Shown: positions 1 to 64,000 of the stretch, piece after piece
Numbering within the stretch: position 1 is the first letter of the stretch
Layout: every line of letters starts with the position of its first letter
Assembly (NCBI GenBank): GCA_947462335.1
Contig: OX381713.1
Coordinates: 17,724,381 to 17,788,380 of the forward strand
DNA length: 64,000 nucleotides
Origin: Harmothoe impar
Lineage: Eukaryota; Annelida; Polychaeta; Phyllodocida; Polynoidae
Direction: 5' to 3'
The notes under the pieces: generated by a model
The model's database searches: none
Seen by the model: the letters and a program-made list of their open reading frames with translations, nothing else
What the model was told of the DNA's origin: nothing
Program-made: the position numbers and the translations under genes

Positions 1-17
1 ATATGTGAGGAGTAGCT

Positions 18-23
18 CACTCT
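18..23. repeat. Target-site duplication, left copy (CACTCT)
   Basis: CACTCT immediately precedes the left terminal inverted repeat and recurs at 13771-13776 directly after the right one. Six bp is the duplication size made by Polinton integrases. Confidence 0.85.
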
Positions 24-99
24 AGTAGTATAGTATGTATCGGAACGGGACTATGGTTAACTACTGTTTATTACTCAATCGACATGCAGCCAATCAGAG

Positions 100-430
100 G
101 CCTCCATTTGGTCACGTGACCGGAAGTGACCTACTTAGGGGATTAGTGGTGACGTCACGTGACCTAGTTAGCCAATCAGAGGCCGCCATTTGGTCACGTG
201 ACCGGAAGTGACGTCATATGACCTACTTATGGACCGGAAGTGACGTCATATGACCTACTTAGGGGACCGGAAGTGACGTCATATGACCTAATTTAGGATC
301 ACGTGACCGGAAGTGACCTGATGAGTCACGTGACCGGAAGTGACGTCACATGACCTAATGGCCAACTGGAACTGAGTGACCTCATTGAGGATCACGTGAC
401 CGGAAGTGACCTGATTGATCACGTGACCGG

Positions 431-461
<31 letters not shown>

Positions 462-480
462 GACGTCACGCGACATAATG
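100..480. promoter_or_regulatory. Array of CCAAT / E-box / ETS / CRE-like motifs in left TIR
   Basis: The array holds two AGCCAATCAGA (CCAAT-box) copies, at about 88 and 170. It also holds about eight copies of a composite in which an E-box (CACGTG), an ETS-type core (CCGGAAGT) and often a full CRE palindrome (TGACGTCA) are joined at fixed spacing. The same array lies inverted at about 13340-13690. These match the classical binding sites of NF-Y, USF/bHLH-ZIP, ETS and CREB/ATF factors. That they act as promoter/enhancer or replication-initiation sites is inference. Confidence 0.6.
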
Positions 481-749
481 AAGAGATGAGCGTCTTTAAG
501 GGGTCACATGCTTTTAAATGTGATATATATATATATTTTTTTTTTGGAGGAGGAGGAGGAGGAGGAGGAGGATAAGGAGAGGAGGAGGAGGAGGAGGAGG
601 AGGAGAAGGAGGAGGAGGCGAGTCTCTTATTTTTTTCGGTAAACTAATAAAAAACACCACGATATAAGTTTGTTTTTTTCATTTTTATTGTTTTACGAGC
701 GACTGGAAGTGACTTATTGAACTAGGTAGAAGCGTTCTTTAGAGTGTAT

Positions 750-900
750 AAGGGGGGAGGGGAGGGGAGGGGAGGGGGGGGAGGGGGGCCCCTTTAAGAT
801 GCATGGGGAGGGGGGCGCTTTTAGGATGCATGGGGCGGGTGGGGGGGGAGGGGGGGGAGGGGGGAGGGGGGCACTCTAGGGGGTGGGGGGGCACTCTAAG
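750..900 (+). repeat. G-rich tract in left TIR
   Basis: Dense runs of four to eight Gs separated by single A or short spacers, with the C-rich complement at about 12775-12925. Such runs can form G-quadruplexes; this is a sequence property, and function is unknown. Confidence 0.7.
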
Positions 901-948
901 GGGCGTTTGTCTCTTTTAAGAAAAAAAGAAAAGAAAAGATTTTAATCG

Positions 949-990
949 AGAGACACGCTTCTTCTTCTCGAGAGGAAGAAGCGTGTCTCT
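949..990. repeat. 42-bp near-perfect palindrome, inner end of left TIR
   Basis: Two 21-base arms beginning AGAGACACGCTTCTTC meet at a CTCGAG centre with one mismatch. It faces the 3' end of the death-domain gene. Possible hairpin, terminator or replication structure. Confidence 0.85.
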
Positions 991-1137
991 TCATTTTTTT
1001 TTGTTTATCACATGCTTCGATGAGGCGATCAGCTGCGACTGGAGGAAGTGACACTTTAAGAGGACACGCGTCTTAATTGTTATAATATTTTTTTTACTTA
1101 CTAATAAAGAAGACGTATGAAAATAAAACACAACAAT

Positions 1138-1878
1138 TCACATGTCCGTCGTTCTCGTTGTTTCTTGCTTGATAAAGTCAAGTAATATCGCGATGCCGAG
1201 GTCAAACTTTCCCATGTCCTCAGTCAACACTCGAAGGAGTTCAAAAGGCGTACCGCCGGCACCGTCAGCTTCAGCTTGCCACATTTTCAACACTTGGAAG
1301 GCCCACTCAGCGGGACTTCCTCCGTATTCGCATTCTTCAGCGATCTTATCTAACCTCTCAGGCGACAATTTTAAATGGTCCCCCACCTCTTTCCACCTGC
1401 TACCTAGACGTCTGCCGAGGGCGCCCAAGTGCTTATGCATCGCGCGCGAGTCGGGGTTTTCGAAATCCAACCCCTGTCTGTGGAGAAGGGTCATCCACTG
1501 AGCCAACAGTTCCACTCGTCTAATGCGGGTGAAGACGCGACCGAGCTCTCCCCATCTATGACGATGCGGGGTTTCACCCCACCAGACTCGGAACATCGCC
1601 GTACACAGCTCCTCCGGTGTCTTGACACTGCGCTCTACTAGAGCATCCATACGGGCGGCGGTAACTTTTAAGCTACTGCCCAACTCTCTCCAAGATCCGC
1701 TCAACTCTTTACCTAGTTGACGAAGCAAGGCGTCGCTATATGCTAAGCGCCGCTGTCCTACCTCTCTGTTCTCCCCATCGGTCTGCCTTGCGCGTCTCAC
1801 GTCGTCAAGCCGCATTAACTTTTTTTCAGGTGGACAAGGCGGTGAAGGCGAGCTTGAAAGTGGAATAGCTTGAGCCAT
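1138..1878 (-). CDS. Tandem death-domain protein of the Polinton-like element
   Basis: This 246-aa protein starts at an ATG with a purine at -3 and runs outward into the left TIR. After a Ser/Pro-rich tail (1-20) and a basic region come two copies of one helical module. DD1 is about residues 51-136, with the pattern LGKELSGSWRELGSSLKV, a Leu-rich helix, FRVWW and a W-x-x-L helix. DD2 is about 149-238, with LGRRLGSRWKEVGDHLKLS, VLKMW and an LLRVL helix. These are the conserved Trp/Leu positions of the death-domain fold (FADD, UNC5, ankyrin type). Death domains assemble signalling complexes in apoptosis and innate immunity by homotypic contacts. No membrane segment, signal peptide or enzymatic domain is visible. 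I infer that the protein binds host death-domain adaptors, or is a domesticated remnant of a host gene. No frameshift or stop breaks it. Confidence 0.8.
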   Translation of the reverse strand: MAQAIPLSSSPSPPCPPEKKLMRLDDVRRARQTDGENREVGQRRLAYSDALLRQLGKELSGSWRELGSSLKVTAARMDALVERSVKTPEELCTAMFRVWWGETPHRHRWGELGRVFTRIRRVELLAQWMTLLHRQGLDFENPDSRAMHKHLGALGRRLGSRWKEVGDHLKLSPERLDKIAEECEYGGSPAEWAFQVLKMWQAEADGAGGTPFELLRVLTEDMGKFDLGIAILLDFIKQETTRTTDM

Positions 1879-1890
1879 CTCGTCTCATCT

Positions 1891-1944
<54 letters not shown>

Positions 1945-1948
1945 TGGT
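1891..1948. repeat. GGC/GGT trinucleotide microsatellite in the 5' leader of the death-domain gene
   Basis: About 13 GGC units followed by GGT-type units, just upstream of the ATG at 1878 on the opposite strand. Confidence 0.9.
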
Positions 1949-2003
1949 AGTAGACGTTACTGTGGTCAGAGGCGATATGGTTTTTTTCCAACAGAAATCA
2001 GAG

Positions 2004-2011
2004 CTTTTATA
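2004..2011 (-). promoter_or_regulatory. TATA box for the death-domain gene
   Basis: On the minus strand this reads TATAAAAG, about 125 bp upstream of the ATG at 1878. The predicted start of transcription is near 1975-1980, followed by a short leader containing a CCG/GCC repeat. Confidence 0.5.
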
Positions 2012-2464
2012 CAGAGGGAGTTTAATCCTATTTCCAACAGCACTCCAGCTGTCTAGCGACCTGTCCGCATGACGCCTTTTCAGCCGCTCCGCTCCTTAAG
2101 AGCTTAGATGACGAGGGGTATGTCATCGCTATCCGTGGAGACCAGCTGAAAACGGTGTTTTTTCCTCATCCATAGCCTTACCTCCTACCCCCTACCTGAG
2201 GACGCCTCCCTCCCTCTGACATTCATTGTAACAAACGTCAGAGGTCAGGTGAAAATCGGATTTTTTCATGCACAGCCTTAGTCAGCTGTCACCCCTATTG
2301 AACTAGCCGGCCGCCGCCGGCCGGCCCGGTCTACTCACCACGGCAGGAGGCGGTGATTTTTTTTTGTCTTACACTTAAGTCGCTCACCACATGCACACGC
2401 CTCTACTCACAGACAGACACGTTCGTCTTAGGGGGTCCTGCTTCACGCCACACGCCTCCTGTAG
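2012..2464. other. Central region, left half (non-coding)
   Basis: No supported gene. It contains CCAGCTGAAAACG at 2142-2154, which recurs twice upstream of the rightward genes (6204, 6378). A GC palindrome rich in GCCGGC lies at about 2305-2330. The region ends at the poly(T) of the nested LINE. Confidence 0.5.
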
Positions 2465-5400
2465 TTTTTTTGTATTTTTTTGGACGTGTTTATTTACATT
2501 AATCCATCTTGACGAGGGTTTAAATAATGCTTACAAACAGTTACCATTTTTTGTATATATCAATCAAAACAACAATGTGCATTATAACGGGGCATGTAGC
2601 CAACAGTGGCTGTATGTTATATACAATGATGAGTTTGTACACTCCTATTATTTACACTGGCGATCGTACACGGTCTTGCTTTGTAAATTCACTCAGTGAT
2701 GATATAATTGTATAATAAGGCGGTTGGAATTATTTCTCATAAATAACATGGTAGAAGCTAGAGGCAGTGACAATGACAATGACAGTCATATTTGTAAATA
2801 TGAAAATAATAGAGTGGATGGGTACAAAAGTATGATGTACAATAATAAGAGTTATGACTATGTTTTAGCTAGTCAATAAAATCACATCACTATATGTTTT
2901 TTCACAATCCGTTAATTGTAACCTTTTTTGATCTTTTCTCTCAGGTTTTTTATCTTGTTTATTTCCAGTTTAAATTTGACTTTGCTCGTGGCCCTCTGGA
3001 TGCTGGATGGTAGTGCATCCCACAACACAATACCTCTATAGTATGGTGATCTTTTATAAAAATGGCCTACCAAATGTGGTAGTTTGAATGTAATCTTGGC
3101 ACTATTCCTCATTACCATTTGTTCAACATTATTTATACCATCTTCAGCACCATTACCTATTTTCAATGATCTCGTATACATAAGACTTAAAAGTAACTTA
3201 TCCATTCTGCGCTGTACCATTTCTATTTTACACAAATCATGAAGCTCATCAACATGGTATTTCCGTATATTACACTTGAGACATATTCGAAGAGCCCTAT
3301 TTTGTAACCTTTGCAGTTGCTTGAGCCCATCTTCGTTACAGCTAGTAGAAATAAAACTACAGTATTCCAATATTGGGCGAATTGTACATTTGTATACCAG
3401 TATACTATAATCTCTTGTTAACCATTTTCTTAGGTTGGCGAACCTAAACAATTTATTGCAAATATTTCGTTTCAATAATTTAATTTGCTTATCAAAAGAT
3501 AAGCTACTATCAATTGTGACACCTAGATAAGGAAAGTGTAATACAGTTTTGACCTGCTGCCCACAGAACTCAATTTTAGTATCAGGGCACCTTTTCAGCT
3601 TGTGTTTGCTGGCGAACCACATGTATTCAGTTTTCCTAGGATTAATAGTTAGCCTATTGTTATACACCCATTCAGTGAATAATAAGGATTCACTTAACAA
3701 TACCTCTTCCACTTTGTGGACATCTTTGTCAGCATAATAAATAACTATATCATCCGCATACAGTTTAATGGTTGATTGTTCCATGATTTTTGTTACATCA
3801 TCTATGTACAAGACAAACAATAAAGGTCCTAAAACTGAACCCTGGGGTACTCCATAATGAACCTTTTTTGAATCAGAGACGCTCCAGGCAAATGTTGTCC
3901 GTTGACTCCTATTTTGTAAATAACTTTCAAACCATTTGAAATTTTTAAAAGCAAATCCTAATTTTGCAATTTTTTGTAAAAGTTTAGAATGTATAACACT
4001 ATCAAATGCTTTAGTAAAATCGACAAACAAGGCACCACATACTTTGCCTTCATTTCTATAGCTATACAGGTCATTAACAAGATCAAAAGTGGCATCTCCT
4101 GTACCTGAACCTCTCTTATAACCGTATTGGTTTTCACTGAAATTTCCACTTCTTGTCATATGTTCACTAAGGAAATTATATATAACCTTTTCTAATACTT
4201 TCGAAGTAACAGGCAATAAAGAAATAGGTCTCCAATTTTTTACATTACTAAGGTCCCCATCTTTTGGAATAGGTTTTACTAAGGCATCCCCCCACTTACG
4301 AGGAAATATGCCCGTATTCACGCTTACCTGACATAAGTGTGTGAAATGGTCTATTAAGCACAGTAAGGCTGAGATCAGTATATCACATCTTATCCCTTCA
4401 ATACCTGACGATTTATGCTTATCCAGATCCTTGATTATATAATAGACACTCCATTTTGAGATAACTAAGCTAGGTATGTCCTTGTAAACATAATTAGACT
4501 CATCAACAGTTTCATAATTGTCTAACAACTTTTGATTTTCACCTACTATTTTTGTATGCAATTTTTCACCTATTTCTGTGAAATAATTATTTACAAACGT
4601 AGCAGCATCATCAGTTGGGATGACATTTCCAGTGTCATGATCCTTCAAGTCTGGGTAAATTATTTCTCCACCACAGTTAAATAGCTGATTTATATGTTTC
4701 CAGAATTTACGTGGATTTGCATAGTTTTGATCTAATTCTCCAGTAATTCCCCCTTTTTTTGATGCCTTTGACATCCTATCAATTCTTCTTCTGCATGCCT
4801 TGATGGCTGCCCATTGTTCAGGTCTTTGTTCAACACGGTATATATTTAGCCAGGTTTCCCTTTCAAATATTACATCCATGATTTCCTCATTCATCCAGCA
4901 CTTGTGTCTATCTTTGACTACCCGTTCAATATATGGACAATGTTTATCTAGATAACCTTCTATAGGTATTAGAAATCTATCCCATAGTTCATTAGGGTCT
5001 TCTCTCATATCATAATAGTCTCCCCAGTCATAATTATTGAGGCAAGTGAGGAAGTCCTTTTCCTTGAAATTCCTGTAATCCCTGCCTTTAAATGTAACTG
5101 TATCAGATTCATAGGTTACATCCCCTCTACGTGCAAAAACAGGTATATGATCAGACATAAGAGCACTAAGTATGCCACTCCTAGTGACCCTGGTACTATT
5201 AGTTATTATATTGTCTATACATGTCCCACTATAGGGCCTAGTAGTTGCAGTGATCAAAATCTTCCAGCCTACATCTTTACATAGATTTCTAAATTGCTCA
5301 CTACCAGTGCAATCATCATCATTCATATTCAGATTTATGTCACCAAGAATCCATGTCTCATGACGGCCATTGCTGACATCATTGTCATATCTGGCAATTT

Positions 5401-5827
5401 TATTTAGAAATGCTATGAATCTAGAGTAAGTGGCTGCATTCTTCTTAGGGATCCTGTAAATGCTGACAATCAGCATTTGCTTTTCCCCAGGTAATGATAA
5501 TAGAATAGTAATGGCTTCATAATCTTCAGTGATTATAGTTAGATCATTAATTAACGTACAGTATTTAGCAAAATTTGAAGTAACACTTATTGCTACCCCC
5601 CCTGCCTTCTTATGCAGTCTATCATGTCTATACAATACTCTGCCTGGTATATTAATCATGCCCGTATCAATGCTTGTTTTAAGCCAAGTTTCATTCAAGC
5701 ACATGATATTGCTCCTACCCAATAATTTATATATTTGCTCCTTCTTCCCATCAAAACTTCTACAATTCATTGCTGAGAAGACCAACCCCTTCTGGTTCTT
5801 GAACTCCTGTAGACTAAGAGCCATCAT
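2465..5827 (-). mobile_element. Non-LTR retrotransposon (APE-type LINE) nested in the Polinton-like element
   Basis: The minus-strand element ends in a poly(A) tail (T-rich run at 2465-2483 on the plus strand), with an AATAAA signal at 2489-2494 and a roughly 430-nt 3' UTR. The left flank CTCCTGTAG (2456-2464) recurs at 5804-5812 and could be the target duplication. That would put the 5' end inside the start of the ORF. The residues encoded there, however, also align with the second LINE of this window, so the 5' boundary is uncertain and could reach about 6050. The insertion interrupts the central non-coding region, not an identified gene. Confidence 0.8.
2912..5827 (-). CDS. LINE ORF2: endonuclease-reverse transcriptase
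   Basis: This 971-aa intact ORF has an N-terminal apurinic-type endonuclease (about 14-235), with an N-C-R-S start, NETWLK near 45, GDINLN near 165 and SDHIPVF near 225. A central region follows, then the reverse transcriptase (about 470-770) with NWRPISLLP, VDFTKAFDS near 605, GVPQGSVLGP near 660 and the catalytic YADD near 690. The C-terminal part has a RGIVLWDALP motif typical of Jockey/CR1/Rex1-group LINEs. It nicks target DNA and primes reverse transcription of its own RNA. No separate ORF1 (gag-like) is present, so this may be a 5'-truncated copy. The lack of stops suggests recent activity. It resembles the ORF at 56747-59587 along its length but is clearly a different family. Confidence 0.93.
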   Translation of the reverse strand: MMALSLQEFKNQKGLVFSAMNCRSFDGKKEQIYKLLGRSNIMCLNETWLKTSIDTGMINIPGRVLYRHDRLHKKAGGVAISVTSNFAKYCTLINDLTIITEDYEAITILLSLPGEKQMLIVSIYRIPKKNAATYSRFIAFLNKIARYDNDVSNGRHETWILGDINLNMNDDDCTGSEQFRNLCKDVGWKILITATTRPYSGTCIDNIITNSTRVTRSGILSALMSDHIPVFARRGDVTYESDTVTFKGRDYRNFKEKDFLTCLNNYDWGDYYDMREDPNELWDRFLIPIEGYLDKHCPYIERVVKDRHKCWMNEEIMDVIFERETWLNIYRVEQRPEQWAAIKACRRRIDRMSKASKKGGITGELDQNYANPRKFWKHINQLFNCGGEIIYPDLKDHDTGNVIPTDDAATFVNNYFTEIGEKLHTKIVGENQKLLDNYETVDESNYVYKDIPSLVISKWSVYYIIKDLDKHKSSGIEGIRCDILISALLCLIDHFTHLCQVSVNTGIFPRKWGDALVKPIPKDGDLSNVKNWRPISLLPVTSKVLEKVIYNFLSEHMTRSGNFSENQYGYKRGSGTGDATFDLVNDLYSYRNEGKVCGALFVDFTKAFDSVIHSKLLQKIAKLGFAFKNFKWFESYLQNRSQRTTFAWSVSDSKKVHYGVPQGSVLGPLLFVLYIDDVTKIMEQSTIKLYADDIVIYYADKDVHKVEEVLLSESLLFTEWVYNNRLTINPRKTEYMWFASKHKLKRCPDTKIEFCGQQVKTVLHFPYLGVTIDSSLSFDKQIKLLKRNICNKLFRFANLRKWLTRDYSILVYKCTIRPILEYCSFISTSCNEDGLKQLQRLQNRALRICLKCNIRKYHVDELHDLCKIEMVQRRMDKLLLSLMYTRSLKIGNGAEDGINNVEQMVMRNSAKITFKLPHLVGHFYKRSPYYRGIVLWDALPSSIQRATSKVKFKLEINKIKNLREKIKKGYN

Positions 5828-6104
5828 AGAGGTCTCTTAGAGCTACCATTACCAGGAGGGTATGTACAAGATGATGATCACTAACAAAAAGCATTAAGGG
5901 TGCTAGGATATTTACAGTAACGTGCGAGTCAACGGGACTCCTTAAGCTTAAATTATACACCACACATGTGCATTGTAGTGTACAGATAAGGACAAGCCTT
6001 AGCTTATTATAAGCTAAATAGCCTGCCCTTAGCCCCCCTCCCATACTATTCGGCTGGTCTGTTGCTAATTAAAGATTAGAAGACACACTCTAAGCTCATC
6101 ACCG
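5828..6104. other. Junction region between LINE and promoter repeats
   Basis: No supported gene. Either the LINE 5' untranslated region or the right-hand continuation of the Polinton-like central region. Confidence 0.4.
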
Positions 6105-6447
6105 TTAATCCTTTATACAGCTAACGCGCGTTGAATTGCTGAACAGGGTGGTAAGTAGCTTAGCTCATGACAGTGGATCCCTCAAAAAAGAGGGGAAAGG
6201 GATCCAGCTGAAAACGTCATACCTTATGTCTTTTGTTTCTCTTTGTGAATGGCCGCCGGTCAGTCGGCGGCAGCAACCGCTTAATCCTTTATACAGCTAA
6301 TGCGCGTTGAATTGCTGAACAGGGTGGTAAGTAGCTTAGCTCATGACAGTCGATCTCTCAAAAGGGGGGAAAGGGATCCAGCTGAAAACGTCATGCCTTA
6401 TGTCTTTTGTTTCTCTTTGTGAATGGCCGCCGGCCAGCCGGCGGCAG
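6105..6447 (+). repeat. Two tandem copies of a 176-bp unit upstream of the rightward genes
   Basis: 6105-6280 and 6281-6447 are about 95% alike. Each carries TTAATCCTTTATACAGCTAA, a GGATC-flanked A/G-rich block, CCAGCTGAAAACG, and a GC hairpin; the one at 6426-6445 is a perfect GCCGCCGGC-CA-GCCGGCGGC stem. A duplicated upstream regulatory or replication element is likely. Confidence 0.85.
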
Positions 6448-6492
6448 CTGAACAGGGGCAGTAAGTAGCTTAGCTCTAGAAGGGAGAAGGCG

Positions 6493-6531
6493 TATATAAG
6501 GGGCCTGGAAACCTCCATTCACTCACTCAGT
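6493..6531 (+). promoter_or_regulatory. TATA box and initiator of the rightward gene
   Basis: TATATAAG at 6493-6500 is followed about 27 bp later by TCAGTC (6527-6532 region), a good initiator match. The first ATG is at 6559 in an ACCACCATG context. Confidence 0.65.
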
Positions 6532-6558
6532 CTTTTGCTGCTCTCTACAGTCACCACC

Positions 6559-6732
6559 ATGAGCAAAAGACAACACCTAGCGCCGTCCAAGGATCTAAGC
6601 AAGTTCAAGAACAAGAAGACTACGCGGAACAGCGCTCGTTTAGCGTCAGTGCCTCCTCTTGCTACTGAAAATGAGACTACCGCCGCATCCGCTTGGTCTT
6701 ATCACCCTCCCGCTGTAGCGAGCGCTCGCAGC

Positions 6733-6776
<44 letters not shown>

Positions 6777-7449
6777 TAGTACTACTGGTAGTAGTCGTAG
6801 TGCTAGCGACGTTGTTACACTCGCGACGGTACACGTTGCTGCTAAGCGCGCTGCCGCTGCTACTGCCGCCCCGCCTCCTGCTGCTGCTGCTGCTGCTGGT
6901 GATCCTCGTGCTGCGGCTGCTGCTGCTGCTGCTGCACCTGCTACTGCTACGCCTGCTACTGCTGCGCCTGCTGAGGCTGCTGCGCCTGCTACTGTTGCGC
7001 CTGCTGCTGCTGCTGCTGCTGCTGCTTCTGCTGCACCTGCTGCTACCGCTACTACTACTGACGACAACGCTCCTGGCACAGCGCAGTACTGGCAACCGGG
7101 TTTTTACTTCCCCACTACTGTTGATGATTTTGATGACCTGCCGCACGTTGCACAGCCCCTCTCCACCACTACATCGACCGACGCCCTCGACGCCGCTCGC
7201 GCTGAGAGTTACAGCTATTCGGACACTCAGCCCCTAAACCAAGAAGAAGAGGAGGAGGAGGAGGAGGAGGAGGAGGAGCAGCAGCAACAGGGTGAGACAG
7301 AGAACGACGCTGACGACGAGGCGTACGAAGAACCCGAAGGGAAAGGGGCGGACGGTACGTTTCTTCGGCTCCCCTCTTCCACAGCTTTCGACCTCACTTC
7401 CACTGGTAGCGCGTCCGGTCCGTGGCGACTGCCCTCACCGCCACCTTAG
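6559..7449 (+). CDS. Low-complexity Ser/Ala/Glu-rich protein, first part of a longer frame
   Basis: The start was chosen at the ATG with a strong Kozak context, 60 bp downstream of the TATA box. The 296-aa product has a basic N-terminus (KRQ...KFKNKK) and a poly-Ser block from a TAG/AGT microsatellite (about 60-90). An Ala/Pro-rich block follows (about 100-165), then a more ordinary acidic stretch and a poly-Glu/Gln run (about 230-250). The frame closes with TAG at 7447-7449 but stays open in the same frame for another 723 nt (next entry), so this is probably the N-terminal half of a larger nuclear protein. I do not recognise a folded domain here. It could supply a terminal-protein or structural role, but nothing in the sequence shows that. 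Confidence 0.6.
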
Positions 7450-8172
7450 GAGGGCGGCGGCGCTTCATCTTCTACCGCTACACTCAGCACCGACGGCGTG
7501 TGGCTGCGCTGTTCCAACAACGAGGTCTCGGATACCACCAGCGCTGACGCTGCTCCTGTTATCGGTTCTGCTGCTGATTCAGCTCACGCTGATGGTGTTA
7601 CTCTTCTTGCGGGTCTGAAACGTTCTAAGGTGAGTTCCAGAACAACAAGGCCTACTAAGAAGAGAAAAATACAAGAAAAAGAACGAGATGGACGAGAAGA
7701 AGCAGAGAAAACCTCCCGGCCTCTCGGGTTAGAGTTCTGCTTAGACAGGACTTTGACGCTGGAGATCTGGGAGGACGTGGCTAGACTGTCTAGGAGGCCG
7801 CGCTACACAAAAGACGGCCAGGTGAAAGAGGCGTCTCTGACCAGAAGCAAGCGAGTGCACTTCACTGCCGAAGCGCTGCGCGAGCTAATAGCACGCATCG
7901 CCGATATCCGCGCAGTGGTGCGCATACGCGACACAGCGTCCGCGCAAGGAAGACCTAATCACACCCCCTGGTTCGCAGTGCTGGATGAGGAGGGCAAAGT
8001 GTACGCAGCTGTGAGCTACTACAGCGGTAAGAACCTCATCCACGTGCGCAAGTACGAAGGTCCTGACAAAAAACCCACACAGCAGGGGGTGACGCTGTCC
8101 GCTAGAGCGCTCAAAGAGTTGGATGACAAAACAGAGATTATTCTCAAATTTCTCGGTATAGATTTGGAATGA
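7450..8172 (+). CDS. PC4-like ssDNA-binding protein region, in frame after an amber stop
   Basis: The 240 codons continue the frame of the upstream ORF directly after its TAG and contain no ATG at all. Expression must therefore come from stop readthrough, splicing or a non-AUG start, or the TAG is a mutation. A Ser/Thr-rich linker and a KKRKIQ nuclear-localisation-like motif precede two related halves. The first begins FCLDRTLTLEIW and ends in an FTAEALRELIARI helix. The second has the strand pattern of the PC4/p15 C-terminal domain (LIHVRKYE, then GVTLSARALKELDDK). PC4 domains bind single-stranded DNA and act in transcription and replication. Next to a protein-primed polymerase, a role in coating displaced strands is a reasonable inference. 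The stop codon is followed by microsatellites, then the polymerase frame. Confidence 0.65.
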   Translation, partial: EGGGASSSTATLSTDGVWLRCSNNEVSDTTSADAAPVIGSAADSAHADGVTLLAGLKRSKVSSRTTRPTKKRKIQEKERDGREEAEKTSRPLGLEFCLDRTLTLEIWEDVARLSRRPRYTKDGQVKEASLTRSKRVHFTAEALRELIARIADIRAVVRIRDTASAQGRPNHTPWFAVLDEEGKVYAAVSYYSGKNLIHVRKYEGPDKKPTQQGVTLSARALKELDDKTEIILKFLGIDLE

Positions 8173-8221
8173 GAGACGCTCAACGCTCACGCGCGCACAC
8201 ACACAGCGTTTGACGTACGCT

Positions 8222-8312
8222 GTATGAGACAGACAGACGGATACACAGACAGCAGACAGATAGATAGATAGACAGATAGATTGATTGATAGATAGATAGA
8301 TAGTTAGACAGC
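8222..8312 (+). repeat. GACA/GATA microsatellite between PC4-like and polymerase genes
   Basis: Imperfect AGAC and AGAT tetranucleotide repeats fill most of the 168-bp spacer between 8172 and the ATG at 8341. Confidence 0.9.
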
Positions 8313-8340
8313 TAAGTAGTTGGTAACTGAGTGAAAAAAC

Positions 8341-8997
8341 ATGACGCAGTACGTATGCGAAAAGTGTTTCAAAATTTTTAAAAGACCGTACAACCACGAG
8401 AGACACGTAGAAAATTGTAGAGTAATACCTAAGTTTTGCCCTCTATGCGGCAAAGGCGATTGCCGAAAGATCGCCTGTCGACGCGAATCTCTGGACGGGG
8501 TGACCATCCCTCCGCGCATATGTGCTGTACCGAACGGGGAGGAAACGTTCACGGCGAATTGGCCTGCGATACAAACGGGCGTCATGATGCACGGGACTCG
8601 CATGAGTGTAACAAACTTCAGGCTACCAACCGGCGAGTTGAGTGACGCTGTAGATACTATGCGTCGCATTCACTTGACACAAAGATTCAGATACAAAGTG
8701 GGTTTCTCGGTAGGCTTACTCTTACAACACAGAGAAGACAAGAGCAAACTGCGCTACTTTCACGCCTCCCAGAACAACGCAACTCTCATACAACCGCTCC
8801 CTACTATAACTAATTCAGAAACTTTGGAAGAGCTCCTCTCAAAGATGGAAAACACCGTCGCTTGCGAGGAAGTACGGAAACTTTGCGACGCTGACACCAA
8901 GTGGCACGTTCTTTTTCCTACCAATTTGAACATTTGCGTTTACATGGGACCGGGGGAATTTCCCATAGGCGGTAGGATCACTCAGGCGGCGTGTTAG
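8341..8997 (+). CDS. N-terminal segment of the family B DNA polymerase (zinc fingers), out of frame with the rest
   Basis: The 218 codons start at an ATG. They open with a C2HC-type finger (YVCEKCFKIFKRPYNHERH) and a second Cys cluster (CPLCGKGDC). An unrecognised alpha/beta region follows, resembling the N-terminal extension of the large polymerases of this element class. The frame ends at TAG 8995-8997. The polymerase body continues in the -1 frame, which is open from 8976 on. The next residues there (PNKDNLCIFRC) are what this family carries at this point. Either a 1-bp lesion has split one gene or translation shifts frame. No canonical slippery heptamer is visible at the junction. Confidence 0.75.
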   Translation: MTQYVCEKCFKIFKRPYNHERHVENCRVIPKFCPLCGKGDCRKIACRRESLDGVTIPPRICAVPNGEETFTANWPAIQTGVMMHGTRMSVTNFRLPTGELSDAVDTMRRIHLTQRFRYKVGFSVGLLLQHREDKSKLRYFHASQNNATLIQPLPTITNSETLEELLSKMENTVACEEVRKLCDADTKWHVLFPTNLNICVYMGPGEFPIGGRITQAAC

Positions 8998-11900
8998 ATT
9001 TTCCCAACAAGGACAACCTCTGCATCTTCCGCTGCATTTCCTTTCACTTATACAACACCAGCAAGCGCGCTTCAGATTTGTTACGTCAGTTCTGTCCCGC
9101 TGCCACACCTGAATCCTTTCCGGGTTTGAACATCCGCGACTTACCCGCGTTAGAGAACTTGTTTGACGTACAAATAGCGGTTTACACCGCGTCGCGTCAG
9201 GTGCCGGGGCGGAAGTTGAGAAGACGCGTTACTCTGATCAGACCGCCTTCCAGAACTCTGGCCGCCCGAGGTAAAGTCAACCTACACCTGACGGCAAAAG
9301 GTGGTTTGCACGTCTCTCTCGTCACGGACTTCAACGCGTACGCGGGCATATACGAATGTTGCAAGTGTAAGGCGGCGTTCACCACCGAGTTCTTGCTGAA
9401 GAGACACAGGAACCAGCTTTCCTCTTGCCGACAAGTCAAGTTGCGCTACGTAGGTGGCATCTACCAAAATTCGAGAACGATTTTCGAAGCGCTAGCAGAC
9501 TTCTCCATTTTTCCCCCCGACGGACATTCCGGAATCTACCCTTACAAGATTGCCTTCGATTTAGAGGCTTTCTTCAGACCGTGCAAAGAACTGTCGACGG
9601 AACACGTGTCCCTGCTGTGGGATCACGTCCCTTTGTCGGCTAGCGTCGCATCCGACTTTCCGGGGTGGGAGGGGCCCGTCTGCTTCGTCAGAGAATCCGA
9701 CGCAGATTCCGACCCCTTGTTGGATCGAGTTTTAAATCACATAAACGAGAACGCCAAAGTCATCGGGGAAGCTGTGCTAGAACTTTACCGACCGACGTTA
9801 GCGAAGTTAGATGCGGCGATAGGTGAAGCTCTCCTGCTGGAGGAGGCGACATTCACCCCTTCTCCAGGCGGCTTCACTGCGGCTCAGACCAGACACCCGT
9901 TAGTTCAACTGAAGAAGCGTCTTCTGAGATACATCCGTCAAGCTCCAGTCGTGGGCTTCAACTCGGGGCGTTACGACTTGATCAAAATACGCCTTCACTC
10001 GTTCTTTGCCTCCGGAGACCGAAGAAACCAAGAATTCAGCGTCATAAAGAGAAGCAATCAATACTTGGCGGTTTACACACAGCACACGGTTTTCTTGGAC
10101 GTAGTCAACTATTTGGCACCCGGTTACAACTACGCAACCTATTTGCGAGCTTTCACCAGGAATGAAGAGAAAGGTCACTTTCCTTACGAATGGATGACGT
10201 CTACCAGGAAACTGGCAAACAGAACACTGCCACCGAGATCGGCTTTTGACAGCGAACTGACAGGCGTCAAAATGTCCGAATCCGACTACGCCGCATGTCA
10301 GAAAGTTTGGTCCGACGAGAAGATGCAAACTATGGAAGATTACTTGATCCACTACAACAACAAAGACGTCAAACCTTTCATAGAAGCTCTGAAAAATCAC
10401 GCTAAATTTTTCCAAGATCGCGGCATTGACATGTTGAAAGACGGAGTTTCTCTCGCCGGTTTGACTTTACGGTTCCTCTTCCAAAACCTAGAAGACGCGT
10501 TCACAACGTTCCCCCAGTTCGACGCCGTCCTCCACGCTCTGATCAAAGAAAATCTAGTCGGCGGTCCTTCCATCATCTTCCATAGATTTCACGAGAAGGG
10601 CACCACGCGGATAAGGGAGCACAAGTACGGCGAAGAAGCGAGACCGTGCCAACACATCCTAGGACTAGACGCTAACTCTCTGTACTTGCGCTGCATGAGC
10701 GAAGCGCACTGCGCGGGCTATTACGCGGTGAGACGACCTGAGACCGAGTTCAAGCCCGAAATTAGGCAAAGAAACTCTCACAGCGCTTTGGAGTGGTTAC
10801 GCTTCGTAGAGCACGACCGCGACGTGAAACTGCGCCACGCTTTGAACGGCGGCGAGATGATTGTAGGCTGTCGGAGAATTCGCGTGGACGGGTTTCACGC
10901 GGCCTCTAATACGGTTTTCCAGTTTCACGGGTGTTGGTTCCACGCTCACGAGTGCATACCGTCGCACCGATATCAGTGCGCTTCACTGAGGGAGGAGAGA
11001 CGCGACAGAACGACTAGAGTAAGCGCGTACCTGAAAGCGCTAGGTCACAAGCTGGTCGTCGTGTGGGAGTGCGAATGGAGAGAGATGAAGCGTCGAGATG
11101 AGCGGGTTAAGGCCTCCCAACAACGCTGGAAGGTTGACGCTTTGAAAGTGTCTCGAAACGCGATGAGCGAGAGCGACATCCTTTCCGCTGTGAAAGACGG
11201 GAAAATGTTCGGTTTAGTTCAAGTGGACATCACTACGCCGCCTCACCTACGACACTACTTCGAAGAAATGACCCCCGTTTTCAAGAACGCGACCGTTTCA
11301 AAATCGGACATAGGACCTCACATGTCAGACTTTGCGCAGGAAGAAAAGCTGTTGAACACCCCTCAGAGATGTCTGATAGGGAGTTACCACGGAAAAAATA
11401 TTCTCTTGGGAACGCCGCTTCTCAAGTGGTATTTAGAGCACGGTTTGATAGTCACCAAAGTGCAGCTGGTCGTAGAATACCTACCTAAACGCTCCTTTGC
11501 CGGTTTCGCGGACGAAGTAACGGCGGCGCGAAGACGTGGCGACGTGAACGAGAACGAGAAAATTCTGTCAGACTGTTACAAGTTAATGGGAAACGCTACG
11601 TACGGTAAAACAATCTGCAACAAAGAAAAACACACGGCGGTGAGATACACTGACAGTCGGAAGTTCGAACTATTGGCCAATTCGTGGCGCTTCAAAAAGG
11701 CGTCCGAGTTGAGTTCTGATCTGTTTGAAGTCGAACTACAACTGAAAACAGTCAAGAACAACCTCCCTATTCAAATAGGGTTCATGGTATACCAGTACGC
11801 GAAGTTGAAAATGTTAGAGTTCACATACGACTTCTTGGATAGATTCGTCGATCGGCGCGATTATGCCCTTTGTCAAATGGACACCGACAGTCTTTACATG

Positions 11901-12437
11901 GCTCTCAGCGGTGACACGTTGGATGACCTAGTCAAACCTCGCCTGAGAGAGACGTACTTCAGAGAGAAACGAAAGTGGATTCCGACAGCGGTGTGCGACG
12001 ATCACTTAGAGCTTTTCGTGAAGACAAAAACGGAAAGAGTGCGAGAATGGTGTCCGCCGCCCGGCGGATGTTGTGAGAGACGGTACCTTCACGATCTGAG
12101 AACTTCGGGGCTTATGAAAGCGGAGTGGGAAGGTGACGGGATCCTAAGTCTCAACCCTAAGACTTACATTTGCTACGATCGAGTCAGCGGCACCGGTGAA
12201 AGAAAATCCAAAAAATGGAGTGCAAAAGGCGTACAGAAGAAACAAAACCCTAAGGAACCAGACGACTTCTTGGATGTTCTTCGCCAACGAAAAACTCTCA
12301 TTGCTGTAAATAGAAATTTCAAAGTGGTGCGAAACAAAATGGTCACCTACACCATAGAGAAAGACGGTGTGCGCTACTTGTATTATAAGCGTCGCGTGCA
12401 TTCTGACGGTGTGACAACGAGTCCTTTAGAGATATGA
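8991..12437 (+). CDS. polB: Family B DNA polymerase (protein-primed type), main body
   Basis: The frame has 1,148 codons, with no ATG at its beginning. Near the N-terminus is DNLCIFRCIS, resembling the DGNCLFR signature of OTU-type cysteine proteases, with a candidate His near 107. A C2HC finger follows (about 122-146). The 3'-5' exonuclease has FDLEAFF (D190/E192), FNSGRYD (N324/D329) and a Y-x3-D at 455-459. The polymerase motifs are LDANSLY (about 560), KLMGNATYG (864-872) and MDTDSLY (964-967). Between motifs A and B, residues about 632-700 form a Vsr-like endonuclease module (VDGF, FHGCWFHAHEC, VVVWECEW). The large spacing around motif A fits the TPR1/TPR2 insertions of protein-primed enzymes. 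It would replicate the linear element from its ends. Apart from the break at its start the frame is intact. Confidence 0.92.
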   Translation: MLDFPNKDNLCIFRCISFHLYNTSKRASDLLRQFCPAATPESFPGLNIRDLPALENLFDVQIAVYTASRQVPGRKLRRRVTLIRPPSRTLAARGKVNLHLTAKGGLHVSLVTDFNAYAGIYECCKCKAAFTTEFLLKRHRNQLSSCRQVKLRYVGGIYQNSRTIFEALADFSIFPPDGHSGIYPYKIAFDLEAFFRPCKELSTEHVSLLWDHVPLSASVASDFPGWEGPVCFVRESDADSDPLLDRVLNHINENAKVIGEAVLELYRPTLAKLDAAIGEALLLEEATFTPSPGGFTAAQTRHPLVQLKKRLLRYIRQAPVVGFNSGRYDLIKIRLHSFFASGDRRNQEFSVIKRSNQYLAVYTQHTVFLDVVNYLAPGYNYATYLRAFTRNEEKGHFPYEWMTSTRKLANRTLPPRSAFDSELTGVKMSESDYAACQKVWSDEKMQTMEDYLIHYNNKDVKPFIEALKNHAKFFQDRGIDMLKDGVSLAGLTLRFLFQNLEDAFTTFPQFDAVLHALIKENLVGGPSIIFHRFHEKGTTRIREHKYGEEARPCQHILGLDANSLYLRCMSEAHCAGYYAVRRPETEFKPEIRQRNSHSALEWLRFVEHDRDVKLRHALNGGEMIVGCRRIRVDGFHAASNTVFQFHGCWFHAHECIPSHRYQCASLREERRDRTTRVSAYLKALGHKLVVVWECEWREMKRRDERVKASQQRWKVDALKVSRNAMSESDILSAVKDGKMFGLVQVDITTPPHLRHYFEEMTPVFKNATVSKSDIGPHMSDFAQEEKLLNTPQRCLIGSYHGKNILLGTPLLKWYLEHGLIVTKVQLVVEYLPKRSFAGFADEVTAARRRGDVNENEKILSDCYKLMGNATYGKTICNKEKHTAVRYTDSRKFELLANSWRFKKASELSSDLFEVELQLKTVKNNLPIQIGFMVYQYAKLKMLEFTYDFLDRFVDRRDYALCQMDTDSLYMALSGDTLDDLVKPRLRETYFREKRKWIPTAVCDDHLELFVKTKTERVREWCPPPGGCCERRYLHDLRTSGLMKAEWEGDGILSLNPKTYICYDRVSGTGERKSKKWSAKGVQKKQNPKEPDDFLDVLRQRKTLIAVNRNFKVVRNKMVTYTIEKDGVRYLYYKRRVHSDGVTTSPLEI

Positions 12438-12659
12438 AAAAAAAAATAAGCGTGTTATTGCTTGATTGAGTGCATCTTTTCAAAAATAGAGTGTTTATCA
12501 AGATTGAAAAAAAAAGAAATAAAAAAAAAAAAAAAATTATTGTTGTGTTTTTATTTTCATACGTCTTCTTTTACTAGTAAGTCGCGCAGTCTCTTAAAGC
12601 GTCACTCATGTGACAACGTCGCTTCCAGTCACGTGATCCTAAAGACCCTCACTTCCTAA
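12438..12659 (+). terminator. 3' untranslated region of the polymerase gene with polyadenylation signal
   Basis: AATAAA near 12515 lies in an A-rich stretch 80 bp after the stop codon. The remaining sequence to 12659 is weakly similar to the inner edge of the left TIR (1005-1136). Confidence 0.5.
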
Positions 12660-12674
12660 ACAAAAAAAAAATGA

Positions 12675-12716
12675 AGAGACACGCTTCTTCCTCTCGAGAG
12701 GAAGAAGCGTGTCTCT
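12675..12716. repeat. 42-bp perfect palindrome, inner end of right TIR
   Basis: Perfect palindrome with two 21-base arms around CTCGAG; counterpart of 949-990. It lies about 240 bp downstream of the polymerase stop codon. Confidence 0.9.
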
Positions 12717-13245
12717 CGATTAAAATCTTTTCTTTTCTTTTTTTCTTAAAAGAGACAAACGCCCCTTAGAGTGCCCCCCCACCCCCCTAGAGTGCCCCCC
12801 TCCCCCCTCCCCCCCCTCCCCCCCACCCGCCCCATGCATCCTAAAAGCGCCCCCCTCCCCATGCATCTTAAAGGGGCCCCCCTCCCCCCCTCCCCTCCCC
12901 TCCCCTCCCCTCCCCTCCCCTCCCCCCTTATACACTCTAAAGAACGCTTCTACCTAGTTCAATAAGTCACTTCCAGTCGCTCGTAAAACAATAAAAATGA
13001 AAAAAACAAACTTATATCGTGGTGTTTTTTATTAGTTTACCGAAAAAAATAAGAGACTCGCCTCCTCCTCCTTCTCCTCCTCCTCCTCCTCCTCTCCTTA
13101 TCCTCCTCCTCCTCAGCCTCCTCCTCCTCCTCCTCCTCCTCCTCCTCCTCCTCCTCCTCCTCCAAAAAAAAAAGAAATATATATCACATTTTAAAGCGCG
13201 TGACCCCTTAAAGACGCTCATCTCTTCATTAAGTCGCGTGACGTC

Positions 13246-13276
<31 letters not shown>

Positions 13277-13338
13277 CTTCTTCTTCTTCTTCTTCTTCTT
13301 CTTCTTCTTCTTCTTCTTCTTCTTCTTCTTCTTCTTCC
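13246..13338 (+). repeat. TTC microsatellite (about 32 units) in right TIR
   Basis: Pure TTC repeat; its left TIR counterpart (GAA, about 430-460) has only about 10 units. Confidence 0.95.
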
Positions 13339-13339
13339 G

Positions 13340-13690
13340 GTCACGTGATCAATCAGGTCACTTCCGGTCACGTGATCAATCAGGTCACTTCCGGTCACGT
13401 GATCCTCAATGAGGTCACTCAGTTCCGGTTGGCCATTAGGTCATGTGACGTCACTTCCGGTCACGTGACTCATCAGGTCACTTCCGGTCACGTGATCCTA
13501 AATTAGGTCATATGACGTCACTTCCGGTCCCCTAAGTAGGTCATATGACGTCACTTCCGGTCCATAAGTAGGTCATATGACGTCATTTCCGGTCACGTGA
13601 CCAAATGGCGGCCTCTGATTGGCTAACTAGGTCACGTGACGTCACCACTAATCCCCTAAGTAGGTCACTTCCGGTCACGTGACCAAATGG
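13340..13690. promoter_or_regulatory. Array of CCAAT / E-box / ETS / CRE-like motifs in right TIR
   Basis: Inverted copy of the left array (100-480), with the CACGTG, ACTTCCGG and TGACGTCA motifs repeated and CTGATTGGCT (inverted CCAAT) near 13612 and 13694. Confidence 0.6.
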
Positions 13691-13770
13691 AGGCCTCTGA
13701 TTGGCTGCATGTCGATTGAGTAATAAACAGTAGTTAACCATAGTCCCGTTCCGATACATACTATACTACT

Positions 13771-13776
13771 CACTCT
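13771..13776. repeat. Target-site duplication, right copy (CACTCT)
   Basis: Same six bases as 18-23, directly outside the right terminal inverted repeat. Confidence 0.85.
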
Positions 13777-14690
13777 GACTGAGGCCGCACCTAGCTGGGC
13801 CACACAGGACCAGTTGCTCACCAATACATCATACTCCTAGAATAGAATCTAAAGACTGGAGGTAGCCACCTGCCTGCAACTGTCTGCTGGAATAAATGTC
13901 AATTCAATACCAATTTGAAAGTTTCTCAGACTGAACACAGAAGTCCGTCTATGAAACCAATCACAGATATCAATGGTGGGCTCAGTTTGTGGACTCTGTA
14001 AGAAAGTGTAACTATCCTACATCGATCAAACACCAACTGCTTGGGTCTAGTCCAAAAGGTAAAGCAAGGTAACCTACTTCAGAATGTCTCCTCACACATT
14101 GCTATTACTATGAGCACAAACACCCCCAGAGGTATAGCTTTGGCCAAAATAACTAAAGGTGTGTTTCAGATTACACAGTCTGAAAATCTAGGAAAGGTAA
14201 GTCGGATTCTTTTTCTTTTAAAAAGAATTTAAATTAGTTTTTACTGTGGCCTGACAAATACCCATAAATTGACTCCCAAACTTCAGCGCTGACTCGCTGA
14301 TGACAGCCTCAACTTGTGGACTATCAAATTGTCTCGGAAATAGCCCCACAATGACCTAAAATACAAATGTTAAAAAAAGAAAAAATTGAATCACGAATTT
14401 CAGGGTCGGTCCTGTTTTGCTAGGTAGGGTCGGGTAACCTAAAACACACTTAAAAAAAGAATACCGACCCAACATAGCCTAAAAGGGAATACAGATGATA
14501 CGTACACCGATACTGTTGGGTGAGAAGGGTAGGCTGAACTATTTTACAGAGGTTATGTTAATCCAAAACTATGATGCACCATTGTTACTAAAGTGTTATA
14601 CGCATGTAGCATTAACTAAAGAGCACAAAAAAGACACTTCTTATAATTAGGATCCCATCTTTTCATTATTATGGTACAAATTTTAGGTAT
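13777..14690. other. Non-coding flank
   Basis: No supported gene. Around 14400-14480 there are GGTCGG-rich stretches with AACCTAAAACACAC, loosely like the small element at 62647-62859. Confidence 0.4.
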
Positions 14691-14699
14691 GTGCATTCC

Positions 14700-15300
14700 G
14701 TTTCAGACTTCAATTACAAATTGAAATCGACACTGGGGAGACGTCCGCTTTGACTCCCAGTTGTCCTGCATAATGATGTAGCCCAATCTCTTTATGGAGG
14801 TACCCTAAGGGTCATTAGTGACACCATGCTTGGCTGTTAGGAAATCAATTCCAGGTCACAGCTGGGTGTAGGCCGACTCCAAAGTCTCCTTGGAGTCATT
14901 AGATTCACATGATCAGTCCTTTTAAGGTGAGGCGTTGGGCCATCATTCTGTATCAACTATCTTATACTGTGTGAGGCTGTGTGAGAGGCGGTATTGTTCT
15001 TGTGGCTAATATCATACCTTCAAAGCTGCCCCTTACTGTCTCAATAGGAATGTTTTATATAAATGTCAGATGTAGAGAGGCAATAACCTATAACCTTTTT
15101 GTCTGTCAAGTCAAGATAATGAGGTCTCACTGTGACAAATCATTGTCATCAAAAAGGTGTGAATTACCCAGTGTTACCTGTTATCTACCTTTCACAGTTT
15201 TCTTTTGCAGTTCTGAGTTTGTTTCTTCCCCCAATAGTATTAGTTTTTTTTGCTACAGCAGATTGTCTCAAGGAAACCTTAGTGTTTTATCGGTTTACAG
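14700..15300 (+). repeat. Interspersed/duplicated block A1 (matches 25080-25840)
   Basis: Direct-orientation similarity to 25140-25570 begins at AATGATGTAGCCC. It continues through GGAGGTACCCTA, TCATTAGATTCAC, CTGTATCAACTAT, GTGGCTAATAT and TTTCTTCCCCCAATA, at roughly 70-75% by eye with indels. Confidence 0.75.
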
Positions 15301-16430
15301 TTGAGCAGCACCGCTATCCATCAGTCATCCAGCAGCCATCGGGCACAGGCTATAGATATATAAAGTGTCAGGGCCCCTACATGGTGAATGAGTGGCACTA
15401 AGGTTGTAACTCCTCCCATGTCAGTGGAGGTGTAAGCCCTAAGACGAGACTTATACCCATGTGTTTGACTTAGTAGAAAACTTGGCCTCTAACTCTCCCT
15501 TGGTGAATCTCTACAAAAAGAATGATGTATCTCTCTTTTCAATTCAGAAACTAATAATTCGTATTATATTTCATGCATGTCAAGTAAATTCCCTGTTGCC
15601 TATTCGATTGTGTATATTATCAACTTCGATATTTATCAGTAACAGACGAACAAACAGAAAAAGCCATCAAACATTCCACTCTAACTTCTTTAAAGTTATC
15701 AGATTACACATACTATTATGACCCCCTTTTCCCCAAATTGGTCGAAAGTCATACACAAGTGTTTGACCCCCCCGATCCAAGTTGAAAGTCTATGACCGGG
15801 TGCAATCTACGACTGGGTGTAATCTATGACCGGGTGCAATCTATGATAAATATCAAGCTGATTATTACGATGCCTATTCCGCATCCTGCATTCACCCCTC
15901 TAAACAGTTTTGAAATGACATCAAGCGTGGATTCCATGTAGCCCTTAAGGAAATCAATATAAATGCTCTAATCAACAACACATGAATATGATATACACTC
16001 AATTGGTTACACAAAGGAAACCATCAGATAAAACATTAATACTGTTGACTAATCAACACATTTCTTACAAGATGTAACAGTGTCACCGTCCACAGAGCAT
16101 TAACCGGCCTTATACGGCCATTCTATACAAAATTTGCATAGAGAATGTATGACAATTTTCTTGATACACAGCCGATTTATGCTCTGTGGATGGTGGCCAT
16201 TAGCAGACTGAAACGTGCAATGCATAAACAGAGTATGCTATACAATGTGTAGTAAGTATGTTGATGTGCATATTTCAGAATGTACTGTATACATGCTTGT
16301 ACTTCGGTACATTGTATGCTAACTGATTGCAGCAGCATTCATGTCTGAAATATCAGTAATAGTTACATAGAATGAAATCATACGCTACGTATTATGCATC
16401 TGTGTATTATGATTACTATTTGGCTGAATC
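15301..16430. other. Non-coding interval
   Basis: No supported gene. A short run of near-repeats (CTATGACCGGGTGCAATC type) lies at about 15790-15845. Confidence 0.4.
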
Positions 16431-16436
16431 TACGCT

Positions 16437-16740
16437 TTAGAATCTTGTTCCTCTCAGGGGACTATGCCATAAGTTTATGGTAAGAGCAAAACCACAGGTA
16501 ACAGGAAGAACATGACTACAGTAGGCTAGCTTTGTCTTGAGTCTAAATAGATTCCTATCAATGGCTAGGTAACAGGAAGCATTGAGTTTGTTCCAAAGTA
16601 TTATGCCTCTATACAGTGGGGGTTTTCTGTAGCCTGTGCTATTGTATAAGTAATAATTGATAGCCCTGGCCATAGTTTTGACTGATCTCGTTATCCTCCA
16701 ATTTGTCATAAGCTGTTGCAACCTATTCCAAGGGGCTAAT
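16437..16740 (-). pseudogene. LINE remnant, C-terminal part of reverse-transcriptase ORF
   Basis: The minus strand encodes about 94 residues with NSTGYRKPPLYRGIILWNKL, the conserved tail motif of Jockey/CR1/Rex1-type LINE ORFs. It belongs with the RT fragment at 17290-17690, with the central part missing or replaced. Confidence 0.7.
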
Positions 16741-17289
16741 AGCCTCCTTAATAAACGTTTGTATGATATAATATATTTATTGATAGGAGAAATACAAGTA
16801 GCATAACATATCTAATACTATTGAAGACGTTCGTGTTGACACCTAGTTACACTATTAAACAAAATTAATACCCACAGTATTCCAGGACAGGCATTGTAGT
16901 TTCTTTATAGACTAAGCACCTATTTTATGTGACATTCTACCCCTGCCTATAGCGTTTGAGGGACTGTACCGACGTTCTTACTGGTAGTGCTCGTTAGAGT
17001 GATGTCGTTGTGCAATTTCATGCATATTCATAACTTGTATAGTTTTCAAGCACATGTTAGTGAAGGTAGGCTATAGCGTTCTAACTGGTGCAGACTTGTT
17101 CCCGTGACCACACTGTTTACGTTGACACCAGCAATCTCGTGAGACCTTGGTTCCGCTCTCGTATTGTAGCCTGTTCCCCGGAAGCTATGGTGTGTGACTG
17201 TCTGGTCACTGCCTAAGTCTCACGATAAATGGCGAGCACAGAACTAACATGGCCGCCCATACGGAGAAACCCGAGTCATCGCTATATGC

Positions 17290-17700
17290 AGAGCAGATTT
17301 ATAGTAGGGGCCCCAGCAAGGATCCCTTGGGGACATCATAAGTAAAAGGGAGGATGCTGGAAGTAGTGGCATTGCAAACTACGCACTGGCTTCTGTTCGG
17401 TAGGTTTCCTGTGCGCCATAGACACCATCAATAAATTTAAACAAACAGCATTAGTTCTCCTGGACGCACGGAAGCCATATTGATGCCTGCTTAGGAGGCC
17501 ATGTGATTCACGGAAATTGTATAACCTATCAAACACAATACGTTCCATGATTCCGCTAGGGATTGGCAATAGAAAGATAGGTCTCCAATTTCCAATATTA
17601 GGAAGATGACCTGACTTAGGTAGTGAGGTAACCTTGGCACATGCCCAATGCTTGGGAAAAGTTATGATGTATCTAGAAGAAGGTCTATGATGTCTGTGAT
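17290..17700 (-). pseudogene. LINE remnant, reverse-transcriptase fragment
   Basis: Minus-strand frames show the RT motifs in order: a NWRP-like block (about 17590), SGIMERIVFDRLYNF, LLSRHQYGFRASR (17460-17520), then, in another frame, a VPKGSLLGPLL version of the PQGS motif near 17300-17341. Stops and shifts are present; the YADD region is absent. Confidence 0.75.
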
Positions 17701-17865
17701 CTATGGGGTTAGTATTAGAAGGGCATCTATCAGGACTGCTGAGTTGATATTGTCCAAGCCACTGGGTAATGCCATGAATTGTGTTCTTTAGATTTAAGAC
17801 GGCTTTATTATAATAGTCAGTTTTAGAGTCATCTCCCTGAAGGAGATGAGCATTAAAAGGGTATT

Positions 17866-17952
17866 CTTACCACTCGTACTTTACCGTATGGTAGACTAGA
17901 ACAGTACTAGAATTGTGAGTGGGATACGCTCAGTGAGCATGCCACTTTAATA
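17866..17952 (+). repeat. Short dispersed repeat with inverted ends, copy 1
   Basis: TACCACTC...GTAGACTAGAACAGTACTAG...TGTGAGTGGGATA...GCCACTTTAA recurs at 35888-35974. The ends CCACTC and GAGTGG are inverted, and the middle AGTACT is palindromic, as in a small MITE. Confidence 0.65.
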
Positions 17953-19560
17953 TCCCCAATTGACCACCTCCACCTACATTGTAAGGCAGAGTTGTGGCAT
18001 AGCTCCCAGATAGAGTCTATGTACATTTCACTTAACTGCCGTTAGGTGGACGACACACATGTGACAGGTTACATAAGTCTCTCCCAAAGTGTCACACACC
18101 CTCCAGACCGGCAGGTGACGCCTATAAGCCAGCATGTATATCATGTGTGCATATTGATGTATAATGCCTCCCCAGCGGATATTATCTACATATGCAAGGC
18201 ATGTAGTACCTGCAGGACAACATCCCCATTGTCATCTAGCCTCTAACCCCTTCAAGACATTTGTCCCTGTGTCTGAGAGGTTCCAGGGCCTATTGTATAA
18301 CATGTAACCGTCTCAGGTGGGGACAAGGGTTGTGTACAACATCACAGGGGGATCCGGATGTAGGCCCCAAGGCTTGACTATATTGTATACTTATTTGTAC
18401 TACACTATTGGGATAGGTACAACAGAGTGAAAACTGTGTACATTGTTGTACTTGTTGTCATTATTATGATAAATTCTATGTGAGTGATTCCAACCCAAGC
18501 ACTTCCAGTTCATATAGCACTGTGCATGTGTTGTTAGGTGGGGGGGGGGGGGGGGGGGAGTTATTTGGTCAAATTGGAGTTACGATTGCAAGAAAGACTT
18601 ATCCTAAAATATGTGTAACGACCCTAATTAATTTGATTTAATTTGATTTAATTCGTTTCATTCCGCGAGGCTTCTACTGACTTGAAACATGCATGAAATC
18701 ACCTCTGGCGAGTATTATAAAAATAGGCTGCACTGAACTGAGCTATTTTAAAGTTTTAAAAAATCCATCCAATAGCTATGACATTGTTTTTGTGTGAGAC
18801 CACTTATACACTTTCCTTCCTTAGATATTCTCAAATCCCCATAGCTGAGTCTAATACAGTCACTGGTCAGTTACCTTGGTAGGGGCGGGGGTGGGTGGAT
18901 GGGCAATTTGTTTTGCTGATCATTAAAGTGCAATGGACTGTTATTCAAAGAAATTATAAATGTCATTTTTGCCCACATGGGATTACTTTTCACAAAATAG
19001 TAATTTTGCATATAAAAGTGTAAAATTGGTTGCCCTAGTAACCAAATTTCATATCCGTTCTATATTGCACTTACATCATATGAAATATCAATTTCAGCTC
19101 TGAATGATCTTGAAAAAGAATATGAAGTATACAAAATATATTTCATCCCTTGGGAGGCTGCAACCTGATGTTCATATTTACCAGACAACCTCACGGGAAG
19201 CAATCACCCACTTTCTAAATATAGTTATATTGTTATATTGCTTGGCAGATTTTTCATATGGCAAATTATGGTTTGAGAGTAGTCTGAATTCTAAGATTAT
19301 TGGGTTTATTGTCAAATTACTGCCATTTCCTTATGGTAGCTGTTAAAGATTCACTTTTCCTTCAAAAAAAGACATTAGTTACTACGTACTCCAACTGATA
19401 GATCTAGATAAAAGACACCAAATTACCTATAGAAATCTGGATAGGTCATGAATATATATATATTGTGCGCATAGAATCCTAGTCTAAGTTAGAATAATCT
19501 AAAGTGACATTATCAAAATTATGAACTTGTGATTGTGAACTTGACATACACTTTCACCAA
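17953..19560. other. Non-coding interval
   Basis: No supported gene. A poly(G) run of about 21 bases lies at 18539-18559; short AATTTGATTT repeats lie at about 18628-18655. Confidence 0.4.
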
Positions 19561-19599
19561 ATGACCCCATGGGAGACTGGCAGATATTAAAAAGTTTAT

Positions 19600-20660
19600 T
19601 TCTAAAACAGGATTATTTTCTTGGAGACTTTACTCTTAAATGTCTCTCCACAAACTAGTGTGTCCATTCTCCACATGTGAATGCCAATTTCTTGGATAAT
19701 AAGTGACTGGTCCCTAAGGCCAATGTCTATTTAACTCTCTGACAGGGCCTGATTCTGGTTAAACCAATACCCCTTCAGCTGGACGGGACCACATCAGACA
19801 AACACAGCCCCTATGGACACAACCTTCTCCAGGGTGTGATTCATCAAAGTGTGACTGCGATTGCAATTACGATTGAAACATGGGGCTGCAACTCTGGCTG
19901 ACTGATGTCTTCTGGTAAAGGTATACATGAAGCTGCTGCCTTTCTGTATTATCATTATAACGTGCCAAACTCCCCGAAACAATGAATTATTATAATAATT
20001 TTATGAATATAATTTACTTGGGAGTCTGTATGTCTACCGGTACTACATAGGTTTACACCACAGTCACGATTAAACTGTTAATTTTTGCTGAGAGTGCAGA
20101 GTGATACAATCTTATTGGTCTGCTGTTTATATAATGTATCACATATCGTTTAGGGATATGTTTGTGTGATAATGAGGTTATGACCATATGGCTAAGTCAG
20201 GTCATTGGGTGTCGTCACTTCAGGTGTGGTTGAGGGAGAAAAACGCACAATTCTTTCAGTATTTTTAGCTAAAGATTGTAGCTTTACAGCTACACTAATA
20301 GATTAAACCAAAATATAGTATTGTATATGAGTGTTAGAGCTACTGCCCTGTAAGTCTAATTCTATTTGCAAATAATTACAACCAAAATTGGCTATTTCTG
20401 GGAGTCTTTTAGAGTCTATGTTTCAGCAAGTCTAGATTACCCGGCTAGTCCTCAATATCATCCCAGTCACCATGTGTTGTTAAAGATCGTATAATATGAT
20501 GTCAATAGCTCTCAGCCTGTCTTGTGCCTTCCTATTCACTGAATCTCCAATTTGCCTCATGCTGACTGCACATTGTCAAGGAGATGATACGGCTGCCGGC
20601 CTTGTCTCTAGGTTATGGATCTGCCATTGAGGAAATAGACAGAGCTGCACGCTAAAGTGA
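19600..20660 (+). repeat. Duplicated block A2 (matches 27280-28500)
   Basis: Direct similarity runs through TGTCTCTCC, GACTGGTCCCT(A/T)AGGCCAATG, CTCTCTGACAGGGCCTGATTCTG, CCCCATGGACACAA-type sequence, TTTGACTGCGATTGCAATTA, and later TTGTGCCTTCCTATT. The order matches block B, after block A1/B1. Confidence 0.75.
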
Positions 20661-20664
20661 CTGA

Positions 20665-20763
20665 GTCAGTGGTTATTGCATGAGTGGTGCTAGGGCCGTA
20701 TTGCACGATGGCCGTAGGCCGAGTGCAATACGGCCCTAGCACCACGAGTGCAATAACTACTGA
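20665..20763. repeat. Foldback (inverted-repeat) element with perfect 23-bp core arms
   Basis: Arms 20684-20706 and 20723-20745 are perfect reverse complements (GTGGTGCTAGGGCCGTATTG...). The pairing continues outward imperfectly through TCAGT.GTTATTGCA. The loop is 16 nt. Confidence 0.9.
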
Positions 20764-20828
20764 CGAGGGCACTTTTAAGTGACGCTCTGTATTTATTTCA
20801 GGGTATTTCTATCTAAAATAGATTTTCA

Positions 20829-20985
20829 GTCCATGTTTGCTTACTTCCGCGGTGTTTGTTTACTTCCGCGGTGTTTGTTTACTTCCGTCGGCCGCCATTT
20901 TGAATTTCGCGCAGGTCACGTGACCCTCGGGAGCGTGAAATACGGGAGCAGCGTGAAATACAGCCTAGGGTTATTTCACGCTCCC
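20829..20985. repeat. GTTTGTTTACTTCCG tandem repeats and GGGAGCGTGAAATA inverted pair
   Basis: Three copies of a 19-bp GTTTGTTTACTTCCGCGGT-type unit (20837-20890). An inverted 14-bp pair follows at 20929-20942 and 20972-20985. Likely part of the same foldback-type repeat family. Confidence 0.6.
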
Positions 20986-21197
20986 CTCACATACGGCCCT
21001 CCCATAGGTTTAACCTTGATAGTCCGTATTCACCATGAAATAATAGTCCGCATATGACAACCTTCTCTTATGCGTTGTTGTGCAAACAATTGTCAGTGAA
21101 TTTCTGTCATTACCAATTTGGCAACCGGTACCATGCCAGCCATACTTCCCCCACGGCCATTAGGAAATTATCTTTATTTTTTATGGATACAAACTAC

Positions 21198-21262
21198 ACT
21201 ATGCTTAAGTACAGGCTGCGCCGTATTCAATGGTGCCATTGAATACGATGTGCCGTATTCCA
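21198..21262 (+). repeat. Palindromic dispersed repeat, left copy flanking the recombinase
   Basis: CTATGCTTAAG, then the 24-bp near-palindrome GTATTCAATGG..CCATTGAATAC (21223-21246), then GATGTG.CCGTATTC. The same arrangement recurs in direct orientation at 24465-24531. Confidence 0.8.
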
Positions 21263-21410
21263 GGGGGCATGGCCACGCCCGAGGGTCGTCACGATGCCCG
21301 AGGGTCGTCGTGACGACCGAGGCTCGTCGTGACGTCACGAGGACGGAAAAAGTAGTCCCGGTCATCATATTTGCAGCGTCTTCAAGGTGAAGAGTCTGAT
21401 TTTGGCAAAT

Positions 21411-23416
21411 ATGTGTCCTAAACCCCCCGAAAAAATGCCCGAGGGGCCTACAGTGTCATTTTTTACTGTGAATCCAACCTTCACAGAGTGGCAGGCTGCA
21501 CACCCATGGTCTGGAGCAAGTTTATCTAACCCCCCCGGTTCAGTGACGACCAGCAACTCGCCATCGTCAACTCTGACGACGATCAACATGGCTACTACAC
21601 CCTCGCCCCCAGCCCTCGGGCTTATACAACCCCCTCTGCTGCTGGGAAACGACGACTTACATGATTTTGTAATGTCAGCTAAGAATGTCAACACGTCTAA
21701 GAAGACCCGACAGGTGTGTATTGGGATTTTTTTTTTTTGGGGGGGCGTGTTGTGTACTTTAAAAGTATCATTGTTTGTTCATTTTTTGAGACGCTGATGA
21801 ACTTTTTCCACACAGAATTTCAGGCATTTTCAAATAAGTCATTTATAATTTACTAATCTATACATTTCTTTCATTTCAAGGTGGTCAATGCGTTCCAAGC
21901 GTGGCTAAGTAAGTTCTGCCAGGAAAATGGCCCATACATACCATAATGGCAGGGGAGCTAGATGGGTTTATAGCCAACTACCTACCCCTTAAAAGGAAAA
22001 AGAACGGTGAGGAGCACGAACCAGATACGCTGACCTCCATTCACAAAGGAATTCTAGGTAAACTATTATAGGATTAATTTATTTTTTAAATCTAATATGG
22101 TTTTTATAAAAAGAAAAGTGTTATTTTAGAGACGTATTTTTATGAGTAAGTTAGGAACACAGTTTATGATTTTATGATGTTTTTCCTTGAATAAACAGCC
22201 CCTTAAATATTTGTTTCCCCCTTTTTTTCAGGCACTTGAAGGAGAAGAGGTACCCTGTTGACCCCCTCACTCATGAAGAATTTGAAATGTCAAGGGGAGT
22301 GCTGTCGTCAAAACGAATCAAATTGAAGGAAAGTGGTAAAGGCAATAGGCCAAATAAAGCTGAGTGTATTGATGACGAGGAGATGCGCCAACTTTGGGAA
22401 ACTAATGCTCTAGGCACCTCCAGCCCCCGCCATCTTCAGTATACGTTATACTTCATATTAACCATGGCTTTTGGTCAGCGAGGGGCTCATGAAGCAAAGC
22501 AAATGTATTGGGGTGATGTGGAGCTGCTTGAGGACGCAGAGGGTACTCCATATTTGGAATTCAACGAGAAAGTGACAAAAACTCGTCAGGGCAATAGTGA
22601 TCCTCGTCCCTTCCCCCCGAAAATTTTCGCTACAAATGATGACCATTGTCCAATCTTTCTATATCACATGTTCAAGAACAGGAGGCCAATGCAACAGATG
22701 CAGGAGGATTCTCCATTCTATCTAACCCCCCTTCCTGGAGCCACAATGCAGGACGACGTAGCATACAAATGTGGAGACGGCATGGGGGTCAACACTCTAA
22801 GTAAAATCGAGTTCGTTTGCAATGCTGGAGGGCTGGTAGGTAGAAAGACGAACCACAGTCTGCGTAAGACCAGTTGTCAAACTCTAATGGCAAACAATGT
22901 CCCCCCTGTTTTGGTTGCCCAGTTGAGTGGACATAAGAATTTGCAGTCATTGAACGCCTACACGAGTGCCACAAGAGAGCAGCAACGCGCCATGTTCAAC
23001 ATCATCACGGGGAAGGGAAAAAGTAAAAGAAACCTACCTTCTGCCATGGGCGCACCGCCTGTTAAAAGGCTCGGCATGTCCTGTGAGGGTGGATCCGGGG
23101 ATAATCCTCCAGTGCAAGTACTCCAGGGGGTGACCAACCCTACTTGCAAACCAATGGATCTGGGCATTCAGCAGTGGGGGACAGCGACCCCGGCCCAAAC
23201 GCAAATTTGCCTTCAGCCATTGTCAACAATTGTGATCCTGCACCGCGCCATGGCCCCTCCTCGAGCCAAGTGTCCCATGTTGATCAGCTCGCACAGTCCG
23301 CAAGAGGGATGTTTGCCAATGCAACCATAACTGGAAACATTAACCTCACCTTCAACTACAATGTGTGCAACTCTACAGGCGTGACAACAAATATGGATGC
23401 CGTGATGGCTGATTAA
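21411..23416 (+). pseudogene. Crypton-type (DUF3504/KIAA1958-like) tyrosine recombinase, three exons, frameshifted
   Basis: Exon 1 (21411-21713) ends at CAG|GTGTG. Exon 2 (21881-22057) follows a TTTCATTTCAAG acceptor. Exon 3 starts at 22232 after a poly-T/CAG acceptor. Exon 3 holds all catalytic residues of a tyrosine recombinase: Arg in FGQRGAHE (residue 82 of the frame opening at 22236), HSLR (207/210), GHK (233) and Tyr in SLNAY (242). These catalyse DNA strand cutting and rejoining in Crypton transposons and their domesticated relatives (KIAA1958, ZMYM, QRICH1). Exon 2 changes frame around 21945-21965, the exon 2/3 phase does not fit, and the usual C-terminal tail (GNINLTFNYNV) lies in another frame (23144-23413). 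So this copy appears decayed, although the catalytic exon is open for 364 codons. Confidence 0.8.
22236..23330 (+). CDS. Open catalytic frame of the Crypton-type tyrosine recombinase
   Basis: 364 codons without a stop encode the DUF3504-type recombinase core: an N-terminal SAM-like/core-binding stretch (1-50), then the catalytic domain (about 55-255). No ATG is at the start, because it is an internal exon. After about residue 300 the frame loses family resemblance, which reappears in the +2 frame. Confidence 0.75.
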   Translation: MKEKRYPVDPLTHEEFEMSRGVLSSKRIKLKESGKGNRPNKAECIDDEEMRQLWETNALGTSSPRHLQYTLYFILTMAFGQRGAHEAKQMYWGDVELLEDAEGTPYLEFNEKVTKTRQGNSDPRPFPPKIFATNDDHCPIFLYHMFKNRRPMQQMQEDSPFYLTPLPGATMQDDVAYKCGDGMGVNTLSKIEFVCNAGGLVGRKTNHSLRKTSCQTLMANNVPPVLVAQLSGHKNLQSLNAYTSATREQQRAMFNIITGKGKSKRNLPSAMGAPPVKRLGMSCEGGSGDNPPVQVLQGVTNPTCKPMDLGIQQWGTATPAQTQICLQPLSTIVILHRAMAPPRAKCPMLISSHSPQEGCLPMQP

Positions 23417-23980
23417 CTAGATTCCGTCTTGATTGTGTTGTGTTCAAAATGGCCATCTCCCGCCGTTTTGAGGAGACGCCAGATTCCCGGATGTTCCGAG
23501 TGATTTTGAAAAAAATAAATTTTCATCGTTCCAGTTAAAAATGTGTTTTGTTTACTTGATATGGATGCTTGACGATAAAAAATAATATTAACTATATTAT
23601 AAAACACTGATTGCAGACGAAAATATAAGAAAACTTAATTATAAAAAAGTACGAAAGTAAATAGTGGCTTCCGAAGATGGCCGAGTGTCGCCGAGACGTA
23701 AAAACATAGTTCCTTTTTTAAAGAAATGCAAAATGGCCAATTATACGCCAATGTAATCATGCAAAATGGCTTCTTTGCATTTAATTTATATTATAGAATA
23801 GAAATATTGTCTGATTTAACGATTTGGATAATTAATCGGGGAAGAAGCGAGAATTTCGCTCAAAAACAATGGCTAACTGTCCGCGCATGAATATCAGCCT
23901 CGGTTTGGATTTGTTGACATAGCAACAAGACAAGATGGCGATTGTGGGCTCGTTTTGCTTGGATTTCGGCCAAGAATTAG
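23417..23980. other. Non-coding interval after the recombinase
   Basis: No supported gene; AT-rich sequence with repeated AAAATGGC(C/T) words. Confidence 0.4.
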
Positions 23981-23984
23981 TAAA

Positions 23985-24100
23985 TATTGTTGAGTTTCCT
24001 TCATCCTGCGGCTTCGTGGGAGCCGTTCCCAGCACACACTCGTGAAAATACGGCCTGTCGGAATCGATGGTTGTTGGCATTTGTCTATGTCTCTCCTCCG
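23985..24100 (+). repeat. Half-copy of the CTGCGGCTTCGTGGGA foldback family
   Basis: CCTGCGGCTTCGTGGGA, CACTCGTGAAA and TGTTGGCATTTGTCTATRT occur in the same order as in the right arm of the foldback at 24586-24735. Confidence 0.7.
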
Positions 24101-24464
24101 AAATGTAATTCCTTTAAATATTATGTGAAAAAGATTGAATTTAGAGAATTAGTAAAATGCATTTGTTTGAAATTCTTCCATATACACCAGACTGTTCCAT
24201 GAGTAAATACTCGTTCAGATTGAGTGTACAGCTTTTGTTTAGGAACAAATATCACCCTAGATTCAGCATACAGTTATCCGTAGTTAAACCCAGATGATGC
24301 CTACAATACTATCGCAAGAGGATAGATCCCCAGAGCCAAGGTAAGATATAATTTAATAGGAACCGTAGATCTGCAGCCACTGCAAGGGTTTCTCTTTCTA
24401 TGCTGGATAACTAAGGCTGATAGGTTTAAAAACTATAGTTTATTTTTTGGAAATACAAGATTTC

Positions 24465-24531
24465 CTATGCTTAAGCACTGGATGGCCGTATTCAATGGCA
24501 CCATTGAATACGATGTGGCCGTATTCAATGG
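24465..24531 (+). repeat. Palindromic dispersed repeat, right copy flanking the recombinase
   Basis: Direct repeat of 21198-21262, with the near-palindrome GTATTCAATGGCACCATTG... at 24488-24511 and an extra GTATTCAATGG afterwards. Confidence 0.8.
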
Positions 24532-24585
24532 GCTAAGAAAAAGGAGTTTTCCCTTAATAAAATGGCTTCAAATAAAAAAATAAAC

Positions 24586-24735
24586 ACAAATGCCAACTAC
24601 ATTGATACCGCTCTGATGAATTTCACTCGTGGGGGCTGGGGCGCATCCCACTCAGCCTGCGGCTTCGTGGGATACTGCCCCAGCCCCCACTCGTGAAATA
24701 CAACAGAGACGGTATCAATGGGCGTTGGCATTTGT
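24586..24735. repeat. 150-bp foldback element
   Basis: Arms of about 65 bp pair from ACAAATGCCAAC...ATTGATACC to GGTATCAAT...GTTGGCATTTGT. They contain the near-perfect GGGGGCTGGGGC / GCCCCAGCCCCC core and leave a short TCAGCCTGCGGCTTC loop. Confidence 0.85.
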
Positions 24736-25079
24736 CTATATATCTTTAGATGAATCCAATATTTTCATTTGATTGATGATTGATTGATTTAGGGGTTGAA
24801 ATAGTCAATCATTATGGGTCATACAAAATCATAGAGAGTTTGGTAATGTGTCTTGGTTAGAGACTCCCAGTTACCTATGCATTATCTACTTCATACTGCA
24901 AATGCGCATTCTACTTCAGACCACAACATGGGCAACATTGTTACATATAAGTGTGAAATGTAAAGCACCGGACTCACTATGCCATTTTTAGCAGACTCAA
25001 CCCAACCCAAATGGACAGTCTTATCAAAATTGCCTGGCCTGTCTGATGGGGTTGTGTATCCCAAACCCTTCCAATTCGG

Positions 25080-25840
25080 TTTGGTGTGGGTGCCACAGAG
25101 GTGTGGGCGGGGCATAAAATGACAGCTTGAATCCCATTTAGCAGAAATAATGATGTAGCCCTACCCACTAATGGAGGTACCCTAGAGGTCATTAGTGGTG
25201 ACATGCTGGGCTGAATAGAAGCCTTGCTGGGCCACCACTGGGTGTGTGGGCCTGCTCCAAAGTTCCCTTTGAATCATTAGATTCACTTGACGAGCACCTC
25301 TGGGGAGTGGCTCAGAGACATCATGCTGTATCAACTATAATAAACTGTGTGAGACTCTGAGGGAGACAGTTGTCTTTGTGGCTAATATTAGACCAGCATT
25401 GCTGCCCCAGCATGAATTTTGCACAGTAATGTATGGGTTCTATAGAAATGTAACTGTAAAATAACTTGTAAGCTCTTGTCTGTCAAGCAAAGATAACAAG
25501 GTGCATAAAGTACAAATTGCATAGTGTTACCTGCTATTTATCTCCTAGTCTTCTTGTAGTTTTTTAGAAATATGTTTATTGACAACATCTCATATCAATT
25601 GATACGGTCTTCCGATGTAGTCTCGAAAACAGGGACGATACATTGTGTGAGACATTACCAACATGTAAATAAGAAGTAATGAAAAAAAAGAAGCTAAATT
25701 ATGCCCGAATAACTTATGCTAGATCAATGGATGTTCTTTCATGATTCATGTTTAATAGTTTCTTCCCCCAATAACGAGATGTATGATGTATCTCGAGACC
25801 ACCATCACCACAGCAGCTTCTCGAAGACTTAAATTAAGAA
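25080..25840 (+). repeat. Duplicated block B1 (matches 14700-15300)
   Basis: Direct counterpart of block A1. Relative to A1 it carries about 185 bp of extra sequence (about 25570-25755) before the shared TTTCTTCCCCCAATA. Confidence 0.75.
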
Positions 25841-25904
25841 TACCTGTCAAATGACATTAAAATTATTTCTGACACACATTTAGAATTGTCTGATAATGAA
25901 GCAG

Positions 25905-26070
25905 ACTGGCAGGCTTGCAGGCTTGTAGGCTGGCAGGCTTGCAGGCTTGCAGGCTTGCAGGCTTGCAGGCTGGCAGGCTGGCAGGCTTGCAGGCTTGCAG
26001 ACTGGCAGGCTGGCAGGCAAGCAGGCTTGCAGGCTTGCAGACTGGCAGGCTTGCAGGCTTGCAGGCTGAG
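25905..26070 (+). repeat. 8-bp minisatellite (GCAGGCTT / GGCAGGCT)
   Basis: About 20 units of two related octamers. Neither carries stops, so short ORFs appear on both strands; they are not genes. Confidence 0.95.
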
Positions 26071-27270
26071 TATAATAAATTGCTTTACTCAAATCAATGC
26101 TAATCTGGTAGGACCACCAACATCCCTCTACTAATGGGAATTATCATTAATTATACTAAACCCCACCAACATAATTGGCTAAACTAGTACATGATTACTG
26201 TATTGCTATGGACTAGAACAATCTAAGCAGATTTTACCAAGCCAAATTCCAAGTTGCCAAGTTGAAATGATCTGAAATAAATGCAAAATCAATTCCGCCA
26301 AGCCCTTGTACCATTGTTTAGAGAACAGAAATCAACAATCTTCACGTTTGTTATGCTATACCATACAGTGGCCGGCTCGGGACCAGAGAATCTTACAGGC
26401 GAGCAGACAGTCAATATATGAATAAGGAATTGCTTGTTGTATTTATGAAATGGTACTTGATACATTTACAGTATGTCATATTGCACGATTTGAGGGTTGG
26501 ATCCTACATTAGTACGATCAGTGTGAAATAATGATACATGTGCTACATATAGACACCTCTATTTATAAGTCTAAGAATGGATATAACAATATCTTCACTG
26601 GAGGTCTTCTGTTTTGACTCAAGGTTGGGTCTACGTTGAAGTAGATGCCTATGTGCAATACTTGATGCATACATTGGCTCACTAGTGAGGGCTACTAGTA
26701 GTCTCTTCAAAACACTACACTGAAATGAAATAAATAATGAATTAATTTAAATATAAATATCTAAATATAATAATAATTTTCAATGCTCCAGACACACCAC
26801 CTTTAGCCGTAAACACTTGACCGATAAACACAATAATATGCTAAATGCTTGAATTTCTAAACATTTTTTTCTCCAAGGTATATGGATGTCTAAACGCGTT
26901 CCTGAACACATACATTTTTAAGCACTGAGCTAAACATATTATGGGCCTAAACAGTCATGTTTAGGAACATATCGTGTGGACCTGAGTTGCAATAATACCC
27001 TTGAATTATGGGATAATCATGTACATAAGAAAACAGGGATTGAGGATAATAATAGAAATATGAATTAAGTTTGGGCAAAGTTGGAGTTCAGGTTAGATTT
27101 GCACTGTTTGAAAACTTCATCAGTTGTTTGGAAATCTAAAGCAACCTCAGCCAGCTGCCTCACTCAGCATGCACTATGACATTCAACCCTCTCAGCGCCC
27201 TTATCGGACGGGAAATAACCACTTTCTTTACCTTCCCCCGACTATTTAACCCTTTATTAAAATGGAATTA
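26071..27270. other. Non-coding interval
   Basis: No supported gene; AT-rich, with TAAACA-type words at 26800-26970. Confidence 0.4.
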
Positions 27271-27279
27271 TTACATTGG

Positions 27280-28500
27280 AGATGTTTTACTCCTTAATGT
27301 CTCTCCGCAAATGGGCGTGTCCAGACTCCAGACGTGAATACCAATTGCTTGGATATTAACTGACTGGTCCCTTAGGCCAATGTCTATCTAACTCTCTGAC
27401 AGGGCCTGATTCTGTTTAACCAATACCCCTTTAGGTCCACATCAGACGCCCACCATCCCCATGGACACAAATATCTCCAGGCACTGCAATTTGTCAAAAG
27501 TTTGACTGCGATTGCAATTATGTTTGAAGAGATTTAAGGTTGGTTACTGTGGCTACCAGATGTCTTCTGGAAAAGGTACACATAGAGGTATTGTTTTCTG
27601 TATTGCGATTATCACGAGTCAGTATACCAAAATAAGCTGCATAATATTACACTCCAACTTCAATCCTTTCAAGATGAAGATATTGATAAACCATCACCCC
27701 TTGAAACTCTTAAAGAACAAAGAGTGCAAAGTGATAAAATCTTATGTTTGGTTGCCACAGACTATTGTATGATGTCCCGTACAATTAGAGACCTATAGTA
27801 AAGCATGACATCTAAACACTCATTGTCGCTAAAACCACTCTCACGAGGCAGTGCTTGACTTTCACATGAGGGTGGTTTTAGCGACAATGACGCTGACTTT
27901 TCTGAGTGTGTACTTGGGTCACACATATAGCGGGGGGTTTAAAGGAGGCTTGATCTGAGTGAGGTAGCAACTGTCCTGGGAGTCTATTCATATCAGCATC
28001 ATTGCATATTAAATGAGTTCGAAATCTGATGACACAGTTGGGAATTCATTGCTGCATTAACTCAAGGTAACTACAATTTACCAGGGTGTAGTAAGTATGG
28101 GATGTCCTGATGGTTAAGCAGCTACTGTCGGAATGAGGCTGTATCCATTTTGAAAGCCACTGGTGCCCTAGGACAGGGTCACTGTCAATTCCCCATTTGC
28201 CGTTCAAATGTATACAGTTGTTTTATCATCATTGACCTTCAGAAAGTAGGACCAAGTGATATCACATTACCCAAGGTGATAGTTATCACTCACGACGTCA
28301 CGCAGGGGTCAACAGCTGTCAGACTGTCACCTTGTGGATAAGCTGTCATAAAGGCTGTTTTGTGCCTTCCTATTGGTTGTCTCTCAGATTGCCAGACAGT
28401 GCCTGCGTATTGCCAAGGTGATATTGTCCACAGCAAACACTATGGCTTCCACCCTGGTTCTTTTATTTTTTAGTCAGTTTGCCTTGAAGGATAGAGTCTA
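27280..28500 (+). repeat. Duplicated block B2 (matches 19600-20660)
   Basis: Colinear counterpart of A2, lying after B1 as A2 lies after A1. It contains the foldback at 27820-27890, which is not in A2. Confidence 0.75.
27820..27890. repeat. Foldback element with 24-bp arms (23/24 matched)
   Basis: 27820-27843 (TCATTGTCGCTAAAACCAC...) pairs with 27867-27890 around a 23-nt loop. Confidence 0.9.
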
Positions 28501-28999
28501 GAGAGGATATGCCATCCTCGAACCATGCCAGCCCTGCATACTCCATGGACATTTGGGAATGAACTCAAAATTAGTTTAGACCTGGATTGAAATATTAATT
28601 GACAGACCCTTAGTGGACAGGTGAGCTCATTTAGATTTGACATAATAAAATTATTCCGTTTGATAATCCTCTAGATTCAGCATGTTGTTGTTGTTGGTAA
28701 ATTTTATTACTGGCAAAAAATTCGTAGCATACACTGGACGATTTTAATTTGATTGCCAAGAAGTAGTAAAAGCTAATACTTCATAGAGGGTAGATAGTTA
28801 ATATATTTGCAGATATTTAGTTCTTTGCTCGCCAAGTGTCTATCAATATTTATAGTCTCACGAATGTCTGTAAGTCAGTAGATAGCGTTCTCTAAATATT
28901 AGGTACTGTAATGATATGACACTACATGTGATTGACAGAGTACTGGTGAATAACTCAGTTCAGTTATTGGTACTGGTCGTGCCATTGGGAACGAGTGCT

Positions 29000-29330
29000 T
29001 CAAACGCGCAGTGGTACATCAGGCAGCCTCTTCACCGCGTTCAGGAACTGGGTGTTGTTGTCTAGCTTCTAGGTTTCTGCATCCAGTGCGTTCCAGAGAG
29101 GTAGGCCACGACATAGTGGGGATCTTTCGTAGATGTCCTTTTTTATTCTCATAATTTTCAGTTGGATCTTGTCATTGCCGCGCAGAAGTCTTGGTCTTTG
29201 CAAAATGTTTTCATCAATCTTAGACCGTTTGTGCAGCAGACACAGCAGTTGTCTGTTGCGAGTGGTCTCCACTGTGTTGACCTTCATGGTTCTGTGAAGG
29301 TTCATGACGTCCACACCCCGGGGGCATGCA
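29000..29330 (-). pseudogene. LINE remnant, C-terminal end of RT ORF
   Basis: Minus-strand frame with IKKDIYERSPLCRGLPLWNAL, the C-terminal motif of Jockey/CR1-group LINEs, preceded by an Arg-rich stretch. Broken by stops on both sides. Confidence 0.7.
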
Positions 29331-31340
29331 GTTTAGGGGAAAAGATTACAGCTTCAACAAATTGCCCCAGGAGTAGATACTCATTCACGTGCAGCATACT
29401 GCACTTCTTCCTGAATATATACCTCCTGATTCAGCATAATAGATGCCATAATATTTTTAGGACCTTGTCTTCAGTACAGAGGACAGAATTGAGATATTTC
29501 CAAGTTAAGAGATAATTTAATAATTCTATTATGATTTGTGGTGTGTAGAGGGCAATGTGATTATTGGGATTGTATTGTGTGAATCTATTACCAGGTGGCA
29601 GTAGTGCGCCAGCAAGCCATGGGCGGCCTGCTAACGCATATGGCACACATCATATTAATAATATTATTCTCATGACTCAGAAATTATTTTATGCTGTAAC
29701 CAATACACTCTCGGACTATTTTCACTGCTGTACTAAATCACTGACTACATGTTTATGTAAATGATCACCCGATAAGAATAATGTCGACAAACATCATAAT
29801 TATTATGGCAATATGTCATTAATATGCATCATGGATATGCCTACTTGACAAATCTCTCTATATATGCTAATTCAGGTTCTCACTCATAACATAATTATGG
29901 CTGATGAACAACATAAGACAGGTTCATTTAGGTAGTGATATGCATGCAAACTATATGCACTAATTCCACAGCCACACCTCTATTTTCATTATATATTGGT
30001 GTGCATGGCCAATACCGATCACTAGTTGCAGGTATGAGTGTACTCGGGCGTGACCAAGCATGGCAATATAATAAATTCAGGGTTGTGGCCTTGGTTTAAG
30101 TAGCTTATACCACTACTTATTACTTTGATTGCTTTGTACATATCAAAAACCTTGCCGTTTTCCTTTGACTTCTCAGCCAAGTGTGGTATACGCATTTAAA
30201 TGACTCTGTACATGGCTCGGTATATATAAAGGCAATGTTGACATACTCAATACTTCTGATGCGTTTTAAACTGTGACTGTTGGCAAATGACCAAGTAATT
30301 TAGATATTACATACATTAATTGGTTTCATGAGGGACAGGGGAAAAGGATACTCAGATACGGGGAGTAATATGGTATTGCTCATTGACCTGTCATTTATTT
30401 TTTTCTGCCATTCCCCGTGAAGGTGGATCTACTGAGGTGTGATCCTGATACTCAAAGCAAGGTATATCAATATCATCATTATCACCACACCAGTGCTGTA
30501 ATGGTTATATCAATAGGGCCAAAGTCATATCTTAGTATACATGAAAGGAAAACTGCTACCCTATCTATATCCTACATGGTTTCAGATAAACCCTCGTCGT
30601 ATGCAGGTTCACAGCATCTAATATCAGATTAAATGTTTCAATCCTGAGCAATATGCCTGCAGGGGAAGCCTGCATGGAAGGCAATCTGTCACTGTTTAAA
30701 TCAGTCAGTCCATTTATTGCAGAAGAACATCAAACGTGCAAACTACCTTGTAAAACTGGAAAATCAAATAGCCTCACTAAAGGACTTGATGTTCACTGCA
30801 TAGCAGGAATTTATCCACACGATTTAAGAGCAATGACTGGAAAGCACTTCATATTCCAAGCACTGTCTATTCACCAATAATGGAAATGCTTTTAAACAAT
30901 AGCTGATACCTACTCCTCGCCATTTAGAACATTGCAAGAATGGGGTTTTGTAAAATGCCTTAGGAAGTCACATCCATTCAATGTAGTATATGTATGATGT
31001 GTGCTTTAAGTGGCACTGTCAGTTATTACAGAAGTGATCTGTAAGTCGCATGCAGCCGATTAGATAAAATGCCATACTTTGACAGTATGTTTTCTTTTAG
31101 CTTGATGTGACATTTAAATCGCCGCATGCATAAAGAGTGCTGTAGCAGCGTTGTTTAACTCAAGAAGAATGCTAATTATGACAACGATTACAGTGGATGG
31201 ACTGATGCAGATGTTCTGATTGACACATGCATCAGTTAGAATCTCGGAGATAAGCAGACAGCGCGGCGGAGTGGAGGAATTTTAATTATATGAATTAAAA
31301 TGAGGAAAAAAGCATAATGGTAGGATGGGAATAGTTGACT
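29331..31340. other. Non-coding interval
   Basis: No supported gene. Short open frames here have no recognisable domain or splice context. Confidence 0.4.
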
Positions 31341-31351
31341 GTTCTAACACA

Positions 31352-32473
31352 CTGTAAAAAGTTGTTGTTCGTGAACAGCAAAATTTGATGTAAATGTACA
31401 GTACTTTAGCTGTAAATGATAATACAGCAAATTCTACTGTACATGTACAATTCTGTTACTGTAGATGCAGGTTACGGTAGTGACTTGTAAATCTACAGTA
31501 CTTTTCACTATAATATGTACACGAGAGGTCGTGGGATCGATCCTAGGTCTAGCCACCTCTCATCAGGGATCTTTAGCAACAAGGCTGTAGCTCATTTAAT
31601 ACAGACATGGCAGAGGTGGCTTATATCCCAATATGACCATTTGTAACACCGGCTCTGTGGCGCAATGGATCAGCGCCTGTCTCCAACACCACAGGTGGTG
31701 AGTTCAATCCTTGGTGGAGCCACTTCTCTTGTTCACCTACATCAACCTAAAATTCGTTTTTCCCTCACATGGATGGTTAAAAATATCACCAGCACTGGGA
31801 GGCGAACCCCAGACCTTTACAAATTATTATTAATCAGTTGAGAAGTGGAGTAGACATATATCCCAATATGAATATTTGTAACACTGGCTCTGTGGCGCAA
31901 TGGATCAGCGCCTGTCTCCAACACCACAGGTGGTGAGTCCAATCCTTGGTGAGGCCACTTCTCTTGTTTTACCTACATCCACCTAAAATTCGTTTCCCCC
32001 TCACATGGATGGTTAAAAAATATCACCAGCACTGAGAGGCGAACCCCAGACCTTTACAAATTATTATTAATCAGTTGAGAAGTGGAGTAGAGATATATCC
32101 CAATATGAATATTTGTAACACTGGCTCTGTGGCGCAATGGATCAGTGCCTGTCTCCAACACCACAGGTGGTGAGTTCAATCCTTGGTGGAGCCACTTCTC
32201 TTGTTTTAACTACATCCACCTAAATTTGGTTTTTCCCTCACATGGATGGTTGAAAATATCACCAGCACTGGGAGGTGAACCCAGGACCTTCAGATTATGA
32301 TTTACAATCAATTTTGCTGCACAGTAACAGAAGATTCTGCTGTCCCTATACAGTACATAGTGCTGTAAATATACAAAAGCTCACTTGCTGTAGGTCTACA
32401 GCACAATCTACTGGAACCATAGTTGCCCCCAGTATTTGGTGTACAGGAACACTACTTACTTCTAACAGTGCAG
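31352..32473. mobile_element. Possible CACTG-ended non-autonomous DNA transposon holding the tRNA-derived array
   Basis: CACTGTAAAAAGT near 31352 and its inverted version ACTTCTAACAGTG near 32473 could be terminal repeats. The sequences just inside both ends are rich in CTACAGTA / TACTGTA words and loosely inverted. CACTG termini suggest the EnSpm/CACTA group. The target duplication is not clear. Confidence 0.4.
31610..32290 (+). repeat. Three tandem copies of a 235-bp tRNA-derived (SINE-like) unit
   Basis: tRNA-like heads of 72 bp start at 31651, 31886 and 32123 (GGCTCTGTGGCGCAATGGAT...). They have an A-box-like TGGCGCAATGG and a B-box-like GAGTTCAATCC and end GGAGCCA, closest to tRNA-Arg. 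Each is followed by about 160 bp ending in an antisense B-box-like block (GGGAGGCGAACCCCAGACC). Acceptor ends pair (GGCTC/GAGCC), but the anticodon arm is not a normal tRNA, so these are not counted as tRNA genes. A further tRNA-like tail (GGGATCGATCCTAGG) lies at about 31520-31555. Confidence 0.8.
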
Positions 32474-35400
32474 CTGTATTATGTGCCTTATAACAAGCGT
32501 TATGTCTTAATGTTGTCTCTCATTACGCACCCTGATGAAGTCACATATTATACTGACTGAATCTATCAGGAGATAGCGATGGATCGGGGCATATTGAAAC
32601 AGGGAGGTATAACTCTGTACAGTCGTCCATAACGAAGGCAAATGGGGTCTTCTATACTCATCATATTAAGACAAAAGGATACAGTTCGTGATGCCATACC
32701 TGTACGATATCTAGCAGTACAACAGAAGGGCCGCTACTACTTGAATCTTTAGGAGAATGTTTCTCCAGTCTGTCCCATTTCTTCCAAGGCATTTCTAATC
32801 TAAAGTTACATGAAGTATCAAGCTCCCTCCCGGAATCTCCCCTCAGACCACTGGTATATTCCTATGGATGATAAGAGACAACAATTATGTGTTTCAGTTA
32901 TCATGGCCTAAAGATCTGAGCTGCTGAGGTAGGTATAGGCCAGCTTTTTTTTTATTATCTTAACAAAGTACATTGATTTAATAAATGATGCTGGCCATAT
33001 AGCCAGATTACCTACAATACACCTATTTCGTTATTTGACCAACTCTTGAAAATGTAGCCTCAGAATTCCCTTTACCTGTATGCCAGGCAGTAGAAAAAAG
33101 GCATTATATTAGTTGGCAGAATAACCGTATACATAAGGTAAAATATTGTATTTTCACATAGTCAGGGGCACACTAGTAAGCACTTTCATATTGGGCAGCC
33201 GCGGCCCTCGTATTCGGAAACTTATAAGGGCAATACAAGTCAACGTATGCAATATTGTGTATGGGCTCTTTTAATGAAGAGCATTTATCATTGCTGGCCG
33301 TCAAGGATATCATGTCTTCTCTCCACCTGGTCACCGGGAAGGGACAAGTTAGCATCTATAATAGATCAAATAAGCAGGATGAGGCTTTCGGCTTACCTGT
33401 GTTCTTATCTGTATGCTCAAGGTATTAAGGGGAAGTTAACACACCTGAGACGGCACCATATCGCTTAGTGCGTAGACTAGTCGCCTTGCTCTCTGTTATG
33501 ATAGCATCTATAATCAATCATGCACAGATTTACTTCTAGTTGCAGGCCAGTAGTTAAAGGTGGTTTCATAATTTTTTAAATGAGATATCATAAGCTAAGA
33601 ATTTACTATTAGTTTTTGTGGGGATCGCTTTTCAAACATTTGGTTCTCGAAGGAATCTTTAGGTGCAGTTTACAGTTTTGAGTTGGGATAGGATTTCTAA
33701 GAATCAACGACAATTTTCTTCCATTTTCGCTCCTCTTGTATTACAAATATAGATTTTTAGCAGCATGTGACTTAATTTATACATTATATATAATCGCTAT
33801 ACCATACACAAGCAACCATGCTTGGTCACAAGGTATACATGTGTACTAGACCCACTATGCGCTCGCCAGCTTTGACCAATCACCACCATCCATCTTTCTG
33901 ACAGCATCAGATACAGAGGACGATGGAAGGAGAAGGAGGCAATTGTTTACTTTTCCAATGGTGTAGGATCAGCTACAAGATCAGCCCCAGGATCAATAAC
34001 CACAGGGTTACAAATGGTATTGGGAGTGAGTAATGTATATATACACATGGGCCATCTCTTTCGACAATAGTTTGCAATGGTTAAATCATCTGAGTGGCAC
34101 ACACCACTTCATAAATGTTTTTAAGTCCTATACATCTGATACATTATCTTGTAGGACATAGGACACGTTTATTAAGCCCTAAAGAGTGCATTGGTGTGTA
34201 GTGTATATGAAACTGCTTATCAATTGCTGCGGTATTTGTCGCCTCTTTTTTGTCTCTCTCTATTTTGAATTATTCATAACACAGTTGTGGTGGAAACATA
34301 TATCACTGGCATGGGCTCTTAACTAGCTGATAGAAATATATAAAGACTCCTCCGTCGTGCAGTGAAAATAAAACAGTAATTGGCATTTCACTTTTCTCTG
34401 TACGAGTATAATTGAAAGGTATTTTCTAAACCACAGTATGCCGTTCAAGCAATTGTGTAGGGTCCTGTATCCTATATAAAGCAAACATGATCTGTAGCCT
34501 CCTCTTAGTCTACCCATACCCAAAGTCTAATTACCATAGGATATATATGAAAGCAATCACTCTTAATGAGAAGCATGATAATTCTCCCAGATCCATGGCC
34601 CTCCTTGGCAATTAGTACTGTAGTTTGAGAGGCAGGGATGGCATTAGATCATCTTAATTATCCTCACAGTTAAGTGTGTTGTTGATCATAAGGCACGCAT
34701 CACCAGTTTTATATTGCTCCCAGCTATTATAAGGAGATTAATATTAAAGGTGGACCTACTTGTTGCCGTCGCTGTCTGAGTTTATAGTAGCATAGACATG
34801 ATTCAGTGCTAAACACATGACTACCATAGTATATTGGAAACTACTAAAAGGAGGAACGTCAATCTTGCACTAAATATGAATTCATCTGATATACTTATAA
34901 GTGGAATTTTGTACGTCTTATATAAATAGCATAACACAGTTATTATGATGTATATCTCTCGGAAATTGCATGTTATAGCCTTGTAAGCATTCAAATGACC
35001 AAAGAATATTAGTTTGTTATTTGCACTTGGATATAACTCAATGCTAAATTAATTCTGGTGCCACAGATGAAAATAAAAAACTAGATAAAAAAACAGAGTA
35101 AAAACAACAATGTGTAGTTTTCAAAATGAGAAAGTGTGCTCTTACAAGTCTCGGGAGCGAGAGAGTAATTTTCTGGTGTAACTTTTGTATCACTTACAAG
35201 TAATTCAATTTGTATCCGTATCGTTTTAAAAAGCCCTTTGGGAAATTACTTCAGCTCCCTTTGTGAACTACGAAGCGTTCTCAATTTGCCACTTTTTTTT
35301 AGAGAGTTTTCGCGTCGGAATTCTCGCCATCACTAGCCCCACAGATCTCACCAAAAGGCATCTCAAAAAGCAAATGGCGGCCACTGATAGATTTCAAACG

Positions 35401-38260
35401 CATCTCGTTCTGATTTGCAACTCTCTTCTATGGCGAGAACTGACACGTGACCAGGGTGAGACAGCGACATTGAGATGACCTTTAAGCGGATTGTATGGTC
35501 CTTGTGACCTTCAAATAACCCTTCGGGCCTCCTTGAGCGTTGCTTGATGGTTACCTGTCCATCTTCATAAAAATCCAAAATGCTTGCTGGCATGAGGCGT
35601 AATGAAATAATACCAAGTGAGTTTCCTAGAAGTGTCCCTGTGATTTGCAGAATATGGTGGTCTTGGGTTACTTCTTTCCCTGACCATTTGAATATTTCAG
35701 TGGGGCAAGCAGTCTGTCACTTTAAATTGGGTCTCAGAACTTGGATATAAAGAAACCATGGCATATGTCGACATAACAACACCGAGAAAATGTGAGAGTC
35801 AGCTGCACTCACATACCACAGTCAGGCATGTATACCGCCAAAACCACCCACTGGTGAAAGTCAGGCTGACTTTGACTGTTAAAGGGGCAGTCTCACCACT
35901 CACACTTAACCACATAGTAGACTAGAACAGTACTAGAATTGTGAGTGGGATAGGCTCAGTGATTATGCCACTTTAAGAGAGGCAGGGAGAGAGAGTTATG
36001 ATTTGAGAGTAGACGTATAAATTAGCTCTAACTTATATACATTATCCCCTTACCATGGCCTTAAATGACCCCATTCAAAATAAATACTGTTGTCCTGAAG
36101 TATGTGCTTTTACAATCACCATGCAATCATTTAGGCACCACAGACATACATGAACCAATAGATGAGAGAAGTGATAGTGGTATGTTGAGCAATGTCTCGA
36201 AGACTAACCTGACATAAGTGTCCCAGCCAGCAATGTATATTCACCTTCCAAGTTCACAGGAATGGTGTCTTACACCTCATCATCATCCCCATTACTGCAT
36301 TGTGTCTCATCCTGGTAGTAGTAGTAGCCCAGGCTGAATGACCCTCATCCAAGAGTCAGGCATCGTCTTCAGGAGTCATGCTGACTCTGGTATAAAGAAT
36401 TGCCCTTTTCTGCAAAACAGAGTAATTTTATATGACCATGAAAGGAAGCTCAGCCTGGCTGTTCTTGGAAGGCTCAAATCTCGGTACCCTTACAGCAACA
36501 GTCGGCTAAGAAATATATGAGTTAGACAGTGCTCCATATCATAAATACAGAACGACCGATTGAGCTTTTACACAACTTGAGGAAGTCAATACAATCAACT
36601 TAGAAATATCAGGCTATACGGTTAGGACATCGTGGGTATAGTTCACATGTATGCATCATATTGACATAAAATGACTTGATACCAATTATGTAAAGTTGCA
36701 CACGTTCAGGGAAGTCTTTACTAACTGAATCTGTCTCGGGACGGCCAGCATATGTCCTTGTCTAAGGGCATGGGGATTAGGTTACCAAAGGGAAAGGGTA
36801 AGTCTCCACAGTAGTGCATACCATACCCTCCCTTTCACTGGCATTATTATGGGTTATTCTCACAGACTGCCCCTGACATATTGTACAGAAGAGGAAGCTG
36901 CATTCCCGTAGACTGCCCGAGGGAACAGGGCCGCCAGCAGGTGCCACAGTCACTGTCTTATCCTCACTTATGGGGGCTAGCACAGGTAATTCTGCTGCAA
37001 CTAGAGATGGCTAGAAAAAAGTGCTTGACATAATGAAGACATACAATTCGTCTTGTTTTACGCCAACACATGTTGTCAGTTTCCTCTACGTTAGAACTGT
37101 ACTGCATTCCCAACATATAACCTTGTTATGCGAAGGCTGCCGTAGTCTCAGCACTTCTCAATAGAGTTAACGTTACGCCTGTTTTGTTAAAAATAATAAC
37201 ACACTGTTTACCTATTTGTACATAGACATCATTAATTCAGTAACTGATGCATTCTATCCTAAACGAGCTAAAAAATGAGAAGGTCATGTGACAATCGCCT
37301 ATAAACAGACCGTCATTTTGTAGGTTGGCATTTAAATGCCTACCACCACCTGACACCACCACCATCATTCCTGTACCATTCCCCTGTGAATCCCATCTAT
37401 ACCAGCAGGTGGCCAATCTGCAGAGCCAGGCTAACCCAACTCAATCTCACCAAATGTCTCATCACAGCGACCTGTAGGTAAGAATGGGACAGGTGGCCAG
37501 AACCCGAGACCACCCACTCTCGACCTTTACACCAGCTGTTGAGCTGCTCTGGTCGTCCGGTGAGCTGCTCCAGTAGCAGGAGTTATCAGCGGATTATCCC
37601 GATGTAAGGGTGTAATTGCAGCAGGATTAAGGCTAATCTCTAAATCCCTCCCAGTGCCTTACTGTCCACAGATGTAGACTAAGAGTGTATAGATCTCTCT
37701 CAATTATAGTCATGCTGATGTCAAATTATGCCTGTATTTTGAACTAGTTTGCGGATACATAGGCTATTACTTCGTGATTCCCCCTGCCCGAACAAGAGAC
37801 TGCTGCTTCCGTGCCTTTTGAGATTTTCTATATTTGTTGATGTGTTAACTAGATGACACTTTTGCTGGCAATTTCCATAGAATTCTACCTGTTTTGACAG
37901 TCGCGGACACGGTTCTTGTTGAGGGTTAATGCTGTTGTAGTGATGGTTTGCTGTCTTTTACTTTTATATGAATACCAAATCGCCCTCGTTAAACATTGGG
38001 GATTATAGGAACCAATTATTTGTCACCAGAAACTGTACTCATTATACACTGCGTTACAAATTTACATATTTAATTCTTCCCCATTTACATCTGTATTCAA
38101 CAACCCAGAATATTATAGATAGGGTGCACATTAACAATGGTAAAAGAATGTTGAGTGAGTTTTAGCCTGTTCTGACACTGTCCGTGATGACCGAGTTCTT
38201 TGTTGGATAGAAATAAATAGCAGAGGTTAGTCAGTTATGCCCGGAGACACGCAATGGGAT
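32474..38260. other. Long non-coding interval
   Basis: No supported gene. It includes the second copy of the short repeat (35888-35974). Open frames are under 80 codons with no domains; remaining sequence shows nothing I can name. Confidence 0.4.
35888..35974 (+). repeat. Short dispersed repeat with inverted ends, copy 2
   Basis: Direct copy of 17866-17952, with ACCACTCACA and TGTGAGTGGG inverted ends. Confidence 0.65.
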
Positions 38261-38261
38261 A

Positions 38262-39090
38262 GGACATCTACCATCAGCTACAGACTACACAGTAGGACAG
38301 AAGCCATCCTGACATCCACCATGCATCAGCTACACAGTAGGACAGGAGTCATCCTGACATCCACCATCAGCTACACAGTAGGACAGAAGCCATCCTGACA
38401 TCCACCATGCATCAGCTACACAGTAGGACAGGAGCCATCCTGACATCCACCATCAGCTACACAGTAGGACAGAAACCATCCTGACATCCACCATCAGTTA
38501 CACAGTAGGACAGAAGCCATCCTGACATCCATCATCAGTTACACAGTAGGACAGGAGCCATCCTGCCATCCATCATCAGTTACACAGTAGGACAGGAGCC
38601 ATCCTGTCATCCATCATCAGTTACACAGTAGGACAGGAGCCATCCTGACATCCATCATCAGTTACACAGTAGGACAGGAGCCCTCCTGACATCCATCATC
38701 AGTTACACAGTAGGACAGGAGCCATCATCCTGCCATCCAACATCAGTTACACAGTAGGACAGGAGCCATCCTGCCATCCATCATTGGTTACACAGTAGGA
38801 CAGGAGCCATCATCCTGACATCCATCATCAGTTACACAGTAGGACAGGAGCCATCATCCTGCCATCCATCATCAGTTACACAGTAGGACAGGAGCCATCC
38901 TGCCATCCATCATCAGTTACACAGTAGGACAGGAGCCATCCTGACATCCATCATCAGTTACACAGTAGGACAGGAGCCATCCTGCCATCCATCATCAGTT
39001 ACACAGTAGGACAGGAGCCATCCTGACATCCATCATCAGTTACACAGTAGGACAGAAGCCATCCTGACATTCACCATCAGTTTCACAGTA
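38262..39090 (+). repeat. 41-bp minisatellite
   Basis: About 20 tandem units of CATCAGTTACACAGTAGGAC + AGGAGCCATCCTGACATCCAT, with occasional 3-bp ATC expansions. The first units, with CATCAGCTACACAG, are the most divergent. Confidence 0.95.
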
Positions 39091-41144
39091 GGCCAGGACC
39101 CTACATGAAATCTACGCATTATTGCGTAGGGTAGATTCACCCAAAGACTGACACACACCTCAAGTCGGACACTTTTAATGTGAAAAATCACTTTATTGTA
39201 CATTCTTTGCCCTAAGTACAAGTGTTTGAGTAAAATTGAAGAGTTATGTTTTCCCTTAAGGAAAAGGGCATGCATACAAATCAAGTTTATCTCTTCCAAT
39301 ATTTCATTCGATAGGACACAAAATGTACTAATTATAAGTTGCCTATCATGTAACTATACTCCCCTCCCCTATATAAACTTTAATTGTGATTCTGTGTGGA
39401 ATATCAACATGGCTGTAGTTCAAAGAAATAGGCTCACGTTTGCACTGGGCCAATGAGCGTCCGGAAGTGGTGAATCTACCCTAATATGGGCCGATTTCTG
39501 TCAGATTTTGGGCATTTTGTTTTAGGAGTCACAACACAAAATTTACATAAATACACTATCGTATCATAATAACATAAAGTAGAAGGGAAGATAAACAATA
39601 TGGATAAAAGGTAAATTATACCCATACTAATTCTCAAATGAATATGATATCAAAATAACTGCAAATAATAGTAGTAATGTTGCATGTCTCTACAGGGAGA
39701 GTGCGACTATTACCAGGGCCCCCGCTTGGTTGCTAAGGTAAAGTATGTCAGAGGGACGCTGGTCAGCTCCAAACAGGGCCCAACAAGGCCTAACTCATTG
39801 GCAAATGCCTAAGTTATTGGCATGAACTTCAGGCAATACTGGACTCTCTATAACTACCACTGGTCACACAGAATTCCAGGCACTGACTGACCTTCACTTT
39901 AAGCATATTAAAGCAAACATTCATGCAGTGTAAGATACAATGAATCTGAGTTGTCATGTAGGTGAACAGAGCTAACAGTGCAGACTGTAAGAGGGATAAT
40001 CTCCTATAGCCGGTTACCTGAGGGGCTGATGAGGATTTAATCCCTGGGTTAGCGTCATCGATCATTATGACAAACACTGTATAGTCAGGGGTTGTCCAAC
40101 ACTGTTTGTGTCGGGGGCGGGGTGGGGGGGAGTTTTCCCCCATACCACCACAGCCTCTGTTATGCAGAAATGGTCCCAACATTTGTGTTTATATATTTCC
40201 TCTTTGCTGACTGAAAGTGCTTTTCCCCATTTTTTCTCCATCCCTGAATTTCCTGAACGTTATTTTGTAGGGTTTGGATTGGGCGGGAGGTGATAAATCT
40301 ACTTTTCTTCAGGGACAGGCTCAAACTATGCATTTGGGTCCAAAATCACGGGAAATCACAAAAATATTTTTTTCGGACCCCCGTGACCCCCCCCCATACG
40401 TGGGGTCTGAAGGTCGGCCAAATAGTAAGAAAACAGCCAAAATTCCGGCTTTCAGATTCCTTCTCAAATCCCATCATGTCTTCATGAAAATGGTCAGAAA
40501 CCTTCATATGGGACCCAAAGAGAGTATTTAAAGTCATATTGTTGTGATTCTAGGCGTGTTACCCCTTCTGGGGAGGTGGTTCGTCCTTGATAATATACTG
40601 ATAAATCAGCTTTTTTTTTGTTATTTGCACAGCAGTAAAGGCTACCTGAGTCTACAAATGTATATTCAACCAAAGTACTACTCAATCATTAAGGCCAACA
40701 AGTAACGACAGCGGCTCCAAACTAGGGGGAGCGTTAAATCGCTAATTTTGTCATACGGTTTCAGGGACAGGCTCAAATTATGCATTTGGGTCCAAAATCA
40801 CGGTACATTTATACTGTTTGCCCTGATTTGCGGCCCAGTCTAAGAGGGTAGATGTCCAAGGGGGTGGATGTCCTAGGGTGTAAAAGTCCTAAGGGTGTAA
40901 AAGTCCAGGGGGCAGATCTTCAGGGGGGGTAAATGGTAGGGGGTAAATATTCGAGGGTACTTAGCCTAGAGCCAAACAAACTGGTGGTGTCATGAGATTC
41001 ACGGGTCTCTAATCTTTCACTCAGTCTTCAACTATTTTGTATCGAAGCCTCGCTCTCACTGTGCACTAACTTTTCACCCTTAGAGGACTATCATAGTTAT
41101 AGAAAAAATACCTGTGGACTGTGGGTGTGAATATCGTTTTAAAA
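39091..41144. other. Non-coding interval
   Basis: No supported gene. A 43-bp direct repeat (GGACAGGCTCAAAYTATGCA...) occurs at 40308-40350 and 40761-40803. Degenerate GGGTGTAAAAGTCC-type repeats lie at 40845-40970. Confidence 0.5.
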
Positions 41145-41148
41145 GCAT

Positions 41149-41563
41149 TGTAGTGGTTCGGAATCTCAGAAAGAGAACAAGAACGTCAGTTTCCAAGTGC
41201 GAAGTAGAAAGCGTGGTTTATTCAACGTATCCCTATTACAATTGAATCTAGTCTTAACCCGAAGGGTAAGACGAAGCAGTCCTGGTTCAATCTAGCGATT
41301 GGGGTAGGGTAATGCGGGGAGTCAGCCGGGCCTGCACTGACTGGCGACTATACGAGGAGGGGAGGTTTATATACCCCCTTTGGATGTGAAATGAACATGG
41401 TCACGTGTCGGTTGGCTCCCGCCTGAAACGTGGTGCGCAGTACCCGAGAGAGGACAGTCGCCCCCTCTGGGATACCGCCCACACTAACGCCAGGCGGGAA
41501 CAACCCGAACTTAATCCTCCTCGGTCACCTGGATATAAATGATTACCGTAGTAAACCCCTACA
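41149..41563 (-). repeat. 3' LTR of the gypsy element
   Basis: 415 bp, TG...CA ends. Minus-strand TATATAAA lies at 41366-41373 and AATAAA at 41217-41222, giving a U3-R-U5 layout. Confidence 0.97.
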
Positions 41564-41576
41564 CTACCCCCCCTAG
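41564..41576 (-). promoter_or_regulatory. Polypurine tract
   Basis: The minus strand reads CTAGGGGGGGTAG directly before the 3' LTR, the expected plus-strand primer position. Confidence 0.8.
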
Positions 41577-42287
41577 ACAACACTAGGTGTGGTAAAAACC
41601 TGAGTAGTAGACTCATAATAAAATAGTTTGACAACCAGAAGTAGTTTGTCTACACACTATACACAAAGGGTTTTACTACCATTAGTCATATGTAATATGA
41701 TGAACAATATTAATGGAATTAAGGCATTACACTGTCATAGAAACCTCATGATATGATTTTTACGTTAAGTAGTACCCGAAGTAGTTACTAACAGTTTGTA
41801 ACTATCTTCTGATAGGAAATACATATATAGTCCTGATAAGGACCTTTAAAAATATAAACGGCAAGTGTACCAATTCCGAGGAATTATTACCAGTCCTAAA
41901 AAGGACTCACAAGCCTAAAAAAAATTACATAGGGATACATGATAACTTTTCTCCGCACCAGAATCAAAATTTTTATCACCTCCGTTTTCCATAACAAAAT
42001 ATATATACAACTAGATATACATACTCTTATTTACACCCACCCGAAGTGGTTAACGTTTGAACACAGTCATGGTTTATACAGATCTTTGGTATTATCCTGA
42101 GTATCATAAACTATCGTAGTGTATCAGCACCATAAATATATATTAGTAACATGGACGAGAATGTACGTTTTAATAAATAATCTGGAACTGCAGCGGTATA
42201 CTGCAGAACCTCACAAAAAGTGCTATGTTGACTTTATAAGAAGTCGGATAATGGGCTGATCTCCGGATCTGCTTCGGGAAGAGTACG
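41577..42287 (-). other. 3' untranslated region of the gypsy element
   Basis: AT-rich, no open frame of note, between the last accessory ORF and the polypurine tract. Confidence 0.6.
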
Positions 42288-42408
42288 CGAGGTGCTCTCC
42301 TCTTCATCTTGGACGACTGAGTGAGTTGCTCTCCTCTTCATCTTGGACGACTGAGTGAGGTGCTCTCCTCTTCATCTTGGACGACTGAGTGAGGTGCTCT
42401 CCTCTTCG
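42288..42408 (+). repeat. 34-bp tandem repeat, 3.5 copies, near the 3' end of the gypsy element
   Basis: Unit GTGCTCTCCTCTTCATCTTG + GACGACTGAGTGAG, nearly identical copies. Confidence 0.9.
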
Positions 42409-42629
42409 GGTCTACAAGCAAATGGTAGACTTCTGTAGGTGCGATGTATGTTAAAATGTTTACATATGTGGAAATATTATTAACACTTGGTATGGATATC
42501 ATTACCTCAGAACCTAAAGGTTCCTTTAATATGAAGGGATAGTCCCTTCATATTCACCTTCAGCTTCCGTAGCCGAAGAGTTCCTGAAACAACTACAGCT
42601 GTATTCAGTTATCCCGAAGGAGCTTTGTT

Positions 42630-43811
42630 TCAGCCTTCGGGTACCTCCTTCTTCTGGATGGCATCTTTCAGCTGATCCATGCTCCCATCCCAGTCCGAGA
42701 ATTTCATCCCGAGGCAAATTTTAAATTTGGCCTTCATCTCCCGGATTTCTTCCTGGAGCTCCTTACACTCCTCTCGGACTGTAGCTTCCAGCACAGCGGC
42801 TTTGTCGCGCTGTGCTTCCAAGAACCTGGTCTTGGTAACCACCTCATCGGCAGTGTCCTTCTGAAGGCTCTCCTTTTCCTTCCGGTGACACTTCCTCACC
42901 CCTTCTATGAAGTGTTGTACCACCCTCTTGTGGTAATCCTCAGCCATCACCCGCTGTTCCTTCTGGAAGTCATCCAGAATCTCCTGTCCTATCTGATTGG
43001 ACAGCGGAGCATCCTTAGGAAAGTAGGATGCTATCGGCGTTACATTAAGAGTGGCCGCAGGCTTCTCCTTCTTGGGTTTGACCTCCTGTGTTTTAACAGG
43101 AGGATCCATGGTTGGTTTCCCAACCTCCGTCGGCTTCCCTGGTGGTGGAGCCGGCTTATGGGGTGGTATCGCCGGAGCTGGTACTGGACCTTTCGGTGGC
43201 GGAGGAGGAGGTCTCATAGCCTCCCCATCCGGCCCAGTGATCCGGTGAGCAGGCTTGAATGCCTTGTGTGATGGCGGCTGTTGTTGGTGCCGCGAAGCAT
43301 CCCTACTGGCATGCTTTAACACCTGCTGGTGTATTCCTGTAGGAGCGGATGGTTCCGTCCGTCCCGAAGCAGATGAAGGTCTGCTTGTCGGGCCTCCTCG
43401 GTAACCGGCGTCGGGTAGGACACCTCCCTGGGCAGACGAGGTGGACGCCACATGTCGCACCAAGTCGTACCAGGTCCGGGAGGGTTCCTCCCCAGGACTC
43501 CTGCGTCCCCGTCGGGCCAGTTCCCTATCAACCTCCCTCTGGCGAGAGAGTTCATTCTCGCGCCTTCGGGTGTCTTGGGGGGTCTGGCCGAGCGTCTGGG
43601 ACTCCTGTCCAGGCGCCAAGTCCATCTCCGGATAGTCAGTATGTCTATCCGCAGATGCCTCATAGCTACGACCACTATGAGAGGACTCCGTGTAATAACG
43701 GGAGTCAATCTCCTCAAGGCTGAGGGTCCCTCCTCTTCTTACGTGAGTAGCCGGGCTGGTGGACCGAGACCGTCCCCGATCACCTTTCGGCTGCTCCCCC
43801 CGACCCCGGTA
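42630..43811 (-). CDS. Accessory ORF 3 of the gypsy element: Pro-rich/coiled-coil protein, in frame after a TAA
   Basis: This continues in the same frame directly after the TAA of accessory ORF 2. The first ATG is at 43625 (331 aa from there), but the stretch between is open and rich in Arg/Ser/Tyr. A Pro-rich middle follows (about 140-180 of the ATG form), then a C-terminal coiled coil (about 225-315). No known domain. It may be the C-terminal half of one roughly 760-codon protein, made by stop readthrough. Confidence 0.6.
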   Translation of the reverse strand, partial: YRGRGEQPKGDRGRSRSTSPATHVRRGGTLSLEEIDSRYYTESSHSGRSYEASADRHTDYPEMDLAPGQESQTLGQTPQDTRRRENELSRQREVDRELARRGRRSPGEEPSRTWYDLVRHVASTSSAQGGVLPDAGYRGGPTSRPSSASGRTEPSAPTGIHQQVLKHASRDASRHQQQPPSHKAFKPAHRITGPDGEAMRPPPPPPKGPVPAPAIPPHKPAPPPGKPTEVGKPTMDPPVKTQEVKPKKEKPAATLNVTPIASYFPKDAPLSNQIGQEILDDFQKEQRVMAEDYHKRVVQHFIEGVRKCHRKEKESLQKDTADEVVTKTRFLEAQRDKAAVLEATVREECKELQEEIREMKAKFKICLGMKFSDWDGSMDQLKDAIQKKEVPEG

Positions 43812-44906
43812 TTAGTCCCTCGGGTCGGGTTCTCTCCCACCTCTCCCCCGGCCTCGATTGGCAGACCGACGGAACATCTCGGGTGGGTATTGGTCCGGAT
43901 CCAAATCAAACTTCCGTGAACCCGGGACCTTCGCAAACCTAGCTACTGTGAGCTTTGATTTGCTTTCTGCTACCTCGCAGAAATACGCCTTAGAAGAATT
44001 AAGGCTCTTCGGATCCTTCTTCAGGACATCTCTGAACGCGTCTATTACGCGTTCATGCAGGGCCATTACCTTGGCTCTGGCCTCACCACCTCCAATATTA
44101 TGGAGCATGGTCATGTGCTTTATCAATCGTCCACGCCTAGGATGCAGGTGACCCGAACAGGTAGTAGTACCTGCCCCCTCCGGATCGCACTGGTACACCA
44201 TATAGTGATGGGTGTGGTTTTCCACTAAGTGGCGCAGGTACCTCGCCTTAGTGGCGAAGGACACCTGTAATTCCAGAGATGACTGGCATTTCTGGAATGG
44301 ACACTGAAGGTGGTCCCTGTCCCAATGTCGGACAGCCCAGCGGATCTTTGCCTTCTGATCCCTGGTATAATAGGTCTCTGGGAAGAAATCTATTTTCTTA
44401 AGCCAGTCCTCGTAGAACTCGCTCACGAGAGGATCCCTTTGGGTCGCTCTGCACCAATCCTCATCGTCGGATTTCCCATTTAAATTGATTACGGGCGGGA
44501 TGGAGAAACGCCCCGATCCTTTTGCGCATTCCCCCCAGTAGGAGGGAATGAATCCCTGAAATCCACCTCTGGCGTTATTCCAGATGTGTTTTTCCAGGGC
44601 AGTACCCGACTCGCTCCCCGAGCTGGCGTCGGACTGATGTCCAGCAGCCACCTTCGGGTCGGGTGTCGGGTCGGTTTGGGTGACTGTGGTCACTGGGTCC
44701 TTCGTCTCGGAAGGAGATTTTGGAGCCGCAATGTCCATATCGTCCTCCCCTGTAGCAGACTTCCCTTGGGAAGTACTGCTCGTATCAGATTTATCCGATA
44801 CTGACCCATCGGTCACAATCCGCTGGGCGTCTGGTACTCTCTTTAACCGGGCTGCCTCATTCCTCAAGGCTTGGCGACCCCGAGGCTGGACAAAAAGGGG
44901 ATTCAC
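43812..44906 (-). CDS. Accessory ORF 2 of the gypsy element: zinc-finger protein
   Basis: 364 codons that lack an early ATG, so expression by frameshift or splicing from the overlapping ORF upstream is likely. The N-terminal part is Ser/Thr/Asp-rich. The middle contains two C2H2-like fingers: CPFQKCQ...H..H near residues 198-226, and C-x9-C...H...H (about 232-262). The C-terminus turns Arg/Gly-rich (RRSANRGRGRGGRE), like RGG RNA-binding tails. The frame closes at TAA 43812-43814 but remains open in the same frame afterwards. Role unknown; nucleic-acid binding is inferred from the fingers and RGG tail. Confidence 0.65.
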   Translation of the reverse strand: MNPLFVQPRGRQALRNEAARLKRVPDAQRIVTDGSVSDKSDTSSTSQGKSATGEDDMDIAAPKSPSETKDPVTTVTQTDPTPDPKVAAGHQSDASSGSESGTALEKHIWNNARGGFQGFIPSYWGECAKGSGRFSIPPVINLNGKSDDEDWCRATQRDPLVSEFYEDWLKKIDFFPETYYTRDQKAKIRWAVRHWDRDHLQCPFQKCQSSLELQVSFATKARYLRHLVENHTHHYMVYQCDPEGAGTTTCSGHLHPRRGRLIKHMTMLHNIGGGEARAKVMALHERVIDAFRDVLKKDPKSLNSSKAYFCEVAESKSKLTVARFAKVPGSRKFDLDPDQYPPEMFRRSANRGRGRGGREPDPRD

Positions 44907-45888
44907 CTTTTGTAACTACCACAGTCCGGATATCCTGACCATGGGGACTGCTAGTGCGCGTTGCAGGGTCACCCCTTCGGATGTCCCTGCTGGCTTTAGC
45001 TGCAGCCTTCTCCTCTGCCTGAGTCAAACTCTTAGTCCGAGTCTTGACCATTTCCTCCACCGTCTCGATGATGGCCTCGTGACGGCTGAGGTCCTTCTCC
45101 GCCATGATTGTTTTCATGCGGTTATAGTCTATCTGATAGACCTCGTAGGATAAGTTGGACCGTATTAAGTCCCTATATCCTTCAACCGATCTCGGTTCCA
45201 ACATCCCTACCGGGTTGTATCTGCGGTAGCAACCTACCGCGAGGGTAGTGGCGCCGAATGCCCCACACGAAGTGTCATCCGAGATGGGTGTCATCCGAGG
45301 CACACACATCCCGACGTCAGCCATCTCGGCGTCAAACAAGCCCTTCCGAAGTGCTTTACACACTCGGAGGCCTTGCTGTAGATTTTCCCAGGTGGCAAAC
45401 CACTCTGGGGGCATGATGCGGAGAGCTCTCGCATCAATAAATTCTTGCAACATATCCACTATGTCGTTAGGGATAGGTCTGGCTAGGCCTATCTCCGTGG
45501 CGCACATCACGTCTGGATGGAGATTCATCTCCCTTCCATCGTAACAACTTTTATCAGTTGTCTTCACCAGGCTAGCTGGCTTCTCATCCTTCGGGTGGTT
45601 ATCCGGGTTGATGTTCGGATTACCACACCTATCCCACGTATCCTTCAGATGTTGGGCCTCCTCCTGCTCTATTTTCAGAGCAAGAAGACGATCTTTTTCA
45701 TGAAGATTCCTTCGTTCAGCCTCAGTGAGGGCTGATTCAGACGTGGATACATCCATGTCTTCCTCTCCGAGGAGCTGCTCCTCGGAGAGAGTAACAGGGC
45801 TGGCGGCACCAACCCTGTCTTCGTGGGGCAAATCGGCCATGTTGTGTGGCCGTTCCCCTCCGCCCAACTCGAGCTGCCGTGAGGCCAT
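44857..45888 (-). CDS. Accessory ORF 1 of the gypsy element (unknown)
   Basis: The 343-aa product starts at an ATG with A at -3. It has an acidic N-terminus (EEQLLGEEDMDVSTSE), a charged coiled-coil-like stretch (about 55-85), and a central region with several conserved-looking Cys and Trp residues (about 120-240). A Lys/Glu/Ala-rich helix follows (about 255-300). I recognise no family. It occupies the env position but shows no signal peptide, transmembrane segment or furin-like site, so it is not an ordinary envelope. Its last 50 nt overlap the next ORF in another frame. Confidence 0.7.
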   Translation of the reverse strand: MASRQLELGGGERPHNMADLPHEDRVGAASPVTLSEEQLLGEEDMDVSTSESALTEAERRNLHEKDRLLALKIEQEEAQHLKDTWDRCGNPNINPDNHPKDEKPASLVKTTDKSCYDGREMNLHPDVMCATEIGLARPIPNDIVDMLQEFIDARALRIMPPEWFATWENLQQGLRVCKALRKGLFDAEMADVGMCVPRMTPISDDTSCGAFGATTLAVGCYRRYNPVGMLEPRSVEGYRDLIRSNLSYEVYQIDYNRMKTIMAEKDLSRHEAIIETVEEMVKTRTKSLTQAEEKAAAKASRDIRRGDPATRTSSPHGQDIRTVVVTKGESPFCPASGSPSLEE

Positions 45889-46509
45889 GCTGGGTTGGGC
45901 GCTCTTATTTATACTAAATAAGAGTCCTAACTATTACTACAGGTCTTTGTGGAGGACCTGTTCTCCTTTTGAAACGTATTCACCTACTTTTGACGCTTGA
46001 ATTCGGTTCTTATTAGATCCTCCTCGTTGGCCAGCACCCGGTGCCGGCGAAGATTCGAAATCTAATGAACCAAAACGACCTCTTTGCGCAGAGGTCACGC
46101 GCATCCACGCGCGTCTCGGGCCCTCCGCGAGACTGCCCTAACTAGGTCACTCATTGACCCAGTTCTTTTCCCGCGCCCGCAGGGCGCCGGTGCTTTTTAT
46201 TATAAACAGGTGCTTCGGGTAGTAGCCGAACCATTCGCAACCAACAGCTCTGCTGGAGTATTAGTGAGGTTTTTATGGGAAGCATGCCCGCAAACCCACC
46301 GGATTATCCGCTCACCACCCACTGGTACCCTGCTGGGGGGTTTACACGCTCCATACCCGGTCACTCGTGTATATTCCAACATTTAACAGATGACAACACA
46401 AAACAATTTCTTGGAAAAAGAGGAAATAAATTTATAATTTTTCCCGCCAGGAATTTCTTCCCTCCCTCTCCTAACATAGTACAGGACAACACACTCGTTG
46501 TGTACTAGC
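45889..46509 (-). promoter_or_regulatory. Spacer between pol and accessory ORFs with internal TATA box
   Basis: No gene. On the minus strand TATAAATA (45907-45914) lies within a 23-bp hairpin (CTCTTATTTA / TAAATAAGAG arms) 19 bp before the next ATG (45888). An internal promoter or a splice acceptor could serve the accessory genes. Confidence 0.45.
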
Positions 46510-49500
46510 TTAGGTTACCGCAGCCCTTTCTATCAGGCGGGGACTGCGTCGGGTACCTCCCATGGGTATTTTCTTTGACCTAGCTCCCGAAGGCGCCTTT
46601 TCAGAGGCAGGGTTAGCCGTCCCCTTTCTCTTCCGCCTAGGTTTGCTTACAGCTAGCGAGACTTTTTCCTTCTTCTGCACCTTCGGATCACTGCCCCCCA
46701 ACTTCCTAGGCCTTCCTCGGCCACGTTTCGGGGTTATTTGATCCATTTTCCTGCTCTTTACTTCTTGGAGTAATTCATCTACTCCTAACCCATACGTTTC
46801 TGTGGTCAGATCCCTCCCCTTCCAGGGACGGAGCCGAGCCACGTTGGATTTATAGATCCGCCCAATTAAGGATCTAATCATGACAGTACAGTCACTTACT
46901 ACTCTAGTCACTACAAATGGACCATCCCAGTTGCTTGCCAATTTTAAATTGGATAGAGGTTCGTGTAGTCTTACTACTTGATCCCCTACCTTGAACCGAC
47001 GGACTTTTAGTCCATGGTCATAACCAGTCTTCTGCCATTTCGCATTCTTTTGTAACTCCGTTCTAACAAGTTCGTATGCGAATTTGAACTGGTCTCTTAG
47101 TGATTCCACAAACATCACGTGACAGGGTGCGTCGGGATTCAACCCGACCACTCCAAAAACAAGATCGGCTGGCATGATCATGTCTTCCCCAAACACTAAT
47201 AAGTTTGGGGTGCAATTGGTGCTTTTATGAACAGTGCTGTTGTATGCATGGCATACATATTCACATTGTTCATCCCAATCAGTCATACTTTCATTCACCA
47301 AGGGTTTCAGAACCTGAATCAGCGTTCTGTTGAACCTTTCCACCATCCCATCACTCTGGGGTCGGTAAGGATTGGTTCGGGTCTTACAGATGGCTAACCC
47401 ATGGCACATTTCCTGCCATAGATCCGACTCAAATTCCCGGCCTTGGTCACTATGCATCATCAGAGGCACTCCTAGGTGTAATACCCAACCTTTCACAAAG
47501 GCCTTCGCACAGGTCGCTGCTTTGTGATCGGGTAAGGGGAACACCCGCGTATACTTAGTATAGTAGTCAGTGACTACCATCATACACGTGTTACCATCAG
47601 GGGTTGTTTTAAAACCACTGATGATGTCGATTGCTATTCTCGCAAACCTAACTCCGAACAGTTCCTGGGACAAGGGCATTTTACCCATCCCAGGGCCGGG
47701 TTTATTTTTACAGCAATCGGGACACGTGGCGATCCAACGTAATAAGTCAGTGCTCATTCCTGGCCAGTAGTATCTTCGGGACAGTCGTTCTAATGAACGT
47801 TTCTTCCCAAAGTGACCACTGGTCATATGACCGTGACAATAATACATCAAATCCCTCCTCATACCGGAGGGGATCACTACCTGTCTGATCCTTCTTCTCG
47901 AAGGATTGATCTTCCATCTATACAGAACACCTTCGGATACTTCAAGCTCTGTCCATTGGGCTAACAATCTCCTCATCTCTCTATTTTCTAGCGAGATTTC
48001 AGGTCGAACAGGTTTGATCCCTTTAGGAATCAACCCGAGCAACCTCCCCACGTTCGGGTCCTTCTCCTGGAACCTTCTGATAGTCTCCATAGACCATTGA
48101 AGGATACCAGTTCCCCTGGATTCCAGTGGCAACCGGACTCCAGCTAGGACCGCCCCGTGGGCTCCACAATCATCACATTTCTCATTTCCACAACTCCTGA
48201 TGGGTCGGCGGGACAGTGCATCAGCATTTACATGCTTCACACCGGGTCGGTGTTGGATCTGCTTCTGTTCCAACCCGAACTCTGATAAGTGTGCTAACCA
48301 CCGACCTATCATGCCTTCAGCATCCTTAAAATTAAGTAACCACCTCAAGGAGGAATGGTCAGTCCTCAGCGTGAAATCTGAGCCCCACAAAAAATGTTTA
48401 TATTTCTTTGTGTAAACAATCACTGCCAAGAGTTCCCTCTTGGTGGTACAGTAATTCCTCTGTGACTTGTTCATGGTGTTGCTAGCAAAAGCAATGGGAA
48501 CTTCCTTTCCGTCTTGGACCTGACTCAAAGCAGCTCCAATGCTCTCATTGCTGGCATCAGTATCCAGGATGAAATGACCGGCGGCTGTCGGATATTTCAA
48601 CACTGGTGTTTCAACAAAGAGTCTTTTGATGGATTCAAAAGACTCGTCTTGCTCTTTTCCCCATGGAAAAACTTCCTTACGCCTACCAGGTGTCCAATGA
48701 GACAGTGACTGGATAGGATAGCTCACCTGGGCATAGCCTGGTAAGAAATCTCGATAATACGAGCAGAACCCGAGGAATGAACGGACATCCTTGGGACACC
48801 TGGGTTTTTCCCACTCCGTCACACTTCGGATCTTCTCCGGGTCTGCTTTCACCCCCTGTGTGGAAATGATTCTTCCAAGATAATTAATATCTTTCTTAAA
48901 CAACTGACATTTCTTAGGTTTTAATTTCAACCCATTACTCATTATCCTCTGGAGGACTTCTTCCAGGTTGTCTAGACAACCTTGGAATGTTTTTCCGAAG
49001 ATAATGACGTCATCTAGATAAACTAGACATTTCTTCCATAGTAGATCGCTCAGTAATGTCTCCATCATGGCCTCGAAGGTGGCTGGCGCATTGCACAACC
49101 CGAAGGGCATGACGTTGTACTGGAACAATCCTACATGGCTAGAGAAGGCCGTCTTCTCCATGTCGGCAGGCTTCATTCCGACCTGCCAGTACCCAGACTG
49201 TAAGTCTATGGTACAGTACCATTCATTCCCTCCTAGTGAGTCAATGGTTTCATCAATCCTCGGTAGAGGATATGAGTTCTTCTTTGTCATCCCATTCAGT
49301 TTCCTGTAGTCAATACAGAACCGTATGGTCCCATCTTTTTTTGTGACCATACAGACTGGACTGCTCCAGGGGCTGGAACTGGGTACAATAACATGATCCT
49401 TAATCATCTTATTGATCTCAGTTTCTGCTACCTCCTTCTTCTTCAGAGGTAGCCGACGGTAAGGAATTTTAAAGGGGGAACTTCCCCCCACGTCAATTCC

Positions 49501-50595
49501 GTGTAGGACTTTATCAGTTCGTCCTAAGGGTTCTCCGGGGAACGCGAAGGCCCTTCGGCAACGTTTTAACATTACCCGAAGGTCCTTCTGCTCCTTCGGA
49601 TCTAGTTCCGAAGCATCTAGAATTAGCTTTTCTAATTCCTCTTCGATTACGGCCGTACCCGGCGGCTCTTCGGATGGCAACCCCAGAAGGCTGCTGGTGA
49701 CCGCCTCCGCGAGTACCACACTGCCTACTTTAGCGCCTTTCTGGAGATATACCATATGAACACCAGGATTGGAAATGGGGACAAGGGTCCATTGGGCATT
49801 TCCCACCAACGTATCAGCAGATTCCAACCCGAGGGATTGGAGATAAGCTACGTCGGGTTCCATGACCCCGGCCCTTCCTCTTAGTTCAGAGGAAGCGCTT
49901 ATTAACACATCACATGTGGTTCCCGGTGGAAGTTTCACCGTCTGTGCGACACTTGCTACACTACTGATAACTCTCAGCACACATTGTGCTTTGATATTAT
50001 AGGGACTCTGTATGGACAATTCACCTGTCTTCGGGTTCAACATCATCCCGAACAGGTCGGCAAAGTCCATCCCTATAATGCCATCATCCTCGATCTCAGC
50101 AATGGTTGGGGAGAATACAAACTCCTTCCCCACCACCGAGATACACAGGAAAGTACGTCCAAACGTCCGCAATCTGCTACCGTCGGCTGTGCACGCATTT
50201 ACCCTCATTTTAAGGTCATCATTTGTGCCCAGCAGAAGAGTGTAGAACCTCCGAGAGATGATGGAGTGGCTGGCTCCAGTATCTATCAGAAATTCCCCGA
50301 CCCTACCCTTCACAGAAGCGGCTAAATACCACCTTTTTCCTCCATTCAATGAAGGGTTACTAGTGAACTTCTGTAAGTCACTCTCAGTACCTAGATCTAA
50401 TCCACGCCCTCTTATGTATTCCAGGCAAGGGTGATCTAGGGGGAGCCTGGTTCCACAAACCATTGCACTATACTCCTCCGCATCAGCACCGGGTTTCCCC
50501 GACTCACTTCCCGAATGTATGACTGGAATGCTGATGGCCCCGGCCCCAGGGTTCCCAAGCTGCGCCTGCTTGTCCCCCATATGTCCGGGCGTCAC
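46510..50595 (-). CDS. pol: Gypsy pol polyprotein with AT-hook C-terminus
   Basis: The 1,361 codons are counted from a GTG; the frame is open back to about 50728, overlapping the gag end by about 43 nt in the -1 frame. Translation is therefore probably as a Gag-Pol fusion. Domains: aspartic protease (LIDTGASHS, D106), reverse transcriptase (about 370-580, YLDD near 527-529), RNase H (LDTDASNES near 678, to about 800), and integrase. The integrase has an HHCC finger (H921, H928-region, C958, C961) and D990, D1050 and E1086 as catalytic triad. A GPF-like module follows (about 1225), then a basic tail with a consensus AT-hook (KRGRGRPRK, about 1290-1298). There is no chromodomain. The AT-hook may steer integration to AT-rich DNA. 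The frame is intact. Confidence 0.96.
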   Translation of the reverse strand: MTPGHMGDKQAQLGNPGAGAISIPVIHSGSESGKPGADAEEYSAMVCGTRLPLDHPCLEYIRGRGLDLGTESDLQKFTSNPSLNGGKRWYLAASVKGRVGEFLIDTGASHSIISRRFYTLLLGTNDDLKMRVNACTADGSRLRTFGRTFLCISVVGKEFVFSPTIAEIEDDGIIGMDFADLFGMMLNPKTGELSIQSPYNIKAQCVLRVISSVASVAQTVKLPPGTTCDVLISASSELRGRAGVMEPDVAYLQSLGLESADTLVGNAQWTLVPISNPGVHMVYLQKGAKVGSVVLAEAVTSSLLGLPSEEPPGTAVIEEELEKLILDASELDPKEQKDLRVMLKRCRRAFAFPGEPLGRTDKVLHGIDVGGSSPFKIPYRRLPLKKKEVAETEINKMIKDHVIVPSSSPWSSPVCMVTKKDGTIRFCIDYRKLNGMTKKNSYPLPRIDETIDSLGGNEWYCTIDLQSGYWQVGMKPADMEKTAFSSHVGLFQYNVMPFGLCNAPATFEAMMETLLSDLLWKKCLVYLDDVIIFGKTFQGCLDNLEEVLQRIMSNGLKLKPKKCQLFKKDINYLGRIISTQGVKADPEKIRSVTEWEKPRCPKDVRSFLGFCSYYRDFLPGYAQVSYPIQSLSHWTPGRRKEVFPWGKEQDESFESIKRLFVETPVLKYPTAAGHFILDTDASNESIGAALSQVQDGKEVPIAFASNTMNKSQRNYCTTKRELLAVIVYTKKYKHFLWGSDFTLRTDHSSLRWLLNFKDAEGMIGRWLAHLSEFGLEQKQIQHRPGVKHVNADALSRRPIRSCGNEKCDDCGAHGAVLAGVRLPLESRGTGILQWSMETIRRFQEKDPNVGRLLGLIPKGIKPVRPEISLENREMRRLLAQWTELEVSEGVLYRWKINPSRRRIRQVVIPSGMRRDLMYYCHGHMTSGHFGKKRSLERLSRRYYWPGMSTDLLRWIATCPDCCKNKPGPGMGKMPLSQELFGVRFARIAIDIISGFKTTPDGNTCMMVVTDYYTKYTRVFPLPDHKAATCAKAFVKGWVLHLGVPLMMHSDQGREFESDLWQEMCHGLAICKTRTNPYRPQSDGMVERFNRTLIQVLKPLVNESMTDWDEQCEYVCHAYNSTVHKSTNCTPNLLVFGEDMIMPADLVFGVVGLNPDAPCHVMFVESLRDQFKFAYELVRTELQKNAKWQKTGYDHGLKVRRFKVGDQVVRLHEPLSNLKLASNWDGPFVVTRVVSDCTVMIRSLIGRIYKSNVARLRPWKGRDLTTETYGLGVDELLQEVKSRKMDQITPKRGRGRPRKLGGSDPKVQKKEKVSLAVSKPRRKRKGTANPASEKAPSGARSKKIPMGGTRRSPRLIERAAVT

Positions 50596-50684
50596 TACTG
50601 AGTGTGAACTTACTCCCGTTCCGTCAGGAGTATCATGGCATATTTCCTTCGGGATCTCTGAGTCGCCTTCCTCAGGGATCCCCT

Positions 50685-53414
50685 TTAATTTTCCGAGTTC
50701 TTTCCGGAGAATCGCATCACAGGTTTCTCAGCTGTGCATGAGGAGGCGTAATGCCCCTTCTCCTGACATCTGTAGCATGTTACAGTACTCAGTTCGGGTT
50801 TAACCCTCCTTTCCTCTTTCTTATCAAACATCGCCATCATACGCTGCATCATGGCTTCTACCAATCCGAGGGACTGGTCAGGCTCCGATTTCTTCGGAAC
50901 ATTGGGTTCTGGTGGACCCGAGGGAGGTTTGGAAGGGATTTTTGAATTGTCCCCTGGAGGTTTCTCTGGCTTTTTGCTAGAGGATGATTTGTCAAAAGGT
51001 TTCCGCCTTTTGTTATCACCGGACTTTTTGTCCCGGCGCTTCCCACTGAAGGCTACCGCCCCAATGGTCTCCTCTCCTTCGGTATCCTCACCCGAGGATC
51101 CCCCGCTGCTACTATAGTCAACTACCGCTGACGTTCGGGATTGGTTGGGCACCAATCCGGCAAGAAGAACTTTCTTCTTCTCATGACCATCTATGGCTAA
51201 AAATAGATCGGCTAGGGAGGAATCGCTTTTCCAAGCTTTTCTGGTTAGTTCCTGATGATCAGGGTCGCTCAGTCCGCTAATAAACCGGACAAAGAGAGTC
51301 TCGATATAGTAATCGGCGTCTCTAGCCCATTCGGGTCTTGCCTGATGCAGAATCCGTTGAAGCTCTAGACCATATATCTTTGGGGACTCTTTTGGTTTCT
51401 GGGTTCGTCCCTTGAAGACCAACCAGTGATCCACGGTCACCAGGTTCCCAAAGATATATACAGCAGTACTTTCGAGCTGATCATATGTACCCGAAGGGCC
51501 ATATGTACTTCTCCATTGGGAGACTGCTGACTTACCTGGCCCATCATTTAGCCAGATCACGAAGGCTCCTAATGAGTCTTCTTTAGACCACCCATTGTAT
51601 TTGCAGTCATCCACAAATATTTGATATTCATCTTTCCAGGGTCCTTTCCTTTTGTAGGATTTAGTGATCCGGGCGGTCCGTCGGGCACCCCTGGTGACCC
51701 CTTCTATCAGCTGATCTGATAGATTCCGGCTCCAGTCCATTATTTCAGTGGCATCTTGTCCCCGGCTATAGCTATCTAAGCCAAGGCTCTTGATACAAGG
51801 ATCAGTATCATAAACCTGTCTCAATCCGGGAGCCATTGAGGTTCTTCGGGTCAACGGTCGGACTGGAGAGACTGGTTCGCACCCGGGAAACCGGGTAGGT
51901 CGAGGGCGAGAAGTGGTACCCGGATAAGGGGGAACACTCCCGGTGGTTGTTTGGTCATGGGTTTGGGATCTAGGCCGACTTCCCTGACCATTTGTGGGTC
52001 TATCAGGACTATCAGTACGGGGGTACTGTCGGTTCTGATCCCTAGACCATCCAGCAGAAGGTCCTTCCACTGCTCTCCTGCCTCGGGTTGCATGCCCCCG
52101 GGTTTGATTTCCCGGAGTTCTCCCTTCTCGGGTCTCTGCCTCCTGGTTATGATGAAAAATCAGGTCACCCCAATTATCATAACCATACCACCCCCCCTGT
52201 TGATCCTCATGGGTGGTGGTGTTCTTGCTCGTACCCGAAGGGGGTGGAACAGCTCCATACTGAGATGGACTATCCCCAGCGAAGGGGTTCAAGGTGTCAT
52301 AACTATCGACTCCCGGCGCACTTCCCACGGAATATGCCGTCAGATCGATGGTTACCGAAGGTCCCGTCGGAGCAGGGGGAGCAGATGTATAGTAGACATC
52401 TTTCTCTACCTGTCCTCCGGAAGGGTATCGGGTGGCGGGCTTTAGAACTCCTTGGAGTGGAGGGTTCTCCACTCCTTCCCCAGGGGTGAGGGTCACCTCT
52501 GGGTCAGGTACCTTCTGGTTACCTAGGTAGAGTTCCAACTCTACTCGTCTAGCTTCCAGTATAGATACCGCCTTCATGCCCTCTAGTTTCTTCTGATCTA
52601 ACTCTTCGTTTGCTTCTAGGATAGCGGTTCTTACTGCCTCATTGTCTTCCACCTGCTGGTTGCGAGCGTCCTTGGCGGCGTGCCATTCCCTAGAGTATCT
52701 TTCTAGGTCCGCCTGATACTGTTGTTGACAGGCATAAGACTTCCGGTTAGCTTGACCTAACTCGGATAATCTTTTCTTTTCCGCTTTCAGGGTTTCCTGA
52801 TTTTTCTCCATCTGGTCTTTCACCAGTTGGTTGTCACGGGTCAACTGATCCGTTCTCCACTCCATATCCTGATGGACCTGTCTACTCTCTAGGATGTACC
52901 TATTCCTTTCAGAGATCAACGAAACCAATTCGTCGTGCAGAGCATCGTACTGCTTGTTCATTTCTTCCTTGTTCCGGTACTCGTTGTCCCGGTCCAAGGT
53001 GTCGTCCTGATCAAGATCAGGTTGGGTCCCGACGATGGGACCTCCTTCGGGTACGACCCGAAGGGGTTGTGGCGGTATTTCTAATACCGTCGGGTCCAGA
53101 AATGAGCCCTTCTGGTTCGCCCTTTTCTTTCCTCCGGGAAAGAAAACGGAGTCAGTCGTGTTGAACAAAGAACGCCCAGTGTTCAACATGATTTGGCCCT
53201 GAGTGGCAATGAAGTTCGGTGTGAACCCCCTCGCTTCCTCCGGTTCCATCTGGTCCACTCGGGTGGACTCCAGTTCTCCTTCTTCCAAAGTCGCTCCTGG
53301 ATTTAAAGCTCCTTCGGTTTCACGCATGAAACCCTCGAAGCTGGTCGGAACAACTGGGTTGTTCTGCTCCGGGACGTTACCGTCCCCATACTCTCCTACT
53401 CCGGCCAGGTTCAC
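50685..53414 (-). CDS. gag: Gypsy gag polyprotein
   Basis: The 909-aa product starts 40 nt inside the 5' LTR. It has an N-terminal region without known domains (1-150), a long coiled coil (about 155-300, charged heptads), a Pro/Arg-rich linker, and a retrotransposon gag capsid-like core (about 520-770, with WRSTYGP, AVYIFGNL and FISGLSDPDHQE). A Lys/Ser-rich stretch and one CCHC zinc knuckle follow (CYRCQEKGHYASSC, 880-893). Gag forms the particle and binds RNA. It is longer than usual for Ty3/gypsy because of the coiled-coil extension. It ends in TAA at 50685-50687, overlapping the pol frame. Confidence 0.93.
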   Translation of the reverse strand: MNLAGVGEYGDGNVPEQNNPVVPTSFEGFMRETEGALNPGATLEEGELESTRVDQMEPEEARGFTPNFIATQGQIMLNTGRSLFNTTDSVFFPGGKKRANQKGSFLDPTVLEIPPQPLRVVPEGGPIVGTQPDLDQDDTLDRDNEYRNKEEMNKQYDALHDELVSLISERNRYILESRQVHQDMEWRTDQLTRDNQLVKDQMEKNQETLKAEKKRLSELGQANRKSYACQQQYQADLERYSREWHAAKDARNQQVEDNEAVRTAILEANEELDQKKLEGMKAVSILEARRVELELYLGNQKVPDPEVTLTPGEGVENPPLQGVLKPATRYPSGGQVEKDVYYTSAPPAPTGPSVTIDLTAYSVGSAPGVDSYDTLNPFAGDSPSQYGAVPPPSGTSKNTTTHEDQQGGWYGYDNWGDLIFHHNQEAETREGRTPGNQTRGHATRGRRAVEGPSAGWSRDQNRQYPRTDSPDRPTNGQGSRPRSQTHDQTTTGSVPPYPGTTSRPRPTRFPGCEPVSPVRPLTRRTSMAPGLRQVYDTDPCIKSLGLDSYSRGQDATEIMDWSRNLSDQLIEGVTRGARRTARITKSYKRKGPWKDEYQIFVDDCKYNGWSKEDSLGAFVIWLNDGPGKSAVSQWRSTYGPSGTYDQLESTAVYIFGNLVTVDHWLVFKGRTQKPKESPKIYGLELQRILHQARPEWARDADYYIETLFVRFISGLSDPDHQELTRKAWKSDSSLADLFLAIDGHEKKKVLLAGLVPNQSRTSAVVDYSSSGGSSGEDTEGEETIGAVAFSGKRRDKKSGDNKRRKPFDKSSSSKKPEKPPGDNSKIPSKPPSGPPEPNVPKKSEPDQSLGLVEAMMQRMMAMFDKKEERRVKPELSTVTCYRCQEKGHYASSCTAEKPVMRFSGKNSEN

Positions 53415-53434
53415 CTGACTGCTACTCGAAACTG

Positions 53435-53452
53435 ATCCTGGTCACGGCACCA
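53435..53452 (-). promoter_or_regulatory. Primer binding site, tRNA-His-like
   Basis: One base inside the 5' LTR the minus strand reads TGGTGCCGTGACCAGGAT. From memory of animal tRNA-His 3' ends (TGGTGCCGTGACTCGGAT complement) 16 of 18 bases match. Confidence 0.7.
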
Positions 53453-53453
53453 G

Positions 53454-53868
53454 TGTAGTGGTTCGGAATCTCAGAAAGAGAACAAGAACGTCAGTTTCCA
53501 AGTGCGAAGTAGAAAGCGTGGTTTATTCAACGTATCCCTATTACAATTGAATCTAGTCTTAACCCGAAGGGTAAGACGAAGCAGTCCTGGTTCAATCTAG
53601 CGATTGGGGTAGGGTAATGCGGGGAGTCAGCCGGGCCTGCACTGACTGGCGACTATACGAGGAGGGGAGGTTTATATACCCCCTTTGGATGTGAAATGAA
53701 CATGGTCACGTGTCGGTTGGCTCCCGCCTGAAACGTGGTGCGCAGTACCCGAGAGAGGACAGTCGCCCCCTCTGGGATACCGCCCACACTAACGCCAGGC
53801 GGGAACAACCCGAACTTAATCCTCCTCGGTCACCTGGATATAAATGATTACCGTAGTAAACCCCTACA
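53454..53868 (-). repeat. 5' LTR of the gypsy element
   Basis: Apparently identical to 41149-41563; promoter TATATAAA at 53671-53678 on the minus strand. Confidence 0.97.
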
Positions 53869-53872
53869 GCAT

Positions 53873-54071
53873 TAAAAGCTGCGTGGTTGCACAATGCTGA
53901 ATTGGTGGTGAAGGCACTGTGGCCACGCTGTAGCTACTCTCTGGGGACAGCCATTATGCTGGGTTTAGGCATTCCCTGTAGTTAGCTTCGAACCAGCGAA
54001 CAGGAACCAGAAATGGAACCAGAAAGTATGCAGGTAAAACTAGTATTCTGTCCAGTGGTTCCAAGCTACCA
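53873..54071. other. Right flank of the gypsy insertion
   Basis: No supported gene. Confidence 0.4.
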
Positions 54072-54179
54072 CCCAGTGGGCACAAAGTGCAGTTTGATGT
54101 TGAATCAGCATTGAATCAACATCGAATCAACATTGACAACCATTTATCAATGTTGATTCAATGGTCTGTGCCCACTGGG
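54072..54179. mobile_element. 108-bp MITE with CCCAGTGGGCACA termini
   Basis: Perfect 13-bp terminal inverted repeats (54072-54084, 54167-54179) enclose repeated TTGAATCAACAT / ATGTTGATTCAA words that also fold back. This type of small element is widespread in marine animals. Confidence 0.85.
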
Positions 54180-56460
54180 CAGCAGGGATTGCTCAAACCC
54201 AGCAAAACCCAAAGTTCAAGATCATACTGGCTGTCACCAGAGCCCTCCTTTAGAAGCATTTGTGAACGAGAGTATGCTGTTGCATACATCAATGTATTGA
54301 GGCTAAGATCAAAACCAGTCATTGTTCCACCACTATGACCCTCTATGACTATGACGCTTCTCCCTCAGTTAGCATTATATCATTAAGTGGGGATGTCAGT
54401 ATGATAAAAGTGGACCACACTGGAATGATGTATGTAAAAATATCAGAATGGGTATGAAGTGCTGGACCATTTGATTGGTCATCGTTTTGAAAAGTGTATA
54501 AAACGTTGTTCTTCATGGGTCACGGTCCTATTTCGGAGTACATAATGTGAACAATAAAAGTAGCTGCGTCATTGCCTTGTATAGATGGGCATTGTTCCCT
54601 TAGCAATCATATTTGATGTGCCCCTATATCATCTTGATGTAATTGGGGTGGAAACACTAAAGGCATCATCCTAATAGCAAAAAAACAACTTTGGGACAGT
54701 CGGGAGCCGGCTATTAACCCCAGTGTTACAGCCTTTCTGTGGTTCCCTTAACGGGTCCAGTCTTATTGCCCCTCCGGCAAGAGTCACCATGGAGCAAGGG
54801 CCAGTACTTTGATCCTTGTAGAGGGTAGGTGGGGACTAAAACCTGCTGTGTTGGCCAGTGTTTATTGAGCAGGGTCAGCAGTGCATTGCCGCAGTGTAGG
54901 GAGTCAGTATCCAAACTGATTCCTATTTTAGATAAGTATAGTTTGGAGGGTGTTAATATGGTGAAATCAGTAAGTTCCAACTAGATGTAAACTGTTGATT
55001 TCCTTTGGGGTTCAGAGAAGATGGTATTTGGCAGCGGCTTTATGCATACAGAGACTGTATCGGGGCTAGCCCATACATAAATGTCGCAGAACATTGAAGT
55101 TGGCAGTATTTCCCTACAGTATTCTCTGGTCTACATCATCTAGGTTACACTAGCTGTCCTCACCTTCTTTTGGGAATATCGAGTAGCTGTTGTAACTATC
55201 TATATGCAAAGTAACGAAGATCAACGGTAGGCAATTATGAAAGCAGAAAACATGTGTATGCATCATACTCACACCTACTTTATATTTCTATGTACACTGT
55301 TAGACTAAATCGCCTATCAGCTTAAAACAACATAGGAACATGAAGCTGAGAGCACTTAGTAACTTTGAATATAGAAACATAATGAATATAGGCCTACGGA
55401 AAAGGATTCTTGTAAATAAAGCTCTCTATATTAGTGACATAAGGTTCTCACATCGAAACATAAAATTCTCTCAGCCCCCAAAATTCTAGATCAGACTTGA
55501 CCTTTTTTTAAACAAATATGAACTGTATTTGTCACTATTGCTTTCTTCGTGTGTACCCTTTAAAGGGAAGGATATGGCTTTAATATACTATGCCCTTTTG
55601 CGACTTTCACCAGGGGGAATTACATTATGATGGCGTTATGAGTTCAATACACCGTTGAAGGGTCGGCATGATGCACAGATACAGTGTCATATGCAAAGTC
55701 ATACACCATCGCATTGGTGCATCATGCCAAGAAATGTGCATGAACTTTAAGGCTACATGCCTCACAGGGCCAGGTTAGTATGTGCTCCATGCAATTGATG
55801 ATGTAAATGCCTAATTTATCTATGTTCTTACCCAAATCACTAGGATTTATTATACTCCCTTCATCCGTTTAAAAAGTTCAACGCGTGGGTCGGGCCCCTG
55901 AGAAATCAAAACATATGAGTAGACAGGCACATAGTAGGTCTTGTAAAAACTTCTGCTGTAGGGAAACCCACATAGTAAAACACTTTAACCTGTGCAAATG
56001 TTACCCCCTCTGTTCACTTCTCCCCCTATCATGATGGTTGCTTTGCATGCTCTACACCCTCTCTCTCCTCTAATCCTAGAGCAGCCTTGCTCATTTCATC
56101 TGCACCTATAATAGTCTGTACTTGTGCAAGGCTCTAGTAAAACAAGTATAAGTTGACAACATCACAGTGCCATTCGTTACCATGGTCACGACCTGCCGGA
56201 TGTCGGCTGCTTGCGACTCACGACATGGCACCAGATCGGAAACAATTTGGCTGGTACCTGGTCGGCAGAATGCTGACGTCATCTTTGGTCAGGAAGAACT
56301 GGCGAGGGAAAACATTGATCAATACAAAAGATGCATGTGGATGGTTTATACGGTGCTGAGGATAGATATATGAATGGATTGTGCTAGATCTAGACCACCC
56401 AGGTGTATATGAAGGTGGTAAGTGGTAATACGGGTTGGAATGGTACTATAGACAATCCAT
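54180..56460. other. Non-coding interval
   Basis: No supported gene; short open frames without domains. Confidence 0.4.
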
Positions 56461-56464
56461 ATAA

Positions 56465-59400
56465 TTTTTTTTTTTTTTAAAGTGTTTATTGGGTAAATAA
56501 TTAGACATAATTACATTGATTCGGCGCATTGCCGTTCTTCCATCAAGACCCCTTTCTTTTGTATGGTCTTGATGCAAAAAGGTAGTAGCGTGTCATGTCG
56601 AGCATTTTATGTAACCAACAGCGTAGTATAAGTAAAAAATACGGTACTAAGATGTGATATACAATCAATTAAGTAATGATGAGATGAGATGAGTGATGTA
56701 GGCAGTAACATATATCACGATGACCAGCTAGCAAGTCACAGTAATTTTACATGAAACAGGTATCTATATCTTTTTTGATTTTTAGTTTAAAATCTGAAAG
56801 GTCTTCTATCAAGGTGTACTCCGCCTTAAGGTTGTTCCAGCAGCGTATAGCTTGATAAAAGGCACTCCTAACCACTATAGGTCTCAAACATGTAGGAACC
56901 AACAGCCACAAACCATCATGTCTACGGGTGGGGATGTTTCTATTGTCTATATATTTATTAATTTTGGTAAGAGAAAAGGCATAGAAAAGCAGATGAATTT
57001 TCCTTCTTTTATCTAAAAAGAGACAGCCACTGGTGGAATGTGTCTGGTCAGTTGTCATAGTCGGTTTTTTTTCCAATTTAACTTTGTAAATAATTCTGAG
57101 GGATTTGTTTTGGATATACTGTAGCTGTTGGCTCTCACCCTGGTTTTGCCTGTCCCACATATAATCTACATAATCAAACGTAGGTAGCACCATTGTATTG
57201 TAAATAAGAAGGGCTATGTCCTTGTCAACAAAGTATCTTACATTTGCCAGCTGGTGTACCTTATTACGTAAATTATTGTGCACATTTTTCCTGTGAGAAA
57301 CAAATTTCATATCGGGGTCAATACAAAGCCCTAGGTATTGAAAGTCATACACTCTTTCTATAACGACCCCATTTAGTCTAAAGACAGGGTTAGCATTGTC
57401 GACATTATGGAACATCATCCACTTAGTTTTTTTCTCGTTAATTGTAAGGCAATTAGTAATACACCAAGCTGATAAAGCTAAAAGAGCATCATGCATAGAC
57501 TGTTCTTGTGTTACTGAGATGACCGCGTCATCAGCATACAAAGTGATGTCATAATTATACAAGTTTGGCAATGAATTTATATAAATAGAAAAAAGTACCG
57601 GGCCTAAAACAGATCCTTGGGGGACTCCGTAGGTGATGGGTAATTTGGAAGAAACAATATTATTAGCCATTACACACTGTGACCTACCAGTCAAGTAACT
57701 CCTAAACCACTCGCATGTATTTACGCTAAGTCCAAAATCAGAAATTTTCTTAATTAGAATTAAATGTGAGACTGTATCAAATGCCTTCTTGTAATCTAAA
57801 TATAAGGACATTGTAGGCTTATTAATAATTATATTATCTATTACATTACATAGGTGAGCACTGATAGCCGTCTGAGTAGAATGACATTTACGGTATCCGT
57901 GCTGGTGAGCGGTCAGTAAATCGTATGTTTTCATATGAACCTGAAGTCTATTACATATTATTTTTTCCAATAATTTACCAGGAGTAGCTAGGAGACTAAT
58001 AGGCCTTAAGTCATTTACATCTAAAGAATTTGCCTTCTTGGGAATAGGTATTACGGTAGCCACCTTCCATGCCTTCGGAAAAACACATCTCGAGAGGCAT
58101 TTATTAAACAAACATAAGATAACATCAGCTATGGCTAAAAAGGCATCTTTTACAACAAAGTTCTTAATATTCTTGATAGCTGATGGCTTGTTTACTTTAA
58201 TCTTTTTAATTAAACTAATTAGTTCTAAGTATGTAACAGGGTATAACAAATCACAATCAATCAAAGGTGCATTGACGTGGCGACTACCGGTAAAAGGTGC
58301 TGTGGTTGGGAGGGCGTCAGCTAGCTTTTTCCCAATGGTGGAAAAAAAGTTATTAATATACTTGGCACATTCTTCTGGTAACACCAGCTCACTGTTAGAA
58401 TTATTCTTAAGCTTAAGAAGGGTGGAGACTGCCTTTACCGGTAGTAGCTTTCGTATACCCGCCCAAAATTTAACAGGGTCATCTTTCCTATGAATTAAAA
58501 GTGAATTTATTTTTTCTTTCCTGCTATTAAAAATTAAATTCTCTACGTTATTTCTATGATAACTAGCCATTCTCCAGTTATTACATGTATTATGCCTCCT
58601 CACATTTCGAAAGGCTTCATCTCTATTGCGCATTGCTGAGACTACTGCAGCTGACATCCACTCGGGTGTGTATATAGGTACAGTCAACATTCTCATAGGA
58701 CAGTCAATATCTAAGTAGTCCTGTATGACATCAAGTATTTGACTCCACATGTTATCTGGGTCCGGCGTGTTAACTATATCATGCCAGTTATACATTTGTA
58801 GCCTATTTTTGAAATTAAAAAAGTCATATTTTCTGTATGTGCGAGCTAGAACAGTTTTCCTAGGGATTTTTGTGCGTTTACATTTCAAATTTAAAAAGAT
58901 AGGACTGTGGTCTGAAATATGAAAATCTAAAACACCGGACTCAGCAATATTGTGTACATTTGTGTAGATGTGATCAATTAATGATCCAGATACAGCGCGT
59001 GTAGGAGTGGTTATCAACTGGAACAAATTATTTTCAGTACAAAAATTATCTACATCAGAGTCTTCTACATCTTTATCGTTAAGTAAATTAACATTGAAAT
59101 CACCCATAATAATAATTTTCCTATTTTTGGATACCGGTACTAACAATGTTTTCAATTTGTTGTATATAGCTGCCTTATCTACATCATGATCGGGTGGTCT
59201 ATAACAAATGTATATTTTATATTTGATGACCCCTATTAAAATGTCAACGCACAGGATCTCATACTCTCTATCTATACAAGACGAGTTTACATCAACCTCA
59301 GCAATATATGTGTCGCGGCAGTATAGCATCAGTCCGCCTGCATTCTTATTAATTGTTGGTCTTCTGTCAAGACGTACAAACTGATAACCTGGTATATACA

Positions 59401-59590
59401 TATATAGGTCGGGGGTGGAGGGCTGTAGCCATGATTCACATACTCCAGTAATATCACTATTAATTATTAGTGTGGTTGTGCTCTTTTTCTTATATATGCT
59501 CCTGGCATTCATACACGTTAACAGAAGACCTTTTTCATTAGTAATATCCTGAATAAAAACCATGTCTATGTAGACCAAGGGAAACATGTA
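56465..59590 (-). mobile_element. Second non-LTR retrotransposon (APE-type LINE)
   Basis: The minus-strand poly(A) appears as a T-run at 56465-56478, preceded by AATAAA (56485-56490) and a roughly 255-nt 3' UTR. The 5' end lies near or beyond 59590; no target duplication was found. Confidence 0.85.
56747..59587 (-). CDS. LINE ORF2: endonuclease-reverse transcriptase
   Basis: Intact 946-aa protein. The endonuclease (about 25-235) shows CMNARS, CESWLQ near 53, MGDFNVNLL near 162 and SDHSPIF near 227. The reverse transcriptase (about 450-750) shows DLRPISLLATPGKLLE, LDYKKAFDTV near 600, GVPQGSVLGP near 652 and catalytic YADD near 684. The C-terminal region carries AIRCWNNL in place of the usual RGI.LWN. 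Same Jockey/CR1/Rex1-type architecture as the LINE at 2912-5827 but divergent, so a distinct family. No ORF1 was found. An ATG follows upstream stops at 59587; an internal Met at residue 9 could also be used. Confidence 0.93.
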   Translation of the reverse strand: MFPLVYIDMVFIQDITNEKGLLLTCMNARSIYKKKSTTTLIINSDITGVCESWLQPSTPDLYMYIPGYQFVRLDRRPTINKNAGGLMLYCRDTYIAEVDVNSSCIDREYEILCVDILIGVIKYKIYICYRPPDHDVDKAAIYNKLKTLLVPVSKNRKIIIMGDFNVNLLNDKDVEDSDVDNFCTENNLFQLITTPTRAVSGSLIDHIYTNVHNIAESGVLDFHISDHSPIFLNLKCKRTKIPRKTVLARTYRKYDFFNFKNRLQMYNWHDIVNTPDPDNMWSQILDVIQDYLDIDCPMRMLTVPIYTPEWMSAAVVSAMRNRDEAFRNVRRHNTCNNWRMASYHRNNVENLIFNSRKEKINSLLIHRKDDPVKFWAGIRKLLPVKAVSTLLKLKNNSNSELVLPEECAKYINNFFSTIGKKLADALPTTAPFTGSRHVNAPLIDCDLLYPVTYLELISLIKKIKVNKPSAIKNIKNFVVKDAFLAIADVILCLFNKCLSRCVFPKAWKVATVIPIPKKANSLDVNDLRPISLLATPGKLLEKIICNRLQVHMKTYDLLTAHQHGYRKCHSTQTAISAHLCNVIDNIIINKPTMSLYLDYKKAFDTVSHLILIKKISDFGLSVNTCEWFRSYLTGRSQCVMANNIVSSKLPITYGVPQGSVLGPVLFSIYINSLPNLYNYDITLYADDAVISVTQEQSMHDALLALSAWCITNCLTINEKKTKWMMFHNVDNANPVFRLNGVVIERVYDFQYLGLCIDPDMKFVSHRKNVHNNLRNKVHQLANVRYFVDKDIALLIYNTMVLPTFDYVDYMWDRQNQGESQQLQYIQNKSLRIIYKVKLEKKPTMTTDQTHSTSGCLFLDKRRKIHLLFYAFSLTKINKYIDNRNIPTRRHDGLWLLVPTCLRPIVVRSAFYQAIRCWNNLKAEYTLIEDLSDFKLKIKKDIDTCFM

Positions 59591-59929
59591 CAGTCAAAAT
59601 GAGGGTGAGATGCATGATACCTAGTATGTGGTGATCGTATCTATTATGAGCTGGCATGGTGTTAACAGGCGGTCGGCAGCGCTCCAAGAATCAAGGCAAT
59701 CATGTCCATACCGGTAAGTTGTAATAACAAACATGATATATTTTAATAGCCAAGATGCTGTACAATATATTATAATTTAATTAAACTGTATATTTACTAT
59801 CATTAAATTAGTAGAAAGATAATCAAGTCATATTGTAACCATTCAGTATATCCTTACACATTCGGCTTCTTGTAGTCCGCCAGACAGTGTCAGTGTGTCA
59901 ATGTATACAACATAGAATCTACAGCGCGT
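59591..59929. other. Non-coding interval
   Basis: No supported gene; may include the 5' UTR of the LINE. Confidence 0.4.
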
Positions 59930-61305
59930 CGGGGGCTGGTGGGGGTTTGGTAGCGGTGGTACTGTACACCATCCATGTCTGTAGGGGGTTGGTGGGGGTA
60001 GGTAGGGGTGGTACTGTACACCTTCCATGTCTGCAGGGGGTTGGTGGGGGTAGGTAGGGGTGGTACTGTAATGTACACCATCCATGTCTGTAGGGGGTTG
60101 GTGGGGGTAGGTAGGGGTGGTACTGTACACCACCAATGTCTGTAGGGGGTTGGTGGGGGTAGGTAGGGGTGGTACTGTACACCATCCATGCCTGTAGGGG
60201 GCTGGTGGGGGTTAGGTAGGGGTGGTACTGTACACCTCCCATGTCTGCAGGGGGTTGGTGGGGGTAGGTAGGGGTGGTACTGTACACCATCCATGTCTGC
60301 AGGGGGTTGGTGGGGGTAGGTAGGGGTGGTACTGTACACCATCCATGTCTGTAGGGGGTTGGTGGGGGTAGGTAGGGGTGGTACTGTACACCATCCATGT
60401 CTGTAGGGGGTTGGTGGGGGTAGGTAGGGGTGGTACTGTACACCTCCCATGTCTGCAGGGGGTTGGTGGGGGTAGGTAGGGGTGGTACTGTACACCATCC
60501 ATGTCTGTAGGGGGTTGGTGGGGCTAGGTAGGGGTGGTACTGTACACCTCCCATGTCTGCAGGGGGTTGGTGGGGGTAGGTAGGGGTGGTACTGTACACC
60601 TTCCATGTCTGCAGGGGGTTGGTGGGGGTAGGTAGGGGTGGTACTGTAATGTACACCATCCATGTCTGTAGGGGGTTGGTGGGGGTAGGTAGGGGTGGTA
60701 CTGTACACCACCAATGTCTGTAGGGGGTTGGTGGGGGTAGGTAGGGGTGGTACTGTACACCATCCATGCCTGTAGGGGGCTGGTGGGGGTTAGGTAGGGG
60801 TGGTACTGTACACCTCCCATGTCTGCAGGGGGTTGGTGGGGGTAGGTAGGGGTGGTACTGTACACCATCCATGTCTGCAGGGGGTTGGTGGGGGTAGGTA
60901 GGGGTGGTACTGTACACCTTCCATGTCTGCAGGGGGTTGGTGGGGGTAGGTAGGGGTGGTACTGTACACCACCCATGTCTGTAGGGGGCTGGTTGGGGTA
61001 GGTAGGGGTGGTACTGTACACCATCCATGTCTGTAGGGGGCTGGTTGGGGTAGGTAGGGGTGGTACTGTACACCATCCATGTCTGTAGGGGGTTGGTGGG
61101 GGTAGGTAGGGGTGGTACTGTACACCTCCCATGTCTGCAGGGGGTTGGTGGGGGTAGGTAGGGGTGGTACTGTACACCACCCATGTCTGCAGGGGGTTGG
61201 TGGGGGTAGGTAGGGGTGGTACTGTACACCATCCATGTCTGTAGGAGGGTGGTTGGGGTAGGTAGGGGTGGTACTGTACACCATCCATGTCTGTAGAGGT
61301 TCGGC
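59930..61305 (+). repeat. 52-bp minisatellite with higher-order repeat
   Basis: About 26 units of GTCTGTAGGGGGTTGGTGGG + GGTAGGTAGGGGTGGTACTGTACACCATCCAT-type sequence. Because 52 is not a multiple of three and the unit has no minus-strand stops, long minus-strand ORFs (up to 474 codons) appear in all frames; they are artefacts. A block around 59990-60250 recurs at about +578 bp with the same variants (e.g. ACTGTAATGTACACC at 60065 and 60643). Confidence 0.95.
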
Positions 61306-62646
61306 AGGCGATGGTATAGGGTTAGGTAGGAGGATAAAAACACCCCCTATATCCATACACAACACTGCCATAAGCCATATCCTATATTCGAATTTTTGTC
61401 AGCTTGAAAGCTGAGTGAATTATGTAGAGGTCAGCCAGAATGCCAACACACCAAATGTAACTCACGTGACGGGAGCGACTCAATGTCCTCTGGTGGCCCG
61501 GAGCTGCTCCTCGACAGGAGCTGCTCCTCAAGATGTATCGATTCCCTGCCACAAATCTCATAGCCTGATACAGCCACGCCTCCCCGTGCTGCCCACGATA
61601 AGAGGATAATCTAAGATTTGTGTTTTGCTTATCCTCCTTCACAAAAATGACAGTTTTCTTTTTGGACTACTTTAAGTGATCTCCTGGTGTAGACTCTGCA
61701 GGCATATAGCCATCCCCTGTGTGGTAACTTGAGGGGGCCCTGCCAACCCCCCATCTAAATATACATGACTTTTTACTGTTAGCCTGGGATGTTGGGTTTT
61801 CCGAACGTCCGCTAAAACCTAACATTATAAAAGATATTATTCATTCTGAATAACTATTTGGGCTATGCTATACTGTTATGGGTTATGATTTTCGCTTTAG
61901 TTGCTTTGTCTATAAATGACCTGCCATACCAAAAGAGATTACCTTATAATTGAAGTACCAAAATTTCTACATAAATTATAAATGTTGTTTTGTTCTAAAT
62001 ATGTTGGTTGGAAATGGTGGTTACCACACCAGCAGAAGGTCAAAGAAATGTTGTTTCTGGTTGCCATGGTCCCATTATGGAAAATATGAAATTTGATAGG
62101 ATAAAGTCACTAACGTTTTTAAGATATCTTTCAATTAAACCTCATTTGGTCTCGTTCATTCTGAGGTCATCTTATTTAAGATTAATCGCCAGTCTAAGCT
62201 TGGTGTGTCTTTCTCTCCACAAACGGCCATCTTTGATCACTGGTGGCTAATGAAGGTTAATTTATGCGCTTGTAATTGAGTCCGCAGAGGTATAACGATT
62301 GATTGCATCAATAAACATTGGGCGAGTTTATGATGTTCTAACATTTTATCTATCATGTTTTTGGATATTGCTGGCTATATAATATTAATATGAGTGTTAT
62401 TTGAACCTGGTGGTGTTTGAGGTATAATTGAATTAATTGAAAAGGGGCATGATGATGGGGGACGGGAAGGGAGGATGGAAATGAGAGATGCAAGGTGAAG
62501 GGATACTAGACTGCAATACATATCCAAAATCCAGCTTTCTGAAAATACCTGATTGCCTCTTATATAGGGGCGCACACAAATGTCAGCATTTTAGTATGAA
62601 AACCTATATTATGAATCCGGTTATATGTCTAAGGCACAAAAAAAAA
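61306..62646. other. Non-coding interval
   Basis: No supported gene. A GAGCTGCTCCTCGACAGGAG-type inverted pair lies at 61501-61530. Confidence 0.4.
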
Positions 62647-62859
62647 GGTTTGTTTCAAGACACCCGACCAATCCTATCAAAACAGGGCCGATCCTATTTT
62701 TTTAATGCAATTTTGAAGAACTTTTCGCATTTTCCCCCTTTTTTTGGTCAATTTTAGGGTTTTCAAAAAAGTTGGGTGGTACATTCATGTTAAAAAAATC
62801 AAAAAAAAAATCCGACCTACCGACCCTACATTTTCCTCCCATGTTACCTGAAACAAACC
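62647..62859. mobile_element. 213-bp MITE-like element with 11-bp TIRs
   Basis: GGTTTGTTTCA at 62647-62657 and TGAAACAAACC at 62849-62859 are perfect inverted repeats around sequence with CCGACC-type words. Flanks are A/T homopolymers, so the duplication cannot be read. Confidence 0.6.
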
Positions 62860-63580
62860 TTCTCTTTTTTTTGGCCTAGGTGGAATTTCACCAGGTCTCA
62901 GCACTTTCGATTTTGAGAATAATTGTTAGTGCGTCATCCGCATGGTAATTATGGAGCCTACATGTGGTGTTCAAACAAAACAGGTAACCATTTCCTTTGA
63001 CCTTTATGCCACTAGAATTGAAACCCCCTTTTACTGGGTGATCCAAAACGACACAATGTCAACACCAAGGGCAATGGGTAAACACAAAAAACGGCAATTG
63101 CCACTTTGTCACTTGAGCTAACGGTGTCATAATATCGAAATGCAATCTGGTTTTTCTAATGTTTTGCTGCTAAAATGAGGGTAAAGCGTGCACCTAATGC
63201 TGTGCACGTGAGCACTACTTTTACATCCACAGTATCGGATACGCATACTCTGAAACCATCAACAATCACATTTATCTCTCATTCATAATATGCCAAGTTT
63301 GCAGCAAAGGAACTTTATTCTATTTCAAGTGGAAAACTAGAGATTATAATTAAACATCGGCCTCATTCTCTTCAGGGGCGCGCAAGAACCAAATTGCATT
63401 CTGCATGGCCCCGTTCTGCACTGTTGCGTCATCAAAATAGCCATCGAATATTTAAACAAATATTCTAATGGTATCAATCAATTATTGCATGAAATGAATA
63501 CAGAGTTACACTCTAATCTATCAAAACTGACAGTTTACTTCGCTTGATGAGCCCTCGTATTTCCTGAGGCGTGGCCGAAT
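62860..63580. other. Non-coding interval
   Basis: No supported gene. Confidence 0.4.
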
Positions 63581-63584
63581 ACCC

Positions 63585-63745
63585 TGTAAACACAACTACG
63601 TAGCCCAGACGTAAACCTACGTTGATATGGGGGTGGAACTACGTAATTCTGGAAGGTTTGTAGACGTCAAAACATGAAGGTTTACTTACGTTCAATGGAC
63701 GTTTATGTCTGAAATACGTTTGTCTACGTCACTCAGACGTAAATA
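63585..63745. repeat. Cluster of ACGT-centred words
   Basis: About a dozen TACGT/AGACGT/GACGTA words (e.g. CTACGTAG, CAGACGTAAA) occur in 160 bp, many palindromic or inverted to each other. Possibly a decayed foldback element. Confidence 0.55.
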
Positions 63746-64000
63746 TCTTATGAAATATAACCTGAATTGACATAAATATACCTACATTTTATGGTAAAAA
63801 TTAAGTTGTATTGAACCATAGATCTGTGTCATTGATATATATATATATAGAGAGAGAGAGAGATTTGCATTCACAAACAGTTGTAAACCTCAATCTAATT
63901 ATATATTGGATTTGTTCTAGCTGTCTATTTCCCCTTTGGAATAACTTGATAAATACTATTTCTCTTGCACCTATACAAGTTAGGTCTCGAAAGCAGTGAG

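What the first reader, a model, noticed from the sequence alone, without database searches (positions are those of the whole stretch)
1138..1878. A selfish DNA element encodes a tandem death-domain protein
The protein lies wholly inside a bounded Polinton-like element and shows two death-domain-like modules (W63/W99/W109 and W162/W200 with matching Leu positions). Known virus-encoded members of the superfamily include viral FLIPs (death-effector domains) and poxviral pyrin-domain proteins. A double death-domain protein carried by a polymerase-encoding transposon suggests decoy inhibition of host cell death or innate signalling, or cargo captured from an expanded host repertoire. The fold call is from sequence pattern; the function is inference.
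Basis: partly seen in the sequence, partly recalled or inferred. Interest (0 to 1): 0.92.

Follow-up and report, generated by a model that had tools for sequence, protein, structure and literature searches.

The report
Jumping gene carrying a death-domain protein
A ten-kilobase jumping gene, found in what look like a couple of thousand closely similar copies in one animal genome, carries its own protein that appears to be built from two copies of the "death domain" which animal cells use to switch on cell suicide and immune alarms, and it may use it against its host's defences.

Summary
The minus-strand gene 1138-1878 (246 aa) matches Pfam Death (E 1.6e-8, two stretches). It lies in an element at 24-13770 with ~1-kb inverted repeats and a 6-bp target duplication; without a LINE-like insertion in this copy the element is ~10.14 kb.

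It behaves as a core gene. A 37-mer from it has 2,381 places in the window's 1.51-Gb genome (control 0). All 10 copies chosen by PolB carry it. Of 20 chosen by the 37-mer, all on one scaffold, 19 have PolB at the expected distance, 19 a perfect 6-bp duplication, 17 an open frame. dN/dS between subfamilies is about 0.3; shared changes show constraint, private ones none.

It is not a canonical Polinton: integrase, protease, ATPase and capsid were not found.

The fold is not shown: models had pLDDT 41.6 and 53.5 and Foldseek found no death domain. Function, probably blocking host death-domain signalling, is inference. My paper searches found no death-domain gene in a Polinton-like element.

The parts
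24..13770 (.). the element, as interrupted in this copy by a LINE-like insertion (10.14 kb without it)
   Evidence: inverted repeats, flanking 6-bp duplication, comparison with copies lacking the insertion, arithmetic
18..23 (.). left target-site duplication CACTCT
   Evidence: same 6 bp at 13771-13776; other copies: 8 of 8 with both ends readable (of 10) and 19 of 19 (of 20) have perfect 6-bp duplications
13771..13776 (.). right target-site duplication CACTCT
24..1007 (+). left terminal inverted repeat; weaker, gapped similarity continues to about 1137, next to the stop codon of the death gene
12657..13770 (-). right terminal inverted repeat
1138..1878 (-). tandem death-domain gene (246 aa), one uninterrupted frame
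   Evidence: same place in other copies
1510..1710 (-). death-like domain 1 (residues 57-123)
   Evidence: Pfam Death on residues 1-135 alone, E 0.0014, below gathering; profile resembles FADD death domain, E 0.0025
1225..1407 (-). death-like domain 2 (residues 158-218)
   Evidence: best stretch of the whole-protein Pfam match; profile resembles RIPK1 death domain, E 0.0011
2006..2011 (-). TATAAA box 133 bp upstream of the death gene's ATG
   Evidence: TATAAA found 133-149 bp upstream in 11 of 11 copies checked, window included; promoter activity not shown
2476..6082 (-). LINE-like insertion (RVT_1) in this copy; not a part of the element proper
   Evidence: Pfam RVT_1 E 5.3e-36. Copies lacking it: 9 of 10 rows show window 2471 followed by 6083 (the tenth row was cut off by my listing), 7 of 7 lack it, six with 2475 next to 6083 and one (L005) resuming at 6276
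6493..6500 (+). TATATAAG box of the rightward gene set
   Evidence: 11 of 11 copies
6559..7449 (+). low-complexity protein (296 aa from the ATG), no family found
7498..8172 (+). protein with a PC4/p15-like C-terminal domain (E 1.8e-5, 24.6 bits, just under the cut-off of 25)
8341..12437 (+). PolB (PF03175); 1375 aa in P0005; in this copy it is split between two reading frames

Best explanation
What it is (about 0.95): a core gene of a very successful DNA-polymerase-encoding transposon, not a host gene that happens to lie there. How it works (about 0.5, inferred): PolB copies the element as linear DNA outside the chromosome, and such DNA, or the breaks made on insertion, would set off host death or innate signalling. 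The element expresses from its own TATA promoter a short adaptor-like protein of two death domains and nothing else. By like-with-like death-domain binding it caps host adaptors of the FADD/RIPK1 kind and stops the signalling platform from growing, so the cell survives long enough for new copies to insert. Shown: gene, domains by sequence profile, element, copies, selection. Inferred: expression in a relevant cell, binding partner, direction of the effect, and protein-primed replication (family knowledge, recalled).
For: Pfam Death E 1.6e-8 with two stretches, and whole-protein scores above the cut-off with two stretches in P0003, P0004 and P0125. No other Pfam family reaches its cut-off in P0001, so no caspase, kinase, DED, CARD or TIR domain is recognised. 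Domain 2 is nearest RIPK1 and domain 1 nearest FADD among solved structures, weakly (E 0.0011 and 0.0025). 2,381 genomic places of a 37-mer of the gene at up to 2 mismatches, reversed-pattern control 0. Of 150 scored protein matches (of 3,969 first-look candidates), 148 have no internal stop; all are listed over residues 1-246. Same place in 10 of 10 copies chosen by PolB; PolB at the expected distance in 19 of 20 chosen by the 37-mer. dN/dS 0.30-0.32 between subfamilies, against 0.12 for PolB, 0.53 for the PC4-like gene and 0.43-0.45 for the low-complexity gene. In 26 intact copies, changes shared by copies are 11 synonymous and 12 nonsynonymous (p 0.006 against neutral); private changes are 4 and 14 (p 1.0). 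Death relatives at 97/78/57% run parallel to PolB relatives at 98/77/65%.
Against: Neither model is confident (pLDDT 41.6 and 53.5), and Foldseek of the domain-2 model against PDB returned 44 weak matches, none described as a death domain (best E 1.2). Each half alone scores below Pfam's gathering score. In the profile search of solved structures protoglobins appear at E 0.024 and above, among weaker FADD entries. The difference between private and shared changes is not itself significant (Fisher p 0.11). An earlier sample of 34 copies showed constraint on private changes too (15 synonymous, 11 nonsynonymous), but most of those copies were picked for protein similarity. Host pathway, partner and expression were not tested. 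The pairing of each death relative with a PolB relative is assumed: the searches give no genomic context.
Confidence: 0.5

Rival explanations
1. The death-domain protein switches host signalling on (pro-survival or proliferative NF-kB type) instead of blocking it, giving the element cells that divide and live.
For: Same sequence evidence. Viral FLIPs are described as regulating apoptosis, NF-kB, interferon and necroptosis pathways (PMC5580472, passages).
Against: No effector domain was recognised; nothing here tells activation from inhibition.
Confidence: 0.2
2. The helical modules were recruited for the element's own business, for example as a replication, terminal-protein or transcription accessory, with no role in death signalling.
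For: Only four genes were recognised in the element, so an essential replication partner is plausible; the gene goes with PolB in 10 of 10 and 19 of 20 copies. Weak PDB matches include THO complex subunit 1 (E 0.11), recalled as a nuclear mRNP protein with a death domain.
Against: The best-scoring sequence relatives are signalling death domains, and the gene has its own divergent promoter-like region.
Confidence: 0.2
3. Passive cargo: a host death-domain gene caught by chance, without function for the element.
For: Host origin of the domain is likely in principle (inference).
Against: Constraint on shared changes and between subfamilies; presence in 10 of 10 copies chosen by PolB; relatives at 57-58% identity that are full length (P0004, P0125) keep both domains.
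Confidence: 0.05
4. A pro-death or addiction function, killing or punishing cells that lose or silence the element.
For: Selfish elements with killer genes exist in general (recalled); no result here points to it.
Against: No effector domain and no antidote candidate recognised beside it.
Confidence: 0.05

Closest known systems
Polinton/Maverick elements (polintoviruses)
   Same: long inverted repeats, 6-bp duplication, family-B polymerase of the PF03175 kind; [quoted passage not shown]
   Different: no integrase, cysteine protease, packaging ATPase or capsid found; about 10 kb against the 15-25 kb given as typical in PMC6431247 (section 10)
Adintoviruses
   Same: polinton-like PolB-encoding relatives; [quoted passage not shown]
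   Different: said there all to encode an integrase; the words 'death' and 'TRADD' do not occur in that paper's main text; here a death-domain gene in an element without recognised integrase or capsid
viral FLIPs, e.g. MC159 and MC160 of molluscum contagiosum virus
   Same: protein with two tandem modules of the death-fold superfamily encoded by a parasite genome (PMC5580472 passages)
   Different: those are death EFFECTOR domains; here the match is to the Death family, and the genome is a transposon without recognised capsid genes
Burro giant Gypsy retrotransposons of planarians
   Same: a mobile element with apoptosis-related domains (BIR, BCL2-like) suggested to meddle with host systems (PMC6431247 passages)
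   Different: LTR retrotransposon, other domains, BIR within a giant ORF1 polyprotein; here a separate gene in a DNA element
Bidnaviruses
   Same: polintovirus-derived PolB with terminal inverted repeats, and a hypothesised apoptosis inhibitor, NS3 (PMC4061559 passages)
   Different: viruses with a capsid gene and an SF3 helicase; their NS3-like proteins have a zinc-finger motif

Membership tests
Death domain (PF00531) | profile match above the curated cut-off | tested here: met
   35 bits against 22.6, E 1.6e-8 for the whole protein; met too by P0003, P0004 and P0125, while the truncated P0126 (18.7 bits) is below it
Death domain (PF00531) | two separate copies, each above the cut-off | tested here: inconclusive
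   two stretches and hhalign 95.7 between halves, but halves alone 19.1 and 20.1 bits, under 22.6
Death domain (PF00531) | six-helix death fold | tested here: inconclusive
   all-helical models but pLDDT 41.6 (4 sequences) and 53.5 (domain 2 alone, 5 sequences; five helices); no death-domain match by Foldseek for the second
Polinton/Maverick | long terminal inverted repeats and 6-bp target duplication | tested here: met
   19 of 19 copies with both ends readable, of 20, and 8 of 8, of 10; that 6 bp and AG...CT ends are the Polinton signature is recalled
Polinton/Maverick | PolB | tested here: met
   PF03175 E 1.3e-6 in the window, E 3.7e-7 in P0005; the relative P0007 gave no Pfam family at E 0.1
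Polinton/Maverick | RVE integrase, C5 protease, packaging ATPase (core genes according to PMC3671162, passages) | tested here: not met
   no such domain in the element's main ORFs scanned (PHROGs); overlapping and shorter ORFs were not scanned; only about 1.1 kb of non-LINE DNA lies between the divergent genes
Polinton/Maverick (polintovirus) | major and minor capsid proteins | tested here: not met
   no Pfam or PHROG capsid match among the element proteins scanned
viral FLIP | tandem death effector domains | tested here: not met
   matches Death; no DED family listed at E 1
viral FLIP (works like) | blocks host death signalling by binding adaptors | not testable with these tools
   needs expression and binding assays

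The most novel reading that the evidence does not exclude
A four-gene, capsid-less, integrase-less self-copying DNA transposon that spread to about 2,400 copies in one animal genome with a dedicated death-domain decoy that keeps the host cell alive while the element replicates as free DNA. It would be a stripped-down polintovirus that became a pure genome parasite, kept its counter-defence gene, and inserts either by a borrowed integrase or by the Vsr-like nuclease domain built into its polymerase.
Probability: 0.35. Interest if true: 0.92.

Novelty: new variant of a known kind. Interest (0 to 1): 0.8.

Why it matters
Viruses that must survive inside animal cells often carry death-fold decoys; transposons are usually thought not to need them. 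Here a transposon with no recognised capsid or integrase keeps a tandem death-domain gene under selection and may make up about 1.6% of a 1.5-Gb genome (24.1 Mb if all 2,381 hits are 10.14-kb copies). If the protein blocks host signalling, it would show that DNA transposons face, and counter, cell-death or innate DNA-sensing defences, and the young copies would make that testable. It would also make transposons a possible source of new death-domain genes for hosts.

Tried and rejected
Structure: the full protein with 4 sequences and domain 2 alone with 5 sequences gave low-confidence models; Foldseek of the second gave no useful match. Viral contigs: scans with P0001, PolB, the PolB alignment A2 and the death alignment A3 confirmed no relative. 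Rfam: nothing at gathering score in the window. PHROGs: nothing for the death protein at E 0.01. LINE target duplication: no shared word of 14 bp or more between 1885-2920 and 5831-6540 (made before the insertion limits were known). Bacterial death-like domain bDLD3: below its cut-off (17.2 against 27.1 bits), rejected. Passive cargo: disfavoured by the selection results. An early estimate of constraint from 34 copies is set aside because 27 of its 37 candidate loci came from the best-scoring protein matches. Literature: 'polinton' + 'death domain' 0 papers; 'adintovirus' / 'death domain' with either term, none of the 8 listed of 11,571 has both, though papers with more terms come first; 'death domain' + 'Maverick' + 'transposon' 1 paper, on arbovirus vectors, search listing only; two/tandem death domains, transposable element, virus-encoded: the 8 listed of 268 hold neither death-domain term. 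Starrett et al. 2021 on adintoviruses was not seen. Host species: not identified. Not answered: count of PolB copies, count of the terminal repeat, and the host's own death domains.

Full report
Observation. The minus-strand ORF at 1138-1878 encodes 246 aa. Pfam Death matches it at E 1.6e-8 with two stretches. The halves alone score 19.1 and 20.1 bits, a little under Pfam's 22.6, but they resemble each other (hhalign 95.7 against at most 2.8 in 50 column-shuffled controls). A profile of six homologues finds RIPK1 (domain 2, E 0.0011) and FADD (domain 1, E 0.0025) first among solved structures; an entry named GPX62 (E 0.023) and protoglobins (E 0.024 and above) follow. The fold itself was not shown: two AlphaFold runs with 4 and 5 sequences stayed at pLDDT 41.6 and 53.5, and Foldseek found no death domain for the second.

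The element. Inverted repeats at 24-1007 and 12657-13770 are nearly identical over the outer 410 bp (two mismatches) and are flanked by CACTCT on both sides. The death gene reads outward into the left repeat, and gapped similarity between the two ends runs up to its stop codon. On the other side of a region with two divergent TATA boxes lie a low-complexity protein, a PC4-like protein and PolB, reading outward to the right. A LINE-like insertion at 2476-6082 is in this copy and in none of the 16 others where the listing shows the junction: 9 of 10 rows, where the tenth row was cut off, and 7 of 7. Without it the element is 10.14 kb. PolB in this copy is split between two frames relative to its relatives. 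No integrase, protease, ATPase or capsid domain was found in the element's main ORFs; overlapping and shorter ORFs were not scanned.

Copies. The window lies in an unnamed 1.51-Gb genome of 736 contigs. The 150 scored protein matches, of 3,969 first-look candidates, cover residues 1-246 at 98-100% identity; 148 have no stop. A 37-mer of the gene has 1,199 + 1,182 = 2,381 places within two mismatches, and none when the pattern is reversed. PolB: 34 scored matches of 7,573 first-look candidates, all shown at 100% (rounded) to a public protein, P0005.

Linkage. Ten copies were chosen because PolB was intact and on the plus strand. All ten carry the death gene at the same place: nine as one full-length match, one in two pieces; eight of the ten are open from the expected start. 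Eight had a recognised left end, and eight of eight show a perfect 6-bp duplication (read from the flanks printed). A second sample was chosen by the 37-mer: 20 of the places listed (only the first ones are listed, all on scaffold C1), spread along it by eye. Nineteen of 20 have PolB's C-terminus at the predicted distance, 19 have both ends, 19 of 19 duplications match and no two are alike, and 17 keep an open frame from the start. L061 lacked PolB and the right end at the expected distance and was not followed further.

Selection. Between the window's subfamily and the other one, dN/dS of the death gene is 0.30-0.32, against 0.12 for PolB, 0.53 for the PC4-like gene and 0.43-0.45 for the low-complexity gene. 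Among 26 intact copies (17 from the 37-mer sample, 8 from the PolB sample, and the window), changes seen in two or more copies are 11 synonymous and 12 nonsynonymous (p 0.006 against the neutral expectation). Changes private to one copy are 4 and 14, as expected without selection. The contrast between the two classes is not significant by itself (Fisher p 0.11), and the earlier, biased sample of 34 did not show it (15 and 11 private, 14 and 14 shared). The later sample is what one expects of a gene selected in the element's replicating lineage and released after each insertion. Mean pairwise divergence is 0.17% among 18 sampled copies of one subfamily and 0.81% among 8 of the other, so the spread is recent.

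Relatives. Five homologues were found, at 97, 78, 57, 58 and 57% identity (the last over 47% of the query), all from ENA assemblies; 1,987 and 8,000 candidates were scored. The 97% one matches copies of this genome at 99.6%, so it probably is this species. PolB relatives at 98, 77 and 65% form one clade (SH-aLRT 100; quick tree of 70 rows, midpoint root, with a composition warning that includes P0005). The parallel identities suggest that the two genes travel together, but their contigs could not be seen.

Mechanism. The best-supported reading is a short adaptor-like protein that binds host death-domain proteins and blocks platform assembly while PolB makes extrachromosomal copies. Everything after 'death domains by profile, encoded and kept by the element' is inference. 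Activation of survival signalling and a non-signalling accessory role remain open at about 0.2 each.

Comparison. Polintons are described as having a core of PolB, integrase, C5 protease and ATPase (PMC3671162 passages); only PolB was found, so this is not filed as a Polinton, although ends and duplication are alike. The nearest functional parallels are the anti-apoptotic homologues mentioned for mammal-associated adintoviruses (PMC11071296 passages and abstract), tandem-DED viral FLIPs (PMC5580472 passages) and the BIR/BCL2-bearing Burro retrotransposons (PMC6431247 passages and section 10). Passages of PMC8363768, PMC4061559 and PMC12721341 were also seen. No paper in the held library joins 'polinton' and 'death domain'.

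Noticed in passing
about 10910-11140 (PolB; residues 866-942 of P0005): A Vsr-like (very-short-patch mismatch) endonuclease domain is built into PolB: PHROG endonuclease E 7.4e-7, solved Vsr structures E 0.0033-0.0039. Several D, H, C and E columns in and beside it are invariant in the 18 PolBs of alignment A2; that they are Vsr's catalytic and zinc residues is recalled. It might serve the integration of an element that lacks an integrase.
   Followed up: partly
88-433 and 13361-13706: The outer inverted repeats are arrays of short motifs such as CACGTGAC, ACCGGAAGTG, TGACGTCA and AGCCAATCAG, which look like animal promoter sites (USF, ETS, CREB, CCAAT; names recalled).
   Followed up: no
41146-53868: A Gypsy-type LTR retrotransposon with two 418-bp repeats 99.8% identical, pol at 46510-50595 and an ORF with a zinc knuckle at 50685-53414: another recent insertion.
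   Followed up: no
22191-23330: ORF of 379 aa with DUF3504 (E 2.8e-16) and Phage_integrase (E 3.3e-7): a tyrosine recombinase, Crypton-like by recall.
   Followed up: no
59928-61299: Tandem array with a period of about 52 bp, just beside a LINE with endonuclease and RT domains at 56747-59587.
   Followed up: no
L013:352-701: The left end of this copy abuts a reversed piece of the same repeat, so a second, partial end lies head to head with it.
   Followed up: no
P0126: A shorter relative breaks off within domain 2 with an altered tail: splice form, decay or assembly artefact.
   Followed up: no
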